A stretch of 64,000 bases of DNA from Paenisporosarcina sp. FSL H8-0542 (GTDB taxonomy: Bacteria > Bacillota > Bacilli > Bacillales_A > Planococcaceae), in the NCBI RefSeq assembly GCF_038632915.1, contig NZ_CP152050.1, positions 299,501-363,500 on the forward strand. Reading direction: 5' to 3'. How positions within the stretch are numbered: position 1 is the first letter of the stretch; the number at the start of each line of letters is the position of its first letter. The position numbers were made by a program, and so were the translations under genes. Below, in pieces: positions 1 to 64,000 of this stretch. The notes under the pieces were generated by a model. That model was not told the DNA's origin and searched no databases. It saw only the letters and a list, made by a program, of their open reading frames with translations.

Positions 1-3000
1 AATCTTAAACAAAGCATCGTAAACGGAAATGATATTAAACTAACATGGGATGCAGCGGCTTATGCAACCGGCTATAAAGTGTATCAAAACGTCAATGGCG
101 AATTGATTTTGACAAAAACTGTACCTAGCACGACTGTTACATTTTTCGATATGCCAGAAGGGGATTACGAATATGAGGTTCGCTCATACAGTGATCGTTT
201 CGCTGAATCACCAGTCGGTAGCACAGTAGATATTAATGTGATTTGGCCAGTCGTAGAACCACCTGTACTTACTAGTAAATTTACTAATGTCAACAATGTG
301 GAGTTAACATGGAAAACCGTTACTTGGGCTAATGAATATCGTGTTTACCAAACTGTAGGGGGCAGCCAAACGCTTGTTTATAAAGGAACTGCTTTGAAAG
401 CTAATGTGTACAATTTGGTCGAAAACACGCATTCCTTTGAAGTAAGAGCCTACAGCACACGATTTGGAGAATCCCAACCATCCAACGCCATTACACAAAA
501 GATTGTATATCCAGAAATGCAGCCACCAACGGCCACAGTGACAGTTTTGAGTAATTCTAGTGCTAGAATAGTCTGGGATTTCGTCACTTACGCTAACGGA
601 TATAATATTTATGAAATCGTTGATGGCAAGGCAGTCTTGGTGGCAGGAAAAGTGAATAACTTATCTTACACAATTAACAATCTGTCATATGCTAACCATG
701 AGTTTTATGTCACTTCTCAAAGTAATTCGTTCGGGGAATCAAAACCATCAAATACGGTTTTGGCCAAATTGATTGTGGATACAGAGGCACCGGTTACTAT
801 ATCTGACGCACCTACAGTTTGGACAAATAAGCGTCCTGTCATCACACTGTCAGCATCCGATAATGAAACCGGAGTGGCAACTACGTATTATTCAGTGGAT
901 GAAAGTGATTTCATTGCTGGAACTAACATTTCAATTGAAGAGGAAGGCATCCACAAAGTTTCCTTCTATTCAGTTGATAAAGTAGGCAACAAGGAAGCGA
1001 TTAAAACCATTAACATCAAGTTTGACAAGACTGCACCTGTGACAAAAGAAAGCGTTACTCCAGCTTGGTCTAACCTGCCTATTACAATAACTCTGGCATC
1101 AGCTGATGTGCATAGCGGTGTTGCAGCTACCTACTATTCGATTAACGGATCAGAATATATGGTAGGCACAGAACTTACATTAGATAAAGAAGGAATCAAC
1201 GAAGTATCCTTCTATTCGATCGACAAAGCAGGCAATAAAGAAAATCCGCAGACAGTAGAAATTAGTCTAGACCAGACAGCTCCTGTCACGTTGTCCAATG
1301 TTGGAGAACAATGGTTCAATGATCAATTTATCGTTGAATTAACTGCAACTGACGATTTCAGTGATGTACAGGCATCCTATTATTCAATCAATGGTTCAGA
1401 GTACCAGCAAGGTACAAGCTTCGAATTAAGTAAAGAAGGCATAAATGAAATATCCTTCTACAGTATAGACAATGCAGGAAACAAAGAAGAAGTGAAAACA
1501 GCTGAAGTCAAAATCGACAAATCAGCACCAGCAACAATTTCTAATTCAACTGACGAATGGCACCAAGAGTTCACTGTGGAGTTCACTTCAAAAGATGAAC
1601 TTAGCGGTGCAGACTCAACGTACTATTCAGTAAATGGTTCTGAATTTGCAGAAGGAAATAGCCTTCTTGTAAATGAAGAGGGAATCAACGTAATCACGTT
1701 CTATAGCGTTGATAACGCCGGTAATAAAGAAGAAGTAAAAACAGCTGAAGTCAAAATCGACAAGTCAGCACCAGTAACTTCTTCCAATGCAACAACTGAA
1801 TGGCAACAAGAGTTTACTCTAGAATTTACTGCTAAAGATGACCTAAGCGGTGAAGCAACAACATTCTATTCAGTAAATGGTTCTGATTTCACAAAAGGCA
1901 ATAATGTTGCTGTAAAAGAAGAAGGAATCAACGTAATTACGTTTTATAGCGTCGATAACGCTGGTAATAAAGAAGAAGTGAAAACAGCTGAAGTCAAAAT
2001 CGACAAATCAGCACCAGCAACAACTTCTAATTCAACTAACGAATGGCACCAAGAGTTCACTGTGGATTTCACTTCAAAAGATGAACTTAGCGGTACAGAC
2101 TCAACGTACTATTCAGTAAATGGTTCTGAATTTGCAGAAGGAAATAGCCTTCTTGTAAATGAAGAGGGGATCAACGTAATCACGTTCTATAGCGTTGATA
2201 ACGCTGGTAATAATGAAGAAGTAAAAACAACTGAAGTCAAAATCGACAAATCAGCACCAGCAACAACTTCTAATGCAACTAACGAATGGCACCAAGAGTT
2301 CACTCTAGAATTTACTGCTAAAGATGTACTAAGCGGTGAAGCAACAACATTCTATTCAGTAAATGGTTCTGATTTCACAAAAGGCAATAGCGTTGCTGTA
2401 AAAGAAGAAGGAATCAACGTAATTACGTTTTATAGCGTCGATAACGCTGGTAATAAAGAAGAAGTAAAAACAGCTGAAGTCAAAATTGACAAGTCAGCAC
2501 CAGAAACAACTTCAAATGCTAGCGATTTTTGGGTAAAAGAAAGCTTTGCGGTGGAATTGACTGCAGCGGATAGCCAAAGCGGTTTATCATCAACTTATTA
2601 CTCTATCAATGGTTCTGAATACGTTGAAGGAAAAAGCTTCACGGTAAATAAAGAAGGAATTAATGTAATTACGTTCTACAGCGTAGACAAAGCAGGTAAC
2701 AAAGAAGAAGTGCAAACAATCGAAGTGAAGATTGACAAAACGGCCCCAACTGTAACGTGGGAGCTTAAGGAAATCTATACTCTTGGTACAAAACTTCAAT
2801 TGGCCTATACAGCTAAAGATGCTGAATCAGGAATCAAAACGGAAAGCTTGACGGTTAATGGTGAAGCATATAAAAACGGTGATATCATCGACTTTACTAA
2901 ACCGGGTAAATATACCGTAAGAGTAACTGTAACTGACCATGTTGGACTGACGACAACTCTTGAAAAGACAATCGTAGTCTACATTCATGTAAGCACCATC

Positions 3001-3294
3001 AAAGTCAATCCTGGTGTTATCAAGGATAACGGCGGAGTTTTCACAGTTGACGTATCGTTGCCAAGAGGATTTGACACGAAGAATTTCATTTTAGAAACAG
3101 TAACGATCAATGGCGTATCTGCCCTTTCCGGTAAAAATGGCTATGAAAAACAAGCCGAAAAAGGCCAATTCAAATTCAATCGGGATGACTTTGACTGGAG
3201 TAATGGCAAGCAGACACTTGAGTTCAGTGGAATGGTTGGCGATTACCTAGTACTTGGAACTACTGAAGTGGAAGTAAAAGGGTCAAAAAAATAA
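1..3294 (+). CDS. Repetitive secreted surface protein, fibronectin III plus OmpL47-type repeats (5' partial)
   Basis: The reading frame is open from base 1, so the start and any signal peptide lie outside the window. About 250 residues of fibronectin type III-like units come first, with recurring W/Y and 'SYSDRFGES'-like strands. Then eight tandem units of about 81 residues follow the OmpL47-type pattern: 'DKxAP', a W, 'SG', 'TYYSVNGSE', 'EEGIN', 'FYSVDNAGN'. A ninth, divergent unit begins near 'IDKTAPTV', and a final beta-rich domain ends the protein with no LPXTG motif or transmembrane anchor. At DNA level units start every 243 bp at 1510, 1753, 1996, 2239 and 2482. I infer an extracellular adhesin or matrix protein, or the C-terminal half of a secreted enzyme; the catalytic part, if any, is not visible. 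Confidence 0.85.
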   Translation, partial: NLKQSIVNGNDIKLTWDAAAYATGYKVYQNVNGELILTKTVPSTTVTFFDMPEGDYEYEVRSYSDRFAESPVGSTVDINVIWPVVEPPVLTSKFTNVNNVELTWKTVTWANEYRVYQTVGGSQTLVYKGTALKANVYNLVENTHSFEVRAYSTRFGESQPSNAITQKIVYPEMQPPTATVTVLSNSSARIVWDFVTYANGYNIYEIVDGKAVLVAGKVNNLSYTINNLSYANHEFYVTSQSNSFGESKPSNTVLAKLIVDTEAPVTISDAPTVWTNKRPVITLSASDNETGVATTYYSVDESDFIAGTNISIEEEGIHKVSFYSVDKVGNKEAIKTINIKFDKTAPVTKESVTPAWSNLPITITLASADVHSGVAATYYSINGSEYMVGTELTLDKEGINEVSFYSIDKAGNKENPQTVEISLDQTAPVTLSNVGEQWFNDQFIVELTATDDFSDVQASYYSINGSEYQQGTSFELSKEGINEISFYSIDNAGNKEEVKTAEVKIDKSAPATISNSTDEWHQEFTVEFTSKDELSGADSTYYSVNGSEFAEGNSLLVNEEGINVITFYSVDNAGNKEEVKTAEVKIDKSAPVTSSNATTEWQQEFTLEFTAKDDLSGEATTFYSVNGSDFTKGNNVAVKEEGINVITFYSVDNAGNKEEVKTAEVKIDKSAPATTSNSTNEWHQEFTVDFTSKDELSGTDSTYYSVNGSEFAEGNSLLVNEEGINVITFYSVDNAGNNEEVKTTEVKIDKSAPATTSNATNEWHQEFTLEFTAKDVLSGEATTFYSVNGSDFTKGNSVAVKEEGINVITFYSVDNAGNKEEVKTAEVKIDKSAPETTSNASDFWVKESFAVELTAADSQSGLSSTYYSINGSEYVEGKSFTVNKEGINVITFYSVDKAGNKEEVQTIEVKIDKTAPTVTWELKEIYTLGTKLQLAYTAKDAESGIKTESLTVNGEAYKNGDIIDFTKPGKYTVRVTVTDHVGLTTTLEKTIVVYIHVSTIKVNPGVIKDNGGVFTVDVSLPRGFDTKNFILETVTINGVSALSGKNGYEKQAEKGQFKFNRDDFDWSNGKQTLEFSGMVGDYLVLGTTEVEVKGSKK

Positions 3295-3385
3295 GGCTCG
3301 AATAACGGCCATCACCATGGGTTCAAATACTGGGAATGGTTAGCTTCTTTAGTAAAGCGAGCAATCGGACAATACTAATATAGAA

Positions 3386-3426
3386 GAAGGACTGTGACTT
3401 ATTTCCTGCCACAGTCCTTCTTTTTG
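3386..3426 (+). terminator. Intrinsic terminator of the surface-protein gene
   Basis: An 11-bp perfect stem (GAAGGACTGTG at 3386-3396 with CACAGTCCTTC at 3410-3420) is followed by a T-run. It lies about 90 bases after the stop codon and separates the surface protein from the flagellar region. Confidence 0.85.
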
Positions 3427-3524
3427 TTCTTTTTTTCTATAAAGTACCAACTAATGAGATTATACGACTATTCTTTTAATTATTTTTTCTATGTAAAATG
3501 ATTGGTATGAATATATAAAGAAGG

Positions 3525-4253
3525 ATGCGAAATCTATCAATGACCAGCCCGATCTCTTCCAATTGGTTTTATTACATGACAATGGCTTCTATGGCACAAG
3601 CAATGCCTTCGATAAATCAATCAGGCAGTGCAACCAATTTACTCGGTAATGTAGGAAATGAAAATTCTCTATTCCTTATGGTATTGAATGCAGCGATGCA
3701 AGGGAGCGAATCGAACAATACAACCACTCTGCCTTTTGCTCAAAATCAGTTGATTCCACAAATAAACAGTCCATTTACTCTTCCAGTAAATGTGCAGGCA
3801 GTAGATAAAATAGATGTCCCTACAAGTCCAAATGATACAAGTGACTTCCATTTCAAACCCGTGCAATTCTTGAAACTTGATAGTAGTTTGGAAGGGAAAT
3901 TGAGCGGATCAGCCTCGCACTTTATCAATGCAGGGAAAAAGTATGATATAGATCCGAGTCTTCTTTCTGCGATTGCCATCCATGAAACGGGGAATGGTTC
4001 ATCAAGAGCAGTCAAAGAGAAGAATAATGTCGCTGGCATGATGGGTAAGAATGGCTTGAGAAGCTACGCATCTATAGAAGATAGCATTTTCGATATGGCT
4101 CGTAATTTACGTAAAAATTATTTGAACCAAGGAAAATCCACGATTGCCGAGATTGGAGCGAAATATGCCCCAATTGGTGTTGCAAATGATCCAACTGGTC
4201 TAAACAATCATTGGACAACAGGGGTCAGCCGTCATTTTGATAATCTATCATAG
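3525..4253 (+). CDS. Glucosaminidase-domain protein (GH73-like), no signal peptide
   Basis: The C-terminal half (about residues 115-242) reads as a peptidoglycan N-acetylglucosaminidase/FlgJ-type hydrolase: 'AIAIHETGNGSS' with the likely catalytic Glu, then 'NNVAGMMG', 'YASIEDSI', 'IGAKYAP' and 'NHWTTGV'. The first 115 residues are low-complexity, rich in N, S and Q, and contain no membrane segment or Sec signal. Absence of a signal peptide plus its position just upstream of a sigma-D flagellar operon suggests export through the flagellar secretion apparatus, as for FlgJ or B. subtilis CwlQ; this is inference. The start is uncertain: ATG 3525 abuts the purine-rich AAAGAAGG, while ATG 3540 has a 14-base gap. 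Confidence 0.8.
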   Translation: MRNLSMTSPISSNWFYYMTMASMAQAMPSINQSGSATNLLGNVGNENSLFLMVLNAAMQGSESNNTTTLPFAQNQLIPQINSPFTLPVNVQAVDKIDVPTSPNDTSDFHFKPVQFLKLDSSLEGKLSGSASHFINAGKKYDIDPSLLSAIAIHETGNGSSRAVKEKNNVAGMMGKNGLRSYASIEDSIFDMARNLRKNYLNQGKSTIAEIGAKYAPIGVANDPTGLNNHWTTGVSRHFDNLS

Positions 4254-4255
4254 AA

Positions 4256-4290
4256 AAGACTGATTCTAATCGAATCGGTCTTGTTTTTTT
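4256..4290 (+). terminator. Intrinsic terminator after glucosaminidase gene
   Basis: The stem AAGACTGATTC (4256-4266) pairs with GAATCGGTCTT (4272-4282) with one G-U pair, followed by a T-run to 4290. It isolates the glucosaminidase gene from the sigma-D operon that starts just after it. Confidence 0.85.
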
Positions 4291-4315
4291 GAACAAATAT
4301 ATTTGTAAATAACAC

Positions 4316-4342
4316 TAAAAATTTCGCTGTTTATGCCGATAT
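4316..4342 (+). promoter_or_regulatory. Sigma-D promoter upstream of flaG
   Basis: TAAA at 4316-4319, exactly 15 bases, then GCCGATAT at 4335-4342. This is a perfect match to the B. subtilis SigD consensus (TAAA-N15-GCCGATAT). It would start transcription about 75 bases before flaG and drive flaG-fliD-fliT-fliS-motA-motB-fliL after hook completion. Confidence 0.92.
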
Positions 4343-4425
4343 ACATAAAATAAAGGTTGATTTGCAGTGAAGTAGATTTGTTTTCTTTCTCAACCGACAA
4401 TGACGATACAAGGGGATAGCCACTG

Positions 4426-4770
4426 ATGGAAGTTAAACCAGCACCTGCAATACCGTTTCCAAAGAAAGTCGATCTTGCAATGGAGTATCCTGTCAAAGGT
4501 CCAGTTCAATTAGAAGAACCGACCACTGAACTAAAAGAGAAAGTAACTAAAGAAATGCTGATAGATAAAGTCGAGGGGATGAATGAGTTCCTGGAACCGA
4601 CTCCTACTGAAATAAAATTCAAACTGCATGAAAAACTGGATATCTATTATGTACAAGTAATCGATACAAACTCGGATACAGTCCTGAAGGAAATTCCACA
4701 AAAGAAATTTCTTGATATGTATGCTTCTATGGCGGAGTTAATGGGTTTGATTGTGGATGACAAATTTTAA
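4426..4770 (+). CDS. flaG: Flagellar protein FlaG
   Basis: 114 residues with the FlaG pattern: a variable N-terminal part, then a conserved core 'IKFKLHEKLDIYYVQVIDT' and 'LKEIPQKKFLDMYASM' at about residues 65-110. FlaG family proteins sit next to fliD and influence filament length or stability; the exact role is unclear. It is the first gene after the sigma-D promoter at 4316 and is followed by fliD, as yvyC-fliD in B. subtilis. The ATG at 4426 is preceded by AAGGGG about 11 bases upstream. No hag (flagellin) gene precedes it here, unlike B. subtilis. Confidence 0.85.
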   Translation: MEVKPAPAIPFPKKVDLAMEYPVKGPVQLEEPTTELKEKVTKEMLIDKVEGMNEFLEPTPTEIKFKLHEKLDIYYVQVIDTNSDTVLKEIPQKKFLDMYASMAELMGLIVDDKF

Positions 4771-4831
4771 TTAAGTCTATTATAAAAATCATGACATAAA
4801 CACAGAAACGAAAGAAGTGGAGTGAGGTAAA

Positions 4832-6325
4832 TTGCGTATTGGCGGAATAGCATCAGGAATGGATACGGATTCATTAGTCAAGGAACTTATGAATGCACAA
4901 AAAATACCATTAAATAAATTGATGCAGGAGAAAGTATGGACAGAATGGCAACGGGACGCCAATCGAGAGTTTAACTTGACTCTATCGAAGTTAAGGTCAA
5001 CTGCAAGTGAACTGCGTTTTCAAGGTTCATTTAATGCCTTTAGTGCAACATCATCAAATCCGAGCAGTTTAACGGCATCAACAACAGCCAACGCATTGAA
5101 TGGTACTTATCAGGTAGAAGTAGTGAATGTTGCGAGTCCTGCAAAAATCCATTCTGCCGGCATGATTGAAAAAGTCGCTGGAGTTGCTGCTAAATCAACT
5201 GATGTAATGTCTGCTACAGGATTGATCACAATTAAAGATAATACGGGCACGGTTTTGGGAAGCGTTGATGTTACTAGTGGCATGACTTATGCCGAGGTCG
5301 CGAAAAAACTTCAGGAATCAACAGCAGGAAAGACAACCGAGTTACGAGCGAGCTTTGATGACACTACATCGAGCTTCTTCATGTCGACCAAAGGCATGGG
5401 TTCTGATCAAAACTTCACGTTGGAATTCAGTGATGACCTGTTAGCCAAACAAGTAATAAACGATGGCACCAATACTGTCTTCACCACTGGCACTGCTGTA
5501 GGGGGTGGCTTCATGTCATCCGCAACAAATGGAGAAGTGAAATTCGACGGAATTACTGTCAATAACTTGACGTCAAACAAAACAACGATCAATGGCCTCA
5601 CCATAAATCTATTACAAAAAGGTACATCCACTATTACGGTTCAATCAGATACAGCCAAACCATTAGAAATGATAAAAAATCTAGTGGAGAAATACAATGA
5701 AACAATTTCTGAAATCGAGAAAAAGCTGGTAGAGAAACGTTATCCCGACTTCAAACCACTTTCCGATGAACAACGAAAAGGCATGAGTGAAAAAGAAGTG
5801 GAACTATGGGAAGAGAAAGCAAAAAGTGGTTTGCTACGAAATGACCCTATTCTAAAAAATGCTTTGCAAGAGCTTAGAAGTGCCTTCATGAACCCAATAA
5901 CAGAAATTGCTAATGGAAATATTAATATGCTTACTCAAATTGGCATTAATACCGGCAAGTACACGGAAGGAGGAAAACTTTTCATTGATGAAGATAAGCT
6001 AAAAGAGGCATTGTCAAATAAACCTGATGAAGTCATGGAGTTATTTACTAACAGTGCAAACGGCATTGGTCACCGAGTTTATCAGGAACTGAACGATGTT
6101 GTAAAACGTTTGAGTGAACGTGCAGGCAGTACAACGAGTGCTGTCGACAACAGTACCATGTCAAAAAAAATCACCCAAATGAACCAAGAAATTAGTAAAT
6201 GGAATGACCGGTTAAAGATTGTTGAAAACCGCTATTGGAAGCAGTTCACTGCCATGGAAAAAGCATTGAGCCAGATGAACTCACAAAGTTCTTGGATGCA
6301 ACAGAATATGTTCGGTGGCATGTAA
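4832..6325 (+). CDS. fliD: Flagellar filament cap protein FliD (HAP2)
   Basis: 497 residues, close to the B. subtilis length. The N-terminus 'MRIGGIASGMDTDSLVKELM' is the classic FliD_N signature. The middle carries the D2/D3 beta domains, and the C-terminus (about 380-497) has the FliD_C coiled segments ('LTQIGINTGKY', 'MNQEISKWNDRLKIVENRYW', 'QFTAMEKALSQMNSQSSW'). FliD caps the growing filament and folds flagellin. The start is TTG 4832, chosen because it gives the family N-terminus and follows a GGAGTGAGG ribosome site. The stop overlaps the next gene's ATG (TAATG). Confidence 0.95.
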   Translation: MRIGGIASGMDTDSLVKELMNAQKIPLNKLMQEKVWTEWQRDANREFNLTLSKLRSTASELRFQGSFNAFSATSSNPSSLTASTTANALNGTYQVEVVNVASPAKIHSAGMIEKVAGVAAKSTDVMSATGLITIKDNTGTVLGSVDVTSGMTYAEVAKKLQESTAGKTTELRASFDDTTSSFFMSTKGMGSDQNFTLEFSDDLLAKQVINDGTNTVFTTGTAVGGGFMSSATNGEVKFDGITVNNLTSNKTTINGLTINLLQKGTSTITVQSDTAKPLEMIKNLVEKYNETISEIEKKLVEKRYPDFKPLSDEQRKGMSEKEVELWEEKAKSGLLRNDPILKNALQELRSAFMNPITEIANGNINMLTQIGINTGKYTEGGKLFIDEDKLKEALSNKPDEVMELFTNSANGIGHRVYQELNDVVKRLSERAGSTTSAVDNSTMSKKITQMNQEISKWNDRLKIVENRYWKQFTAMEKALSQMNSQSSWMQQNMFGGM

Positions 6326-6714
6326 TGATCGGGTACCAAAACGTACTAGCTGAGTTTCTTCAATTGACAGAAGAAATCCATAATCAGTCTAAAAAGCTTT
6401 ATTCAAACATGAAAGATAATGAAACTGGGCAAGTGGAAACCTTGCTATCCCTTTTCGATAAAAGACAACAGCTGATTTCTCAGCTGGATACATACATGCA
6501 ACTGACTGACTTTCACTGGACAGAAGAAGATAAGAAAGTAATTCAGCAAATGAAGGAAACCGAACAATTAATCCAGACGCTTATGAAGGGTTTACATCAG
6601 TCGTTCAAGTCGCAAATGAATCAAATCACTCAAACGAAACAAGGGTCCAAGAAGTTTGTGGATGCGTATCAAAATGTATCGACCGAGGGATCTTTTATCG
6701 ATAAACGGAAGTAA
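6325..6714 (+). CDS. fliT: FliT-like flagellar chaperone
   Basis: 129 residues, almost entirely predicted helical, with Q/L/E-rich heptads ('LTEEIHNQSKKLYSNM', 'DKRQQLISQLDTYMQL'), as in FliT-family chaperones of FliD. I chose ATG 6325, which overlaps the fliD stop codon (TAATG), rather than the in-frame ATG at 6235 buried inside fliD. B. subtilis has fliD-fliS-fliT; here this gene lies between fliD and fliS, so the order is swapped. The assignment rests on length, helicity and position; sequence conservation in this family is low. Confidence 0.65.
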   Translation: MIGYQNVLAEFLQLTEEIHNQSKKLYSNMKDNETGQVETLLSLFDKRQQLISQLDTYMQLTDFHWTEEDKKVIQQMKETEQLIQTLMKGLHQSFKSQMNQITQTKQGSKKFVDAYQNVSTEGSFIDKRK

Positions 6715-6732
6715 AAAGCAGGAGGATTCAAT

Positions 6733-7110
6733 ATGTCAGTTATCAACCCTTACCAAACTTACCAACAAAATTCAGTGATGACCGCATCTCCGCAGGAGCT
6801 TACACTGATGTTATATAACGGTTGCTTAAAGTTCATCAGGCTGTCCAAAAAAGCGATGACCGAAAAGAATTACGAGGTAAAAAATACAAATATCATTAAG
6901 GCACAAAACATAATTCAAGAGCTGCGAATCACCTTGAACCAAGAAATCGAAATTTCCAACAATATGACACAACTTTACGAATATATGTACACTAGACTTG
7001 TTGACGCCAATATAAAAAATAACCTGGAAATACTGGAAGAAGTTGAAGGGTATGTTGTAGAGTTGCGTGATACATGGAAGCAAGTCATTGAGCTTGCGAA
7101 AAAGAACTAA
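6733..7110 (+). CDS. fliS: Flagellin export chaperone FliS
   Basis: 125 residues with hallmark FliS features: 'NPYQTYQQNSVMTASPQEL' followed by 'LMLYNGCLKFI' at residues 5-36, then a four-helix bundle ('IIKAQNIIQELRITLN', 'LYEYMYTRLVDANI'). FliS binds the flagellin C-terminus in the cytoplasm and prevents premature polymerisation. In B. subtilis it also interacts with FliW/CsrA control, genes not present in this window. A strong AGGAGG lies about 6 bases before ATG 6733. Confidence 0.95.
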   Translation: MSVINPYQTYQQNSVMTASPQELTLMLYNGCLKFIRLSKKAMTEKNYEVKNTNIIKAQNIIQELRITLNQEIEISNNMTQLYEYMYTRLVDANIKNNLEILEEVEGYVVELRDTWKQVIELAKKN

Positions 7111-7158
7111 AGGTCACGGTACGTTTGTTATTCTTTGAAATTGAAATGAGGGTTTGGT

Positions 7159-7962
7159 GTGGATAAGACATCATGGTTAGGCATAATACTTGGAATGTTC
7201 GTACTGGTCGGTGGGATGATTTTGAAAGGCTCCGATCCAATCGCTTTATATAATCCTGCGGCACTCGTCATTATTTTTGGCGGAACAGTTGCCTGCATAC
7301 TTATTGCGTTTCCATTTGAAGAAGTGAAGAAAATCCCTGTTCTATTTAAGGTGATTTTTTCTGAGTCGAAGATGGTTTCTCTTAAAGAATTGATTCCAGT
7401 GTTCACGGGGTGGGCGATGGTCGCAAGAAGAGAGGGATTACTGGCATTGGAAGAGCGTTCGGAAGAAGTGGAAGACCCATTTTTACAACGTGGTTTGAAA
7501 ATGGTGGTTGATGGACAATCACAGGAACATATTCGTGAACTGATGGAAGAAGAAATTGCTGCGATGGAAGACAGACATGAGCTTGGGGCGAAAATTTTTA
7601 CACAAGCTGGTACATATGCACCTACACTCGGGGTACTCGGTGCCGTAATGGGATTGGTATCGGCACTTGGCCACTTAGACGATATTTCATTGCTTGGTAA
7701 ATCCATTTCGGCGGCATTTATTGCTACTTTGTTCGGTATTTTTACGGGGTATGTCATGTGGCATCCATTTGCCAATAAATTAAAGCGTAAATCAGAGCAG
7801 GAAGCCAGAATGAAATCGATTATGTTAGAAGGCTTGCTGGCTGTTCAGGAAGGTCTTCCAGTACGTATAGTAGAAGAGAAATTACTGACGTATTTACCTG
7901 CTAAAGATCGCGTTCTTGTGCAGGAAGAAAAAACAAGAGAAGGTGTTCGCGTTGAAGCGTAA
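7159..7962 (+). CDS. motA: Flagellar stator protein MotA
   Basis: 267 residues, four membrane segments (about 4-22, 32-50, 150-170, 182-200) and a large cytoplasmic loop carrying the charged 'RREGLLALEE' patch that contacts FliG. 'TYAPTLGVLGAVMGL' includes the conserved proline of the ion path. MotA with MotB forms the ion-driven stator. The start is GTG 7159 after an ATGAGGG site. In B. subtilis motAB is a separate operon; here it lies in the sigma-D flaG operon with no terminator after fliS. Confidence 0.93.
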   Translation: MDKTSWLGIILGMFVLVGGMILKGSDPIALYNPAALVIIFGGTVACILIAFPFEEVKKIPVLFKVIFSESKMVSLKELIPVFTGWAMVARREGLLALEERSEEVEDPFLQRGLKMVVDGQSQEHIRELMEEEIAAMEDRHELGAKIFTQAGTYAPTLGVLGAVMGLVSALGHLDDISLLGKSISAAFIATLFGIFTGYVMWHPFANKLKRKSEQEARMKSIMLEGLLAVQEGLPVRIVEEKLLTYLPAKDRVLVQEEKTREGVRVEA

Positions 7963-8725
7963 GAAAAAACATGAAGATCATGTTAATGAATCATGGCTGA
8001 TTCCTTATGCCGATATTTTGACGCTATTACTCGCTCTTTTCATCGTATTGTTTGCGGCAAGTGAAGTCGATTCACAGAAATTCAAGGAAATCTCAGAGTC
8101 ATTTAATAATGAGCTCCAAGGTGGGACAGGCATTCTGGACGAAGAAGCGGCTATCGAAATTATGACTGATACGTCCAAAATCTCCAAACTGGATGAGATT
8201 AAACCTGAAACTGGAGTGAAATCAGTAGCTGAAATAACCCTTGAGCAGGACCTTAAAGAACTCGGGGAACTCAGGGGGAAAATTGAAGTTTACATAAAAG
8301 ACAAGGGATTATCTACAAAAATTGAAACAGCTCTGACAAGCAAAGGGTTGGTGTTGAAGATAAAAGAAGGTGTACTTTATCCTTCGGGTAGTGCGGATAT
8401 AAACGAAGAATCAAGAACGATTGCGGTTGAGATTTCAAATTTACTGGTTACAGACCTACCACGGAACATTTATATTGATGGTCATACGGATAATATTCCG
8501 GCTAATTCAGAAGAGTTTCCATCAAACTGGGAATTGAGCGCTGCAAGGGCTATCAATTTCATGAAAATACTACTGGAAAATAAAAAGTTAGATCCGAAAG
8601 TATTCAGTGCAACCGGATACGGTGAGTACCGACCGATTACTTCAAATGACACTCCACAAGGCAGAGCAGAAAACCGCCGTGTGGAAGTTTTGATATCACC
8701 ATACAAGCAAGAAACTAACCACTGA
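7952..8725 (+). CDS. motB: Flagellar stator protein MotB
   Basis: One N-terminal membrane helix in 'WLIPYADILTLLLALFIVL' includes the Asp that binds the translocated ion. A linker follows, then an OmpA-like peptidoglycan-binding domain ('YIDGHTDNIP', 'NWELSAARA', 'GYGEYRPI', 'RAENRRVEVLI') at about residues 160-255. I chose TTG 7952: AGAAGG lies 8 bases upstream and the protein then begins MKRKKKHED, typical of MotB. It overlaps the motA stop by 11 bases, indicating translational coupling. The longer reading frame from 7916 lacks a ribosome site. Confidence 0.93.
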   Translation: MKRKKKHEDHVNESWLIPYADILTLLLALFIVLFAASEVDSQKFKEISESFNNELQGGTGILDEEAAIEIMTDTSKISKLDEIKPETGVKSVAEITLEQDLKELGELRGKIEVYIKDKGLSTKIETALTSKGLVLKIKEGVLYPSGSADINEESRTIAVEISNLLVTDLPRNIYIDGHTDNIPANSEEFPSNWELSAARAINFMKILLENKKLDPKVFSATGYGEYRPITSNDTPQGRAENRRVEVLISPYKQETNH

Positions 8726-8736
8726 AGAGGTGTATC

Positions 8737-9168
8737 ATGGGGAAAATGAAAGTTTTAGTCATCCTCTTCTTCGCTATCATTTTATTTGGCGGGGGAGCCA
8801 TGTTTTTTTTGAAAGAAGAAGTAATGGGCAAGGAAAATGAAAAGGAAAAAGAAATTTCAGCAGAAGAACTGGTTGAAATGAGTGTTGACACCGACGTCAT
8901 CACAACCAATCTAGCATCCGCCAACAATTTTGCGATTGTTCAGTTCAATATTTTGTTAAGTAGCAAGGAAACGAAAGAAGAGGCGGAAAAACGTAAACCT
9001 GAAGTACGCGCAGCCATCATTTCCACTGTTGCTGGCTTTACAAAGGACGAGTTAATTGGCAAGGAAGGCATTGTCAAACTTGAAAAGGAACTATCTACAA
9101 AACTTGAAAGTATTGTGGAAACAGGAGAAGTCGAACGGGTATTGGTAACGGAATTTAAATTACAATAA
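8737..9168 (+). CDS. fliL: Stator-associated protein FliL
   Basis: 143 residues with a short cytoplasmic N-terminus, one membrane helix ('VLVILFFAIILFGGGAMFFL', about 5-25) and a periplasm-facing SPFH/stomatin-like domain ('FAIVQFNILLSS', 'EKRKPEVRAAIISTV', 'VERVLVTEFKLQ'). FliL surrounds stator units and aids torque. In B. subtilis fliL lies in the fla/che operon between swrD and fliM. Here that spot is empty and fliL follows motB after 11 bases, a placement that fits its stator function. Confidence 0.9.
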   Translation: MGKMKVLVILFFAIILFGGGAMFFLKEEVMGKENEKEKEISAEELVEMSVDTDVITTNLASANNFAIVQFNILLSSKETKEEAEKRKPEVRAAIISTVAGFTKDELIGKEGIVKLEKELSTKLESIVETGEVERVLVTEFKLQ

Positions 9169-9181
9169 TTCGTATTTGTAC

Positions 9182-9208
9182 TAAACATTTTGTGAGAAGT
9201 GCCGATAT
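9182..9208 (+). promoter_or_regulatory. Sigma-D promoter upstream of yvyF-flgM
   Basis: TAAA at 9182-9185, 15 bases, then GCCGATAT at 9201-9208: a second perfect SigD consensus, starting just after fliL. It places flgM, encoding the SigD inhibitor, under SigD itself, as in B. subtilis. No terminator is visible between fliL and this promoter, so upstream transcripts may also read through. Confidence 0.92.
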
Positions 9209-9236
9209 ATACATTAGAAAGATTCAGGTGATTTAA

Positions 9237-9674
9237 ATGCAATCAGGTCAATTGGATAACTGCAGGATTTGTGGCAAATTGTTTCTCAGAGAGCATACAG
9301 ATTATTGCTTGAGCTGTTACAAAAAAACTGAGGACGATTTCAAACTGGTTGCCGACTTTTTAACAGACGAGAAAAATCGTTTTGCTACGATTGAAGAAGT
9401 AAGCATAGAAACGGATGTTTCATTGAAACAGGTTGCTGATTTCATTCGTGACGGTCGGATATTTGCGGAGGACTACCCGAACCTGGGTTACCGCTGTGCG
9501 CATTGTAGTAAAAAGATAAAAAGACAGTTGTTATGTGACGAGTGTTTCAATCAATTCTCATCTGAAATCAATCAAACCTTGAAAAGAGAAAATCTCCAAA
9601 ATGAGATTAGAAATAAACAAAATAAACAACCGACAAAAGTGAACACGCCACAATATTGGCAGTTAAAGAAATGA
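9237..9674 (+). CDS. yvyF: Flagellar operon protein YvyF family
   Basis: 145 residues with an N-terminal zinc-ribbon-like CxxC pair ('CRICGKLF', 'CLSCYKK'), a helical middle ('IEEVSIETDVSLKQVADFI') that resembles a small winged-helix, and a second Cys cluster ('CAHCSKKI', 'CDECFNQF'). This matches the YvyF/TIGR03826 family found at the head of flgM operons in Bacillales. Function is unknown; the Cys pairs suggest zinc binding. It lies 28 bases after the sigma-D promoter. Confidence 0.85.
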   Translation: MQSGQLDNCRICGKLFLREHTDYCLSCYKKTEDDFKLVADFLTDEKNRFATIEEVSIETDVSLKQVADFIRDGRIFAEDYPNLGYRCAHCSKKIKRQLLCDECFNQFSSEINQTLKRENLQNEIRNKQNKQPTKVNTPQYWQLKK

Positions 9675-9699
9675 AAATAAACGACAGGGCGGTGAAGGA

Positions 9700-9972
9700 A
9701 TGAATATCGATAAGACGACAGGTTCTTCCTTTATTCAATCTTATCAAAAACGAATGCAGGTCTCCCAAGTTGGCAAAACGAGACCATTGCAAAAAGAAGA
9801 CCAGCTTCAAATTTCAAATCAAGCAAAAGAGTTATTTGAAAAGAACACCGAAATAGATTTAGACAGACAAGAAAAAATCAGCACATTAAAGGCACGAATT
9901 CAGTCAGGTGAGTATCAAATTCACAATGATAAAGTGGCAGATAAAATCTATCAATTTTGGTTTGATAAATAG
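9700..9972 (+). CDS. flgM: Anti-sigma-D factor FlgM
   Basis: 90 residues. The C-terminal half carries the FlgM pattern ('LQISNQAKELFEK', 'RQEKISTLKARIQSGEYQI', 'KVADKIYQFWF') that binds the flagellar sigma factor and is exported once the hook is finished. In B. subtilis FlgM controls SigD in the cytoplasm. It lies between yvyF and flgN under the sigma-D promoter at 9182, giving a negative feedback loop on the sigD gene found at 35034. Confidence 0.93.
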   Translation: MNIDKTTGSSFIQSYQKRMQVSQVGKTRPLQKEDQLQISNQAKELFEKNTEIDLDRQEKISTLKARIQSGEYQIHNDKVADKIYQFWFDK

Positions 9973-10001
9973 ATGTTCGTCTATATAGAGGAGGGTGTCG
10001 G

Positions 10002-10484
10002 ATGCTTCAGTTAATCACGACGCTAAAAGAATTGATGGTAATACTGGAAAAACTCATCAACTTGGCGGAACGAAAGAAAGTTGTTTTAGTCGAACGAAAA
10101 GTGGACGAGTTGAATCAACTGGTACAAGAGGAAGCAAAGATTATAAAACAGCTCAATCAAGTAGATCAGGAGCGTGAACAGCTGGTTGAAAGTGTGATGC
10201 AAAATCATCCTTCTCTTAGTTTCAGTCAATTTGTAGAACAACTTCCAGATGAACTTACGAGGAAAAATCTACAATCAAAATTGAAAACATTACAACAGCT
10301 CATGATGGAGCTGCATGATATAAATAAAGTAAATGAGTCACTAATTGAAGACTCAGTGAATTTTGTTCAACATATGATCGAACACATTACTAAGTCAAAA
10401 CAACAACACTTCAATTATCAATCTCCTATAGGTCAACAAAAATCACAAACAAGCAATCGGGGCTTTTTCGATACAAAAGCTTGA
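10002..10484 (+). CDS. flgN: Hook-associated protein chaperone FlgN
   Basis: 160 residues, all-helical coiled coil ('LITTLKELMVILEKLINLAERKK', 'LVQEEAKIIKQLNQVDQERE', 'LQSKLKTLQQLMMELHDINKVN'), fitting the FlgN/YvyG family that escorts FlgK and FlgL to the export gate. GAGGAGGGTG precedes ATG 10002. It is placed directly before its clients flgK and flgL, as in B. subtilis. Confidence 0.88.
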   Translation: MLQLITTLKELMVILEKLINLAERKKVVLVERKVDELNQLVQEEAKIIKQLNQVDQEREQLVESVMQNHPSLSFSQFVEQLPDELTRKNLQSKLKTLQQLMMELHDINKVNESLIEDSVNFVQHMIEHITKSKQQHFNYQSPIGQQKSQTSNRGFFDTKA

Positions 10485-10509
10485 TTGACGTTAGAAGGTA
10501 GGGAATAAG

Positions 10510-11808
10510 ATGGTTTCAACATTTCACGGATTAGAGGTTGGGAAGCGCGGATTAATGATGGGGCAGGCAAGAATTGCAACAACAGGTCACAATATTGCCA
10601 ATGCAAATACCAGAGGCTACTCACGTCAACAAGTGAATGCATCCACTTCCCCTTTTCTAAACATTTGGACAAGTGGTACGGTCAACCCTGGCCAACTTGG
10701 TACTGGGGTCTCATTGGACTCCATTACTCGTGTGAGAGACAAGTTTTTAGACGGAAAATTTCGTGAGCAATACGCAAAACTAGGTGAAGCATCCGTCAAA
10801 CAAGAAACACTTGATCAACTTGAAACGATTATCAATGAACCAAGCGAAACGGGATTAAGTTCTTCAATGGATCAACTGTGGGGAGCTTGGCAAGACTTGG
10901 CGAATGATCCGGATAGCCTTTCCGCTAAAGCAGTAATCAAAGAAAGAGCACAGGCATTCATCGATACCGCGCAAGCTATGGATAGTGCAATGACAGGTGC
11001 TAAAGCGGACTTGGATAACCAATTGACTGCGAAAATTAAAGAAGCGAACGGTTATTTGGAGCAAATTGCCCAGTTGAACGACAGCATCAAACGCAATGGT
11101 ACGCAGGCGAATGATTTATTGGATAAGCGAGATGTACTTGTTGAAGAACTATCGAAAATTGTGGATATTAAAGTTGCCGACCAAACAGACGGAACTTATA
11201 AAATCAGCTTAAGCTCTGGTGAAACACTAGTTGATGGATCAGCTGTTAATGAGCTTGCCACTGTAGCTGATAGTGATCCAACTACTACTGAAGTTATTGT
11301 TAGTGATTTAGTCGGAGGCGAATTATCCGGTATCCTTAAATCGTTAGAAACGGTTGATGAGTACCAAGCGAACCTGAACAAAATTGTCAATGATTTTGTC
11401 CAGGCAAACCAGATGTCATCAACTGATCCCAACGTACCTGGAGAAAATCTATTCAGTGGGAATACGATTGCTTCACTTAAAGTCAATCCGTTAATTGAAT
11501 CTGATAGTAGCCAAATTACTTCTTTGATTCCGGGCAATGAGCAAAAATACAAGAGCGTAAACAATGAATACCGAGCGCTTGTTAGTGAGCTTGGGGCGGA
11601 AAGCCAAACGGCCATCCGCAATGTGGCAAACTATGAAGCAACCTTGCTAGCGACAGATAGCCGTCGTCAATCGATAACGGGTGTTTCACTAGATGAAGAA
11701 ATGGCTAATTTAGTTCAGTACCAACATTCATATAGTGCTGCAGCAAGAATGATTTCAACGACGGATCAGATGCTCGATACAATCATCAACCGCATGGCTG
11801 CACGTTGA
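10510..11808 (+). CDS. flgK: Hook-filament junction protein FlgK (HAP1)
   Basis: 432 residues. The N-terminus 'GLEVGKRGLMMGQARIATTGHNIANANTRGYSRQQV' (reported here in part: residues 6-40) is the flagellar rod/hook family signature, and the C-terminus 'DEEMANLVQYQHSYSAAARM' with 'ISTTDQMLDTIINRM' is the FlgK-type terminal coiled coil. It is shorter than B. subtilis FlgK (about 507), mainly in the variable middle domain. FlgK joins hook to filament. Confidence 0.94.
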   Translation: MVSTFHGLEVGKRGLMMGQARIATTGHNIANANTRGYSRQQVNASTSPFLNIWTSGTVNPGQLGTGVSLDSITRVRDKFLDGKFREQYAKLGEASVKQETLDQLETIINEPSETGLSSSMDQLWGAWQDLANDPDSLSAKAVIKERAQAFIDTAQAMDSAMTGAKADLDNQLTAKIKEANGYLEQIAQLNDSIKRNGTQANDLLDKRDVLVEELSKIVDIKVADQTDGTYKISLSSGETLVDGSAVNELATVADSDPTTTEVIVSDLVGGELSGILKSLETVDEYQANLNKIVNDFVQANQMSSTDPNVPGENLFSGNTIASLKVNPLIESDSSQITSLIPGNEQKYKSVNNEYRALVSELGAESQTAIRNVANYEATLLATDSRRQSITGVSLDEEMANLVQYQHSYSAAARMISTTDQMLDTIINRMAAR

Positions 11809-11833
11809 TGAAGTGCATGGGAGGAAAATGATG

Positions 11834-12715
11834 ATGAGAGTTACACAGCAAATGTTACATCAAAATTCAGTTCGCCATATGAATCAGAACTTGAGTCGAC
11901 TGGAAAAAACTAATAATCAAGTGACGACAGGCAAACAGCTACACCGCCCATCTGATGATCCGAATGGCGTAAGTAAGGCTATGAACCTGAAAAGTGCACT
12001 TGTTGCTAATGATCAATTTGAACGTAATACTAATGAAGCTAACCTTTGGTTGGATGAATCAGGTCAGACGATTAACGAAATGGTTAATGCCATGCAGAAA
12101 GTACGTGAACTAGGAGTCCAAGGAGATAGCGGGACTCTTTCGGATTCTGATCGAAATATTATTGCAATAGAAGTGGAAGAATTGACCGAGCAAATTCGTC
12201 AATTTGCCAATTCAAAAGTAAACGGCAAATATATATTCAATGGTTTAAAAACGGATGAGCCTCCTTATCCCAATAAAAATTCCTATCAAATTGATACATT
12301 TGATACGAGTGCCAAAATGTTTACGATTGCGGATGGCGTAGCAGTAAAAGCAAATGTCACTGCCGATGAGTTATTTGGAAATGCTGCTGATAATACCAAT
12401 TTGTTTAACACATTGAATTTACTAGCTTCAGATCTTCGTTCGGGTTCTGACATTCAGATGGATCAAATCGATAAAGGCATCAATCGAATGTTAACTGTAG
12501 CTTCAGAAGCGGGCGCAAGAAAGAATCGCGTTGAAGGAATTGAAAACCGGATTCAAGACAGCAATATTGAACTTAAGTCCATGTTATCAAAGCTGGAAGA
12601 TGCGAATTATGCAGAAGCCGTTACGAAGTTGAAAAGTGAAGAGAGTGTCTATCAGGCAAGTCTTGCTGCTTCAGCAAAAATCATACAACAAACTTTGATG
12701 GACTTTCTAAGATAA
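11834..12715 (+). CDS. flgL: Hook-filament junction protein FlgL (HAP3)
   Basis: 293 residues starting 'MRVTQQMLHQNSVRHMNQNL', followed by 'LEKTNNQVTTGKQLHRPSDDP', the flagellin-like N-terminal domain of FlgL. The C-terminal coiled coil ends 'AASAKIIQQTLMDFL'. Three ATG codons run in tandem (11828, 11831, 11834); I take the last because GGGAGG lies 9 bases upstream and it gives the family N-terminus. In B. subtilis yviE, fliW, csrA and hag follow; here the operon ends at a terminator interrupted by a mobile element. Confidence 0.94.
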   Translation: MRVTQQMLHQNSVRHMNQNLSRLEKTNNQVTTGKQLHRPSDDPNGVSKAMNLKSALVANDQFERNTNEANLWLDESGQTINEMVNAMQKVRELGVQGDSGTLSDSDRNIIAIEVEELTEQIRQFANSKVNGKYIFNGLKTDEPPYPNKNSYQIDTFDTSAKMFTIADGVAVKANVTADELFGNAADNTNLFNTLNLLASDLRSGSDIQMDQIDKGINRMLTVASEAGARKNRVEGIENRIQDSNIELKSMLSKLEDANYAEAVTKLKSEESVYQASLAASAKIIQQTLMDFLR

Positions 12716-12720
12716 ATAAT

Positions 12721-12752
12721 AAGGAGCATTCGCCATAGGTGAGTGCCTTTTT
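12721..12752 (+). terminator. Decayed left copy of the flgL terminator
   Basis: AAGGAGCATTCGCCAT at 12721-12736 repeats exactly the start of the intact terminator at 13337. Its second arm (GTGAGTGCC) has lost full pairing, but a T-run remains at 12748-12752, where the element A end begins. I read it as the target-site copy left of the insertion. Confidence 0.7.
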
Positions 12753-13334
12753 CAGCTTGTTGAGAAAAGAATATTAATCAAAATAAAAGTATAAAAATTC
12801 GCATTCTTATCTCTCTTTCGAAAAATATTATGGTCGGCTATTTCTTTCGCTTTCCGCGGACGAAACGCTAGCCTCCTCGGCTCAGCTGTCAATGACAGCT
12901 GAGCCTGTGGGGTCTAGCTTATTTCGTTTTTCCGCAGGAGTATTCAGAAATAGACGACCATCTTACTAATGAAATAATATGAAGAGATACGCAAACAGAA
13001 GCGAAATCCGTTGATTGGAGTGGAGGCGGTGGAAAACCCCGCAGGAAACGAATAGTGCAAGTGTAAGTTTGCACTATTCGTTTGCGACGAAGCTAGCGAA
13101 GCGATCCAACGTACTTTCATGTTTCGAAGCTAGCGAAGCGATGCAGAAACAGAAACAGGAGCAATGTATACTGCGTCGAGTAACCGCAGGCGCACCGGTT
13201 TTTCTAGTGACAAGGAGACTAAAGCCGTGCCCGCGAAACGCGTCCGCCGCAAAGGAAATCAACATTTTCTTGCATACGTTCTTTTTCATTAGTATTCAGT
13301 TATAATCACTCTATTTATTTTTTGTCTACAGTCT
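12753..13334 (+). mobile_element. Terminator-associated non-coding element, copy A (582 bp, internally expanded)
   Basis: The left end CAGCTTGTTGA and right end TTTGTCTACAGTCT form imperfect terminal inverted repeats. The sequence is closely related to 37736-38192 (inverted) and 50652-51104. It contains two inverted copies of a structured module; the first has a perfect 10-bp hairpin at 12881-12903. No credible gene is present: small open frames here are not conserved among copies. Relative to copy C, about 130 extra bases sit near 13040-13205, with a 15-bp perfect hairpin and an 18-bp direct repeat (13088-13105, 13125-13142). It is flanked by copies of the flgL terminator. Confidence 0.85.
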
Positions 13335-13336
13335 AT

Positions 13337-13372
13337 AAGGAGCATTCGCCATATGGTGAATGCTCCTTTTTT
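13337..13372 (+). terminator. Intact flgL terminator (right copy)
   Basis: AAGGAGCATTC (13337-13347) pairs perfectly with GAATGCTCCTT (about 13358-13368), extended inward by CCAT/ATGG, followed by six T. It lies immediately right of element A and shares its first 16 bases with 12721-12736. Confidence 0.88.
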
Positions 13373-13424
13373 GAATTTACATATTGGGTGAACGAAAATA
13401 AAACTTCATAGGAAAATTTAACAA

Positions 13425-13470
13425 TAGAAAAAAGGATGGGATTAATGACAAAGTCACTAAACCCATCCTT
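13425..13470 (-). terminator. Terminator of flhO-flhP
   Basis: On the minus strand AAGGATGGG pairs with CCCATCCTT (plus-strand arms 13432-13440 and 13462-13470), followed by T-rich sequence (plus-strand AGAAAAAA before 13432). It lies 10 bases after the flhP stop codon. Confidence 0.85.
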
Positions 13471-13479
13471 CTATTTAAC

Positions 13480-14310
13480 TTATGATTTCATTGTATTGAC
13501 TAAGCCCATCATATCATCCGCAAATGATATTGCTCTTCCTTGGGATTGCAGCAATCGTTGAGTGGAAATTAATTCGGTCATTTCATCAGTCAAATCAACA
13601 TTGGACATTTCGAGTGCCCCTTGCGTGATTCGGAACGAACCATCATTGTTTCCAATTTGAAGGGTACCGTTTGCTACTTGATTTGCTTCCGTTCCAGGAA
13701 GTTGATAACGGTTAGCTCCGATTTTTTCGAGAAGGTTCGGTCTGTTAATTTGAGCAATACTCAACTGGATTTGGGTTGGCTGTTTTGAAGGATTCCGATA
13801 AGACACTTCAAGTGTTCCGTTTTCCGTTACTTTGATGTTGTTATAATCTCCATCAAAAACAATCGGGCGGTTATTGCTATCGAGAACAGAGTCTCCAGAA
13901 GACGTAACCAAGTTTACTTGGTTAGAATTCAGGACTGGCTGAACTTGAAATGATCCATCTTTTGTATAGTATGTTTTTCCTTCGGAAGCCACGCGGAAAA
14001 ATGCATCATTTCCCTGAATCATGAAGTCAAGAGGGCGATCTGTTTTTTTCATGGACCCTTGTTCAGTCCGAATCGACGTCTGGGTAATGATTGCACCAGA
14101 ACCAACTCGAAGACCGTTCGGCGTGATTCGGCCAATTTCGTTGTGAGTTCCGGCTTGCTTTACAATGGATTGGTAAAGGGCATCAGAAAAGTTCGCTTCC
14201 TGACGTTTGTACCCGTTTGTATTTAAATTGGAAATATTATTAGCAATGATATCAATTTTTTTCTGCAATTCACGCATGGATGTTGTGGCGGAAATCATTT
14301 GGATACTCAT
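13480..14310 (-). CDS. flhP: Flagellar distal rod protein FlhP
   Basis: 276 residues of the FlgG/FlgF rod family. The N-terminus 'KKIDIIANNISNLNTNGYKR' (about 16-35) and the C-terminus 'EMSNVDLTDEMTELISTQR' are the conserved coiled ends. 'PLDFMIQGNDAFFRV' marks the central fold. In B. subtilis FlhO and FlhP form the rod together with FlgB, FlgC and FliE. It follows flhO by 14 bases on the minus strand. The pair is divergent from the flgB operon, whereas in B. subtilis it lies elsewhere, near mbl. Confidence 0.9.
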   Translation of the reverse strand: MSIQMISATTSMRELQKKIDIIANNISNLNTNGYKRQEANFSDALYQSIVKQAGTHNEIGRITPNGLRVGSGAIITQTSIRTEQGSMKKTDRPLDFMIQGNDAFFRVASEGKTYYTKDGSFQVQPVLNSNQVNLVTSSGDSVLDSNNRPIVFDGDYNNIKVTENGTLEVSYRNPSKQPTQIQLSIAQINRPNLLEKIGANRYQLPGTEANQVANGTLQIGNNDGSFRITQGALEMSNVDLTDEMTELISTQRLLQSQGRAISFADDMMGLVNTMKS

Positions 14311-14324
14311 GTATTCATACCTCC

Positions 14325-15167
14325 TTAGTAAATACGGCCAATCTCATTGACTGCTTTTTCCATGCTGCGGTCATAGGCCTGTATGACTTTTTGATTCGAT
14401 TCGAAACCACGATAAGTGTTCATCATTTCCGTCATTGTTTGAGTCAGATCCACATTGGATTGTTCGATAAATCCTTGTTTGACGAAGGAACCGGTTAAGC
14501 CTGCACCTTCAATGGACTGAGGACCGTCTGCCGGATTTCCTTCCCAGCGTAATAATCCCTGACCCTGTTTAACTAATTGTTCAGGCTGTTCGGTATACCC
14601 AAGCCATAGACGATTTGTAGCGGAACCATTTTGTAGAATAATCTGGCCATCTTCTTGAACTGTAAATTCTTTTGAGTTCACTTGGATAGGTTGCAAGTTT
14701 TGATTCAAGACATTGTAACCGTCACTCGTTTTCAGGAAGCCGTTTTGATCAACTGAAAATTGTCCATTTCGTGTATACCGGACTTGGTCATTTTCCAGTC
14801 CAACTGCAAATACAAGAGAACCCTTTTTTTGAGTGACCGGATTCACGGGCAAACTTTCATCAAGAAGAGCAAAGTCTGTTGTATTTCCTGTGTCTTTTAG
14901 TGGTCCTTGAAGAAATGAAGGAATTCCTTCCTGTGTATATACGCCTGTATTTAAAGTGCCCACAGTAGATTGACCCATTTTCATGGTACCGCCAGTCGTG
15001 CTTTTCATTTCCATTGCTTTTATCAATTGTTCAGGAAACGCACGCAAGACATTTTGATCTTGTTTAAATCCAGGAGTACCCGCATTGGCTAAATTATTTG
15101 TCAAAATTTGTTGTTTTCTGTTATTTGCCATCATACCTGATGTGGCAGTATATAAACCACGAAACAT
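14325..15167 (-). CDS. flhO: Flagellar proximal rod protein FlhO
   Basis: 280 residues. 'MFRGLYTATSGMMANNRKQQ' then 'ILTNNLANAGTPGFKQDQ' is the rod/hook signature, and 'IEQSNVDLTQTMTEMMNTYR' with 'NQKVIQAYDRSMEKA' is the C-terminal motif. It belongs to the FlgF/FlgG-like family; FlhO is chosen over FlhP because it is first in the pair and by overall resemblance. GAAAGGAAG precedes ATG 15167. Upstream lies the inverted repeat TTATGC-GTTA-GCATAA (15203-15218), possibly part of its promoter control. Confidence 0.88.
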   Translation of the reverse strand: MFRGLYTATSGMMANNRKQQILTNNLANAGTPGFKQDQNVLRAFPEQLIKAMEMKSTTGGTMKMGQSTVGTLNTGVYTQEGIPSFLQGPLKDTGNTTDFALLDESLPVNPVTQKKGSLVFAVGLENDQVRYTRNGQFSVDQNGFLKTSDGYNVLNQNLQPIQVNSKEFTVQEDGQIILQNGSATNRLWLGYTEQPEQLVKQGQGLLRWEGNPADGPQSIEGAGLTGSFVKQGFIEQSNVDLTQTMTEMMNTYRGFESNQKVIQAYDRSMEKAVNEIGRIY

Positions 15168-15353
15168 GCCTTTTTTCTTCCTTTCAAACGCGATAGGGTT
15201 GATTATGCGTTAGCATAACACGAAGTTGACAGAAAATATAGGTCAATATTGTAAATTAAGGTAAACAAAATACAACGAAAAATAAAAATATACAAATAGA
15301 CGAAAATGTGAGATTATATTTTTGGTACAATTATTACTAAAATATGACGAAAT

Positions 15354-15382
15354 ATGACACGATATGACAATTAGATTAAAAT
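15354..15382 (+). promoter_or_regulatory. Sigma-A type promoter of the flgB operon
   Basis: The -35 ATGACA (15354-15359), a 17-base spacer and -10 TAAAAT (15377-15382) predict a start near 15389, precisely where the riboswitch aptamer begins. The -35 is embedded in three ATATGAC repeats spaced 10-11 bases apart (15342, 15352, 15362), a likely regulator site. No sigma-D consensus is seen in this region. Confidence 0.65.
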
Positions 15383-15387
15383 GTAGA

Positions 15388-15502
15388 GTTTTTATCATAC
15401 CGATAACGGCAAACTTATTCGAAAGATAAGGACGCAAAGCCACGGGCCTAAGTGAAATCGATAGGGCAGCCGGGTTACCGAAGATGGAAGCTTTTAAAGT
15501 TA
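15388..15502 (+). promoter_or_regulatory. Cyclic-di-GMP class I (GEMM) riboswitch in the flgB leader
   Basis: The conserved GEMM core is visible: GGCAAAC (15408-15414), a hairpin capped by a GAAA tetraloop (15421-15424), GGACGCAAAGCC (15430-15441), GGGCCTAA, TAGGGCAGCCGGG and GGTTACCGAAG (about 15472-15483). The closing P1 helix can form between 15388-15395 and 15484-15491 (8 pairs, three of them G-U). The same 3' arm (15481-15488) can instead pair with the left arm of the downstream terminator (15503-15510, 7 of 8 pairs). That mutually exclusive pairing predicts that bound cyclic-di-GMP stabilises P1, frees the terminator and turns the operon off. The family match is recognition of the consensus; no covariance search was run. 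Confidence 0.9.
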
Positions 15503-15530
15503 TCCACCTTTAATTAAAGGTGGATTTTTA
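15503..15530 (+). terminator. Riboswitch-controlled intrinsic terminator before flgB
   Basis: TCCACCTTT (15503-15511), loop AATT, AAAGGTGGA (15516-15524), then TTTTTA. The stem is perfect, lies 36 bases before the flgB start and directly follows the aptamer. It is the expression platform through which the aptamer would control the 22-kb operon. Confidence 0.9.
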
Positions 15531-15565
15531 TATGGACCAAACACTTAAACATGGGGGGTTAAAAG

Positions 15566-15967
15566 ATGAAACTATTTCCTCAATCTTTTCAGTCATTGGA
15601 GCAGGCATTATCAAATGCCACATTAAAGCAACGAGTTCACTCGGCTAATATCGCAAATGTCGATACACCCAATTACAAGAGCAAGCAAGTGAGTTTCAAG
15701 TCTACATTGAATGATGCAATCAATAACCAAAGCATGTCCAGTTACAAAACAAATGCAAAACATATTTCTTTCAGCAGTGAATCGTCTAATTTTAATCCGA
15801 CCATAAAAGAAAATAAGTCCACACAATTCAATCCTAATGGAAACAATGTAGATATGGACTATGAAATGGCAGAGTTAGCCAAAAATCAACTATGGTATAA
15901 CGCCGTAACGGAAAGAGTGAACGGCAAATTCAACAGTTTACGAACAGTAATCAATGATGGGAGGTAG
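15566..15967 (+). CDS. flgB: Flagellar proximal rod protein FlgB
   Basis: 133 residues; 'HSANIANVDTPNYKSKQVSF' at about 26-45 is the FlgB motif, and the C-terminus 'MDYEMAELAKNQLWYNAV' is typical. FlgB is a rod subunit near the export gate. It is the first gene of the large operon, 36 bases after the riboswitch terminator, with a GGGGGGT ribosome site. In B. subtilis codY precedes flgB; here the divergent flhO does. Confidence 0.94.
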   Translation: MKLFPQSFQSLEQALSNATLKQRVHSANIANVDTPNYKSKQVSFKSTLNDAINNQSMSSYKTNAKHISFSSESSNFNPTIKENKSTQFNPNGNNVDMDYEMAELAKNQLWYNAVTERVNGKFNSLRTVINDGR

Positions 15968-15972
15968 CATTT

Positions 15973-16428
15973 ATGAGCTTATTTAATGGTTTTAATATCA
16001 GTGCATCAGGGTTAACGGCGAATCGTATGCGAATGGACGTTGTTTCTTCAAATATTGCCAATGCCAACACGACTCGTTCGCAACTTGTAAACGGCGAATG
16101 GGTACCTTATCGTCGGAAATCTGTGGAGTTATCACAAAGCGGGGTATCACCATTTCAACAGCAACTTCAATCGGCAATGAATAATCAGTCTTCTAAAGTT
16201 TCGGGAGTTACTGTTTCAAAAATTGATGAAGATAAAGCACCATTTACACTTTCCTATGATCCTTCTCATCCTGATGCTGACGAGGACGGGTATGTTCGAT
16301 TGCCAAATGTTGATCCGATAAAAGAAATGGTCGATCTCATGTCTGCAACACGTTCATACGAAGCGAATATTACAGTATTGAACGCTTCAAAGAATATGTT
16401 CATAAAAGCTTTGGAGATTGGTAAATAA
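15973..16428 (+). CDS. flgC: Flagellar rod protein FlgC
   Basis: 151 residues; 'GFNISASGLTANRMRMDVVS' and 'NIANANTTRS' open the protein, and 'KEMVDLMSATRSYEANITVL' then 'KNMFIKALEIGK' close it, as in FlgC. It follows flgB by 5 bases, within a GGGAGG ribosome site overlapping the flgB end. Confidence 0.95.
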   Translation: MSLFNGFNISASGLTANRMRMDVVSSNIANANTTRSQLVNGEWVPYRRKSVELSQSGVSPFQQQLQSAMNNQSSKVSGVTVSKIDEDKAPFTLSYDPSHPDADEDGYVRLPNVDPIKEMVDLMSATRSYEANITVLNASKNMFIKALEIGK

Positions 16429-16453
16429 TCTATCAGATTGCTAGGGAGGCACT

Positions 16454-16750
16454 ATGGATAAATTAAGCTTGATTCAAACACCATTTATACAAAACCAATC
16501 AATCTCAAAACAAAAGCCTGAAGATAAGGTGGAAGGTTTTGGTCAACTATTTAAACAAAAGCTCGAAGAAGTAAACACCGCACAGAACACATCGGATAAA
16601 CTGACCAACCAATTGGTAACGGGTGAAGTAAAGGATGTCCATGAAGTGATGATTGCTTCACAAAAGGCAAGTCTTTCTTTGCAACTTACCGTTCAAGTAC
16701 GAAACAAGGTTGTTGAAGCTTACCAAGAAGTGATGAGAATGCAACTATGA
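16454..16750 (+). CDS. fliE: Rod-MS ring junction protein FliE
   Basis: 98 residues. The C-terminal helices 'VHEVMIASQKASLSLQLTVQ' and 'VRNKVVEAYQEVMRMQL' match FliE, which links the MS ring to the rod and is among the first flagellar export substrates. Order flgB-flgC-fliE-fliF is as in B. subtilis. Confidence 0.95.
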   Translation: MDKLSLIQTPFIQNQSISKQKPEDKVEGFGQLFKQKLEEVNTAQNTSDKLTNQLVTGEVKDVHEVMIASQKASLSLQLTVQVRNKVVEAYQEVMRMQL

Positions 16751-16772
16751 TTTTTAGGGTGAGATGAGATAA

Positions 16773-18416
16773 ATGAAAGAAAAGATATTGGATTATAAAA
16801 ACAAAATAATAGAATCATGGGGCAGTTTTTCTCCAAAAATAAAATGGTCTGTGGCCGGCACATTTTTTATCACATTACTTTTACTTTTTGTATTTGTTTT
16901 TTTTAACTCTCGCCCAAGTTTTGCGGCGCTATATACTGGTTTGTCTCCTTCAGAGGCTGGTGAAATCAAGACGGCAATCGAAGAACAAGGTATACCAGTA
17001 CAAGTTTCATCTGATGGGAAGTCGATCAGTGTTCCAAATGAAGAAGTGGCCAACTTAAAAGTCAGTTTGGCAGCAGACGGCATTCCGAAAAGCGGGAACG
17101 TAAACTACAGCATCTTCAGTGAAAATATGGGGTTGGGAATGACAGATCGTCATTTTGATGTAGTGGAACGAGACGCAATGCAAAACGAACTTGCTGATTT
17201 GGTTAAGCAAATTGATGGCGTAACCGAAGCAAACGTAATGATCACACTTCCAAAAGAAAATGTTTGGATATCGGATGAAGAACAAGTGGCAACTGCATCT
17301 GTTGTTGTAAAAGGTGATCCATCCTTTCAACTAGATCAGAAGCAAGTCAATGGTCTGTATCATCTAATCAGTAAAAGTGTACCCAATTTGCCTCAAGAAG
17401 AAATTGTCATAATGGATCAAAATGGTCAGGTTTTCGAGATTCAAAAAGAAAACCAACTGGATACGGCCTTATCTGTCTATCAACAGCAACGGGAAATCAA
17501 AAAGGATATTGAACGAGATATACAGCGTGAACTGCAACAAATGCTGGGATTGACACTGGGACATGACAAAGTGGTCGTGTCAGTCATGACAACGATTGAC
17601 TTCACCAAGGAAAAGCGGGAAGAAAACCTGGTTGAAGCCGTGGATAAAGAAAAGAATGAAGGCATCGATATCAGTGTAGAAAGAATTAAGGAGTCCTATT
17701 CGAGTGAAGGGGAGGCTATTGCTGATGCAACGGGGACTGGAGAGACTGAAATCGCCAATTACCCCGGGGTTGATGGTGAGGGGAATACGAAATCCGATAA
17801 AACGGAAGAACGTATCAATCGTGAAGTCAATCGAATCAACCGCCAAATTGAATTGAGTCCATATGTCATAGATGACATAACAATCAATGTTGGAGTTGAA
17901 CCTCCCAATCCTGAAAATCCTGATAGCTTAACACAACAAAATATAGATGATATCAGCAATCTCTTGAAAAACGCGGTAAGTACTTCATTAAGCATGAATG
18001 GAACGCAAGTGACGGAAGAAGCGCTGGATGACCGTATATCAGTATTTGCAACGGAGTTCCAAGGAAAACCTGTGGTTGACGGTGAAGCACAGGGTGAATC
18101 TTTGTTGTCAATGAACAATATCTCGAACCCACTGTTTTGGATTATCGTTGGGGGTGTTGTCCTACTTCTGATTCTGATAGTTTTAATCTTCATAATCCGT
18201 AAAAGGAAGCGTGAAAGCATGGAGGAAGAAGAAGAATATGTTCTTGATATGTTTAATCAACCTATCGAAAAAGTCAGCAACTTTGAAGAAGCTGAGGTTG
18301 ACCTATCCGAGTTCAATACAAAAGCAAATCCTAAGAGAAAAACGATTGAAAAGCTTGCTACAGGTAGACCTGAAGACTTTGCTAAATTGTTACGCTCTTG
18401 GATGGCAGATGAGTAG
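16773..18416 (+). CDS. fliF: Flagellar MS-ring protein FliF
   Basis: 547 residues with two membrane helices (about 26-46 and 450-472), ring-building motifs between them ('SRPSFAALYTGLSPSEAGEI', 'EQGIPVQVSSDGKSISVP', 'VVERDAMQNELADL'), and a C-terminal cytoplasmic tail ending 'PEDFAKLLRSWMADE' that docks FliG. Between about residues 300 and 345 lies the glycine/glutamate-rich flexible loop. FliF is the first assembled membrane ring. Confidence 0.96.
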   Translation: MKEKILDYKNKIIESWGSFSPKIKWSVAGTFFITLLLLFVFVFFNSRPSFAALYTGLSPSEAGEIKTAIEEQGIPVQVSSDGKSISVPNEEVANLKVSLAADGIPKSGNVNYSIFSENMGLGMTDRHFDVVERDAMQNELADLVKQIDGVTEANVMITLPKENVWISDEEQVATASVVVKGDPSFQLDQKQVNGLYHLISKSVPNLPQEEIVIMDQNGQVFEIQKENQLDTALSVYQQQREIKKDIERDIQRELQQMLGLTLGHDKVVVSVMTTIDFTKEKREENLVEAVDKEKNEGIDISVERIKESYSSEGEAIADATGTGETEIANYPGVDGEGNTKSDKTEERINREVNRINRQIELSPYVIDDITINVGVEPPNPENPDSLTQQNIDDISNLLKNAVSTSLSMNGTQVTEEALDDRISVFATEFQGKPVVDGEAQGESLLSMNNISNPLFWIIVGGVVLLLILIVLIFIIRKRKRESMEEEEEYVLDMFNQPIEKVSNFEEAEVDLSEFNTKANPKRKTIEKLATGRPEDFAKLLRSWMADE

Positions 18417-18427
18417 GAGGGTGACAC

Positions 18428-19441
18428 ATGGCTAAAAATGCAAGAGAGCTAAGTGGGATACAAAAAGTTGCCGTATTGTTAGTGGGATTGGGACCGGACG
18501 TGTCTGTGGAAATTTTTAAACAGTTGACGGAACAAGAAATTGATCAAGTAACAATGGAAATTTCAAATATACGACAATTAAAAAACAGTCAAACAGAACA
18601 GGTAATCGATGAATTTTATGAAATGATTCTTGCCCAAGATTATATGAATGAAGGCGGCCTGGAATATGCAAAGGATATTCTTGAAAAAGCGCTAGGTAAA
18701 GAAAAGGCAATGGATGCAATTGGCAGATTAACGAGCAGGTTGCAAGTTAAACCTTTCAGTTTCGCAAGAAGAGCAGATCCGAATCAAATCTTGAATATTT
18801 TACAGCATGAACATTCACAAACGATTGCACTAGTACTATCGTATTTGGAACCAAAGCAATCATCGCAAATCCTTTCTGCACTGCCTCCTGAAAAGCAAGC
18901 AGAAGTAGCAAGGAGGATTGCCTTAATGGAGAGTACTTCGCCTGAGGTTATTCATCAGGTTGAACAAATTCTTGAGAGAAAGCTTTCGGCTACTGGATCA
19001 CAAGATTACACATCTACCGGTGGTGTAGAAGCAATTGTTAGAGTGCTAAGTAAAGTGGATCGTGGTACCGAGAAAGCTATTCTTTCTAAGCTGGAAACCG
19101 AAACTCCTGATCTTGTTGCAGAAATCAAGAAGCGGATGTTTGTATTTGAAGACATCGTGAACTTGGACACACGTGCCATTCAACGTGTCATTCGTGAAGT
19201 TAATGATGCAGATTTAACTTACGCACTGAAAGTAGCAAGTGATGAAGTGAAGGATACGGTTTATACCAATATGTCTACAAGACGGGCAGATCTGATCCGC
19301 GAAGAAATTGGATTAATGGGTCCTGTGAAACTCAAAGACGTAGAAGACGCACAAACAAACATTGTTACGTTGATTCGTAGTTTAGAAGAAAAAGGCGAAA
19401 TCATTGTGGCCCGTGGTGAAGGGAATGAAGTGATTGTCTAA
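18428..19441 (+). CDS. fliG: Flagellar motor switch/rotor protein FliG
   Basis: 337 residues. The N-terminal domain 'GIQKVAVLLVGLGPDVSVEI', the middle domain 'HEHSQTIALVLSYLEPKQSS' and the C-terminal torque domain 'FEDIVNLDTRAIQRVIREV' with 'SDEVKDTVYTNMSTRRADLI' are all present. The conserved charged residues for MotA contact are retained, so torque generation appears intact. The stop codon overlaps the start of fliH. Confidence 0.96.
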   Translation: MAKNARELSGIQKVAVLLVGLGPDVSVEIFKQLTEQEIDQVTMEISNIRQLKNSQTEQVIDEFYEMILAQDYMNEGGLEYAKDILEKALGKEKAMDAIGRLTSRLQVKPFSFARRADPNQILNILQHEHSQTIALVLSYLEPKQSSQILSALPPEKQAEVARRIALMESTSPEVIHQVEQILERKLSATGSQDYTSTGGVEAIVRVLSKVDRGTEKAILSKLETETPDLVAEIKKRMFVFEDIVNLDTRAIQRVIREVNDADLTYALKVASDEVKDTVYTNMSTRRADLIREEIGLMGPVKLKDVEDAQTNIVTLIRSLEEKGEIIVARGEGNEVIV

Positions 19442-20231
19442 TATCATTCGCTCGCATTCGCTCCCGACCAATGAAAAGAAAATAATTCATACAAAAAAAA
19501 TAGAAAGCAAAACATTGGCCTTGAATGAACAAGAACCTGATCCAGTTTTGCAGAAGAAACAGTTGTTAATGGAAATCGAAGCATTGGAAACACAGTACGG
19601 AGAACTTCAAAAGCAAATGAATAATGAAATGGAAAGTGCCCGAGTGGAAATTGACCACTGGTGGTCAGAAAAGCAAGATGAAGCGGTGCAGGAAGCTAGA
19701 AGAATGGCAGAAGCAGCATCTGAACAAGGTTTTCAAGCGGGATTTGAGCAGGGCAAGCTGTTAGCGGAAGAAGAATTCCGGCAAAGACGCGAGGAAATGC
19801 ATGTATTGATAGAGACGGCTTACGAAGAAAAGGCAAAAATTGTTCAGGAATCTGAGTCGTTCTTATTGTCACTCAGCGTTAGAGTGGCTGAGAAAGTTAT
19901 CAAAAAAGAATTGAAGCAGCATGATGACCAGTTACTGAACGTCGTAAAGCAAGCCTTAAAGCATATAGAAGAGTCAGAGGATGTCACTATGCAAGTATCG
20001 CTTGAAGATTATCCGATAATTTTACCGTTTCTAGAAGAGTTAAAGACCTATGTAAAAGCTGACTCAGAGTTTAAATTGGTTCCGGTTGCCAACCTTTCCA
20101 AAGGTGGCTGTATGATTCATACGGCAAGTGGTTCTTATGATGTCACGATTGACAGTCAGCTGCAGGAGATTAAAAAGCACTTACTGGCTTATTGTGAGGA
20201 GAAAACCAACGATGAACCTAAGGGAAGATGA
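19434..20231 (+). CDS. fliH: Flagellar export ATPase regulator FliH
   Basis: 265 residues with a long charged coiled coil (about 30-150; 'EQGFQAGFEQGKLLAEEEFR' is the FliH GxxxG-type segment) and a C-terminal V-ATPase-E-like domain ('VRVAEKVIKKELKQHDDQLL', 'ESEDVTMQVSLEDYP'). FliH binds FliI and anchors it to the C ring. The TTG start at 19434 overlaps the fliG end by 8 bases. The downstream fliI ATG also overlaps. Confidence 0.9.
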   Translation: MSNIIRSHSLPTNEKKIIHTKKIESKTLALNEQEPDPVLQKKQLLMEIEALETQYGELQKQMNNEMESARVEIDHWWSEKQDEAVQEARRMAEAASEQGFQAGFEQGKLLAEEEFRQRREEMHVLIETAYEEKAKIVQESESFLLSLSVRVAEKVIKKELKQHDDQLLNVVKQALKHIEESEDVTMQVSLEDYPIILPFLEELKTYVKADSEFKLVPVANLSKGGCMIHTASGSYDVTIDSQLQEIKKHLLAYCEEKTNDEPKGR

Positions 20232-21534
20232 ATACCTCGAATTATTGGAAGAGATTGAGCCAGTAAAAAAGCATGGGAAAGTGATTCAAGTTATCGGCCT
20301 GACCATTGAATCAAGAGGACCATATGCAAAAATTGGAGAACTTTGTCTGTTGTATCCGAACCACTATGAGCGGCCAATTGAAGCTGAAGTGGTCGGCTTC
20401 AAAGAAAACAAAATTTTACTTATGCCGTTGAAGGACGTATCTCAAATAGGTCCAGGATGCCTGGTTGTTGCAACCGGATATCCACTCCAAATCAAAGTGG
20501 GACCATCCATTTTAGGAAAAGTTCTCGATGGAACGGGCCAGCCGTTGGATGAAAACATACTTCCGAAAGGGTTGAAGAAATATTCAACCAATAATACACC
20601 ACCGAATCCATTGAAAAGACCGAGAATCGATAAACCATTGGAAGTTGGTGTAAGAGCCATTGATGGACTATTGACAGTTGGACAAGGCCAGCGCGTTGGT
20701 GTGTTTGCAGGAAGTGGCGTCGGAAAAAGTACATTGCTTGGTATGATTGCCCGCAATACAGAAGCTGACGTCAATGTAATTGCCCTGATAGGTGAGCGGG
20801 GCAGGGAAGTTCGAGATTTCATTGAACGCGACCTTGGTCCTGAGGGGTTAAAAAAGTCGGTCGTCGTTGCGGCAACTTCCGATCAGACGCCATTACAACG
20901 AATAAAAGGTGCTATGACGGCTACAGCCATTGCGGAATATTTCCGTGATCAAGGAAAAAACGTCATGTTGATGATGGACTCGGTGACACGCTTTGCTATG
21001 GCACAACGTGAAGTGGGACTAGCAGTTGGCGAGCCACCAACAAGTAAAGGATACACACCAAGTGTTTTTGCACTGCTGCCAAAATTGCTGGAACGTTCCG
21101 GAACGTCTAACAAGGGTTCGATTACCGCTTTCTATACAGTGCTGGTTGATGGAGACGATATGAACGAACCAATTGCCGATGCTGTCCGAGGTATTCTAGA
21201 TGGACATATTGTATTGGATCGGAAAATAGCTCAAAAAGGTCAATTCCCGGCAATCAATATTATGTCGAGTGTCAGTCGGGTCATGCATGATGTTGTATCA
21301 GACGAGCACCAAAAGGCAGCTGTTGAATTCAAAAGATTGTTGGCAGCTTATGATGCATCGGAAGATCTGATTAATATTGGCGCTTACAAAAGCGGAGCCA
21401 ACAAAGAAATAGATGATGCCATCCGTTCCTATCCACTGATAAAAGAATTCTTGCAACAAGATATTTATGAAAAGACAAAGCTGGAAGAGAGTATCGACCG
21501 GCTATCAGCGCAATTTGGGGGAGCACAGACGTGA
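20212..21534 (+). CDS. fliI: Flagellum-specific ATPase FliI
   Basis: 440 residues. Walker A 'GSGVGKSTLLG', the FliI/F1-type 'GERGREVRDFI' and Walker B 'VMLMMDSVTRFAMAQREV' are visible, plus the 'GSITAFYTVLVDGDD' segment. FliI energises unfolding of export substrates. I took ATG 20212 (GTGAGGAG 10 bases upstream, family N-terminus 'MNLREDEYLELLEEIEPV'), not the in-frame codon at 20128 inside fliH. It overlaps fliH by 20 bases. Confidence 0.96.
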   Translation: MNLREDEYLELLEEIEPVKKHGKVIQVIGLTIESRGPYAKIGELCLLYPNHYERPIEAEVVGFKENKILLMPLKDVSQIGPGCLVVATGYPLQIKVGPSILGKVLDGTGQPLDENILPKGLKKYSTNNTPPNPLKRPRIDKPLEVGVRAIDGLLTVGQGQRVGVFAGSGVGKSTLLGMIARNTEADVNVIALIGERGREVRDFIERDLGPEGLKKSVVVAATSDQTPLQRIKGAMTATAIAEYFRDQGKNVMLMMDSVTRFAMAQREVGLAVGEPPTSKGYTPSVFALLPKLLERSGTSNKGSITAFYTVLVDGDDMNEPIADAVRGILDGHIVLDRKIAQKGQFPAINIMSSVSRVMHDVVSDEHQKAAVEFKRLLAAYDASEDLINIGAYKSGANKEIDDAIRSYPLIKEFLQQDIYEKTKLEESIDRLSAQFGGAQT

Positions 21535-21995
21535 CGCAATTCAACTTTAGATTTCAAAAAATATTGGATTTAAAAGAGAATGAAAAAGGCTTGGCGCAAA
21601 TGGAAATGGCGGATGCCATCAAACAACAAGAAATAGGCCATCGAAAAAAAGAAGCAATTCATAAAAAAATTATGGATGCAGAACGTTTGAAAAAAGAAAA
21701 ACAGAAGGATGGAGTCAACATTTCGGAATTAAGAATGTTGGTCAATTATATCCATCAACTTCAGGAGCTATTGATTTCCTTGAATCGCGAGCTGGAGCAT
21801 TTGCAGAACAATGTGTCGAGAACACAAACTCATTTGCAAAAGAAAGCTCAAGAAGAAAAGACATGGGGAAATCTAAAGCAACAAGAACTTACTATATATG
21901 TTGAGCAAAGCAAAATGGCAGAACAGAATTTCTTCGATGAATTGGCAAGTACAAGATTTTACCGAACAACACAAGCTAGTTTAGCTGAAGGGTGA
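21531..21995 (+). CDS. fliJ: Flagellar export protein FliJ
   Basis: 154 residues of continuous coiled coil starting 'MTQFNFRFQKILDLKENEKG', the FliJ signature. It couples FliI to FlhA in the export gate. The start is GTG 21531, overlapping the fliI stop (GTGA). In B. subtilis ylxF, a MotE-like gene, follows; here fliK follows directly after 7 bases. Confidence 0.92.
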   Translation: MTQFNFRFQKILDLKENEKGLAQMEMADAIKQQEIGHRKKEAIHKKIMDAERLKKEKQKDGVNISELRMLVNYIHQLQELLISLNRELEHLQNNVSRTQTHLQKKAQEEKTWGNLKQQELTIYVEQSKMAEQNFFDELASTRFYRTTQASLAEG

Positions 21996-22002
21996 TGAAA
22001 AA

Positions 22003-23334
22003 ATGGAAACTATGAGTTTATCTATTCCTTCCAACATTTCAACTTCAAAGCCCATTGCATCAAAACAAAGTAGTGGGTCAGCCACGGTGAATTTCGCTGC
22101 ACTATTAGGTTCTGTAGCTGCAGAAGGACAAAGTGCAAGCGAAGAAAAAGTAAATGTAAATCAACAGGAAGCACTGCTGGAAAAACTTCAGGATATGTTG
22201 CAAACCTTGCAGGAAATACCGAAAGAAAATTTGTCACCCGAAGAGCAGGAAATGATGTATGTAATCGTACAGATGCTTTCTCTTCAAACGGTTCAAATAG
22301 AAAACCAGCTACATAGTGTCGAGCCTGGCCAAGTGATGAGTGATTCAGTTCAGGAAAAACTGATAAATCTGCTGAACCAGATCGATCAGGAAATTCAAAA
22401 ACAATCAACTGTTACTAAATCATTCGAAGCCACTGCAGAACTTGTGGGGGTAGAAGAAAATATTTTAGCTGATCCGAAAAAATTAGAGCAGGCATTTAAA
22501 CAATTGGTCGCCTTTATCCAGCAACTTGATAACGACCAGCAGGCTATTACAGGAAAACAACAGCAAAATGAAGTGGCAAAAATAATTAAACAAATGGACA
22601 GTTTTACACAACAACCAACTGACCAAACACAGTTAACTGAACCTCCAAGGAATAATGGACTGATTGTAAACACTTCACGACCACTATCAACACAATCTAT
22701 TTCACAGCTTCAACAATTGGATGGTAACGCTGCACGAGCGGAACCTGTTCCAACTGAAGTGAATGGACAAGTTTTAACTGGCACTGCATCGGAAGTCGCA
22801 AAAGCTAGCCAAGCTCCAACGCGCCCGGAAGCAAGTGCACCACCAGCACCCACGGTTCGTATGTCAAACCTGATTGAAGAGTTAGGTGGGGTGCTGAAAG
22901 GTTCTTTCCGTTTGAATGGCACGCAAGAAGGAACGCAAATAAAAGTGAACATCTTTCCAGAACATCTCGGACATCTGGATATTCGTTTGACAGCTTCAGA
23001 AGGAAAGATTGCAGCCCAAATTTTCACCAGTAACTTACTGGCTAAAGAGGCGTTGGAACTTCAAGTGAATCAGTTAAGAAATTCATTGCTTCAGCAGGGT
23101 GTAACGCTTGATCGTATTGAAATATCGCAACAGAGTTCGCAGCCATCATTTGGACAACAAAACGCACACCCAGATCAGCGTTTTTCACAACAACAACAAC
23201 AGCAACAACAACAACAGCAAAAGCAAGGAAACGCATCACACAATAAAAACGGCTATCAACGAATTGAAGAAGAAGCCGCTGTAGAACGTTACCATTCGTC
23301 AGAGGGATTAATGAAAGTAGATTATACAATATAA
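22003..23334 (+). CDS. fliK: Flagellar hook-length control protein FliK
   Basis: 443 residues. The N-terminal two-thirds is low-complexity and Q/E/T-rich as in FliK. A Flg_hook domain lies at about 290-370 ('LGGVLKGSFRLNG', 'IKVNIFPEHLGHLDIRLTA', 'LEISQ'-type end 'VTLDRIEISQQ'). It is followed by a pure glutamine run encoded by CAA/CAG codons at about 23187-23221. FliK measures hook length and switches FlhB specificity. Confidence 0.9.
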   Translation: METMSLSIPSNISTSKPIASKQSSGSATVNFAALLGSVAAEGQSASEEKVNVNQQEALLEKLQDMLQTLQEIPKENLSPEEQEMMYVIVQMLSLQTVQIENQLHSVEPGQVMSDSVQEKLINLLNQIDQEIQKQSTVTKSFEATAELVGVEENILADPKKLEQAFKQLVAFIQQLDNDQQAITGKQQQNEVAKIIKQMDSFTQQPTDQTQLTEPPRNNGLIVNTSRPLSTQSISQLQQLDGNAARAEPVPTEVNGQVLTGTASEVAKASQAPTRPEASAPPAPTVRMSNLIEELGGVLKGSFRLNGTQEGTQIKVNIFPEHLGHLDIRLTASEGKIAAQIFTSNLLAKEALELQVNQLRNSLLQQGVTLDRIEISQQSSQPSFGQQNAHPDQRFSQQQQQQQQQQQKQGNASHNKNGYQRIEEEAAVERYHSSEGLMKVDYTI

Positions 23335-23352
23335 CGAGGAAGGGGCATTGCA

Positions 23353-23817
23353 ATGAATGTGAATAGTTCTAGCACGGTCAAAATGCCGACGGCAGGCGCA
23401 ACAATGCACACAGAGCCACAAAATGGACTTGGTAAAGATGCTTTCATGCAAATCCTTGTGACACAAATGAAGAACCAGAATCCATTGGAGCCGATGAAAG
23501 ATACGGAATTCATCGGACAGATGGCTCAGTTCAGCAGTTTGGAACAGTTAACAAACTTGAATCAGGCAATGAATCTGTTTATTGGTCTTCAATGGAGACA
23601 GTCACTATCCGAAAACGCTGATTTAATTGGTAACAAGGTGTATTGGGAGCGGGAAGTAAACGGAGAGTTGCAGTCAGGTGAGGGGATTGTCAAGGGACTG
23701 GAAATCGTAAATGGGGAGTTAATAGTCGAGCTTGAGGATAACGTCAAGGTTCCAATCGACTCAATCCATCGTATTGAAAAAGAGTCAAAAACAATAAATG
23801 AACAGGAAATTGTCTAA
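23353..23817 (+). CDS. flgD: Hook-capping protein FlgD
   Basis: 154 residues: 'LGKDAFMQILVTQMKNQNPL' and 'MKDTEFIGQMAQFSSLEQ' are the FlgD N-terminal motif, needed for the hook cap. The protein ends with a short Tudor-like segment ('LIGNKVYWERE', 'GIVKGLEIVNGELIVELED'), shorter than Gram-negative FlgD but normal for Bacillales YlxG-type proteins. Confidence 0.93.
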   Translation: MNVNSSSTVKMPTAGATMHTEPQNGLGKDAFMQILVTQMKNQNPLEPMKDTEFIGQMAQFSSLEQLTNLNQAMNLFIGLQWRQSLSENADLIGNKVYWEREVNGELQSGEGIVKGLEIVNGELIVELEDNVKVPIDSIHRIEKESKTINEQEIV

Positions 23818-23859
23818 TCCACAAAAGGGATAAGGCAATATTTGAAAGGGGAAAAACAA

Positions 23860-24684
23860 ATGTTACGTTCAATGTATTCTGGAGTATCAGGTATGAAAGG
23901 TTTCCAAACAAAATTAGATGTGATCGGGAACAATATTTCGAATGTAAACACGATTGGATACAAAAAAAGCACAATCAACTTCCAGGATTTATTAAGTCAA
24001 AACTTATCAGGCAGTGGTGTTAATTCGATGCAAGTTGGTTTAGGATCAATGACTTCTGCAATCAATGTGATTCATAATCCAGGTTCATTTATGACAACTG
24101 GTGTTGGATCAGATGTGGCTATAAATGGCGATGGATTCTTCGTAGTTCAAGATCCAACGGTACCGGCTAATAGTACTGCAGATCGCTATTTGACTAGAGC
24201 TGGTAATTTTGTTGTTAATGCACAAGGGAATCTTGTTACTTCACAGGGCTACAATGTAATTGGTAGACGAGAACCTGTCACAAACCCTGCAATCTACGAA
24301 CCAATTAAGATTGATTCGAATACTTATGAGTCCTTTAGCATCAATCTCTTAGGTGAAGTGGTTGGTAAAGATGCGAATGGAACAGAAACAATAATTGCTT
24401 CTATCGCAATTGCACAACCTGACAATCCAGCTGGACTAAATAAATCTGGCGGATCTTTGTATGAATTAACTTCTAAAGCTGATTCACAAACACTGACTCA
24501 AATGATTGGAACTGCAACGACAAATAATGTCGAAGTAGGTTCAGGCATGCTCGAAATGTCCAATGTTGATTTGACAGAGGAATTCACAGAAATGATTATT
24601 GCTCAACGTGGTTTCCAGGCAAACTCACGTACGATTACTACTTCTGATGAAATCTTACAAGAAGTCGTAAACTTGAAACGATAA
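23860..24684 (+). CDS. flgE: Flagellar hook protein FlgE
   Basis: 274 residues of the hook/rod family: 'MLRSMYSGVSGMKGFQTKLD' and 'VIGNNISNVNTIGYKKS' at the N-terminus, 'LEMSNVDLTEEFTEMIIAQR' and 'ILQEVVNLKR' at the C-terminus. By position after flgD it is the hook subunit (called FlgG in older B. subtilis annotation). I chose ATG 23860, 9 bases after AAAGGGG, rather than TTG 23842, because it gives the family N-terminus. Confidence 0.93.
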   Translation: MLRSMYSGVSGMKGFQTKLDVIGNNISNVNTIGYKKSTINFQDLLSQNLSGSGVNSMQVGLGSMTSAINVIHNPGSFMTTGVGSDVAINGDGFFVVQDPTVPANSTADRYLTRAGNFVVNAQGNLVTSQGYNVIGRREPVTNPAIYEPIKIDSNTYESFSINLLGEVVGKDANGTETIIASIAIAQPDNPAGLNKSGGSLYELTSKADSQTLTQMIGTATTNNVEVGSGMLEMSNVDLTEEFTEMIIAQRGFQANSRTITTSDEILQEVVNLKR

Positions 24685-24736
24685 AATAGGGAGGGCAGGC
24701 TGAGAGGGATGAAGCGTCTCTCCAGCCGCTTTTAAC

Positions 24737-24952
24737 ATGATCCAATTAACGAAACTTAATCGAACACCATTTACATTAAATGCTCTTTATATCGAAAGAA
24801 TTGAATCCACTCCAGATACTGTGGTCACGTTGGGGTCAGGAAAGAAAGTACATGTTTTGGAGTCAGTTGAAGAAGTAACGAATAAAGTGACAGCCTACTA
24901 TCAAAAATTAAACCTTTTGCCGAGTTTGCAGAAGCCAAACTGGATGGAATGA
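24737..24952 (+). CDS. swrD: Swarming/torque protein SwrD (FlbD family)
   Basis: 71 residues: 'MIQLTKLNRTPFTLNALYIE' followed by 'RIESTPDTVVTLGSGKKVHV' is the FlbD family core. B. subtilis SwrD raises motor torque. In that species fliL follows swrD; here fliM follows directly. FliL is encoded with motAB instead. Confidence 0.92.
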   Translation: MIQLTKLNRTPFTLNALYIERIESTPDTVVTLGSGKKVHVLESVEEVTNKVTAYYQKLNLLPSLQKPNWME

Positions 24953-24968
24953 AGGGAGGACGATCCTG

Positions 24969-25955
24969 GTGGATTTCTTATCAGATGAAAATATTGAGAC
25001 CATTCTATCGTCCTTGAAAAAGGAAGAACCTAAACCGGTTAAACCTAGCAAGGAAAGAAATGTTAAAACATACGACTTTAAAAAGGCAATGCGTTTTTCA
25101 CAAGATCAAATTCGAACACTAAATAGAATACATGAAAACTTTGCCCGATTGCTGACATCCTATCTTTCTACACAGCTTCGTACATTCGTGCAGATTTCTG
25201 TTACATCTGTTGAGCAATATCCTTATGAGGAATTTATCAATAATGTTCAGAAGAAATCCATTTTGGGTGTTTTTAAAGCGCCACCGCTTCAAGGAAGCAT
25301 GGTTATGGAATTCTCTCCGGATGTGGTGTATGTCACTGTGGATAGATTGCTTGGTGGACAAGGGAACATCTCCTTAAAAAGCAGCGATTTAACGGAAATT
25401 GAAATCAGTGTGATTCAACGGATTTTTGTTAAGGCACTGATCAGTTTTCAAGAAGCCTGGTCGTCTGTAGTGAAACTGTCTCCGGAGTTCAAAGAAATAG
25501 AAGTGAATCCTCAGTTCTTAACCATGTTCCCGCCTAATGAAACAGTTATTTTAGTAGCATTACATGCAAAAATTGGTGATGTTGAAGGAATCATCAATAT
25601 TTGTTTGCCGCATGTAGTGTTGGAGCAAATTTTACCGAAGTTATCTGCTCGCCATTGGTTGGCCAATCAGAAAAAAAACGTGGTCAATCAGGAAGTTGCA
25701 GCATTGGAGAAAAAATTGCAAGCCACGAAACTAAATGTTAAAGCGGTATTAGGTCGATCAACGATAGACGTTGGCGATTTTTTGAATCTTAAACGCGGTG
25801 ATGTCATTCGCTTAAATGAGTCTTACGATGCTCCTGTAACAATATTGGTAGATGATAAACAGAAATTTTTTGCACAACCTGGGGTTTCGAAAGGACGAAT
25901 GGCTGTGCAAGTAACCGAAGTTCATAGAGAAGGAGATGAATTCGATGAAAACTGA
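24969..25955 (+). CDS. fliM: Flagellar motor switch protein FliM
   Basis: 328 residues. The body is typical: '[20 protein letters not shown]', '[19 protein letters not shown]', '[20 protein letters not shown]', and a C-terminal SpoA domain ('[20 protein letters not shown]', 'GDVIRLN'). The start is GTG 24969 after AGGGAGG. The N-terminal peptide, where B. subtilis carries the CheY-P-binding LSQxEIDxLL pattern, here reads [10 protein letters not shown] (residues 4-13) and departs from it. The gene overlaps fliY. Confidence 0.95.
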
Positions 25956-27015
25956 TAAGTTATCTCCAGATGAAATCAAAGGTTTACTGGGGCAAAGTGG
26001 AACGGACGATGAAACGATTTCCGAGAGTTCCCTATCGAAGCGTGAAATGGAAGCATTGACAGAGTTATTGAATGTATCACTGGGAAGTTCGTCTGCAGTG
26101 CTCACTACTCTATTTTCCCAGCAAGTAAGTTTCTCTACTCCAAAACTATCCATCAGACAAAATGATCAGTTATTAACCAATACAAAAGAGCCCTTCATCG
26201 TGGTTCTGGGAGAATATGAGGGTGGCATCAACGGCTTACAAATTCTTTCCCTACATGTAGATGATGTTCAGACCATGACAAACCTGATCTATACGGACAG
26301 CGAAGAGAACCATATCAGAAAACAATTTCAAGTGGTAGAAGAAGTGGTACAAAAAATGTTTACTTCTGTCTCACAATCAATGACTACGGTACTAGACCAA
26401 GAGGTTTCCCATTCCTTGTCATCGATGGACTTGATTGAAACACTGAAAGACTTCCCTGTTGCAAAATTTACAGATGAAAAATGGTTTGTAGAAGCAGATT
26501 TTCAACTGAAAATAGGTACTCAGGAAAATATCAGCCTTCAACTATATATTCCTGTCCGCTTGGGGAAACAAGTGGTAGAAATATTAACAGATTTATTGGA
26601 AGAAGGACGTCATCCAGAGGAGACAAAAGAAATGCAATTTCAATCCACTACTCAAACAGATGTAACTACTAAAACGGACGAATCAGGTTCATCACCTAAA
26701 ATCCAATCTGTTCAATTTTCAAATTTCGATGAATCCGGCTCCGCACATTCAGAACCGAACAATTTGGACATGTTACTCGACATTCCACTTCAAGTAACGG
26801 TTGAACTGGGAAGAACGAAACGTATGGTGAAAGAAATTTTGAGTGTTTCCCAGGGCTCGATTATTGAACTTGATAAATTGGCAGGTGAACCTGTTGATAT
26901 TTTAATCAATAACAAGTTAATCGCTGTAGGTGAAGTTGTCGTGATTGATGAAAATTTCGGCGTCCGTGTAACAGATATTTTAAGCACAGCAGAGCGTATT
27001 TCAAAACTACGATAA
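25945..27015 (+). CDS. fliY: Motor switch protein FliY with degenerate CheY-P phosphatase centre
   Basis: 356 residues: N-terminal peptide '[10 protein letters not shown]', a CheC-like middle domain (about 30-220), an acidic linker, and a FliN-like SpoA domain at the C-terminus ('[20 protein letters not shown]', '[16 protein letters not shown]', '[14 protein letters not shown]'). CheC-like centres follow (D/S)xxxExxN. Here the first reads E36-E40-N43 and the second Q129-E133-Q136, so the second has lost its Ser/Asp and Asn. The start is ATG 25945, 9 bases after AGGAG. In B. subtilis cheY follows; here fliO does. Confidence 0.92.
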
Positions 27016-27041
27016 TGCCGTAAGTAAGGAGTTTGCCAGGT

Positions 27042-27722
27042 TTGATTCAAAAAAGATATGTAAAAGTACTTGCGATGATTTTGCTTTTCTCTTTATATGT
27101 GATGTTGACCCCGAATTTGGCAAATGCTGCTAAAGATCCGACCGTAAAAGAATCTTTGGCTGTAGAAAAGCAGTCCGATGAAAAGGTAGAGCCGGTTGTT
27201 GATGAGGAGTTAAAGCCTACTCAAAACACTAGTCTAGTGACCATCATTATTAAACTTATATTCTATACGTTGCTGATTCTCGTCATGATTTATGGATTGA
27301 TTAAGTTTCTGGCAGTAAGACAAAAAAAATTCCAACCAAATCAAGCAGTTAAATTAATGGGCGGAACTCCTTTAGGTAACAATAAATCACTTCAACTTGT
27401 AAAAGTAGGTGACAAGGTTTATTTACTGGGAGTGGCAGATCAAGTCACATTGATTAAGGAATTTTCAAATACGGATGAGATTAGCAGTATTGAGAATGAT
27501 TTAGAGCAGCAACCAAATATGTTATCAAACCCGATCATGAATTTATCGAACTCGATCGTCGATTTTTCGAAAGAAAAGATAAGCAAGCGGTTGGAATCTA
27601 AACCTACAAATGGTTTTGAACAATTATTCAAGCAAAGCCTGAATAAACAAAAGAGTAAACAAGACCAACTCAAGCAAGATTTGAACAAAGTAGATGATGA
27701 AAAGGAAGGTAAATCAGAATGA
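27042..27722 (+). CDS. fliO: Flagellar export gate assembly protein FliO (FliZ)
   Basis: 226 residues: a signal-like N-terminal helix ending 'NLANA', an acidic stretch, one membrane helix ('VTIIIKLIFYTLLILVMIYG', about 70-90), then the FliO cytoplasmic core ('AVKLMGGTPLGNNKSLQLVK', 'VGDKVYLLGVADQVTLI') and a charged tail. I chose TTG 27042, 10 bases after AAGGAG; TTG 27033 lies too close to it. The extra N-terminal helix is typical of Bacillales FliZ/FliO. The 3' end overlaps fliP. Confidence 0.88.
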   Translation: MIQKRYVKVLAMILLFSLYVMLTPNLANAAKDPTVKESLAVEKQSDEKVEPVVDEELKPTQNTSLVTIIIKLIFYTLLILVMIYGLIKFLAVRQKKFQPNQAVKLMGGTPLGNNKSLQLVKVGDKVYLLGVADQVTLIKEFSNTDEISSIENDLEQQPNMLSNPIMNLSNSIVDFSKEKISKRLESKPTNGFEQLFKQSLNKQKSKQDQLKQDLNKVDDEKEGKSE

Positions 27723-28411
27723 TGATGACAAACTTCCTTCTTTCACTTAGCATTCCTGGCATCAATTTTGGTACGGATGCGCCGGGAGATGTTTCCATTA
27801 CATTGCAGATTTTGTTCCTGATGACCATCCTTTCACTGGCTCCAGGAATCTTGATCATGCTCACGTGTTTTACTCGAATCATCATCGTGTTGTCATTTGT
27901 TCGTACCGGTTTAGGGACACAGTCTATGCCACCGAACCAAGTGTTAGTGGGACTAGCCCTGTTTATGACCTTTTTCATTATGACGCCAGTAATTAATGAA
28001 GTTAACGAAACGGCCTTACAGCCATATCTGGCGGGGGATCTCGCACAAGAGAAGGCGTTGAATACTGCAGTGATTCCAATTAAGGAATTTATGGCAGAAC
28101 ATACGCGACAAAAAGATCTCGCTTTGTTTTTTAAATACGCTGGTTTGGAAAAGCCAGACAGCATTGAAGATATCCCGTTAACCTCGCTTATTCCGGCGTT
28201 TGCCATCAGTGAGTTGAAGACTGCATTTCAAATTGGCTTTGTCATATTTATCCCGTTCTTGATCATCGATATGGTTGTTGCCAGTACGTTAATGGCCATG
28301 GGGATGATGATGTTGCCTCCGGTTATGATTTCGTTGCCTTTCAAGATACTGTTGTTTGTTCTGGTTGATGGCTGGTATTTAATTATAGAATCGCTGCTTG
28401 TCAGCTTTTAG
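27719..28411 (+). CDS. fliP: Flagellar export gate protein FliP
   Basis: 230 residues with a short leader and four membrane helices. 'LQILFLMTILSLAPGILIML' and 'FTRIIIVLSFVRTGLG' are the FliP family signatures; 'DMVVASTLMAMGMMMLPPVM' closes the protein. FliP forms the pentameric core of the export gate with FliQ and FliR. Three tandem ATGs occur at 27719, 27722 and 27725; the exact start is uncertain. Confidence 0.95.
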   Translation: MMMTNFLLSLSIPGINFGTDAPGDVSITLQILFLMTILSLAPGILIMLTCFTRIIIVLSFVRTGLGTQSMPPNQVLVGLALFMTFFIMTPVINEVNETALQPYLAGDLAQEKALNTAVIPIKEFMAEHTRQKDLALFFKYAGLEKPDSIEDIPLTSLIPAFAISELKTAFQIGFVIFIPFLIIDMVVASTLMAMGMMMLPPVMISLPFKILLFVLVDGWYLIIESLLVSF

Positions 28412-28426
28412 GGAAGGAAGAAAACG

Positions 28427-28696
28427 ATGACTCCAGATACGGTGATCAAATTAGCGGAACAATCGATATATATGATCATTATCATATCTGCTCCTATGCT
28501 ATTAATTGCACTTGCTGTCGGACTGATTGTCAGTGTGTTCCAAGCGATGACACAAATTCAGGAACAGACACTTGCGTTCATTCCAAAAATATTGGCAGTG
28601 TTTTTGTCCATCGTGTTGTTTGGACCATGGATGCTGACGATATTATTGGATTTTACAAGAGATTTGTTCCAACAACTTCCGCAACTAATCGGATAG
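28427..28696 (+). CDS. fliQ: Flagellar export gate protein FliQ
   Basis: 89 residues, two membrane helices: 'IIISAPMLLIALAVGLIVSV' and 'IPKILAVFLSIVLFGPWML', with the conserved 'FQAMTQIQEQTLAFIPK' loop between them. It is a gate subunit packing against FliP/FliR. Confidence 0.95.
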   Translation: MTPDTVIKLAEQSIYMIIIISAPMLLIALAVGLIVSVFQAMTQIQEQTLAFIPKILAVFLSIVLFGPWMLTILLDFTRDLFQQLPQLIG

Positions 28697-28706
28697 TGGG
28701 ATTGAT

Positions 28707-29486
28707 ATGAATACTATTTTTGAGATGTACCCATATCTACTGCTGATCTTTGTTCGATTAACTAGTTTTTTCCTCGTTGCGCCTTTATTTTCAATGAAAG
28801 GTGTTCCGAACCAATTCAAGATTGGATTGGGGTTTTTCATTTCATTAATTGCTTTATCCGGCATGGACGCTGAAGAAGCACTTCTAATGGATTCCTATTA
28901 CATCCTGCTGATCATAAAAGAACTTGCAGTAGGCATCGCACTTGGCTTTACAGCAGCATTATTGTTATACACAGTTCAAATAGCGGGGGCATTCATCGAT
29001 TTTCAGATGGGCTTTGCCATTGCCAGTGTGATGGATCCGCAAACAGGCAGTCAGGTGCCGATTATTGGTCACTTCAAATATATCTTGGCACTGCTTTTTT
29101 TATTGACCGTTAATGGACATCATTTAATGCTGGATGGAGTCATGCAAAGCTTCAAGTCATTTCCGGTTGAATCTGTTTCCTTCTCGGCTGATTTTGGTGA
29201 CATCACTCATTTTTTCACGACATTATTTGTAGAAATGTTCGTCATCGCCTTGCAGATCGCATTACCGATTGTTGGTGCACTGTTTCTGATTGATGTAGCT
29301 CTTGGCATTTTAGCCAAGACCGTCCCACAATTAAACATTTTTGCAGTCGGGTTGCCATTGAAGATTTTTGTAGGGTTTATCATGTTATTACTTTCGATGC
29401 CCATTTTCTTTTACCTATTACAAATCCTGTTCGAAAAAATAATGGTAAGCATGTCTCAGCTGATCAAGTTGATGGGAGGACCATAA
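28707..29486 (+). CDS. fliR: Flagellar export gate protein FliR
   Basis: 259 residues, about six membrane helices: 'LLLIFVRLTSFFLVAPLFS', 'KELAVGIALGFTAALLLYTV', 'DFQMGFAIASVMDPQTGSQV', 'VALGILAKTVPQLNIFAVGL' (a FliR hallmark). It completes the FliPQR core. Its stop TAA is followed immediately by the flhB GTG. Confidence 0.95.
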   Translation: MNTIFEMYPYLLLIFVRLTSFFLVAPLFSMKGVPNQFKIGLGFFISLIALSGMDAEEALLMDSYYILLIIKELAVGIALGFTAALLLYTVQIAGAFIDFQMGFAIASVMDPQTGSQVPIIGHFKYILALLFLLTVNGHHLMLDGVMQSFKSFPVESVSFSADFGDITHFFTTLFVEMFVIALQIALPIVGALFLIDVALGILAKTVPQLNIFAVGLPLKIFVGFIMLLLSMPIFFYLLQILFEKIMVSMSQLIKLMGGP

Positions 29487-30575
29487 GTGCAAAAAAGATA
29501 TCCTCTCGACTTACAGTTTTTTGCTTCGGAAAAGACGGAAAAAGCAACACCTCAAAAGAGGCAGGAGTCAAAACGAAAAGGCCAAGTGGCCAAAAGTGCT
29601 GAAGTACCTGCTGCACTAATTATGCTTGGTGGAATTATGTTGCTCAATTTTTTGGGTGGCTGGATACTGGATCGGCTTCTAGCAATCTTTCAAATCAATT
29701 TCACTCAGTATATTGGATGGGAGTGGAGCCCGGAAAATATTCGCACCTTGTTCGAACAAATGACGTTCAATGCAATAATGATCACGGCTCCAATTATGAT
29801 TATTGCGATGGTATTCGGCTTTTTGGGGAATTACATTCAAGTTGGGTCTCTATTTACGACAGAGCCTCTCAAGATGAAGCTTGAACGTTTGAATCCGATA
29901 GAAGGTGCCAAGAAAATCTTTTCCATGCGTGCATTGGTGGAACTATTAAAGTCATTACTTAAAATCGCCATTATTGGTTTTGCCGCTTTTAATGTTTTAT
30001 GGTCGGCAAAAGAAGAGTTGTTTTTACTCTCACAAAAAAGTATCGGCGATTCCTTGTCATTTATCGGTTCCCTGGTTTTCAAGATGGGGATGGTTGCATC
30101 AATTATCTTATTAGTTTTAGCCATAATGGATTACATGTATCAAAAGTATGAATTTGAAAAGGGCATTCGAATGTCTAAGCAAGACATCAAGGATGAATTC
30201 AAGAAGGCAGAGGGCGATCCTCTGATTAAATCCAAAATTAAAGAACGACAAAGACAAATGAGCATGAATCGAATGATTCAGGACTTGCCGAATGCAGATG
30301 TTCTGATTACAAACCCCACTCACTATGCAATTGCAATTAAGTATGATGCAGAAACCATGGAAGCGCCAATGGTCATTGCAATGGGGAAAGACCATCTTGC
30401 CCTGAAAATTAAAGAAAAAGCTAAAGAACTTGAAATTGTGATTATGGAAAATAAACCCCTTGCCCGTGCTCTATACAACCAAGTGGAAATAGGTGACTAT
30501 GTTCCGGAAGAATTGTTCTTGGCGGTTGCAGAGGTTTTAGCATATATCTATCGCTTAAAAGGAAAGATTAAATGA
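29487..30575 (+). CDS. flhB: Flagellar export specificity switch FlhB
   Basis: 362 residues. 'DLQFFASEKTEKATPQKRQE' then 'SKRKGQVAKSAEV' is the FlhB N-terminus; four membrane helices follow. The C-terminal cytoplasmic domain carries the autocleavage motif NPTH ('VLITNPTHYAIAIKY'). FlhB switches from rod/hook to filament export after a FliK signal. The start is GTG 29487 after GGGAGG. Confidence 0.96.
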   Translation: MQKRYPLDLQFFASEKTEKATPQKRQESKRKGQVAKSAEVPAALIMLGGIMLLNFLGGWILDRLLAIFQINFTQYIGWEWSPENIRTLFEQMTFNAIMITAPIMIIAMVFGFLGNYIQVGSLFTTEPLKMKLERLNPIEGAKKIFSMRALVELLKSLLKIAIIGFAAFNVLWSAKEELFLLSQKSIGDSLSFIGSLVFKMGMVASIILLVLAIMDYMYQKYEFEKGIRMSKQDIKDEFKKAEGDPLIKSKIKERQRQMSMNRMIQDLPNADVLITNPTHYAIAIKYDAETMEAPMVIAMGKDHLALKIKEKAKELEIVIMENKPLARALYNQVEIGDYVPEELFLAVAEVLAYIYRLKGKIK

Positions 30576-30597
30576 ATTTGTGGGAGGAGGAAACAGC

Positions 30598-32658
30598 ATG
30601 AAAATCAAAGATTATCTCGTCTTAGTTTCAGTCATTATGATTGTCGTGATGATGGTTATTCCTCTTCCGCCGATTTTACTGGATTTCTTGATTATGATAA
30701 ACATCAGTATTTCCTTGACAATTATTTTAGTAGCGATGAATACGAAAGAAGCACTACAATTTTCAATCTTTCCTACGTTACTCTTACTGACAACATTGTT
30801 CCGTCTCGGATTAAATGTTTCTACAACTCGATCTATTTTAACCAATCAAACAGGGGGAGAAGTTGTTGAAACGTTCGGTTCATTCGTAGTCGGTGGAAGT
30901 CCCGTTATTGGTATATTGGTGTTTTTAATTTTAGTTATTATTCAGTTCTTGGTCATTACTAAGGGGTCAGAACGTGTGGCGGAAGTAGCAGCTCGTTTTA
31001 CTCTTGATTCTATGCCAGGTAAACAAATGAGTATCGATGCAGACCTTGGAGCAGGAATGATTTCTGACCAGGAAGCTAAAAAACGCAGGGAAAAGGTAAG
31101 CCAGGAAGCTGATTTCTACGGTGCCATGGATGGTGCGAGTAAGTTCGTTAAAGGGGATGCGATAGCTGGTATTATTATCGTTCTCATTAATATTATCGGT
31201 GGCTTAATCATTGGAGTTGTCGTACACAAACTTCCAATCGGTGAAGCTGCTCAACTATTTACCTTATTATCCATCGGTGACGGTCTGGTAAGCCAAATTC
31301 CGGCATTGTTGATTTCTACTGCAGCCGGCATCGTCGTAACAAGAGCCGCTTCAGAAGGGAACTTAGGTTCAGATATTACGAAACAATTATTCGCTTATCC
31401 AAAGCTGCTTTATGTGGTGGCAGGAACTCTTTCTTTATTTGCTATTTTCACGCCTATCAGTCCTTTATTGGTGTTTCCAGTTGCTGGGCTTGTGGCGTTC
31501 GGAGGCTATAGAATGCAACGCACACTGAATGCCGAAGAAGAGGAAGAGAAAGAAGCTTCAAATGAAGGACAGGAGCTGGAAGGATTGAAAAGTCCTGAAA
31601 GTGTTGTTGACCTCCTCCATGTGGATGCCATCGAATTCGAGTTCGGATACGGCTTGATTCCTATTGCTGATAAGAATCAAGGTGGGGATTTATTGGACCG
31701 CGTCATTATGATTCGCAGACAATGCGCGATTGAACTTGGCATTGTGGTGCCTGTCATACGAATCCGCGACAATATTCAACTCTTTCCAAATCAATATGTC
31801 ATTAAGATAAAAGGTAACCGAGTGGCTTCAGGTGAGATTATGCTTGATCACTACTTGGCAATGAGTCCTGGAGTTGATGACGAAAGCATTGAAGGTATTG
31901 CGACGGTAGAACCGGCATTCGGGATGCCAGCATTATGGGTCAATGAAGAAATGAAAGAAGAAGCGGAGATGGCAGGATATGCAATTGTCGATCCACCTTC
32001 TGTTGTTTCGACCCATCTAACGGAAGTTATCAAGAAACATGCCCACGAACTTATTGGCAGACAGGAAGTAAAAACCTTGGTTGAGAACATAAGAGAAAAC
32101 TCTCCTGCCGTCATTGAGGAATTGATTCCAAACTTAATGGCAATAGGGGAAGTGCAAAAGGTTCTCATGAAGCTGCTGAAGGAAAAAGTGTCGATCCGAA
32201 ATTTACTCGTTATTTTGGAAACGTTGGCAGACTACTCACCTCAAACGAAAGATACAGATGTATTGACGGAGTATGTGAGACAAGCTTTATCCAGACAAAT
32301 CACTTTGCAATATACGAATCCTAATGAGGCATTACAGGTTATTACGGCAGGTGCAAGTCTCGAGAAGAAATTTGCAGAGTCTGTGCATCGTACTGAACAA
32401 GGGAGCTACTTATCGATTGACCCAGAAGCTTCACAAATCATTTTTCAAAAGATTTCGGAACAAGTCAATCAGCTTCAGCAGTCCGGTGTGCAGCCTATAT
32501 TGCTGACATCGCCTGCAACCCGCATTTATATGCGCCAATTCGTCGAACAGTTTGCACCAGATCTTCCTGTCCTTTCTTATAATGAATTGGAACCGGAAGT
32601 AGAGATCCAAAGTGTTGGAGTCGTTAATATCTCAGGAGGGGTGGGTAGTTTCTCATGA
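30598..32658 (+). CDS. flhA: Flagellar export gate protein FlhA
   Basis: 686 residues: about eight membrane helices in the first 320, the FHIPEP-type signature 'RVAEVAARFTLDSMPGKQM' and 'DADLGAGMISDQEAKKRR', and a large cytoplasmic domain binding chaperone-substrate complexes ('EFGYGLIPIAD', 'IRIRDNIQLFPNQYVIKIKG'). I chose ATG 30598 after GGGAGGAGG; the upstream in-frame codon at 30580 is less likely. The stop overlaps flhF (ATGA). Confidence 0.96.
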   Translation: MKIKDYLVLVSVIMIVVMMVIPLPPILLDFLIMINISISLTIILVAMNTKEALQFSIFPTLLLLTTLFRLGLNVSTTRSILTNQTGGEVVETFGSFVVGGSPVIGILVFLILVIIQFLVITKGSERVAEVAARFTLDSMPGKQMSIDADLGAGMISDQEAKKRREKVSQEADFYGAMDGASKFVKGDAIAGIIIVLINIIGGLIIGVVVHKLPIGEAAQLFTLLSIGDGLVSQIPALLISTAAGIVVTRAASEGNLGSDITKQLFAYPKLLYVVAGTLSLFAIFTPISPLLVFPVAGLVAFGGYRMQRTLNAEEEEEKEASNEGQELEGLKSPESVVDLLHVDAIEFEFGYGLIPIADKNQGGDLLDRVIMIRRQCAIELGIVVPVIRIRDNIQLFPNQYVIKIKGNRVASGEIMLDHYLAMSPGVDDESIEGIATVEPAFGMPALWVNEEMKEEAEMAGYAIVDPPSVVSTHLTEVIKKHAHELIGRQEVKTLVENIRENSPAVIEELIPNLMAIGEVQKVLMKLLKEKVSIRNLLVILETLADYSPQTKDTDVLTEYVRQALSRQITLQYTNPNEALQVITAGASLEKKFAESVHRTEQGSYLSIDPEASQIIFQKISEQVNQLQQSGVQPILLTSPATRIYMRQFVEQFAPDLPVLSYNELEPEVEIQSVGVVNISGGVGSFS

Positions 32659-33809
32659 GGCTGAAAACGTATGTTGTCAATAATATGACCGAGGCCATAC
32701 CCAAGATCAAAAGAGACTTGGGTCCGGACGCTCTTATTTTAAATACAAAGCAAATTAAAACAGGCGGTTACTTAGGCTTTTTCAAGAAAGCCAAACTTGA
32801 AGTAATTGCTGCAGTTGAGCCAGCACCAAGTGAATCAAAGCGAGTCGTATCAATCAAGCCTGAGATTCAAGCTTCTGAAAAGGAAATGGACGTGGATTCT
32901 GAGTTAAATAAATCAGTAAGTCCGATTGATAAGAATGAGGGAAATCTGGATGAGCTGATGAGTGAACTGAAAAGCCTGAAGCAGTTCATGTTCCAAGTGA
33001 TTGATGAAGACCGTTTGCCAGAGACGTTAAAAGCACTAAATAAAAAATTAAATGCACAAGGAATTACCGCAGAAGTTCAATCGGAGATAATGGCTAAGCT
33101 GATGCTGGTTTTAGAACAGCATCCTAATACCTCTGAAGATAAAATTAAAGCTTTGGCTAAAAGAGAAATCATCAAGTTGATCAATGCCCATAAAAAAAGA
33201 CCGAGCAGAAGAAAAGCAGATATCATTTGTTTTATTGGTCCAACCGGAGTAGGAAAGACCACAACCATTGCTAAAATAGCGGCTGATTATTTGCTGAGTG
33301 AAGATAAAAAAGTGGGACTGATTACGTCAGACACCTACCGGATTGCAGCAGTGGAGCAATTAAAAACGTATGCAGGCATTTTGAATATCCCAATCAGAGT
33401 AGTGGAATCTTCAGTCGACCTGAGTGCGGCTATAGATGATTTAAGCGGCTGCGATATCATTCTAATGGATACGGCCGGCAGAAACTATCAACAAAAACAG
33501 TATATTGATGATCTAAAGCAGATGCTTCCAGACAAGAAGGAAATACAAATTAATTTAGTGTTGAGCCTTACCGCCAAGTACGAGGATATGAAGAAAATCA
33601 TTGATAATTTCCAAACAATTGTGATGGACCAGCTGATTTTGACAAAAAAAGATGAAACCAGTTCATCTGGTGCCATCTTGAACTTGATTTATCATTACTC
33701 AATCCCAATACGATATATTGCCAATGGCCAAAATGTTCCAGACGATATTCTTACCGTAACCCCTGAATTAATAGCAAACTTCGTATTAGAGGAAGATGAA
33801 AATGATTGA
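32655..33809 (+). CDS. flhF: SRP-type GTPase FlhF
   Basis: 384 residues: N-terminal basic domain ('MRLKTYVVNNMTEAIPKIK', 'DLGPDALILNTKQIKTGGYL'), a helical N domain, and a GTPase domain with G1 'GPTGVGKTTTIAKIA', 'TSDTYRIAAVEQLKTYA', 'DTAGRN' and 'TKKDE'. FlhF sets where flagella are placed. It overlaps flhA and flhG, so the three are translationally coupled. Confidence 0.95.
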   Translation: MRLKTYVVNNMTEAIPKIKRDLGPDALILNTKQIKTGGYLGFFKKAKLEVIAAVEPAPSESKRVVSIKPEIQASEKEMDVDSELNKSVSPIDKNEGNLDELMSELKSLKQFMFQVIDEDRLPETLKALNKKLNAQGITAEVQSEIMAKLMLVLEQHPNTSEDKIKALAKREIIKLINAHKKRPSRRKADIICFIGPTGVGKTTTIAKIAADYLLSEDKKVGLITSDTYRIAAVEQLKTYAGILNIPIRVVESSVDLSAAIDDLSGCDIILMDTAGRNYQQKQYIDDLKQMLPDKKEIQINLVLSLTAKYEDMKKIIDNFQTIVMDQLILTKKDETSSSGAILNLIYHYSIPIRYIANGQNVPDDILTVTPELIANFVLEEDEND

Positions 33810-34659
33810 TCAAGCTAAAAAATTAAGGGAAAAAGTGTTGCAAAAGACACCCCGAAAAGAGCGGAGACAAACCCGGATTATTGCCGTCACCAGCGGAAAA
33901 GGTGGTGTCGGAAAATCAAACTTCGCACTGAATTTTGCTTTGAGTCTTGTTCAACAAAACAAGAAAGTCCTAATTTTTGACGTAGACCTGGGATTTGCGA
34001 ATGTCGATGTATTACTCGGCAGATCCAACAAAGAATCCATCGCTACCATGATCGAAAAGGATTTATCTATTTGGGATATTATCGAAGAAGGACCGAATGG
34101 CTTGTTATTTATCTCAGGAGGATCGGGATTTAATGAGATGTTCAGCCTGGATGAAACGAAAATGAACAAATTTTTCAGTGAGTTGAGCTCGATACAAGGA
34201 TCTGTGGATTATATTATTCTGGATACTGGTGCGGGATTATCTTATGAAAATTTACGGTTTATTTTAGCGGCTGATGACGTCATTCTAGTCACTACCCCAG
34301 AGCCCACTTCGATAACCGATGCTTATTCCATTGTGAAGATGGTTCACGCGAAGGATACAAATGTACATATTAAACTTATCATCAATCAATGTACGAGTGA
34401 TAAAGAAGGAAAACAAACAGCCGATAACTTCAAAAAAGTAACCGAGCAATTTTTAAATAAACAAATCGGTACATTGGGGTTTATCCCAAGTGACATAAAT
34501 ATTCCAAATGCCGTCAAAAAACAAATCCCGTTTTTATTGGCTTTTCCAAACTGTCATGCTTCACAGGCTATGCAAAATGTGACAAACGAATTTCTTCAAC
34601 TTCCTGTTTCTTATAAGCTTGGGATTAAAGGGTTTTTATTGAAAATGCTTTTTAAATAG
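33802..34659 (+). CDS. flhG: MinD-like ATPase FlhG (YlxH)
   Basis: 285 residues with the deviant Walker A 'TSGKGGVGKSNFALNFA', 'FDVDLGFANVDVLLG' and 'ILDTGAGLS'. FlhG stimulates FlhF GTPase and patterns flagella. ATG 33802 lies about 8 bases after GAGGA; ATG 33796 is possible. The stop codon TAG at 34657-34659 is completed by the first base of mobile element D; before insertion the same frame would have ended in TAA. In B. subtilis cheB follows; here the element and then sigD follow. Confidence 0.94.
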   Translation: MIDQAKKLREKVLQKTPRKERRQTRIIAVTSGKGGVGKSNFALNFALSLVQQNKKVLIFDVDLGFANVDVLLGRSNKESIATMIEKDLSIWDIIEEGPNGLLFISGGSGFNEMFSLDETKMNKFFSELSSIQGSVDYIILDTGAGLSYENLRFILAADDVILVTTPEPTSITDAYSIVKMVHAKDTNVHIKLIINQCTSDKEGKQTADNFKKVTEQFLNKQIGTLGFIPSDINIPNAVKKQIPFLLAFPNCHASQAMQNVTNEFLQLPVSYKLGIKGFLLKMLFK

Positions 34660-34988
34660 GCTCTGTTAAAAGATATTGTTGATTTTTGTTCCATGCGGAC
34701 GCTTTCCGCGGGCGGTCCACTAGCCTCCTCATTCGCTATGCTCACTGCGGGGTCTAGTCTGGACACGCTTATCCCGCTGGAGTCGCCGCATTCCACTACA
34801 ATCATTAAAGAGAACAGGTATATGACATAGCTTACGATTTAGTGATATGGAGTAAAACAGCGGAGACTCCAACAGGAAAAAGCGAAGTGCCGAAATCCAC
34901 TCGGAAGCTAAGTCCGAGTTAGTTCGGTGCAAGCCTGTGGAAAGCGCAGCTGTTTTGCGGAATATCAACAGCAAGATTTAAAAAAGCC
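34659..34988 (+). mobile_element. ISL3-like miniature element, copy D (330 bp)
   Basis: The termini GGCTCTGTTAAA at the left and the complement GGCTTTTTTAAA at the right are imperfect inverted repeats that extend inward through TTGTTGAT / CTGTTGAT. TTTAAATA occurs on both sides (34651-34658 and 34989-34996), an 8-bp target duplication. GGCTCT-type ends with 8-bp duplications are characteristic of the ISL3 family, so this is probably a non-autonomous derivative. No gene is visible. Internally it carries two inverted, diverged copies of the structured module also found in elements A-C (TTTCCGCGGGCGG, AGCCTCCTC, GCGGGGTCTAG, CGCTGGAGTCGCC). Confidence 0.82.
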
Positions 34989-35033
34989 TTTAAATAAAAG
35001 CTTAAAGCACTCTTATAAGTGGTGGTGAAACTC

Positions 35034-35810
35034 ATGTTGAACAATAAATTGTCTAAAGAAGAACTGGCCATTTGGGGAAATTGGCAAAAACAGCGTGATC
35101 CACAAGCGGGTGAATATTTAGTCGAGCGCTATCTACCATTGGTTGATTACATCGTTCAGCGATTTATGATCAGTTTGCCTAAAACAGTCGATAAGGACGA
35201 CATTCGTAGTTTCGCATATGAGGGACTGCTTGATGCATTTGATAAATTCAATATGGATAGAGATATGAAGTTTGAAACATATGCGTCATGGCGAATCAAA
35301 GGAGCGGTCATTGATGGACTGAGGCATAGCGATTGGTTACCACGTTCCGTAAGGGATAAAGTGAAGAAAATCGAAAATGCCTACGCAATTCTCGAACAGC
35401 AGAAAAATGATTCTGTTACAGATGAGGAAGTCAGTGATTATTTAGGGATTACAAAAGCGGAACTGAACAAAACGGTTTCAGAAGCGGCACTGTCTACCAT
35501 GATATCAATTGATGAGACTGTCTACGATGAGGATAATCAGGTCGGAAAATATTCAATGATTGAAAACGATCAAGCGGAATCGCCAGAACGCCATTTAACA
35601 GCACAGATGATAAAAGAATCATTGTCACATGCGATTGGCCGCTTGCCAGAAAAAGAAAAGCTCGTCATCTCACTCTGCTATTTCGAAGAACTGAAATTAA
35701 CGGAAATTGCGGAAGTGCTCAGTGTAAGTGTATCTCGAGTTTCCCAAATGCACTCTAAAGCAATACTTCGTTTAAGGTCAGCGACACTGGCAATACACGA
35801 AAACTATTGA
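35034..35810 (+). CDS. sigD: Flagellar sigma factor SigD (FliA)
   Basis: 258 residues. Region 2 'DIRSFAYEGLLDAFDKF' and 'FETYASWRIKGAVIDGLRHS', region 3 'VTDEEVSDYLGITKAELNK' and region 4 'LTEIAEVLSVSVSRVSQMHS' are clear. It reads the two SigD promoters at 4316 and 9182 and is inhibited by FlgM. I chose ATG 35034, 5 bases after GGTGGTGA; GTG 35019 is in frame. Upstream, where cheB-A-W-C-D lie in B. subtilis, there is only element D, so its hairpins may affect sigD mRNA supply. Confidence 0.94.
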   Translation: MLNNKLSKEELAIWGNWQKQRDPQAGEYLVERYLPLVDYIVQRFMISLPKTVDKDDIRSFAYEGLLDAFDKFNMDRDMKFETYASWRIKGAVIDGLRHSDWLPRSVRDKVKKIENAYAILEQQKNDSVTDEEVSDYLGITKAELNKTVSEAALSTMISIDETVYDEDNQVGKYSMIENDQAESPERHLTAQMIKESLSHAIGRLPEKEKLVISLCYFEELKLTEIAEVLSVSVSRVSQMHSKAILRLRSATLAIHENY

Positions 35811-35843
35811 TTTTAAAAAGGATAGAAGGATAAGGTGATACCC

Positions 35844-36329
35844 TTGGACTGGTTTCTGATCGCAATGATTATTTTAGTTATATTAGTGAATATCAGGTCA
35901 TTTCTTGTATTAGCCGAATTGAAACAAAAAAGGGCTCAAATGAAAGAAGATTTAGACGCCATTCATGGAAGCATGGAAGAATTCGTGACGAGTGTGGAAA
36001 AAGAAAATGATGAACTTTATGAGAAACTGGTCGACTATATTCGAGTGAAAGATAGTAAACTCGATGAGAGAATCCGAATGTTGGAAGAAAAACTCAACAC
36101 CGTAACGACGGATAGCTCCGCTCAGACGTTTCCACTGGAGGAGCATGACGATGTAAAGCAGGTGTACCCCGAAGCGTCTGCAGTCAATGATCAGGAAAAT
36201 GATAAAATGTTGAAATTGTATAAACAAGGTTTTTCTGAAAAGCAAATTGCCAAAGTATTGCAGATTGATCTGGGAGAAGTGGAGCTTGTCCTGAATATGT
36301 TCAGGAAAAAGCAAAGTTATCAAAAGTAG
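35844..36329 (+). CDS. swrB: SwrB-like protein (DUF6115), swarming/flagellar assembly factor
   Basis: 161 residues: one N-terminal membrane helix ('WFLIAMIILVILVNIRSFLV'), a coiled coil ('LAELKQKRAQMKEDLDAI', 'DSKLDERIRMLEEKLN'), an acidic linker and a C-terminal helix-turn-helix-like end ('YKQGFSEKQIAKVLQIDLGE', 'VELVLNMFRKK'). Architecture and place directly after sigD match B. subtilis SwrB, which activates the flagellar export apparatus. TTG 35844 follows AAGGTGA at 5 bases; GTG 35835 is an alternative inside that ribosome site. Confidence 0.85.
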   Translation: MDWFLIAMIILVILVNIRSFLVLAELKQKRAQMKEDLDAIHGSMEEFVTSVEKENDELYEKLVDYIRVKDSKLDERIRMLEEKLNTVTTDSSAQTFPLEEHDDVKQVYPEASAVNDQENDKMLKLYKQGFSEKQIAKVLQIDLGEVELVLNMFRKKQSYQK

Positions 36330-36344
36330 AATGAGGTGTTTCAT

Positions 36345-36782
36345 TTGCGTATTGGAATGCAAACGAACTTTTCAAACGACAGGATTTCAAAAAATGCAGT
36401 GGAAAGTAAGACATCCGATTCTTTTGCCAACATGATGAGAAAATCACAGACTAAATTGCACCTGGATTCTTTAAATCAATTAATGTCTCGTGTGGATTCA
36501 CAAGGGCAGAGGCTGGCTAAGCAAAGAACCCTTGAAAACCTCTTGGATTATAAAAACTTAGTAAAGCAGTTCATCGGGGAATCCTTAAGTTTAGGGTTGC
36601 AATTGTCCGAAAAACAAAGCTTCAATCAAAGTGGTGGAATGAAAACGCATCAATTAGTGGAAGTGATTGATCAGAAACTCATTGAAGTCCAGGATGAAGT
36701 ATTAAATGATGAAAATGAAGGTCTTAATACGCTTCGTTTGGTCGGCGAAATCAAAGGGTTGCTCGTTAATTTATATATGTGA
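36345..36782 (+). CDS. YaaR-like (DUF327) helical protein in flagellar operon
   Basis: 145 residues, mostly helical: 'MRIGMQTNFSNDRISKNAVE', then 'LDSLNQLMSRVDSQGQRLAK', 'QRTLENLLDYKNLVKQFIGE' and 'HQLVEVIDQKLIEVQDEVLN'. This pattern matches the DUF327/YaaR family, whose function is not established. B. subtilis yaaR is not in the fla operon. Here the gene sits 15 bases after swrB and just before a PilZ gene, so a role in motility or cyclic-di-GMP signalling is plausible but inferred. The start is TTG 36345 after GAGGTG. Confidence 0.7.
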   Translation: MRIGMQTNFSNDRISKNAVESKTSDSFANMMRKSQTKLHLDSLNQLMSRVDSQGQRLAKQRTLENLLDYKNLVKQFIGESLSLGLQLSEKQSFNQSGGMKTHQLVEVIDQKLIEVQDEVLNDENEGLNTLRLVGEIKGLLVNLYM

Positions 36783-36813
36783 TAGAAGTTAATATTAACT
36801 GGAGGGAAACGAA

Positions 36814-37173
36814 ATGAGCGAGAATCGTCGCGAGTTTTTTCGAGTGGTATTTCATCAATCAATCAACGCAGAAATTTCATTGGATGGAGCAATCTTCTTC
36901 ATGCCGGTAGAGATTGAAAATGTAAGTGTGAGAGGCTTGAAATTCATCTCATCTATGGATATTCCATTGGAGAGACAAGTAACATGTCGTTTTGAAATTT
37001 TAGGTAGTCCTTTTTTATTGGAAGGATCTATTATTCGTAAGTCCATAAGATTGCATGATATTGAATACGGTGTTGGATTTGAAGTGAACCAAGATACTTC
37101 TTCTGAGTTATTTAAGCAATTGAACTATTATCAAATTCGTCAGCGTAAAGGAAATCCAATGGAAATGGATTGA
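36814..37173 (+). CDS. PilZ-domain cyclic-di-GMP receptor
   Basis: 119 residues, a single PilZ barrel. Both ligand motifs are present: RxxxR as R6-EFF-R10 and (D/N)xSxxG as N36-V-S38-V-R-G41. Later strands 'QVTCRFEILGSPFLLEGSII' and 'DIEYGVGFEV' complete the fold. There is no YcgR-N domain, so it differs from B. subtilis MotI/DgrA (YpfA). As the last gene of the flagellar operon, after an AGGGAAAC ribosome site, it likely links cyclic-di-GMP to motor or assembly function. The partner is unknown. Confidence 0.9.
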   Translation: MSENRREFFRVVFHQSINAEISLDGAIFFMPVEIENVSVRGLKFISSMDIPLERQVTCRFEILGSPFLLEGSIIRKSIRLHDIEYGVGFEVNQDTSSELFKQLNYYQIRQRKGNPMEMD

Positions 37174-37196
37174 ATCATTTCCCGATTATGCTTAAA

Positions 37197-37231
37197 GACC
37201 CGATCAGGAATACAACTGACCGGGTTTTTAT
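37197..37231 (+). terminator. Terminator of the flgB-pilZ operon
   Basis: ACCCGATCAG (37198-37207) pairs with CTGACCGGGT (37216-37225) with one mismatch, followed by TTTTTA. It marks the end of the roughly 22-kb flagellar operon. Confidence 0.85.
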
Positions 37232-37340
37232 ATTTGCGGGATGCGGTGTATACTTGTGAAGGAAATACTTATCGTGAAAAAATAGATTGAGACGAACCTT
37301 TGTCTATGGAATTAAAATAATGCTTGGAGGAAATAAATTT

Positions 37341-37682
37341 ATGTCAGTTTTACCAAATTGCCCGAAATGCCATTCAGCTTATACTTATGAGGATGGGAAT
37401 ATGCTGGTTTGTCCGGAATGTGCACATGAGTGGACGCTGGAATCAAAGAATGAAAATAGTAATGAAGATAAAGTAGTTAGAGATGCAAATGGAAATGTAT
37501 TGAATGATGGTGATTCTGTAACCGTCATCAAAGACCTGAAAGTAAAAGGAAGTTCATCTGTCCTGAAAATAGGAACAAAAGTGAAAAGTATCCGTCTGGT
37601 TGATGGCGATCATGATATCGATTGCAAAATTGATGGTTTTGGAGCTATGAAGTTGAAATCAGAATTTGTTAAGAAGAACTAA
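37341..37682 (+). CDS. PhnA/YjdM-family zinc-ribbon protein
   Basis: 113 residues: N-terminal zinc ribbon '[20 protein letters not shown]' with 'PECAHEW', then the PhnA_C domain ('[20 protein letters not shown]', '[20 protein letters not shown]'). The family is named after the E. coli phn locus but its function is not phosphonate cleavage and remains unclear. ATG 37341 follows TTGGAGG; the longer open frame from 37287 has no ribosome site. It is monocistronic, between the flagellar terminator and element B. Confidence 0.88.
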
Positions 37683-37700
37683 ATACAGCTTTGTATAATG

Positions 37701-37735
37701 AAAAACCGCTTACTCCATTTACGAGTAAGCGGTTT
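37701..37735 (+). terminator. Left copy of the duplicated phnA/DUF899 terminator
   Basis: The stem CCGCTTACTC / GAGTAAGCGG (37708-37732) occurs with loop CATTTA-like sequence; the following T-run is cut to TTT by the start of element B at 37736. It is nearly identical to 38193-38227. Confidence 0.82.
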
Positions 37736-38192
37736 CAGACTGTAGACAAACAAAAAAATGAGTGAATATAACTGTATACTATTGAAAAAGAGCCTATGCA
37801 AGAAAATGTTGATTTCCATTGCGGCGGACGCGTTTCGCGGGCACGGCATCAGTCTCCTCGTCACTACGTTCCTGCGGGGTCTTCAGCTCGTGCTGTTCCC
37901 GCTGAAGTCGCCGCCTCCACTCCAATCAAAAGAAACTGCTTCTGTAAGCGTGTCTCTGCAAAATATTTAAGTTGGAAGGTGGTTGGCTATTTCTGAAGAC
38001 TCCTGCGGAAAAACGAAACAAGCTAGACCCCACAGGCTCAGCTGTCATAGACAGCTGAGCCGAGGAGGCTAGCGTTTCGTCCGCGGAAAGCGAAAGAAAT
38101 AGCCGACCACAATCTTTCTCGATAGAGTGCAAAAAATAAGAACTCAATTTTTATACTTTTATTTTAATTATTATTCTTTTGTCAACAAGCTG
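37736..38192 (-). mobile_element. Terminator-associated non-coding element, copy B (457 bp, inverted)
   Basis: It is the reverse complement of the element at 50652-51104. The ends CAGACTGTAGACAAA (37736-37750) and, read from the other side, CAGCTTGTTGACAAA (complement of 38178-38192) form terminal inverted repeats matching at 12 of 15 positions. The internal hairpin at 38037-38059 corresponds to those in A and C. It is flanked on both sides by copies of one terminator hairpin. No conserved reading frame is present. Confidence 0.87.
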
Positions 38193-38227
38193 AAACCGCT
38201 TACTCCATCTAGGAGTAAGCGGTTTTT
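38193..38227 (+). terminator. Right copy of the duplicated phnA/DUF899 terminator
   Basis: The stem CCGCTTACTC / GAGTAAGCGG with loop CATCTAG differs from the left copy mainly in the loop, and has a full T-run at 38223-38227. It is bidirectional in design, between convergent phnA and the DUF899 gene. Confidence 0.85.
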
Positions 38228-38238
38228 CATTATAAAGA

Positions 38239-38820
38239 TTAGATCATCATCCTTTTTTTCACTGCCTTTGGGTTAAAACCTTCAACACCTGAATCTAACA
38301 AGTCAAAGAAGTGCCATGGTGAGCTATAATCATCTCCAGGTCCGAATGCATCGTTTGCGACCAAATAAATGACGCCATCTGCTTCTTTTTTAAAGGTCGA
38401 AACTCCAGGATATTGGTAATTGTCTCTTTCAAATCCCATATCCTTTTTGAAACTACTTTTTATCGTCGAAACCATCGGAAATGGCCAATTTCGTTCTTTA
38501 GCGAACGATTGTTGAACTTCCGGAGAATCTGGCGTAGCCAAAACAAATGGTGCTTTAAGTAAAAGATAATCGTACACTCCGACAAAACCATCCGCCCACA
38601 TCGTGCAGTATGAACAGGATTTCCCCATATTGTGAACAACAATCAATTCATTGCAATCTCCAAAAAGTTCAAGTAAAGAAATGGACTGACCGTCACTTTT
38701 TATAAACTCGTAGTTCTTCACAGGAATGTACGGAGCAGCTTTTTTTAATTTCTTCAAATGTTGCTTTTTTTCCATGATTTCTTTCTCAAGTTCTTCAATC
38801 TCCGCATTGATTTTCAACAT
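38239..38820 (-). CDS. DUF899-family thioredoxin-like protein
   Basis: 193 residues: an N-terminal charged helix ('LKINAEIEELEKEIMEKKQH'), then a thioredoxin-like fold with 'SLLELFGDCNELIVVHNMGK' and 'SCSYCTMWADGFVG' (SxxC-type site), and 'NYQYPGVSTFKKEADGVIYL'. DUF899 proteins are small AhpC/TSA-related proteins of unknown substrate. I took ATG 38820, with AAAGGGTG upstream, because the family usually begins at this helix; GTG 38865 would add 15 residues. It is convergent with phnA. Confidence 0.82.
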   Translation of the reverse strand: MLKINAEIEELEKEIMEKKQHLKKLKKAAPYIPVKNYEFIKSDGQSISLLELFGDCNELIVVHNMGKSCSYCTMWADGFVGVYDYLLLKAPFVLATPDSPEVQQSFAKERNWPFPMVSTIKSSFKKDMGFERDNYQYPGVSTFKKEADGVIYLVANDAFGPGDDYSSPWHFFDLLDSGVEGFNPKAVKKRMMI

Positions 38821-39072
38821 CCCGAGCACCCTTTCTGGTTGGCAAGTAATTGATGTATTCTCCACAAAGGAAAAAATCTCCTTTACTTCACAAAAAATAG
38901 TTAATGGATGTGAGAAAATTAGGATTATAGATTAGTTGTATATAGTGTGAAACATTTTTGGCGAGTGAGGATTTTTTAAAGACATGCAACCATTGAACCG
39001 AATTGTTTATCTAATCTTTTGAAACAGAAACAAGGGAATGCAACTTAGTCCCGACAACAGGGAGGTGTATGG

Positions 39073-39612
39073 GTGGTTAATATGAAAGCTTTGGTGAAGA
39101 AAGCGAAGAGCGGGGACGGTGAAGCATTTGTCCAATTAATAAAGCAATACGAAAATGTTCTTTATAGAGTAGCCAGTAAATATCTGAATCACGATGAAGA
39201 TGTGGCTGATGCCATGCAAGAAACCATCATGACAGCGTTTGAAAAACTGCCGACGTTAAAAAAACCGGAATATTTTAATACGTGGATATGCAAGATCTTA
39301 ATCAATAACTGCAATGGCTTATTGAAGAAAAATAACAGGACCGTCCAACTGGTCGATATGGAAAGCATTCGAGAAAAAGATAATCCTGCTTTATTGAAAA
39401 TGGAGCTGGAAGAGGAACTGTCTTCCTTGAATGCAGATTATAGAACGGCCATTGAGCTGTATTACATCGTCGGGATGAATATCAAGGAAATTGGCGAGTT
39501 GCTAAAGGAACCCGAAGGAACAATCAAGTCACGACTTTCGAGAGCGAAAGCCATACTACGAATCAATCATGATAAACAAAAAGGAGTGATTGGCTATGAG
39601 CAACGAGTTTAA
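39073..39612 (+). CDS. ECF-type RNA polymerase sigma factor
   Basis: 179 residues: region 2 'VQLIKQYENVLYRVASKYLN' and 'DEDVADAMQETIMTAFEKLP', 'FNTWICKILINNC', and region 4 'YRTAIELYYIVGMNIKEIGE' with 'EGTIKSRLSRAKAIL'. It is an ECF sigma factor of the SigV/SigW-like kind, probably answering envelope stress. The start is GTG 39073, 7 bases after GGAGG. It overlaps the anti-sigma gene by 17 bases, a coupling typical of such pairs. Confidence 0.9.
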   Translation: MVNMKALVKKAKSGDGEAFVQLIKQYENVLYRVASKYLNHDEDVADAMQETIMTAFEKLPTLKKPEYFNTWICKILINNCNGLLKKNNRTVQLVDMESIREKDNPALLKMELEEELSSLNADYRTAIELYYIVGMNIKEIGELLKEPEGTIKSRLSRAKAILRINHDKQKGVIGYEQRV

Positions 39613-40603
39613 TGACGAGTTCGTCAAAGAAATTCCGGACCATGTGAGGCAAAGGCTGGATCAAACCTACGAGCAGATTCGCTTCCAATCTATAAAGAAA
39701 AAGAAACATATCATTTGGACGAGAATGGCTACAGCTGCCTGCTGCCTACTAATTGTCGGGGTAGCCTCGACAAGTGAACCTGTCAAAGCAGCGATTTTTG
39801 GAATCTTCAAGTTCAACGACTCAGGAATTGAACAAGCGGTGAAAGCCGGGTTTGCAGAAGAAACCGATCAATCGGCAACGAATGAGAACGTGCGGATTAC
39901 ACTCGACAGTTACTTCTCGGATAATAATAAAATGGGATTTAGCTTTCAGTTGCAGTTCAAGGATCTAACTTTGTTAGGTGAAGAGGCAGAAAGGTTATCC
40001 TTGGATGTGCGTTTGAAGAATGGTGATGGGGAATACATTGTGGAACTGATACCGGATACAAAACCTTTATACGGCAAAAGTGAATATTCAGCTGGCGTGC
40101 ATGTTATGAACCCGTTCATTGAACAGGAAACCGGTAAAGCCCAATTTGATACGGTTTTTGAATCCACGGAAGGTAATTTTCCGGCATTGTCCAATGCTAT
40201 TATCGAAGTGGAAAGCATTAATGTTCAATATGCAAATGGAGAATTCAAAAAGATCGAAGGGGAGTGGAACTTGCCTTTGAAAGAAGCTGCTAAACCATTT
40301 GAAGTCGTGGAATACGTGGCACAGGAATCTGACAAAATTAAGTTAGTAAAAGCGAATGGCAATCCAACATCCCTTTCTCTGACCATTTCTATAGATGGAG
40401 AACCAACGGAAACCCCATTCGCTATTATGAAAGTGGTGGATGAACAAGGAATAGAATATGAGGCGGGTAGTACTAACATGACGGTCAAGAGCGAACAAAC
40501 TATCATTTCAACCACGTTTCCAATCTCATCTTTCGTTCATGCGGAAAAGCTGCAATTAATCGTGGGGAACGAACAGGTGGAACTGACCAAAAAGAATGAT
40601 TGA
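39596..40603 (+). CDS. DUF4179 membrane anti-sigma factor
   Basis: 335 residues: a cytoplasmic N-terminus of about 40 residues, one membrane helix ('MATAACCLLIVGVASTS'), and an extracellular DUF4179-like domain starting near 'VKAAIFGIFKFNDSGIEQA'. DUF4179 proteins are encoded after ECF sigma genes and are thought to hold them at the membrane. ATG 39596 lies 9 bases after AAAAGGAG. The inducing signal is unknown. Confidence 0.85.
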   Translation: MSNEFNDEFVKEIPDHVRQRLDQTYEQIRFQSIKKKKHIIWTRMATAACCLLIVGVASTSEPVKAAIFGIFKFNDSGIEQAVKAGFAEETDQSATNENVRITLDSYFSDNNKMGFSFQLQFKDLTLLGEEAERLSLDVRLKNGDGEYIVELIPDTKPLYGKSEYSAGVHVMNPFIEQETGKAQFDTVFESTEGNFPALSNAIIEVESINVQYANGEFKKIEGEWNLPLKEAAKPFEVVEYVAQESDKIKLVKANGNPTSLSLTISIDGEPTETPFAIMKVVDEQGIEYEAGSTNMTVKSEQTIISTTFPISSFVHAEKLQLIVGNEQVELTKKND

Positions 40604-40613
40604 TGAAGAGTGA

Positions 40614-40653
40614 AACCCTAAGTCCATGTTGTTTTGGATTTAGGGTTCTTTTT
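40614..40653 (+). terminator. Terminator of the sigma/anti-sigma operon
   Basis: AACCCTAAGTCCA (40614-40626) pairs with TGGATTTAGGGTT (40635-40647) with one wobble, followed by a T-run. Confidence 0.85.
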
Positions 40654-40736
40654 GATTTTGCAATACTATAGGCTTACATTTCGGTTCATAAATCCGTGAC
40701 ATAACCCATATAACCATAGAGACAAGGATCGTGAGG

Positions 40737-41468
40737 GTGATTTGGTTGGCTTCAATTTGGGCAATGGGCACAATATTTACGGCGTTCGGTTTTGGTCTAG
40801 GGGGAATCATTGCTTGGGGGATTAGGGGACTCAAGAAGAACACCGATACGGTTCTGTGTTTATGTGCAGGGTTGATTCTCGGGTTACTGAGTTTTGAAGT
40901 TGCTCCAGAAGCAATAGAGCTCGGCAATTGGTTTACTTTTAATGGAGGGTTTTTAGCAGGGGTGCTTTTGTTCAACTTTTTGCACGGGTTTTTCAGGTTT
41001 CATGTAGTGAGGGAAAAGGGTGGGAAAAAGCGAGTCGCATTTTACACAGGCGTGATGCTGCTGATCGGTATTTCCATACATAACATTCCTATAGGAATAA
41101 GTTTAGGTGCTGTTCAGGACACCAGTTTATCTCGTTCCATTCTACAAATAATCCTCCTACATAATATTCCGGAGGGGATGATCGTCTTCACTCCATTACT
41201 TGTAGCGGGAGTGAGGAAAAGAACATTGTTGATATTTTCAATGCTTGTTTCATTGCCAGTGGCGGGTGGTGCGTATGTAGGAAGTAAATTAGGGATGGAT
41301 TATCCTCTTCTCTGGTCAACTTTTATCAGTCTGTCCATTGGGATGATTTATATGGTAACGGTAAAAGAGATATTAATTGAATCCATTCACGAGGCAACAT
41401 CCAAACAAATTTTTATACTGACACTTCTTGGGTTTGGTTTGATTGGTGCTTACTTTGCATTAGTTTAA
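40737..41468 (+). CDS. ZIP-family metal transporter
   Basis: 243 residues with about eight membrane helices. The ZIP metal-site helices are visible as 'GISIHNIPIGISLGAVQ' and 'IILLHNIPEGMIVF', with the paired HN and HNxPEG motifs. 'CLCAGLILGLLSFEVAPEAI' fits helix 2. The likely substrate is a divalent cation such as zinc; direction and metal are not determinable here. GTG 40737 lies 8 bases after AAGGA; GTG 40731 and TTG 40746 are alternatives. Confidence 0.85.
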   Translation: MIWLASIWAMGTIFTAFGFGLGGIIAWGIRGLKKNTDTVLCLCAGLILGLLSFEVAPEAIELGNWFTFNGGFLAGVLLFNFLHGFFRFHVVREKGGKKRVAFYTGVMLLIGISIHNIPIGISLGAVQDTSLSRSILQIILLHNIPEGMIVFTPLLVAGVRKRTLLIFSMLVSLPVAGGAYVGSKLGMDYPLLWSTFISLSIGMIYMVTVKEILIESIHEATSKQIFILTLLGFGLIGAYFALV

Positions 41469-41511
41469 TTAATTCACAACGAATAGTAAGTACAAATAGT
41501 GAACTTATCAA

Positions 41512-41546
41512 ATCCCCGCTGACAGAAAAAAATCAGCGGGGATGTT
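41512..41546 (+). terminator. Terminator after ZIP gene
   Basis: ATCCCCGCTGA (41512-41522) pairs perfectly with TCAGCGGGGAT (41533-41543). The T-run is weak (GTTTGT), so efficiency is uncertain. Confidence 0.7.
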
Positions 41547-41695
41547 TGTGATGGAGAAAGCATTTACGAAGTTAACCTATTGCCACTTTGAAAGAGTAAG
41601 ACGATTTACTGAAACAAGCACCCGTTAACAACATGACCACTTGAAAATGATGAATTGGACAAATAAAGCACTGATTTACATAACCTTAACATCGG

Positions 41696-41773
41696 ATTAA
41701 TGTGGGATTAATAATGAATGATTATGATTAAACCGTAACAAACAGTAGCAAACATTAAAAATCCCACACTAAT
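41696..41773 (+). promoter_or_regulatory. Long-spaced inverted repeat before the ABC importer operon
   Basis: ATTAATGTGGGATT (41696-41709) and AATCCCACACTAAT (41760-41773) are inverted repeats matching at 13 of 14 positions, 50 bases apart. The right arm touches the TTGGAGG ribosome site of the binding-protein gene. GGATTAAT also repeats directly (41694, 41705). It may be paired operators for the DeoR regulator encoded downstream, or an mRNA hairpin. The rest of 41547-41786 shows nothing else clear. Confidence 0.6.
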
Positions 41774-41786
41774 TGGAGGCAATTTT

Positions 41787-42899
41787 ATGAATTACAAATT
41801 CAAGAAGAATTGTTACAAGTCTATTCAAGTTTTGATGTTAGGAGCGAGTGTACTAGGATTAGCTGCTTGTGGAGGTACTAAAGAGGAGGCAGCTCCAGTT
41901 GTTAAGGATCCAAGTACGTTAACCCTGAAAGAAATTGAAACAAAGGCAAAAGAAGAGGGGACAATTAATAGTGTCGGTATGCCTGATTCATGGGCTAACT
42001 GGGGAGAAACGTGGAATGAAGTGACGAAAAAATATACTCTGGAGCACAATGATACAGATTTATCCAGTGCCGAAGAGATTGCCAAAATGGAATCTGAAGG
42101 AGAGAATGCAACAGCTGATATCGGCGATGTAGGGATTTCCTTTGGGCCAATCGCGGAACAAAAAGAATTAACGACGCCATATAAAACTTCCTATTGGGAA
42201 GAGGTACCTGACTGGGCAAAAGATGACAACGGAGATTGGGTTGTTGGCTACCAAGGAACGATTGCATTCTTTACTAATAAAGAATTAGTAGATAACCCGC
42301 CAAAATCTTGGGATGACATATTAAAAGGAGATTATAAAGTAACAGTTGGAGATGTTCAGCGTGGTACACAGAACCAAATGGCCGTTCTTGCTGCCGCTAT
42401 CGCTTACGGCGGTGATGAAACAAATCTCCAACCAGGAATTGACTATTTTGCTAAGCTTGCCAAGCAAGGCCGTCTTAGCTTAACGGATGCCAAGCCAGCT
42501 AACATCGAAAAAGGGGAAGTGGAAGTTGCCCTTGTTTGGGATTTCAATGCTCTTGGTTACGCTGACCAAATTAACCGTGATCAATTTGAAGTAGCCATTC
42601 CAAGTGAAGGTTCAGTCGTAAGCGGCTACGCAACTATTATTAACAAATATGCAAAGCATCCGTATGCGGCGATGGCAACTAGAGAATATATCTTAAGCGA
42701 TGAAGGACAAATTAACTTAGCTAAAGGATTTGCCCGCCCAATTCGCGATGTAGAACTTCCGAAAGAAGTAGCTGAAAAAATGGTTCCAGAAGTACAGTAC
42801 AAAAATGCAAAACCAATTGAAGATTACAAAGCTTGGGAAGAAACGGCAAAAAATTTACCGCAGCTTTGGCAAGAAGAGGTGTTAGTCCATGTCAAATAA
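41787..42899 (+). CDS. ABC transporter substrate-binding lipoprotein
   Basis: 370 residues. The signal peptide ends in the lipobox LAAC with Cys28 as lipidation site. The mature protein is an extracellular solute-binding family 1/spermidine-iron type fold ('TINSVGMPDSWANWGETWNE', 'GYQGTIAFFTNKELVDNPPK', 'EVALVWDFNALGYADQI'). It heads an operon with a phosphodiesterase-like enzyme and two permeases, suggesting a phosphorylated or phosphonate substrate; this is inference. The stop overlaps the next ATG by 11 bases. Confidence 0.85.
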   Translation: MNYKFKKNCYKSIQVLMLGASVLGLAACGGTKEEAAPVVKDPSTLTLKEIETKAKEEGTINSVGMPDSWANWGETWNEVTKKYTLEHNDTDLSSAEEIAKMESEGENATADIGDVGISFGPIAEQKELTTPYKTSYWEEVPDWAKDDNGDWVVGYQGTIAFFTNKELVDNPPKSWDDILKGDYKVTVGDVQRGTQNQMAVLAAAIAYGGDETNLQPGIDYFAKLAKQGRLSLTDAKPANIEKGEVEVALVWDFNALGYADQINRDQFEVAIPSEGSVVSGYATIINKYAKHPYAAMATREYILSDEGQINLAKGFARPIRDVELPKEVAEKMVPEVQYKNAKPIEDYKAWEETAKNLPQLWQEEVLVHVK

Positions 42900-43722
42900 A
42901 GTAATAGCAATTGTTGTTGATGGTATGAGATACGATAAAGCATGTGAGGCTCTTGGATTTATTCAACATCTAGTTGAAACAAATCAGGCAGCACTTTACA
43001 AAGTAAAGTCGGAACTCCCAAGTCTTTCCCGTCCATTATATGAAGTGTTACTAACGGGTACACCGGCATCAGTGAACGGAATTACGTCCAATCAAGCCGT
43101 TCGTTTATCTACTGAGAAAAGTCTCTTTCATCTTACGAAAGAAAACGGCTTAAGAAACGGAACGGCATCTTATTACTGGGTAAGCGAACTTTATAATCGC
43201 GCGCCATTCCATTTTATTGAAGATCGTGAGCAAGAGGATGAGTCTAAGCCAATTCAATATGGAAAATTTTATTGGGATGATGATTATCCAGACAGTCATG
43301 TGTTAATGGATGCAGAAGCTTTGAGAAGAAAGCATGACCCACACTTTCTCTATATTCATCCGCTCGGTGTAGATGTAAAAGGAGAAATTTTCGGTTCGGA
43401 ATCGAAAGAATATCGTGAACAAATCTTAAAAATGGGAAGCTTGTTGGCACAACTTTTGCCAATTTGGATCAAAGAAGGTTACCACATTTTAATTACATCT
43501 GATCATGGCATGAGTGAATATGGCAACCATGGCGGCATAACTGATGGTGAGCGAGATGTACCGCTCTTTATCATTAGTCCAAAAGTTGAGCCTGGCGTTT
43601 ACAGTGAAGTGGTTCCGCAATTAGCTTTTGCACCGCTCGTTTGTGAACTTTTAAATATTGAGCCATCCAATAAAATGATTTCATATCAACTGCCAGGTCT
43701 GAAAGGGAAAATTACCCTTTAA
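42889..43722 (+). CDS. Alkaline-phosphatase-superfamily phosphodiesterase-like protein
   Basis: 277 residues, no signal peptide, so probably cytoplasmic. Metal-site features: 'IAIVVDGMRYD' (Asp), 'ELPSLSRPLYEVLLTG' (likely Ser nucleophile), 'ITSDHGMSEYGNHGG' (Asp-His, His). The canonical DxxGHxxG site reads 'DVKGEIFG', so a metal-binding His is replaced by Glu. Nucleotide pyrophosphatases and phosphonoacetate hydrolase share this fold. Its place between the binding protein and the permeases suggests it hydrolyses the imported compound. Confidence 0.8.
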   Translation: MSNKVIAIVVDGMRYDKACEALGFIQHLVETNQAALYKVKSELPSLSRPLYEVLLTGTPASVNGITSNQAVRLSTEKSLFHLTKENGLRNGTASYYWVSELYNRAPFHFIEDREQEDESKPIQYGKFYWDDDYPDSHVLMDAEALRRKHDPHFLYIHPLGVDVKGEIFGSESKEYREQILKMGSLLAQLLPIWIKEGYHILITSDHGMSEYGNHGGITDGERDVPLFIISPKVEPGVYSEVVPQLAFAPLVCELLNIEPSNKMISYQLPGLKGKITL

Positions 43723-43839
43723 AAAAGATACACGATTCAACATTAAAATGAAGAATGTAGGTGGATTGGGATTGGTTTAACGGAACGTATTGTTAGACCA
43801 ATTCCCAAATTAATAGAGAACATAGAGGGGCGAGAAGTC

Positions 43840-44694
43840 TTGCGAAAAATAAAAAAACAAAAAATTTACTTATTAGCTCTTTTATTGCCATTTATTATGT
43901 TTGTGATTGCATTTGAAATAGGACCATTAGTAGCAATGATTAAAAATAGTTTTTATGCAGACGATGGAATTCAAGTTACGATTAATCAATATATTACTAT
44001 ATTTAAAAGTAAATTTTACTTACAAGCCATTCAAAATAGCCTTGTCATTTCCTTATTTTCTGCTGTAACTTCTGTGATCATAGCAGTCATAGCAGCCTAT
44101 TCGTTAACAAAATTCTCACAAAAAATACAAAATCGCTTACTAATGATTACCAATATGACTTCGAACTTTGAGGGAATTCCCCTTTCATTTTCATATATTA
44201 TTTTACTTGGAAACAATGGGTTGTTTACGTTGCTTTTTTCTAAGATTGGTTGGGATGTGTTTGCGGATTTTAATTTATATTCATGGACAGGCCTCGTTCT
44301 TGTGTATGTTTATTTTCAAATTCCGCTTGCTGTTATGCTCATCTACCCGTCTTATCAAGGAATTAAGAAACAATGGAAAGAAGCCTCTTCATTATTAGGA
44401 GGGTCAACAGCATCATTTTGGCGTCACATTGGGATTCCAGTTCTTTTACCTAGTATTGTAGGTACATTCAGTATTTTGTTTGCTAATGCGATGGGAGCTT
44501 ACGCTACAGCCTATGCATTAGTCGGCAGCAACTATAACTTATTGTCATTGCAAATTGCCTCTCTAGTTGCTAGTGACGTTGCCTTAAAGCCGCAGTTAGG
44601 TAGTGCGTTGGGAGTTCTTCTAGCGGCGACTATGATAGGGGCGATGTGGTTTAATGGACGAATGATGCGTCGCATTAGGAGGGATTTACGATGA
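43840..44694 (+). CDS. ABC transporter permease 1
   Basis: 284 residues with six membrane helices and the inner-membrane signature 'EASSLLGGSTASFWRHIGIP'. The N-terminal region 'IYLLALLLPFIMFVIAFEIG' fits PotB/ThiP-like permeases. The start is TTG 43840, 9 bases after GAGGGG. The 117-base gap upstream holds no obvious terminator. It is coupled to the second permease by ATGA overlap. Confidence 0.88.
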   Translation: MRKIKKQKIYLLALLLPFIMFVIAFEIGPLVAMIKNSFYADDGIQVTINQYITIFKSKFYLQAIQNSLVISLFSAVTSVIIAVIAAYSLTKFSQKIQNRLLMITNMTSNFEGIPLSFSYIILLGNNGLFTLLFSKIGWDVFADFNLYSWTGLVLVYVYFQIPLAVMLIYPSYQGIKKQWKEASSLLGGSTASFWRHIGIPVLLPSIVGTFSILFANAMGAYATAYALVGSNYNLLSLQIASLVASDVALKPQLGSALGVLLAATMIGAMWFNGRMMRRIRRDLR

Positions 44695-45545
44695 AATATT
44701 CATTGACTTTTCATAAAGTGATTGTTGGGTTATTAGTTATCTATTTATTAATTCCTCTTGTAGGAACATTTTTATTCTCGATTGCCGGTAAATGGGATCA
44801 TACCATTTTACCTGAGAGTTATACAATGCAATGGTATTTTGAATTATTTCAAGATGAACGGTTTTATGATGCTTTTGGACGAACGCTGTTTTTAATTGTC
44901 ATGTCTGTAGGTCTTAGTGTTGTTATTATGCTTCCGACTATCTTTATTATCACGGTATATTTCAGTAAATGGGAAGGATTACTTCAAGCAGCAGCTATGC
45001 TTCCTTATGGAATTCCACCCATTGTTGGAGCTGTTGGATTAATCAAGATATATTCAGATGGGCCGATTCAAATTGCCGGAACACCTTGGATTTTAATCGG
45101 TGCTTATTTCATAACGATTCTGCCTTTTATGTATCAAGGTATTCGTAACAGTCTTAGTACGCTTAATGCTGTGCAACTTGTTGATGCAGCTGAACTACTC
45201 GGTGCTACAAAATTCCAGGCGTTTCGCACGGTGGTGTTTCCAAATATTATTTCTGGTATTTTAGTTTCTACCTTATTATCAGTCGCTCTTTTATTTAGTG
45301 AGTTTGCTTTTGCCAATTTGCTTGTCGGGGGCCGATTTGAAACTCTTCAAATTTATCTTGCCGACAAACTAAATAGCAGTGGTCACTTAACAAGTGCAAT
45401 TGTTATTACTTATTATTCAATGATTTTGCTTTTAACGGGGACTGTATTAAAACTTACGTTTAAAAACGAAAAAAAAACTGTCGTGTCAAATAAGAAGCGA
45501 TTTCTTTCATTTCATAAAAATACTACTTTAGAAGGTGAAAAATAA
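44691..45545 (+). CDS. ABC transporter permease 2
   Basis: 284 residues, six membrane helices, with the EAA-type loop 'DAAELLGATKFQAFRTVVFP'. It pairs with the preceding permease to form a heterodimeric channel of the spermidine/iron/phosphonate importer class. It overlaps permease 1 (ATGA) and the ATPase gene (TAATG). Confidence 0.88.
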   Translation: MKYSLTFHKVIVGLLVIYLLIPLVGTFLFSIAGKWDHTILPESYTMQWYFELFQDERFYDAFGRTLFLIVMSVGLSVVIMLPTIFIITVYFSKWEGLLQAAAMLPYGIPPIVGAVGLIKIYSDGPIQIAGTPWILIGAYFITILPFMYQGIRNSLSTLNAVQLVDAAELLGATKFQAFRTVVFPNIISGILVSTLLSVALLFSEFAFANLLVGGRFETLQIYLADKLNSSGHLTSAIVITYYSMILLLTGTVLKLTFKNEKKTVVSNKKRFLSFHKNTTLEGEK

Positions 45546-46558
45546 TGAGCTATGTAACCATTGATCAAGTGACTAAGGGGTATGAAAATCAAGTCGTTTT
45601 AAATGACATTTCTTTAATACTAAAAAAAGGAGAATTTGCTACACTTCTTGGGCAAAGCGGATGCGGAAAAAGTACATTATTACGTTCCATTGCGGGGCTT
45701 GAAGACGTAGATTTAGGAATAATCTCAATCGATGGAAAAGATATTACTAATTTATCACCGCGTCAGCGTGAAGTCGGTATGGTATTTCAGTCTTATGCGC
45801 TTTTCCCGAATATGAGCGTTTTTGATAATATCGCGTATGGCCTTAAAATGAAGAAGGTGAAAAATATTAAATCAAGAGTGAAAAAGATGATTGATATGGT
45901 TGATTTAATAGGAAAAGAAGAGTCTTATCCTCATCAGTTATCTGGCGGGCAACAGCAAAGGGTTGCTCTTGCTCGTGCGCTTGTCATGGAGCCGAAAGTA
46001 CTGCTTTTGGATGAGCCGTTAAGTGCATTGGATGCGAAAATTAGAAAAAGTTTGCAAAAAGAATTAAAGAGAATACAGAAAGAATTAGATATTACAACTA
46101 TTTTTGTTACTCATGATCAGGAAGAAGCAATGACGATGTCTGATCGAATTTTTGTCATGAATAAAGGACAAGTTGTACAATCCGGTTCTCCATCAGAAAT
46201 TTATACTTCTCCAGTCAATACATTTGTTGCAAAATTCATCGGAAATTACAATGTTTGTAGTTTGGAAGTTTTCCGTAAACTTGTTCGCAGCACAGAAATA
46301 AAAGGGGATGAAATCGCAATTCGTCCTGAAGTTTTACAATTAGTTTCTGTTGGTGACGATAGCGTGGATTTACAAGAGAACTGGGTAATTAAAGGGTTTA
46401 TTAAAGATGTTTCCATGATAGGGAATGTTTTAAGATATGAAGTAGAAACAGAGGAGTCCGCTTTCCTTGTAGACTATCTTCACCACCGAGGGAATATGTT
46501 TGAGCAAGGAGCACACGTTCATATTCTTGTACCGAAGAAAGAATGCATTATTTTTTAA
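45545..46558 (+). CDS. ABC transporter ATP-binding protein
   Basis: 337 residues. Walker A 'LGQSGCGKSTLLR', Q-loop 'MVFQSYALFPNMSV', signature 'LSGGQQQRVALARAL', Walker B 'KVLLLDEPLSALD' and H-loop 'FVTHDQEEAMTMSD' are complete. A C-terminal TOBE-like domain follows from about 240. It energises import by the two preceding permeases. Confidence 0.93.
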   Translation: MSYVTIDQVTKGYENQVVLNDISLILKKGEFATLLGQSGCGKSTLLRSIAGLEDVDLGIISIDGKDITNLSPRQREVGMVFQSYALFPNMSVFDNIAYGLKMKKVKNIKSRVKKMIDMVDLIGKEESYPHQLSGGQQQRVALARALVMEPKVLLLDEPLSALDAKIRKSLQKELKRIQKELDITTIFVTHDQEEAMTMSDRIFVMNKGQVVQSGSPSEIYTSPVNTFVAKFIGNYNVCSLEVFRKLVRSTEIKGDEIAIRPEVLQLVSVGDDSVDLQENWVIKGFIKDVSMIGNVLRYEVETEESAFLVDYLHHRGNMFEQGAHVHILVPKKECIIF

Positions 46559-46585
46559 ATTATTAATGATCGCGGGGGAAGAAAT

Positions 46586-47368
46586 ATGTCTGTTTTTCCA
46601 GAAGAAAGAAAGAATGAAATTTTAAAAGAACTTAACATTATGGGAAAAGTAAAAGTGATGGAATTAGTTAATCAGTTTGATGTTTCAGAGGAAACGATTC
46701 GACGCGATTTGATGATATTAGAGGAAAAAAGACTTTTAAAAAGGGTTTACGGTGGAGCGATTAAAACAGTCTTTGAATTTGAGGAGCCTCCATTTACACA
46801 GCGTACAACTGTGAATCAAGAAGCGAAAGTCAAGGTTGGAAAAAAAGCAGTAGAACTCATTTCTAACGGAGATGTGATTGCCATAGATGTAGGGACAACC
46901 ATGCTTGAATTTTCGCAGTGTATTGAAAATAAAAAAGACATTACGATTTTAACCAATTCTCTTCCTGTGTCGTCTGTGTTAACCGAAAAGCTCAATCAAA
47001 ATAAGTTTACAGGACAAATTCTATTATTAGGAGGACAAATTGATCCAAAGCATCAATCTATAAGCGGCAGTCTCACTGAACAAATGTTAAATCAATTTAA
47101 TATTGATAAAGCGTTCATTTCAGCTGGTGGTGTTTCCATTCAAAGTGGGGTTAGTAATTATCATTTACATGAAACATTAGTTTCACGCAAGATGGTCGAG
47201 GTATCAAAGCAAGTTATATTGCTAACGGATTACTCTAAAATTGGTGTTGAAACATTTTGTAAAGTTTGTCCTCTAGAAAAAGTCGATGTGATTGTCAGCG
47301 AGCAACCATTTCCAGAGGAATGGAGAAATCATTCAAAATTAGAGGAAATCAATTGGAGTCTAGCATAG
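46586..47368 (+). CDS. DeoR/GlpR-family transcriptional regulator
   Basis: 260 residues: N-terminal winged helix ('VMELVNQFDVSEETIRRDLM', 'ILEEKRLLKRVYGGA') and a C-terminal DeoRC sugar-phosphate-sensing domain ('GDVIAIDVGTTMLEF', 'LLLGGQIDPKHQSISGS', 'KAFISAGGVS'). The family usually responds to a phosphorylated intermediate and represses its own operon. The inverted repeat at 41696-41773 is a candidate target. Confidence 0.9.
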   Translation: MSVFPEERKNEILKELNIMGKVKVMELVNQFDVSEETIRRDLMILEEKRLLKRVYGGAIKTVFEFEEPPFTQRTTVNQEAKVKVGKKAVELISNGDVIAIDVGTTMLEFSQCIENKKDITILTNSLPVSSVLTEKLNQNKFTGQILLLGGQIDPKHQSISGSLTEQMLNQFNIDKAFISAGGVSIQSGVSNYHLHETLVSRKMVEVSKQVILLTDYSKIGVETFCKVCPLEKVDVIVSEQPFPEEWRNHSKLEEINWSLA

Positions 47369-47488
47369 TCAATCAATAAAAGGACATATCGAGATGAAAG
47401 AGCGAGTTCTCTCTAGTTTTTTATTGATAGTAGGCAAAAAAGCTAGAAAGATAATTTAATAGCTAGAATGAGAAAGGAGCTATATAGC

Positions 47489-48361
47489 ATGAGTTTCATT
47501 GCGATAGATTTAGACGGAACATTATTAAACGACAAGAATGAAATTAGTGAAGAAAATGTAAAGGCGATTCAATATGCCCAAGATAGAGGTTTTGAAGTAG
47601 TTATTTCAACAGGGCGGGCTTATTTTGACGTTCAAATAATTTGTGAAAAGGCCGGGATTTCCCCATTTGTAATCGGGACAAATGGCGCAACTATTCATTC
47701 AAAAAGCGGAAAGTGTATTTCATCTGTTACGATAACTAAAGATTGTGTCGAATCTATTCTCCAATCGTTAGATGAACGGAATTATTATTACGAAGTGTTT
47801 ACTGATAAAGCCATTTATACTCTTAAAAAGGGAAGAGAACATTTCCAGAATGAGATTAATAGTTTGAAAAGCGCAGAGTTGAATACAGATATGAAAGAAT
47901 TAATTGAAGTAGCGGAAAGGCAATTTGACCAGTTTGGATATGTTTTAGTTGAAAATTATCATGATATCTTAAAACAGGAGGAAGAATTCTATAACATTTT
48001 AGCCTGTTCTTTTGATAAAAAGAAGTTAGAGGATGCATGGAGCCAATTCAAAAAGTTTGATGAGTTAATGGTTGTTTCATCTGCTGATCATAACATTGAA
48101 ATTACAAGTAAAAGTGCTTCAAAAGGAACGGCCCTCGAAAAATTGGCTATCTTGATGAATGGCTCCTTAGATCAGTCTATGGCAATCGGGGATAGCAACA
48201 ATGATTTATCCATGTTCCAGAAAGTTGGATACAGCGTAGCGATGGGAAATGCGAAAGATGTCATTAAAACTGTTTGTACAACGACAACCCTTAAAAATGA
48301 CGAGGATGGGGTAGCTTATGCGATTTATCGATATATGGAGAACTTCGTGATTCAAAAATAA
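47489..48361 (+). CDS. Cof-type HAD-IIB phosphatase
   Basis: 290 residues. Motif I 'IAIDLDGTLLND', motif II near 'VVISTGRAY', and motif III/IV 'SKGTALEKLAILM', 'MAIGDSNNDLSMFQKVGYSV' are present, with a C2 cap between. Such enzymes dephosphorylate small sugar phosphates or cofactors. Its place after the DeoR gene suggests it processes a product of the imported compound. ATG 47489 follows AAAGGAG; the open frame from 47468 lacks a better site. Confidence 0.9.
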   Translation: MSFIAIDLDGTLLNDKNEISEENVKAIQYAQDRGFEVVISTGRAYFDVQIICEKAGISPFVIGTNGATIHSKSGKCISSVTITKDCVESILQSLDERNYYYEVFTDKAIYTLKKGREHFQNEINSLKSAELNTDMKELIEVAERQFDQFGYVLVENYHDILKQEEEFYNILACSFDKKKLEDAWSQFKKFDELMVVSSADHNIEITSKSASKGTALEKLAILMNGSLDQSMAIGDSNNDLSMFQKVGYSVAMGNAKDVIKTVCTTTTLKNDEDGVAYAIYRYMENFVIQK

Positions 48362-48390
48362 GTGTCAATGCCAAAGGAGAGAGCGACAAA

Positions 48391-48720
48391 ATGGCATGGA
48401 TATATATCATAATGGCAGGGGTTTTGGAAATTGTCTGGGTGATAGGTCTTAAATATTCACACGGATTCACCGAAATTATACCTAGTATAGTAACGACAAT
48501 TATCATAATCTTTAGTTTCTTTTTGCTTTCAAAAGCTTTACACTCAATTCCCTTAGGAACTGGTTACGCCATTTTTACTGGATTGGGAACGGTGGGAACT
48601 GTAGTAACTGGGATGCTTTTTTTTGGAGAGACCATTAATCTACTGAAAGTATTTTTTGTGACTTTAATGATAGTAGGGATAATTGGAATAAAAATTGGTC
48701 CAGCACAACCTAAAAATTAA
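48391..48720 (+). CDS. Small multidrug resistance (SMR) subunit, YkkC-like
   Basis: 109 residues, four membrane helices. 'IMAGVLEIVWVIGLKYSHGF' carries the conserved membrane Glu and resembles YkkC; 'HSIPLGTGYAIFTGLGTVGT' is the SMR loop. It pairs with the next gene, likely as a heterodimer. There is no guanidine-type riboswitch in the 30 bases upstream. Substrate unknown: a guanidinium-like or quaternary cation is possible. Confidence 0.88.
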   Translation: MAWIYIIMAGVLEIVWVIGLKYSHGFTEIIPSIVTTIIIIFSFFLLSKALHSIPLGTGYAIFTGLGTVGTVVTGMLFFGETINLLKVFFVTLMIVGIIGIKIGPAQPKN

Positions 48721-48760
48721 AAAAAATGAAATGATTTATATAAGGTTAGGGGATGATTCG

Positions 48761-49081
48761 ATGGCTTGGATTTTTCTTCTTATTGCCGGATTTGCCGAGA
48801 TTGGTAGTGTTATAAGCTTGAAACTTGCAGACGGATTTAAAAAATTTCTCCCCTCTGTCGCGTGTCTTTTTTTTGGGAGTTTAAGCTTTTATTTTCTTTC
48901 TTTGTCATTAACTTCTCTTCCAGTGGGAACTGCCTATGCAATATGGACCGCTATCGGCTCTGTTGGAAGTGTTTTAGCAGGAATGATATTCTTTAATGAA
49001 CCTAGAAGTTTAAGATTAACCCTATTGATTATGTGTATAATTGCAGGAGCTGTAGGTATTAAAATGACTTCTGGACATTAA
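48761..49081 (+). CDS. Small multidrug resistance (SMR) subunit, partner
   Basis: 106 residues, four membrane helices. 'MAWIFLLIAGFAEIGSVISL' and 'LTSLPVGTAYAIWTAIGSVG' are SMR motifs with the conserved Glu13. ATG 48761 follows AGGGGATG; the longer open frame from 48695 overlaps the first subunit and is unlikely. Together with the preceding gene it resembles ykkC-ykkD pairs. Confidence 0.88.
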   Translation: MAWIFLLIAGFAEIGSVISLKLADGFKKFLPSVACLFFGSLSFYFLSLSLTSLPVGTAYAIWTAIGSVGSVLAGMIFFNEPRSLRLTLLIMCIIAGAVGIKMTSGH

Positions 49082-49150
49082 TATCAGGGTTTTAAATGGC
49101 AATAAGTAGATACAGAAAAAGGTGCAATCCCTGAATGGAGGAGAAGAGAG

Positions 49151-50512
49151 ATGAAAACTATTCAAGATTGGATAAAAGAATATCCTTTAATAAACGAGTT
49201 AGTTGCTACAAAGGAAGTGTTTTGGTCAAATCCTAAATATGAACCATTTCAAACTGAGGGTAAGAAACTTCCACTTAATGATAAAGATGTAGAAGATGCT
49301 GAGGAAAGGCTCAAGCGTTTTGCTCCTTACATTGCTAAAGTTTTTCCTGAAACAAGAAACCTCAACGGAATCATTGAATCTCCGATTGTACCCATCCCGG
49401 CGATGCATCAAAAGTTATCACACACCTATGAGCATCCATTAGAAGGGACATTTTTGTTAAAATGTGACAGCCACCTTCCCATTTCAGGTTCCATTAAAGC
49501 TCGCGGCGGCATTTACGAAGTGTTAAAACACGCAGAAACGTTGGCGATTCAACATGGTTTATTATCAGTAGAGGATGATTATTCGATCCTTGATAGCGAT
49601 AAATTTAGAAACTTCTTTTCCGATTACTCCATTGCCGTCGGATCTACAGGCAATTTAGGGTTAAGTATAGGCATAATGAGTGCCAAATTAGGTTTTAAAG
49701 TATCGGTCCATATGTCTGCGGATGCAAAGAAATGGAAGAAAGCTCTCCTTAAAAGCAAAGGAGTAACGGTGATTGAATATAAGGAAGATTACAGCAAAGC
49801 GGTCGAAGAGGGGCGCAAACAGGCTGATAGTGATCCGAATTGCTACTTCATTGATGACGAGAACTCTCGCGATTTGTTTTTAGGATATGCAGTGGCAGCA
49901 ATTCGACTAAAAAAACAATTAGAAGATTTAAATGTAACTGTAGATGAAAACCATCCACTATTTGTTTACCTTCCATGCGGAGTAGGCGGTGGGCCGGGAG
50001 GAGTGGCTTTTGGTTTAAAACTTATGTATCAACATCGAGTACATTGCTTCTTTGCAGAGCCTACGCATTCTCCATGTATGTTACTTGGGCTAGTAACAGG
50101 TCTGCATGATAAAGTCTCTGTACAAGATTTTGGAATTGACAACATCACATCAGCAGACGGCCTTGCGGTAGGAAGGCCATCAGGATTCGTTGGTCAAACC
50201 ATCGAGCCTTTATTAAGTGGAAGTTATACGGTTAGCGATAATGAATTATTTAAACTATTAAGCGCATTGGTCGATACAGAAAATATTCACCTGGAGCCTT
50301 CCGCATTAGCCGGTGTAATAGGGCCGGTAAAGTTATGGACTGAAAAAGAAGGAAAAGAATACATACAAAATCATAACTTAACAGATAAAATGAAAAATGC
50401 TACACATCTCATGTGGGCTACCGGTGGAAGTATGGTTCCTAAAGAAACGAAAAACGAATATTATAAAAAAGGAGTAACGTTATCACAAGGAACCCAGCCG
50501 AATTGTGATTAG
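49151..50512 (+). CDS. dsdA: D-serine ammonia-lyase
   Basis: 453 residues, a fold-type II PLP enzyme. The PLP lysine lies in '[19 protein letters not shown]', the phosphate-binding loop in '[14 protein letters not shown]', and the glycine loop in '[15 protein letters not shown]'. Family features '[16 protein letters not shown]' and '[11 protein letters not shown]' point to D-serine dehydratase (D-serine to pyruvate and ammonia), used in detoxification or use of D-serine. It follows GGAGGAG at 49137. No regulator is visible beside it. Confidence 0.93.
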
Positions 50513-50555
50513 ACGGATTCATGATAAATATTGTCCAATGGCCAGGGACCAATTA

Positions 50556-50592
50556 AGAAAACAGGGCCATAGAGTAAGGCTCTGTTTTCTCT
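50556..50592 (+). terminator. Terminator after dsdA
   Basis: AGAAAACAGGGCC (50556-50568) pairs with GGCTCTGTTTTCT (50578-50590) with one mismatch. The stem ends in U-rich pairs. Confidence 0.75.
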
Positions 50593-50630
50593 ACTCTAGA
50601 CTTTCTGAATAATATAAAGGAACAAAACAA

Positions 50631-50651
50631 AGGCTACCTGAAAAGAAGCCT
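50631..50651 (+). terminator. Left copy of a duplicated hairpin beside element C
   Basis: AGGCTAC-CTGAAAA-GAAGCCT repeats the right-hand terminator at 51105 with small changes. It has lost its T-run, because element C begins at 50652. Confidence 0.75.
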
Positions 50652-51104
50652 CAGGCTTGTTGATAAAAGAATATTAATCAATATAAAAGTATTCGCATTC
50701 TTATCTTTTGCACTCTATCGAAAAAATTATGGTCGGCTATTTCTTTCGCTTTCCGCGGACGAAACGCTAGCCTCCTCGGCACAGCTGTCTATGACAGCTG
50801 TGCCTGTGGGGTCTAGCTTATTTCGTTTTTCCGCAGGAGTCTTCAGAAATAGCCGACCATCTTACTAATGAAATAATATGAAGAGATACGCAAACAGAAG
50901 CGAAATCCGTTGATTGGAGTGGAGGCGGCGACTTCAGCGGGAACAGCACGAGCTGAAGGCCCCGCAGGAACGTAGTGACGAGGAGACTAAAGCCGTGCCC
51001 CGCGAAACGCGTCCGCCGCAAAGGAAATCAACATTTTCTTGCATACGCTCTTTTTCATTAGTATACAGTTATATTCACTCTTTTTATTTTTTGTCTACAG
51101 TCTG
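50652..51104 (+). mobile_element. Terminator-associated non-coding element, copy C (453 bp)
   Basis: The left end CAGGCTTGTTGATAAA and right end TTTTGTCTACAGTCTG are inverted relatives. The body matches copy A (outside its insert) and the reverse complement of copy B. Module 1 runs from about 50748 with hairpin 50780-50802; module 2, in opposite orientation, from about 50920 to 51022. The hairpin's second base pair is A-T here versus T-A in A and B, a compensatory change. No conserved gene is present. The stretch 51132-51391 that follows holds only the upstream region of the kinase gene. Confidence 0.87.
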
Positions 51105-51131
51105 AGGCTACCAGAAAAGTAGCCTTTTTTT
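51105..51131 (+). terminator. Right copy of the duplicated terminator beside element C
   Basis: AGGCTAC (51105-51111), loop CAGAAAA, GTAGCCT (51119-51125), then a run of T. It is the intact copy of the hairpin at 50631. Confidence 0.82.
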
Positions 51132-51391
51132 AAAATAGTAGCTTCTAGCTTGATGGCATGTGATGGGAATCGTATATATCTTTTGTACTATACGGTCTAG
51201 TGTGAAAGTGTGATTAAAATTACAACATTTGATGAACAGGCAAATGAAGATTTAAGCTTTATACTAGTACTGTGTCTAGGAGCACAGCCGGTTATTGACT
51301 AGTGGGGAATTTCTTCATTTTGCCAGTGCCGGTTTTTTGATGCATAATAATAGTAATCTTATATTTCGTTGAGATAAAGGAAGGGATTGTT

Positions 51392-53251
51392 TTGAAAAAG
51401 ATAGACTCTATATCTATGAGAGAAAAAATAGCGAGTTTTTATCTTTATTCTATTTCTTTTCTTGGTATGATTGCTGTTATCAATTCCCTATTTAAAAGTG
51501 AAATGCCTTCTGAATTAATAATCCTTTTGCTGTTAGCTGTGTTTATGGGGATTATTGAGTATTTTCCTTTCCGCATTGGGAGAAGCGGAATCACGCCCAG
51601 CCTTACGCTCATTTATCCAATGATTTGGGGGTTTGGGATACATATAACTGTCATTGCTTCTGTGTGTGTAATGGTATTTTCCCAGTCCCTTCGCCGTTTT
51701 CACATGCAAAGAATACTATTTAATAGTACTCAACTTGCTTTAAGTATCACTCTAGCAGAGTGGTTGTCCAAACAATGTATTTCTTTTTTTATTACGGAGA
51801 TGAACCTGCCTTTTTTATATGAAGAATTAATAAGCACGCTTTTATTTACCGTATTCTTTTGCTCTATCAACACCCTTTTATTCGATCTTTTAATGGTGCT
51901 TCTTCCCCAGCCATACACGCGAGAACAATGGCACAAGAAAAATTTGTTAGTATTTTTGAGTGCAAGTTTTTGTTTATTCTACGCCTTTCTTATATATATT
52001 TTAGAACATCGATATCGCGGAGAGATGGATGGAATTACTGTTCCGTTCTTCTTTTTTCCGCTTGTAGCCATTTGCATCATTAGTTCTTTCTCCTGGCAAA
52101 TACGGATTGAAAAAGAACGATTATATAAACTTTTTTCTATTACAACGGAGTTGAGTCAGGGTCTGTCTGCCGGAAACTTACATCAGATGAAACAATCACT
52201 TAAAGGATTCTTGGGAATACAAGCATATGCTTTATGGGCAAAAGATGAAGGGGACTGGCAGATTCTGTTAAAGGATGGAAAAGTACATTCCAATATTTCA
52301 AGTTCGTTTGATCTGCATCCGAATTTTGAGGAGATAGCCCAAACCTTTGTTGTTACTGATTGGAAAACGGGTATGGCTCCTGGAGATGAAGTATTTGAAG
52401 ATGTCATACGCTCCCTCGTCTACTTACCTCTTAAAGTCAATAATGAGTTGGTTGGAATGTTTGTTGCAGGCAAAAGCAGGGGGGCGAGTTTTATTACCGA
52501 AGATATACAGTCTTTAGCTACGTTTGCCAATCATTTGGGTAGCTTGCTTAAAACACGGTCGCTCGTCTCTGAACAGGAAAAGCGAGTTATTTTGGAAGAA
52601 AGAAATCGACTAGCCCGTGAAATCCACGATGGAATTGCACAAGTATTAGCTGGGGTCATATTTCAGCTGGAATCAGCTCAGAAGCAATCCGAAGATCAAT
52701 CAGGAAACATGCAGCAAGTGGTAGACAAAAGCATAAAAAAATTACGGAATAGTTTAAGTGAAGTTCGGTATTCTATCTTTGCTTTAAAGCCATATCCTAC
52801 CCAAAGGCTAGGGCTAAAACAAGCAATTGCTGATAAAATTGAATCTATAAAACAAGAATATGATCTGGCCATTACTTATCATGAAAGAGGCCGTTCTCGT
52901 ACACTCAGTTTTTCAAAAGAACGAGTTATTTTTGATACTTTACAGGAAAGCTTGCAGAACATTGTAAAACATGCAAAAGCGGACAAGGTTGACATTCTCC
53001 TAAGCTATCAACGTGAACATACACTTTTAAAGGTGAAGGACAACGGGGTTGGCTTTTCCCTTTTTGAAGCCATGATTAAATCGAAACATGAGCCTCATTA
53101 TGGCATTTTGTATATAAATGAACAAGCTGAACAACTGGGAGCTACCCTTCAGATTGATAGTTCAGTAGGAAAAGGTACAGAAATTACATTGTCAATTCCA
53201 AATTCAGAAACAGGGGAGGAGTATCATGATTCAAATATTACTAGTGGATGA
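51392..53251 (+). CDS. Membrane sensor histidine kinase (NarL/LiaS type)
   Basis: 619 residues. The first 230 hold about seven membrane helices ('FYLYSISFLGMIAVINSLF', 'ELIILLLLAVFMGIIEYF'), then a GAF-like domain (about 245-390), HisKA_3 with the phospho-His in 'RLAREIHDGIAQVLAGV', and an HATPase domain ('ESLQNIVKHAKADKV', 'VKDNGVGFSL', 'SSVGKGTEITLSIP'). The start is TTG 51392. It overlaps the response regulator gene by 26 bases. The signal is unknown; the membrane sensor suggests an envelope or membrane-soluble cue. Confidence 0.9.
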   Translation: MKKIDSISMREKIASFYLYSISFLGMIAVINSLFKSEMPSELIILLLLAVFMGIIEYFPFRIGRSGITPSLTLIYPMIWGFGIHITVIASVCVMVFSQSLRRFHMQRILFNSTQLALSITLAEWLSKQCISFFITEMNLPFLYEELISTLLFTVFFCSINTLLFDLLMVLLPQPYTREQWHKKNLLVFLSASFCLFYAFLIYILEHRYRGEMDGITVPFFFFPLVAICIISSFSWQIRIEKERLYKLFSITTELSQGLSAGNLHQMKQSLKGFLGIQAYALWAKDEGDWQILLKDGKVHSNISSSFDLHPNFEEIAQTFVVTDWKTGMAPGDEVFEDVIRSLVYLPLKVNNELVGMFVAGKSRGASFITEDIQSLATFANHLGSLLKTRSLVSEQEKRVILEERNRLAREIHDGIAQVLAGVIFQLESAQKQSEDQSGNMQQVVDKSIKKLRNSLSEVRYSIFALKPYPTQRLGLKQAIADKIESIKQEYDLAITYHERGRSRTLSFSKERVIFDTLQESLQNIVKHAKADKVDILLSYQREHTLLKVKDNGVGFSLFEAMIKSKHEPHYGILYINEQAEQLGATLQIDSSVGKGTEITLSIPNSETGEEYHDSNITSG

Positions 53252-53861
53252 TCATGCTGTTTTGCGTGATGGACTTCGGAGCATATTGGATCTCGAATCC
53301 GACATCCGAGTCGTAGGAGAAGCCGTTACCGGGGAGGAGGTATTGAAGAAAGTAGAGGAGTGTAGACCTGATTTTATTTTGATGGACATCAATCTCCCTG
53401 GAAAAAATGGCATTGAGGTCACGTCCCTCGTGAAAAGTCAGTATCCGAATTGCCGCGTTCTTATATTGACGATGTTTGAACATGATGAATACTTAATGGA
53501 AGCACTTCGGGCGGGTGCAGATGGCTATTTATTGAAGGATTCGTCATCTGAACAAGTGGTAGAAGCTATTCGAAAGGTATCACAAGGGGATTCGGTTATT
53601 CATCCTCGCATGACCCAAAAGCTGATAACGTATCATCAAACAAATTCAGAACGTAACGAAAATGTGCTATCAGATCGTGAAAAAGAAGTACTGTTTGAAT
53701 TGGTCAAAGGTCTTAGCAATAAAGAAATTGCTGAAGTCCTATTTATCAGTGACAAGACAGTTAAAATTCACATCAATAAGATTTTCAAAAAGCTGAATGT
53801 GAAAAGCCGTACACAAGCAGTCATTTATGCCGTTCAAAATCAACTTGTTCCTTTTTCTTAA
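53226..53861 (+). CDS. NarL-family response regulator
   Basis: 211 residues: receiver domain with 'ILLVDDHAVLRDGL', the phospho-Asp in 'FILMDINLPGKNG', 'ILTMFE' and 'GYLLKDSSSE'; then a LuxR-type HTH ('LSDREKEVLFELVKGLSNKE', 'IAEVLFISDKTVKIHINKIF'). It is the partner of the preceding kinase. The secreted protease genes that start 190 bases downstream, with their shared upstream module, are candidate targets; this is inference from proximity. Confidence 0.93.
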   Translation: MIQILLVDDHAVLRDGLRSILDLESDIRVVGEAVTGEEVLKKVEECRPDFILMDINLPGKNGIEVTSLVKSQYPNCRVLILTMFEHDEYLMEALRAGADGYLLKDSSSEQVVEAIRKVSQGDSVIHPRMTQKLITYHQTNSERNENVLSDREKEVLFELVKGLSNKEIAEVLFISDKTVKIHINKIFKKLNVKSRTQAVIYAVQNQLVPFS

Positions 53862-53905
53862 AGAACTATCCTGCGCCTAGACAAGGTGCGGATAGTTCTT
53901 TTGTT
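53862..53905 (+). terminator. Terminator of the two-component operon
   Basis: AGAACTATCC (53862-53871) pairs with GGATAGTTCT (53890-53899), followed by a T-rich run. The right arm overlaps the start of the protease upstream module. Confidence 0.87.
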
Positions 53906-54013
53906 TTATGTTGGTATAGAACCAAAAGCTGTAGCAATTATACCTTATGGTTAATTTTCAGAAAAGTAAAAAAGTGAAATAATAAAGATAGATTTGAAGT
54001 TTACTAGTTTCAT
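53895..54013 (+). promoter_or_regulatory. Protease upstream module, copy 1
   Basis: About 119 bases closely related to 57715-57824 before the next protease: shared CTTTTGTTTTAT, GTATAGAACCAA, AATTTTC-GAAAAGTA and ACTAGTTTCAT. A candidate promoter is TTTTCA (53955-53960), 17 bases, AATAAT (53978-53983). TTTTCAGAAAA is palindromic and may bind a regulator. Confidence 0.6.
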
Positions 54014-54049
54014 TTATTTTTTATTTTATAAGAAAAAGGAGATAGGTTC

Positions 54050-57000
54050 ATGAAAAAAAGAAAAATGATGGCATGGAAAGTCATGACCACAGCAGCGATG
54101 ACTTCCTTATTATTTTCATCAGTTGCCGTTTCTGCAGAAGGTGATGTTACGCCAGCTAAGTCGCAAATGTTTGAAGAAATTGTAGAACAAGGAGGACAAT
54201 TATTTTTTGATAAGGATATGATCGAAACAGGTCAAGAAGATTCATTATATAAAGACGTTAAAAAAGAAGGTTTGGCTACAGCATATAAACCGAATGATAC
54301 TGTTCGCTTAATCGTAGAAGTTGAACAACCAACTGAAAATGAGCAAACAGCCAAAAACAAAAAAGCTTTATATAAACAAAAACAAGATAAAGTAATCGAA
54401 AAAATCTCAAAAGAAAAAAATTCTAAATCAAATGCTCCTATTAAAGTGAAGCATCGTTTTTTCGAAGGGTTTAACGGATTCAGTGTAGAAACAGAGTTCC
54501 AAAATATAAAAGATATCCAGTCTATTCCAGGGGTTACGAATGTCCACATTGCTAGAACTTTTCAGGAAAATATGGCAGCAAGTAAAGAATTAGTACAAGC
54601 TCAAAAAGTATGGGAACAATATGGTTATAAAGGTGAAGGATTAGTAGTAGCGGTCGTAGATTCCGGGATTGATTATACGCACAAAGATATGAATCTATCT
54701 GACACAGCCAAAGCGAAAGAAAAATGGACTCAAGATAAAATTAATCAAAAATTTACTGAGACAGACGTAAACGAAATTTGGTATTCCGAAAAAGTTCCAA
54801 CAGGATATGATTGGGCAGACAATGATACCAATGTCATTCCGGGAACAAAAGGCAGTCCGCATGGTACACACGTGGCTGGTACAATTGGAGCAAATGGCGA
54901 CGAAACGAAGGGTGCTGTCGCTGGAATTGCACCAGGTGTTCAACTATTAGCTGAGAAGGTATTTTCTGATAATGGCGGTGGTGCCTATGAGGATGATATT
55001 ATCGCAGGAATTGAGCATGCAGTCACAATGAGTGCAGATGTAATCAACATGAGTTTAGGTGTTGATGCAGGCTACGTCGATGAAGATTTTGATCCGATCC
55101 AAAAATCAATCCGAGTTGCGACGGAACAAGGTACCCTTGTTGTAGTGGCAGCCGGTAATACAGCCTATAGTACAAAGAATAATATTATTCCCTCTTCATT
55201 AAGACCATATGCGGAAAATCCAGATATTGGAACAGTTGGTGCGCCAGGTGTAAGTCCATATGCATTATCGGTTGCTTCCTATGAAAATACTAAACTTCAT
55301 TTAAATGCCTTAGCAGATCCAAGTGGTTTTTCGGTGCCGTTCAAAGATCAAACTCAATTTCCAGCATCGTATAATTTTAAAGTCTCTAAGGTTCTTTCAC
55401 CAGATGTACCTTATGATTTAGTAAATGTTGGGGAAGGAAAGAATGCATCAGATTATCCTAAAGGCAAAACTGGCTACATTGCAGTAGTTAAACTATTAAA
55501 TCCATATAGTACTGTTTCATCTATTCAGTTTACTGCAAAGAGTGCAGGAGCAAAGGCTATTATTATGATACCACCTGCAGTATGGAATGATTATACTTCT
55601 CTACCATTATCGCCAACTGCAGCACCAACGGCGTCAACTAGTAAAGCTGTAGGTGAAGCATTACTGAGTAAAATGAATAGTCTGCCAAGTGGTCAATATT
55701 TAAGCATGAAATTTGCAGGCGATACTTGGGTAGAGAATCCAGCGAAAGACACGATGTCCTCTTTTTCATCCTTTGGATCTCCAAGTACATTAGATTTTAA
55801 ACCAGAGATTTCTGCTCCGGGTGGAAATATTTATTCAACTATACCAGGAAATGATTATGAAGTGATGAGCGGTACATCAATGGCAACTCCTCATGTTGCA
55901 GGCGGCTCAGCATTGTTATTGCAGGCCCTTTATCAAAAAGGATTAACTCAGTCAGAAGATACAGTTTTAAAAGCAAAACTTGCTTTAATGAATACAGCTA
56001 ATATTGCCATGGATCCAAGGACAAATGGAGAAGTTCCATATTCACCACGTGTACAAGGGTCTGGGATAATGAAAATTCAAAATGCCATTAATACACCAGT
56101 CATTGTGACAAGTAGTAAAACGCCTTTAGAACAAGCTGGAGCGGTTGCATTAAAGGAAATCGGTCAAAATACAAGCTTTAAATTAAACATGGAAGCATTC
56201 GACACTCCTAAGGGTAAAAATAATAGTGATGATATTGAATACAATGTTTATGTAGATCTATTGAAAGATAAGACTGAAATGAAGGAATTCGATTTAGATA
56301 GTGATGGGGAATTGGATTCAAAAGAGTATTTAACATTAACTAGTGAACGAATTAATGGTGCGACTGTCACTGTAAATGATAATGTGGTAACAGATAAAAC
56401 TGGAGCATTTGTTAAAATTAAACCAGGTCAAACAAAAATGCTAACTGTTAATGTAACTTTACCAGATTCCTTAAAGAAAAATAGTTTTGTAGAAGGGTTT
56501 GTTCGTCTAGTTCCAGTAGCCAAGGACCAAGATAAAGCAGTGCCTTTAACTGTTCCTTATATGGGCTTCTATGGAGAATGGGATGAACCAGGAAATATCG
56601 ATGCTCCTGCATGGGAGAAAGATGCATTTGTGGGATATACGGCACTTTGGGATGAAAGTGCAGAAAGATATCCATTAGGATATAACCCGTATTCTGATAC
56701 ATTCTCTCTTAACCATATTGCCTTCTCACCAAACTATATTAATGATGGAATCTTTCCGTCATTCCAAGCATTACGTAATTTAGAAAAAGTTGAAATGTAT
56801 GTTGAAGATCAATCTGGAAATCTCATTAAAAATTTAGGTGATTTTAGTGAATACACTGGAACACCATGGAAATTCAGAAAAAATATTATGTCATACGGGG
56901 ATATAATGTATGGCGGATATAAATGGGATATGAAGGACACTTCCGGTCAATTTGTACCAGACGGTATATACCAATATGTTATCAAATCAACATTAGAATA

Positions 57001-57595
57001 TGAAAACGCAAAACCACAGATTGTTAAAATGCCAATGACGGTAGATTCCATCGCTCCGACCGTTTCAAATATTCAAGTAACACCAAAGAACGGAAAATAT
57101 GAAGTTTCCTTTGATGCGCAAGATAATGCCACTGACTTTAATTCGGCACTTCTTTGGGTTAATGGGAATTTTTATTCACCAGCAGTTGGAGTAAAATCTA
57201 TACTCTCAAATACAGAACCACAAAGTATTGTTATTTTAGCCATTGATTATGCAGGAAATCAATCCTACAAAGTTTGGGGAGATCCGAGCTATATTAAATA
57301 TACTATGGCTGTTCAAACGATCAGTATAACTCCGACTGCAAATATTAACAAAAGCAAACCTGCAAAAATTAGTGCCTGGGCTTATTCTAGAGTAGACTGG
57401 ACGATTAATGTTAAAGATGCAAGTGGAAAGATAGTCGATTCGTTTAAAGTAGAAAATGAACATTCACTGAAAACACAATGGGTACCTAATACGGACCTTC
57501 AAAATGGAACGTATTCTATATCAGTTGATGTCGTGACAAAAGACGGTTTTAAAGTAACAACAACGCCTAAACAAGTAACGGTTCTCCAACAATAA
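54050..57595 (+). CDS. Secreted S8 subtilisin-like protease (large, Vpr/lactocepin-like)
   Basis: 1181 residues. A signal peptide ends near 'SVAVSAEG' (about residue 30); an I9-like propeptide (about 60-170) follows. The catalytic triad is Asp204 ('VAVVDSGIDYTH'), His271 ('SPHGTHVAGTIG') and Ser610 ('MSGTSMATPHVAGG'). The long gap between His and Ser holds a PA-like insert (about 445-560). The C-terminal 450 residues are beta-rich, with Fn3-like and Ig-like segments ('GIYQYVIKSTLEYENAK', 'ITPTANINKSKPAKISAWA') and no cell-wall anchor. Expected to be extracellular. ATG 54050 follows AAAGGAGAT. Confidence 0.93.
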   Translation: MKKRKMMAWKVMTTAAMTSLLFSSVAVSAEGDVTPAKSQMFEEIVEQGGQLFFDKDMIETGQEDSLYKDVKKEGLATAYKPNDTVRLIVEVEQPTENEQTAKNKKALYKQKQDKVIEKISKEKNSKSNAPIKVKHRFFEGFNGFSVETEFQNIKDIQSIPGVTNVHIARTFQENMAASKELVQAQKVWEQYGYKGEGLVVAVVDSGIDYTHKDMNLSDTAKAKEKWTQDKINQKFTETDVNEIWYSEKVPTGYDWADNDTNVIPGTKGSPHGTHVAGTIGANGDETKGAVAGIAPGVQLLAEKVFSDNGGGAYEDDIIAGIEHAVTMSADVINMSLGVDAGYVDEDFDPIQKSIRVATEQGTLVVVAAGNTAYSTKNNIIPSSLRPYAENPDIGTVGAPGVSPYALSVASYENTKLHLNALADPSGFSVPFKDQTQFPASYNFKVSKVLSPDVPYDLVNVGEGKNASDYPKGKTGYIAVVKLLNPYSTVSSIQFTAKSAGAKAIIMIPPAVWNDYTSLPLSPTAAPTASTSKAVGEALLSKMNSLPSGQYLSMKFAGDTWVENPAKDTMSSFSSFGSPSTLDFKPEISAPGGNIYSTIPGNDYEVMSGTSMATPHVAGGSALLLQALYQKGLTQSEDTVLKAKLALMNTANIAMDPRTNGEVPYSPRVQGSGIMKIQNAINTPVIVTSSKTPLEQAGAVALKEIGQNTSFKLNMEAFDTPKGKNNSDDIEYNVYVDLLKDKTEMKEFDLDSDGELDSKEYLTLTSERINGATVTVNDNVVTDKTGAFVKIKPGQTKMLTVNVTLPDSLKKNSFVEGFVRLVPVAKDQDKAVPLTVPYMGFYGEWDEPGNIDAPAWEKDAFVGYTALWDESAERYPLGYNPYSDTFSLNHIAFSPNYINDGIFPSFQALRNLEKVEMYVEDQSGNLIKNLGDFSEYTGTPWKFRKNIMSYGDIMYGGYKWDMKDTSGQFVPDGIYQYVIKSTLEYENAKPQIVKMPMTVDSIAPTVSNIQVTPKNGKYEVSFDAQDNATDFNSALLWVNGNFYSPAVGVKSILSNTEPQSIVILAIDYAGNQSYKVWGDPSYIKYTMAVQTISITPTANINKSKPAKISAWAYSRVDWTINVKDASGKIVDSFKVENEHSLKTQWVPNTDLQNGTYSISVDVVTKDGFKVTTTPKQVTVLQQ

Positions 57596-57605
57596 ACCGA
57601 TTGCG

Positions 57606-57637
57606 ACCCAAGTGAGAATGAATCACTTGGGTTTTTT
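57606..57637 (+). terminator. Terminator of first S8 protease gene
   Basis: ACCCAAGTGA (57606-57615) pairs perfectly with TCACTTGGGT (57623-57632), followed by five T. Confidence 0.88.
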
Positions 57638-57714
57638 CATGCTCGGTGCATTGTGCCATTTTTATACGCAAAAGATGAATGATTAAATAAAAAGTCGTGG
57701 AGTAGTGCTTTTGT

Positions 57715-57824
57715 TTTATACTTGTATAGAACCAATAACAGCAACATTTACATCCTATGTTCAATTTTCGGAAAAGTATAAATATGGGATGATAAAAGAC
57801 GGAATCGAGTTAACTAGTTTCATA
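57715..57824 (+). promoter_or_regulatory. Protease upstream module, copy 2
   Basis: About 110 bases homologous to 53895-54013 before the first protease. Candidate promoter: TTTTCG (57765-57770), about 18 bases, GATGAT. The palindromic TTTTCGGAAAA core is conserved. Apart from this module and the terminator at 57606, the interval 57596-57905 shows no gene. Confidence 0.6.
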
Positions 57825-57905
57825 GATTCTTCTTTAAAAGACTTGGTTGTAAAAAATATAAGTTAAGAGAGAAAAAACAATTACATAAGGACAAGGGGAT
57901 GCGGT

Positions 57906-60900
57906 ATGAAGAGGGAAAAAATCAGTAAGATTTTTACAGGAACGCTCAGAAAAAAGTTTAGTAAGAGACAAGCAAAGAAAGTATTTTCGGTCTTTGCGTT
58001 AAGTTTAATGCTTTTAAACATTGCATTACCTCAGGCTTTAACACATGTAAATGCTGAAACTAAACCAAATCAGCAAATTTTATCCAGTGAAACCTTTAAT
58101 GCAAAAGAAGTAAATCGTATTCTTGACGGGCTTACTCCTGAGCAAAAAGCAAACATTAATAAGCTCACTGGAGCAGATAACGCTCAAAAAATCCATGTGG
58201 ACCAAAAAGATTTACGTAGTTCAAAAAATATTAACGTGATTGTTCAATTTAAAGAAGACCCAGCTAAGATACAAATCATTAAGAAATCGTTGGCTAAAGG
58301 TGGAGCAACTGTAGATAGTAAAGCTTTTGCAAGCGAATATTCCGACGCACAAAAAAAAGTTGAAGATTCTCATGCTAAATTTAAAAGCTTTGTGAATACG
58401 CAGCCTAAAACGCAAATAATTGGCGGGAAATCTGTTAAAACGGCTATGAGTATTACGCGAGAATATTCAGAAGCATTTAATGGAGTAGCTTTATCACTAC
58501 CTGCAAAATTAGTTGAAAATATTGTCGAAAATCCAGAAGTTGCTTCTGTTTGGTCTCAAGTAGAATATACGGTTGCAGAAGGATCTACTCCAAAAGCTTT
58601 AGAGACAAGTGAGTCTGTAGGCAAGCCTACAACAGGGCTTTCTTTATTAGGATTAGATAAACTTCAGGCTGAGGGTCATACAGGTATTATTAAATCAGGT
58701 CCTCGTGCAGGCCAAAAAGTTAAGGTCGGTGTATTGGATACTGGTATTGACTACAACCACCCTGATTTAAAGGCTGTATATAAAGGTGGACATGACTTAG
58801 TCAATAATGCAGGATTCGATGCAAATGGAAATGTCATTTATGTGGATGACCATGATCCAATGGAAACAAATTATGAAGATTGGGTAGCTGCTAAGGCGAA
58901 TCCTAATCCAGTTGTTGGACCACCTCCTGCAGATTATAAACAGTATATTACATCTCATGGATCTCACGTTTCAGGGACTATAGCTGCAAATACGACAAAT
59001 AATAACGACGTTTATTCAGCAAATGGTGTAGCGCCAGATGTGGACCTTTATGGTTATCGTGTACTAGGACCAGGTGGACGTGGCACAACAGACTCCGTAT
59101 TGAACGGTATTGATCAAGCAGTTAAGGATGATATGGATGTCATCAATCTTTCGCTTGGTGCAACGATTAATGATCCACTTTACCCAACCAGTATAGCTAT
59201 TAACAATGCTACCTTAGCTGGTGTTGTGTGTGATGTTGCAGCAGGTAATAGTGGTCCAGGTGCAGCTACTGTAGGCTCACCAGGAACTTCTGCACTGGCG
59301 ATAACGGTTGGTGCAAGTACGATTCCTGGAGATATTCCAGTGATGACCTTAAAGAACGGCGCAACTTCCTATCAAGCTCGTTTGTTTGGTAAAACCTTCG
59401 CACAAGCAGACGATGCATTTAAAGGACAATCATTCCCAATTGTTGATGTCGGCTTAGGTAGTGCGGCAGATTACAATGGTTTAGATATGTCTGGTAAAAT
59501 TGCTCTTGTGAAACGTGGTGGAGAGTTTTTACAGACTAAAATGGCAAATGCTAAAAAAGCCGGCGTTGCTGGTATGATTATTTGGAACAATAGTGCCGAT
59601 GCAGATAACCAAGGTTATATAACAAGCTTCTTAGGCGTTAGCATGGATAATGTTTATTCTGTTTCATTGACTCAAGCGCAGGGACAAGCTCTTTCTGATG
59701 CCATCTATAAGGATCCTAAATCAGCAACGATTACGTTCCCAGATACACTTGATGCGCCGATCGCAAAGAAAGGCGACGAGTTGGCAAACTTTAGCTCAAC
59801 GGGGCCGGTAAAAGATTGGACAATCAAGCCAGATGTTGTAGCGCCTGGTGTTGACATTTCGTCTACCGTTCCATATGACGTTTGGGAGCCACAAGACGGA
59901 GTAAGTGTAGAAAATAGAGATTATAAGTATGCTTATGAATTAATGTCCGGGACTTCAATGGCAACGCCTCACGTTGCAGGTATTTCAGCATTGATTTTAG
60001 CTGCAAATCCAGAATATACTCCGGCAGATGTTAAGTCGGCATTAATGAATACAGCAAAGGATATTAACACAGATTCAAAGACTTATAGCGTATACCAAGT
60101 CGGTGCTGGACGTGTTGATCCTGCACGTGCGATAAAAGAGGATGTAAAAATCCAAGTTTTAGATAAAGCATATACCGTTGATTCAGATTCATCTACGCTA
60201 AGTCAAATTGATAACCTTACAGGAAGTATGTTCTTTGGCTTTAAAGGTAGAGGAGAAGGCGCAACGAACGGCTCTGATGATGTGATTTCATCAAAAGACT
60301 TTAATATAACTAATCAAGGAACTAGCAGTAAAACATTTAATGTAAGTACACAATTTATTTCAACAAAATTTGCTGGATCAAATAAAGTAGGTCCTGGCAC
60401 AGGAAATGATGTCAAAATTGATTTTTCTACCGGTGGTACAAAAGTGTCATCCATTAATGTTGACGGTGGTAGCAGTGTTAAAACCGAAGCGAAAATTACG
60501 GTTCCGTCAAACGCATTAGAGGGCACTTATGAGGGTTATATTTACCTGGTAAATGCGGCGAACTCATCGGAATCATATCGTATTCCATTCACTATTACCG
60601 TTGCGGAAAAAGGAATTGATACTTTTAAAGTTGATTATAAGGCAATGACAATGCCAGGTGGAGCTGCTGGATATCGCTTCTCCATTAATAGTTCAATGGA
60701 AAACTTCTATATTGTATTAAAAGATAAGAATGGAAATTATTTGGGCGTAGCTAACACATTAAATGATGCAAGTTGGCTTTCCCCAGGTGTCCAATACGGA
60801 CCATATATAACGCTTTTTAATGGACAATATCTACCATTTACAAAGCCATATGAGGGCTCATTGGATCAATCCGGAATAGCAACAAAGACCGAATCTATTA

Positions 60901-63900
60901 AAGAGGGCGCATATTCCCTTGAAATGATTATGACTGATGAAGCTGGAAAACGTTACACAGCAGAAGAAACAGTCTATGTAGACAGTACGCCGCCAACCAT
61001 CAACATGGACAGCGATTCAAAGCCAGGAATCTATGAAATCGACCCTACAGGCTACTCACCTGGACAAGAGATTAAAGGATTTTATGGTTCAGTCTACGAT
61101 TCTAACATCGATGTTATGAAAAATAATGGTGAAACTTCGGTGCTAAGTCCTAAAGATGGTAGGACACCTGTTCCTGTAGATCAAGCATTGAACACGGTTA
61201 CTGGCTACCAAGATAGTTATTTCCCAACTGTATTCTTTGATACAGATGAGAAAGGTCGTTTCCATTTTGGAATTACTCCTGAGGACTTAACTTCAAAATT
61301 CGGAAGCGCATTTTGGATTTATCCAAGTGATTATTCTGGGACAGGTGATTCAGATATAACTAAACAGGAATATTATTTTATCAAAAAAGGTACCCCATAT
61401 TTAACACTTACATCTTCTGGAGGTGTTGATGCAGGTCAAGGTAACGAAGATAAGGTTGTAATTGATGCGAATAAACCGTTCAAAACGACAATCGCAACGA
61501 AAAATGGATTAGGAATGTCAGGCGGTAAAATTACTCTCAATGATGCGGGTGTTTACGCTTTTAGCAATATTAGATTGACAGATGAGTATAAAAACTATCT
61601 AATCAGCAAAGGGATTGACCCTACTAAAGTTCTAACTGTAGGTGAGCCGTATGCTCATCCAGTCTATCAAATCGGTAAAAACATTGATGTGACAATATCT
61701 GGCATTGGTCCAGATGGTGCTCTTGACCATGATTTGAATATTTTTGAAGCGGATGTGACTTTTACAAGCGAAGATCCAATTGTTGGACCAAAAGAGTTCC
61801 CACTATTACAAGCTAATTTAACCTTGTCAGGTGAGAATTCGAAAGTGACGTGGTTCCCAACCAATGTACCTTATTTACGACAGTCAACATCCCTGCTTAG
61901 AGGTCGTTTGGCGGCAGAATCTTTCGCAAGAAACAATGTAAACAATCAATATCCTCAATTCACAGTGGATTCAGGTGCGAAGGTAACTGTCAAAGATGAT
62001 AAGGGTAAAACATTTACAACAGATAGCCCTACAACTCCAAATAATACAATGGCGTATGCTTTTATCAACCCGTATTATGCCGTGACGATGGATGTAAGTA
62101 ATTCACCATATTCTGTCGAAGCGAATGTACCAGGTCACTTCAAGGGATATGGGCAAACACCAGTCATTGGTCAAAATAAATTTGGATATCAATCAGGAAC
62201 TGTAAAAGATCTCCCAGGTCTTTTCCCGATTCTTTTAGGTGGAGATTTCAATGAGGATAACGTCATCGACATGAAGGATTTGACGGATGAAATCAATGTT
62301 TATTATCAATATAAGAACCTAAATACACCTAGTAATCCGGCCAATACGTTAGCCAACAAAACGGCATTCCTTAACAGCAACAGAAATGCTGATATTTATT
62401 GGATAAAACCAGGATCTCCCGGTTATGGAATTGATTATAATGACTTCTATTTCATCTTCAAAAACTTTGGTAAACAAAATCAAAATGCGATTGATGCAGG
62501 GTTAACGGTTCCAACCGCCCAAATGACGGTGGATCAAGATGTGACCATTACGACTCAGTATGGCGGATCCATCACGTTAAATGCGGGAGACACACTACAA
62601 CAAGTCATGAAAAAGCTAAATTTTGCAGGACCAAAACAAAAAACGTTAGAAACGACCATTCCAAAGTTACAAGACTTACAAAATGGTGCGACAGTTTCCG
62701 TCATCCCATTTAGCGATGTGTTCGTAGATGATGTGGTATGGAGAAAAGCGATTACAAAAGTTATGCTCGGTTCAACCGATGTAACAAGTGCAGTAAATAT
62801 TAAAGAAGCGTATACGTATCGTGACCAAAATGGTGCAACACAGACTATGCCTTCTAAAATTACGTTACCTGGTTCTTTATTCACGACGGCAGCTAATTAC
62901 ACAGTTACAGTTAAGGCTGCTGACTATCAAGATGTAACTACTAGCTTTACGGTTTCGGCGGAACAAATTCTGACGCCTACGATTCCTTTGGTTACCGACC
63001 CGCAAAAAGCGCATGTAGGTAAAGATTTAACCTTAACCTTCGAAGATGATGCTAATTGGCGAAATGGGATTGATAAAATCGTAGTTAAGACGTTAAACTA
63101 CCCAGCGGGTGTAACGATCCTTGATAAGACAAATCCAAGTAATATTATTGATTTGACAGATGGCAGTGGTAACAAATATTACGATATAAGCGTACCAGGA
63201 CAAATTACATTTAAGGCAGATTTATTTAAGACGAATGCATCACCTGTTGGTCCTTCTTCGGCAATAAATCCTAGTGGAACGAACTGGTTGCCTCAGTTGT
63301 ATAAGTTTGAAATCAACTCAACAGGTGTAGATAATACGATCTACCCGCTTAAAGCGGTAGGAGTAGATTCAAACGGCAGTGCTGCACAGGCCCTTGGATT
63401 TGGCATTACTTTTGATAGTCAAGGTGGTGCTCCAGTTGACTCAGTAGCGGTTGGGTACAGAGCAGATAGAACAAAGGTTGGTAATGAGCTTATATACAAT
63501 AATATTGGTAACTTCATTAATCCAAGTAGTACAAGACCAGGATATAAATTTATCGGTTGGTTTAAAGATTCAGCAGGTACAAGTTATTGGGCCACAAGTG
63601 AGACTCTAAATGCAGATCAAACTGTCTATGCTAAATGGCAAATGGACTTTACACAAAGCTATTCACCTGTTGATGTAACGAAACCCAATGGTATCAAGTT
63701 CGACAGTACAAGTGGAGCTAACGGAACTGGTTGGGTGCTTGGTGAAGGAGATCTTAAAATCAACATTCCAGATTATGCAACTAACATTCCTTGGTTAACA
63801 AATAAGGATAAAATTGCTAAAATCGATGCAACTTATTATAAAATCAAGAGTGATGGAACAACGGAAGATAAACCTACAACTTATACGTTAGATCCAAGCA

Positions 63901-64000
63901 CATATGAAATGTCAACTAACGATAGAATTGGAACGCTTTCATTTACGACAGCGACTGAAAGTTATGCTACTGGACATCCAAATGAAAAGTTTGCTTTTAG
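57906..64000 (+). CDS. Giant secreted S8 protease with dockerin-like and InlB-type repeats (3' partial)
   Basis: The frame is open from ATG 57906 to the window end (over 2030 residues). There is a signal peptide with a long basic lead ('MLLNIALPQALTHVNA' end), an I9-like propeptide (about 85-220), and a catalytic triad of Asp278 ('GVLDTGIDYNHPD'), His351 ('SHGSHVSGTIAAN') and Ser684 ('MSGTSMATPHVAGI') with a PA domain between. Downstream are beta-sandwich domains, a dockerin-like calcium segment ('GGDFNEDNVIDMKDLTDEIN', near 62240) with a second half near 62395, and an InlB B-repeat ('RPGYKFIGWFKDSAG', 'QTVYAKWQ', near 63535-63640). Any wall anchor lies outside the window. Confidence 0.93.
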   Translation, partial: MKREKISKIFTGTLRKKFSKRQAKKVFSVFALSLMLLNIALPQALTHVNAETKPNQQILSSETFNAKEVNRILDGLTPEQKANINKLTGADNAQKIHVDQKDLRSSKNINVIVQFKEDPAKIQIIKKSLAKGGATVDSKAFASEYSDAQKKVEDSHAKFKSFVNTQPKTQIIGGKSVKTAMSITREYSEAFNGVALSLPAKLVENIVENPEVASVWSQVEYTVAEGSTPKALETSESVGKPTTGLSLLGLDKLQAEGHTGIIKSGPRAGQKVKVGVLDTGIDYNHPDLKAVYKGGHDLVNNAGFDANGNVIYVDDHDPMETNYEDWVAAKANPNPVVGPPPADYKQYITSHGSHVSGTIAANTTNNNDVYSANGVAPDVDLYGYRVLGPGGRGTTDSVLNGIDQAVKDDMDVINLSLGATINDPLYPTSIAINNATLAGVVCDVAAGNSGPGAATVGSPGTSALAITVGASTIPGDIPVMTLKNGATSYQARLFGKTFAQADDAFKGQSFPIVDVGLGSAADYNGLDMSGKIALVKRGGEFLQTKMANAKKAGVAGMIIWNNSADADNQGYITSFLGVSMDNVYSVSLTQAQGQALSDAIYKDPKSATITFPDTLDAPIAKKGDELANFSSTGPVKDWTIKPDVVAPGVDISSTVPYDVWEPQDGVSVENRDYKYAYELMSGTSMATPHVAGISALILAANPEYTPADVKSALMNTAKDINTDSKTYSVYQVGAGRVDPARAIKEDVKIQVLDKAYTVDSDSSTLSQIDNLTGSMFFGFKGRGEGATNGSDDVISSKDFNITNQGTSSKTFNVSTQFISTKFAGSNKVGPGTGNDVKIDFSTGGTKVSSINVDGGSSVKTEAKITVPSNALEGTYEGYIYLVNAANSSESYRIPFTITVAEKGIDTFKVDYKAMTMPGGAAGYRFSINSSMENFYIVLKDKNGNYLGVANTLNDASWLSPGVQYGPYITLFNGQYLPFTKPYEGSLDQSGIATKTESIKEGAYSLEMIMTDEAGKRYTAEETVYVDSTPPTINMDSDSKPGIYEIDPTGYSPGQEIKGFYGSVYDSNIDVMKNNGETSVLSPKDGRTPVPVDQALNTVTGYQDSYFPTVFFDTDEKGRFHFGITPEDLTSKFGSAFWIYPSDYSGTGDSDITKQEYYFIKKGTPYLTLTSSGGVDAGQGNEDKVVIDANKPFKTTIATKNGLGMSGGKITLNDAGVYAFSNIRLTDEYKNYLISKGIDPTKVLTVGEPYAHPVYQIGKNIDVTISGIGPDGALDHDLNIFEADVTFTSEDPIVGPKEFPLLQANLTLSGENSKVTWFPTNVPYLRQSTSLLRGRLAAESFARNNVNNQYPQFTVDSGAKVTVKDDKGKTFTTDSPTTPNNTMAYAFINPYYAVTMDVSNSPYSVEANVPGHFKGYGQTPVIGQNKFGYQSGTVKDLPGLFPILLGGDFNEDNVIDMKDLTDEINVYYQYKNLNTPSNPANTLANKTAFLNSNRNADIYWIKPGSPGYGIDYNDFYFIFKNFGKQNQNAIDAGLTVPTAQMTVDQDVTITTQYGGSITLNAGDTLQQVMKKLNFAGPKQKTLETTIPKLQDLQNGATVSVIPFSDVFVDDVVWRKAITKVMLGSTDVTSAVNIKEAYTYRDQNGATQTMPSKITLPGSLFTTAANYTVTVKAADYQDVTTSFTVSAEQILTPTIPLVTDPQKAHVGKDLTLTFEDDANWRNGIDKIVVKTLNYPAGVTILDKTNPSNIIDLTDGSGNKYYDISVPGQITFKADLFKTNASPVGPSSAINPSGTNWLPQLYKFEINSTGVDNTIYPLKAVGVDSNGSAAQALGFGITFDSQGGAPVDSVAVGYRADRTKVGNELIYNNIGNFINPSSTRPGYKFIGWFKDSAGTSYWATSETLNADQTVYAKWQMDFTQSYSPVDVTKPNGIKFDSTSGANGTGWVLGEGDLKINIPDYATNIPWLTNKDKIAKIDATYYKIKSDGTTEDKPTTYTLDPSTYEMSTNDRIGTLSFTTATESYATGHPNEKFAF

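Follow-up and report, generated by a model that had tools for sequence, protein, structure and literature searches.

The window analysed here, a stretch of 64,000 nucleotides from Paenisporosarcina sp. FSL H8-0542, carries a long run of flagellar genes on the forward strand, beginning with flgB and continuing through sigD (Table 1). From the start of flgB to the end of sigD the run measures 20.2 kb; it measures 21.6 kb if the three genes that follow sigD are included. The product of flhG is MinD-like. In the interval between flgB and sigD neither terminator-like nor promoter-like sites occur above the level found in shuffled sequences, and flgB through sigD are probably co-transcribed. However, the interval from flhG to sigD contains a structured repeat of some 300 bp, and for this reason we infer, rather than observe, read-through into sigD. 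The sequence-only reading had set the flagellar target at about 22 kb including sigD: the run of genes is as long as supposed, but its continuity past the repeat is presumed.

Several further features of the locus deserve mention. The repeat between flhG and sigD is strongly structured, and similar copies are present in the flagellar loci of many relatives. Upstream of the run lies a compact flagellar block (3525–15167) comprising a glucosaminidase gene, flaG, fliD, fliS, motA, motB, fliL, flgN, flgK and flgL, together with a divergent flgF/flgG pair. Two related 19-mers in opposite orientation, at 13229–13247 (-) and 37824–37842 (+), flank the block that extends from flgG/flgF through flgB to the PilZ-domain gene. 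The latter, which encodes a putative c-di-GMP receptor, also follows sigD in a Planococcus genome (G096); it was not found in genomes G172 or G025. Both the PilZ gene that ends the run and the missing chemotaxis genes of operon and genome, discussed below, are additional to the sequence-only reading.

Table 1. Features of the flgB leader and operon (window coordinates).
Feature	Position	Strand	Basis
Candidate sigma-A promoter, ATGACA-N17-TAAAAT	15354–15382	+	consensus scan, 10/12 matches
P1 5' strand (GTTTTTATC), at predicted transcript start; extendable to 15385	15388–15396	+	pairs with 15483–15491 (to 15494)
c-di-GMP-I (GEMM-I) aptamer	15398–15482	+	RF01051; G20 = 15408, A47 = 15436, C92 = 15478
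Antiterminator hairpin (ligand-free, ON state, predicted)	15480–15511	+	lowest-energy fold, transcripts ending 15510–15518
Segment shared by the two folds: 3' strand of P1 or 5' strand of antiterminator	15483–15494	+	folding, strand-swap comparison
Intrinsic terminator: perfect 10-bp stem, then U tract	15502–15530	+	folding, terminator scan
flgB, first operon gene	15566–15967	+	TIGR01396, above cut-off
flgC fliE fliF fliG fliH fliI fliJ fliK flgD flgG/E fliM fliY fliO/Z fliP fliQ fliR flhB flhA flhF flhG	15973–34659	+	NCBIfam, Pfam
Repeat-like insertion between flhG and sigD	34660–34990	+	matches in many flagellar loci of relatives
sigD (FliA/WhiG sigma factor)	35019–35810	+	TIGR02479, above cut-off
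DUF6115 gene, DUF327 gene, PilZ-domain gene (36814–37173), end of run	35835–37173	+	Pfam: DUF327 E 3e-33, PilZ E 9e-9

The leader of flgB contains a c-di-GMP-I aptamer. A cmscan search against Rfam gave a match to RF01051 with a score of 75.8 bits and an E value of 4.2e-13, the gathering score being 35. The match spans the full model (positions 1–87 of 87) and is the sole Rfam match within the 64-kb window; B. subtilis is one of the control genomes that contain no RF01051 match. The sequence-only reading had recognized a GEMM-I core by its motifs and had named an Rfam covariance search as the means of checking it. The search confirms the assignment, and the motifs lie where they were said to lie: GGCAAAC at 15408, GGACGCAAAGCC at 15430 and GGTTACCG at 15473–15480, with P2 capped by a GAAA tetraloop (15421–15424). 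One strand of the P3 tetraloop receptor reads CCTAAG; the opposite strand, as aligned by the covariance model, reads GATAGG instead of TATGG.

The letters that contact the ligand indicate which ligand this is likely to be. In the structure of the V. cholerae riboswitch the contacts are G20, A47 and C92 (PMC9049102, PMC11218506); with the numbering transferred by hand from these published contacts, all three letters are intact in the window, and c-di-GMP is the presumed ligand. In GEMM-I aptamers an A at position 20 can allow binding of 3',3'-cGAMP, as reported for a G20A mutant and for a Geobacter riboswitch, and A20 is found in the flgB leaders of some relatives, namely seven Planococcus leaders and that of Paenisporosarcina sp. 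OV554 (L081, L099, L100, L103–L107). That the leader in the window responds to cGAMP or another cyclic dinucleotide is nonetheless exceedingly unlikely: it carries the c-di-GMP set of letters, and has G where GEMM-Ib has A20. For the A20-bearing relatives themselves the case for cGAMP sensing also found no support: in three carriers, those GGDEF domains that could be read have D or N and not the serine of promiscuous cyclases. The genome of the window encodes 14 GGDEF and 6 EAL domains, the domains that make and break c-di-GMP.

The spacing of a candidate sigma-A promoter fits a transcript start at about 15388–15390, at the beginning of the 5' strand of P1. Promoter-like sites are, however, no more common here than in shuffled sequences (two found, compared to 1.7), and this start is therefore plausible only. 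The earlier claim that the aptamer begins at the predicted start thus holds with respect to spacing, but the promoter that defines the start is a consensus match at chance level.

P1 comprises nine pairs (15388–15396 with 15483–15491), or twelve if extended. Downstream of the aptamer is the perfect intrinsic terminator that the sequence-only reading had described: its stem (15502–15525) forms all ten of ten possible pairs around a 4-nt loop and is followed by a T-rich tail, and the terminator scan found one such site compared to 0.2 expected in shuffles. Folding of growing transcripts reveals two mutually exclusive states, which share the segment 15483–15494: either P1 and the terminator are formed, or the antiterminator. 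In transcripts that reach as far as about 15506, P1 is part of the best fold provided that the start is at 15385 or earlier. With a 3' end at 15510–15518 the most stable structure is the antiterminator, in which the 3' strand of P1 is engaged together with the 5' terminator arm. In transcripts that contain the whole right arm of the terminator, P1 plus terminator is favored over the antiterminator (-34.7 versus -23.0 kcal/mol for a start at 15389), and this is true of starts at 15383, 15385, 15388 or 15389. If the transcript begins at 15390 instead, the terminator is predicted without P1; the exact start therefore matters. The energies were computed without ligand or kinetics, and for the full-length transcript thermodynamics prefers the terminator even when no ligand is present; the ON state must therefore be a kinetic outcome. 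As to the earlier claims, the mutual exclusivity of the terminator is upheld both by folding and by the comparison of species given below. The specific pairing proposed (15481–15488 with 15503–15510) is real, but it includes one A–C mismatch and forms part of a longer hairpin, the antiterminator of Table 1.

These folds suggest how the leader may operate. RNA polymerase would start near 15388 and make the aptamer. When c-di-GMP is low, the segment 15483–15494 would leave P1 and pair with the terminator's 5' arm, and the resulting antiterminator would allow flgB and the genes as far as sigD to be transcribed. At high c-di-GMP, bound ligand would keep both the aptamer and P1 folded; the 5' arm of the terminator would then be available for the hairpin 15502–15525, and the transcript, about 140 nt long, would end near 15530.

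The likely direction of control follows from the shared segment. P1 and the antiterminator need one and the same stretch of RNA, so that a ligand which stabilizes P1 is predicted to favor termination (OFF). It might be argued that the aptamer is real but that its ligand favors read-through, given that class I riboswitches run in both directions and that Bc2 acts as an ON switch for the cap adhesin (PMC6366702). We regard this as quite unlikely, because a stabilized P1 must favor the terminator if its segment is also that of the antiterminator; moreover, folding disclosed no other anti-antiterminator, and the flgB riboswitch of C. difficile is an OFF switch. The OFF polarity advanced by the sequence-only reading is backed by the covariance model, by the folding of growing transcripts and by the comparison across species, with ligand-dependent termination in the cell being the presumed step. 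On this footing the leader is very probably a c-di-GMP-I transcriptional OFF switch that heads the flgB operon in the manner of Cd1 of C. difficile.

The sequence-only reading had suggested that flgB leaders in related genomes be surveyed. The 30 flgB loci closest to that of the window were drawn from a survey of the family and read; aptamer and terminator are both present in 25. The comparisons used 24 distinct aptamer-bearing sequences, the genome of the same species being identical. A strand-swap test replaced pair counting; the MAFFT alignment misplaces some terminator arms. P1 strands fit their own partners better than partners swapped between species, with just one of 20,000 permutations as good, and the same is true of the antiterminator strands (119 of 20,000), although the sequences are related and, with relatedness ignored, both figures are optimistic. 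In the remaining five loci (P. indica and the P. halocryophilus group; L051, L057, L063, L064 and L065) the terminator is retained, whereas the aptamer, of which remnants are visible in some, and the antiterminator are lost. Relative to shuffles, the antiterminator energy has a mean z of -1.2 (range -0.2 to -2.4) in leaders with an aptamer and of +0.1 in the five without; the two groups do not overlap (Mann–Whitney p 6e-4, a value that ignores relatedness and is likewise optimistic). The antiterminator is thus favored where the aptamer is present, and not where it is absent.

The existence of leaders with a terminator only raises the question of whether the leader in the window might itself be decayed or unresponsive, and now serve as a fixed attenuator or be bypassed. 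There is precedent in Bc1 of B. thuringiensis, a conserved c-di-GMP-I leader that is unresponsive in vivo (PMC11218506). We give this possibility little chance: the aptamer retains its high score and its contact letters, P1 is 9–12 bp in length, and the antiterminator ranks near the top of those compared. A working OFF switch remains the preferred reading.

The riboswitch precedes flgB in 29 of 80 named loci, at a distance of 70–80 nt (about 130 nt in one). Carriers belong to Paenisporosarcina, Planococcus/Planomicrobium, Sporosarcina jiandibaonis, Mesobacillus campisalis and two Bacillus sp. Mapped onto a tree of FlgB–FlgC–FliE, this distribution needs three state changes, compared to 24.7 expected when labels are shuffled. 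A single gain and two losses would account for this number, although the tree itself does not separate gain from loss. As judged from these sequences, the riboswitch is inherited together with one flagellar lineage, and spread by gene transfer is plausible. The nearest FlgB record, from Paenisporosarcina sp. HGH0030, is 100% identical to the FlgB of the window.

The operon that this riboswitch heads differs from the fla/che operon of B. subtilis. The core gene order from flgB to sigD is the same, but in B. subtilis che genes lie between flhG and sigD, and in the window there are none. A B. subtilis-like flgB–sigD arrangement has been reported for B. methanolicus (PMC4342826). The gap between flhG and sigD in the window is 360 nt and holds the structured repeat where the other type of operon has cheBAWCD. 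In genome G002 the gap is 5.5 kb, and its open reading frames, judged by eye from their translations, read as cheB, cheA, cheW, cheC and cheD; in G096, G172 and G025 the gap is 22–58 nt.

The absence extends beyond the operon. The CheW domain (PF01584), which the control search detects in B. subtilis and E. coli, gave no match in the genome of the window; given that CheA also carries a CheW domain, the genome has neither CheA nor CheW. We use che-less in this sense, as defined solely by the CheW domain in genomes of the family. Counts from the genome searches refer to the matches listed, which leave out some weaker ones, and a survey aimed at the whole order drew genomes of this family alone and contributed little more. 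Among 261 genomes of the family, 236 have FlgB, which falls into two types: 45 genomes have a protein with 53–100% identity to that of the window, and in 191 the identity is 51% or less. By hand tally, CheW is present in all 191 genomes of the other type and in none of the 45 of the window's type (Fisher p ~1e-49, relatedness ignored). The contrast is also seen within genus groups (G002 versus the genome of the window; G024 versus G025; G172 versus the rest of g17). The riboswitch stands at flgB in at least 36 of the 45, again by hand tally, with its position resolved in all but G118 and G022. In the Chryseomicrobium group (FlgB 53–56% identical) there is no riboswitch at flgB, and no CheW in the counterparts G020–G022, which suggests that the loss of che may predate the riboswitch.

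Another c-di-GMP-I riboswitch, which scores 65.2 bits and has a terminator of its own, is located 18 kb upstream of the flgB leader and 2.6 kb before the window (L017 11808–11898; G000:C1:296807–296897). It sits between a flagellin gene and a gene of some 1,940 codons, which encodes a giant surface protein with fn3 and Ig-like domains and ends at position 3294 of the window. P1 of this riboswitch (GUG/CAC or GUG/CGC) barely overlaps its own antiterminator, and neither direction of control is singled out. A search of the genome for c-di-GMP-II riboswitches gave no match, but neither did its control, so that the result carries no weight.

The closest known system is Cd1 (Cdi1_3) of C. difficile, in which c-di-GMP stops transcription of the flgB operon, sigD included, leaving a truncated transcript of about 160 nt (PMC3649979, PMC6366702). 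Cd1 and the present leader share the aptamer class, a terminator after the aptamer, and an operon of more than 20 kb that has flgB first and includes sigD; the OFF logic is proved for Cd1 and predicted here (PMC6366702, PMC3649979). Cd1 belongs to a different bacterial class, and its transcript starts 496 bp before flgB, compared to a predicted 176 nt or so in the window. Bc1 and Bc2 of the Bacillus cereus group resemble the leader in aptamer class, in belonging to Bacillales and in having terminators that control read-through, but they precede mcpE (a chemoreceptor gene) and cap (a collagen adhesin gene) rather than a flagellar operon, and they differ in behavior, Bc2 being ON and Bc1 unresponsive in vivo (PMC11218506, PMC6366702). 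Vc2 of Vibrio cholerae has the same G20, A47, C92 and GAAA loop as the aptamer in the window, but acts without control of transcription termination (PMC6366702). Our searches of open-access papers turned up no description of a c-di-GMP riboswitch from Planococcus, and none of che-less flagella in that genus. The type of sensor and the Cd1 arrangement are known; what appears to be new, within the open literature searched, is the lineage and the che-less setting.

A broader interpretation can be offered tentatively, and we hold it to be somewhat less probable than its negation. A separate che-less module, mostly headed by a c-di-GMP OFF riboswitch and sometimes trailed by a PilZ gene, may have spread among Planococcaceae and to some Bacillaceae, where it stands in for the classic fla/che operon. 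Cells devoid of the chemotaxis kinase pathway would then decide by way of a second messenger whether flagella are made at all, and the giant surface protein encoded upstream would be subject to a second riboswitch for the same signal.

With this leader, C. difficile is joined by a second lineage of Bacillota whose entire early flagellar operon, sigma factor included, is headed by a c-di-GMP riboswitch. The lack of CheW domains makes this lineage a natural setting for a decision on motility that is made without chemotaxis. In addition, the set of species, with aptamers intact, altered (A20) or lost on one and the same operon, provides a test bed for the evolution of such switches.
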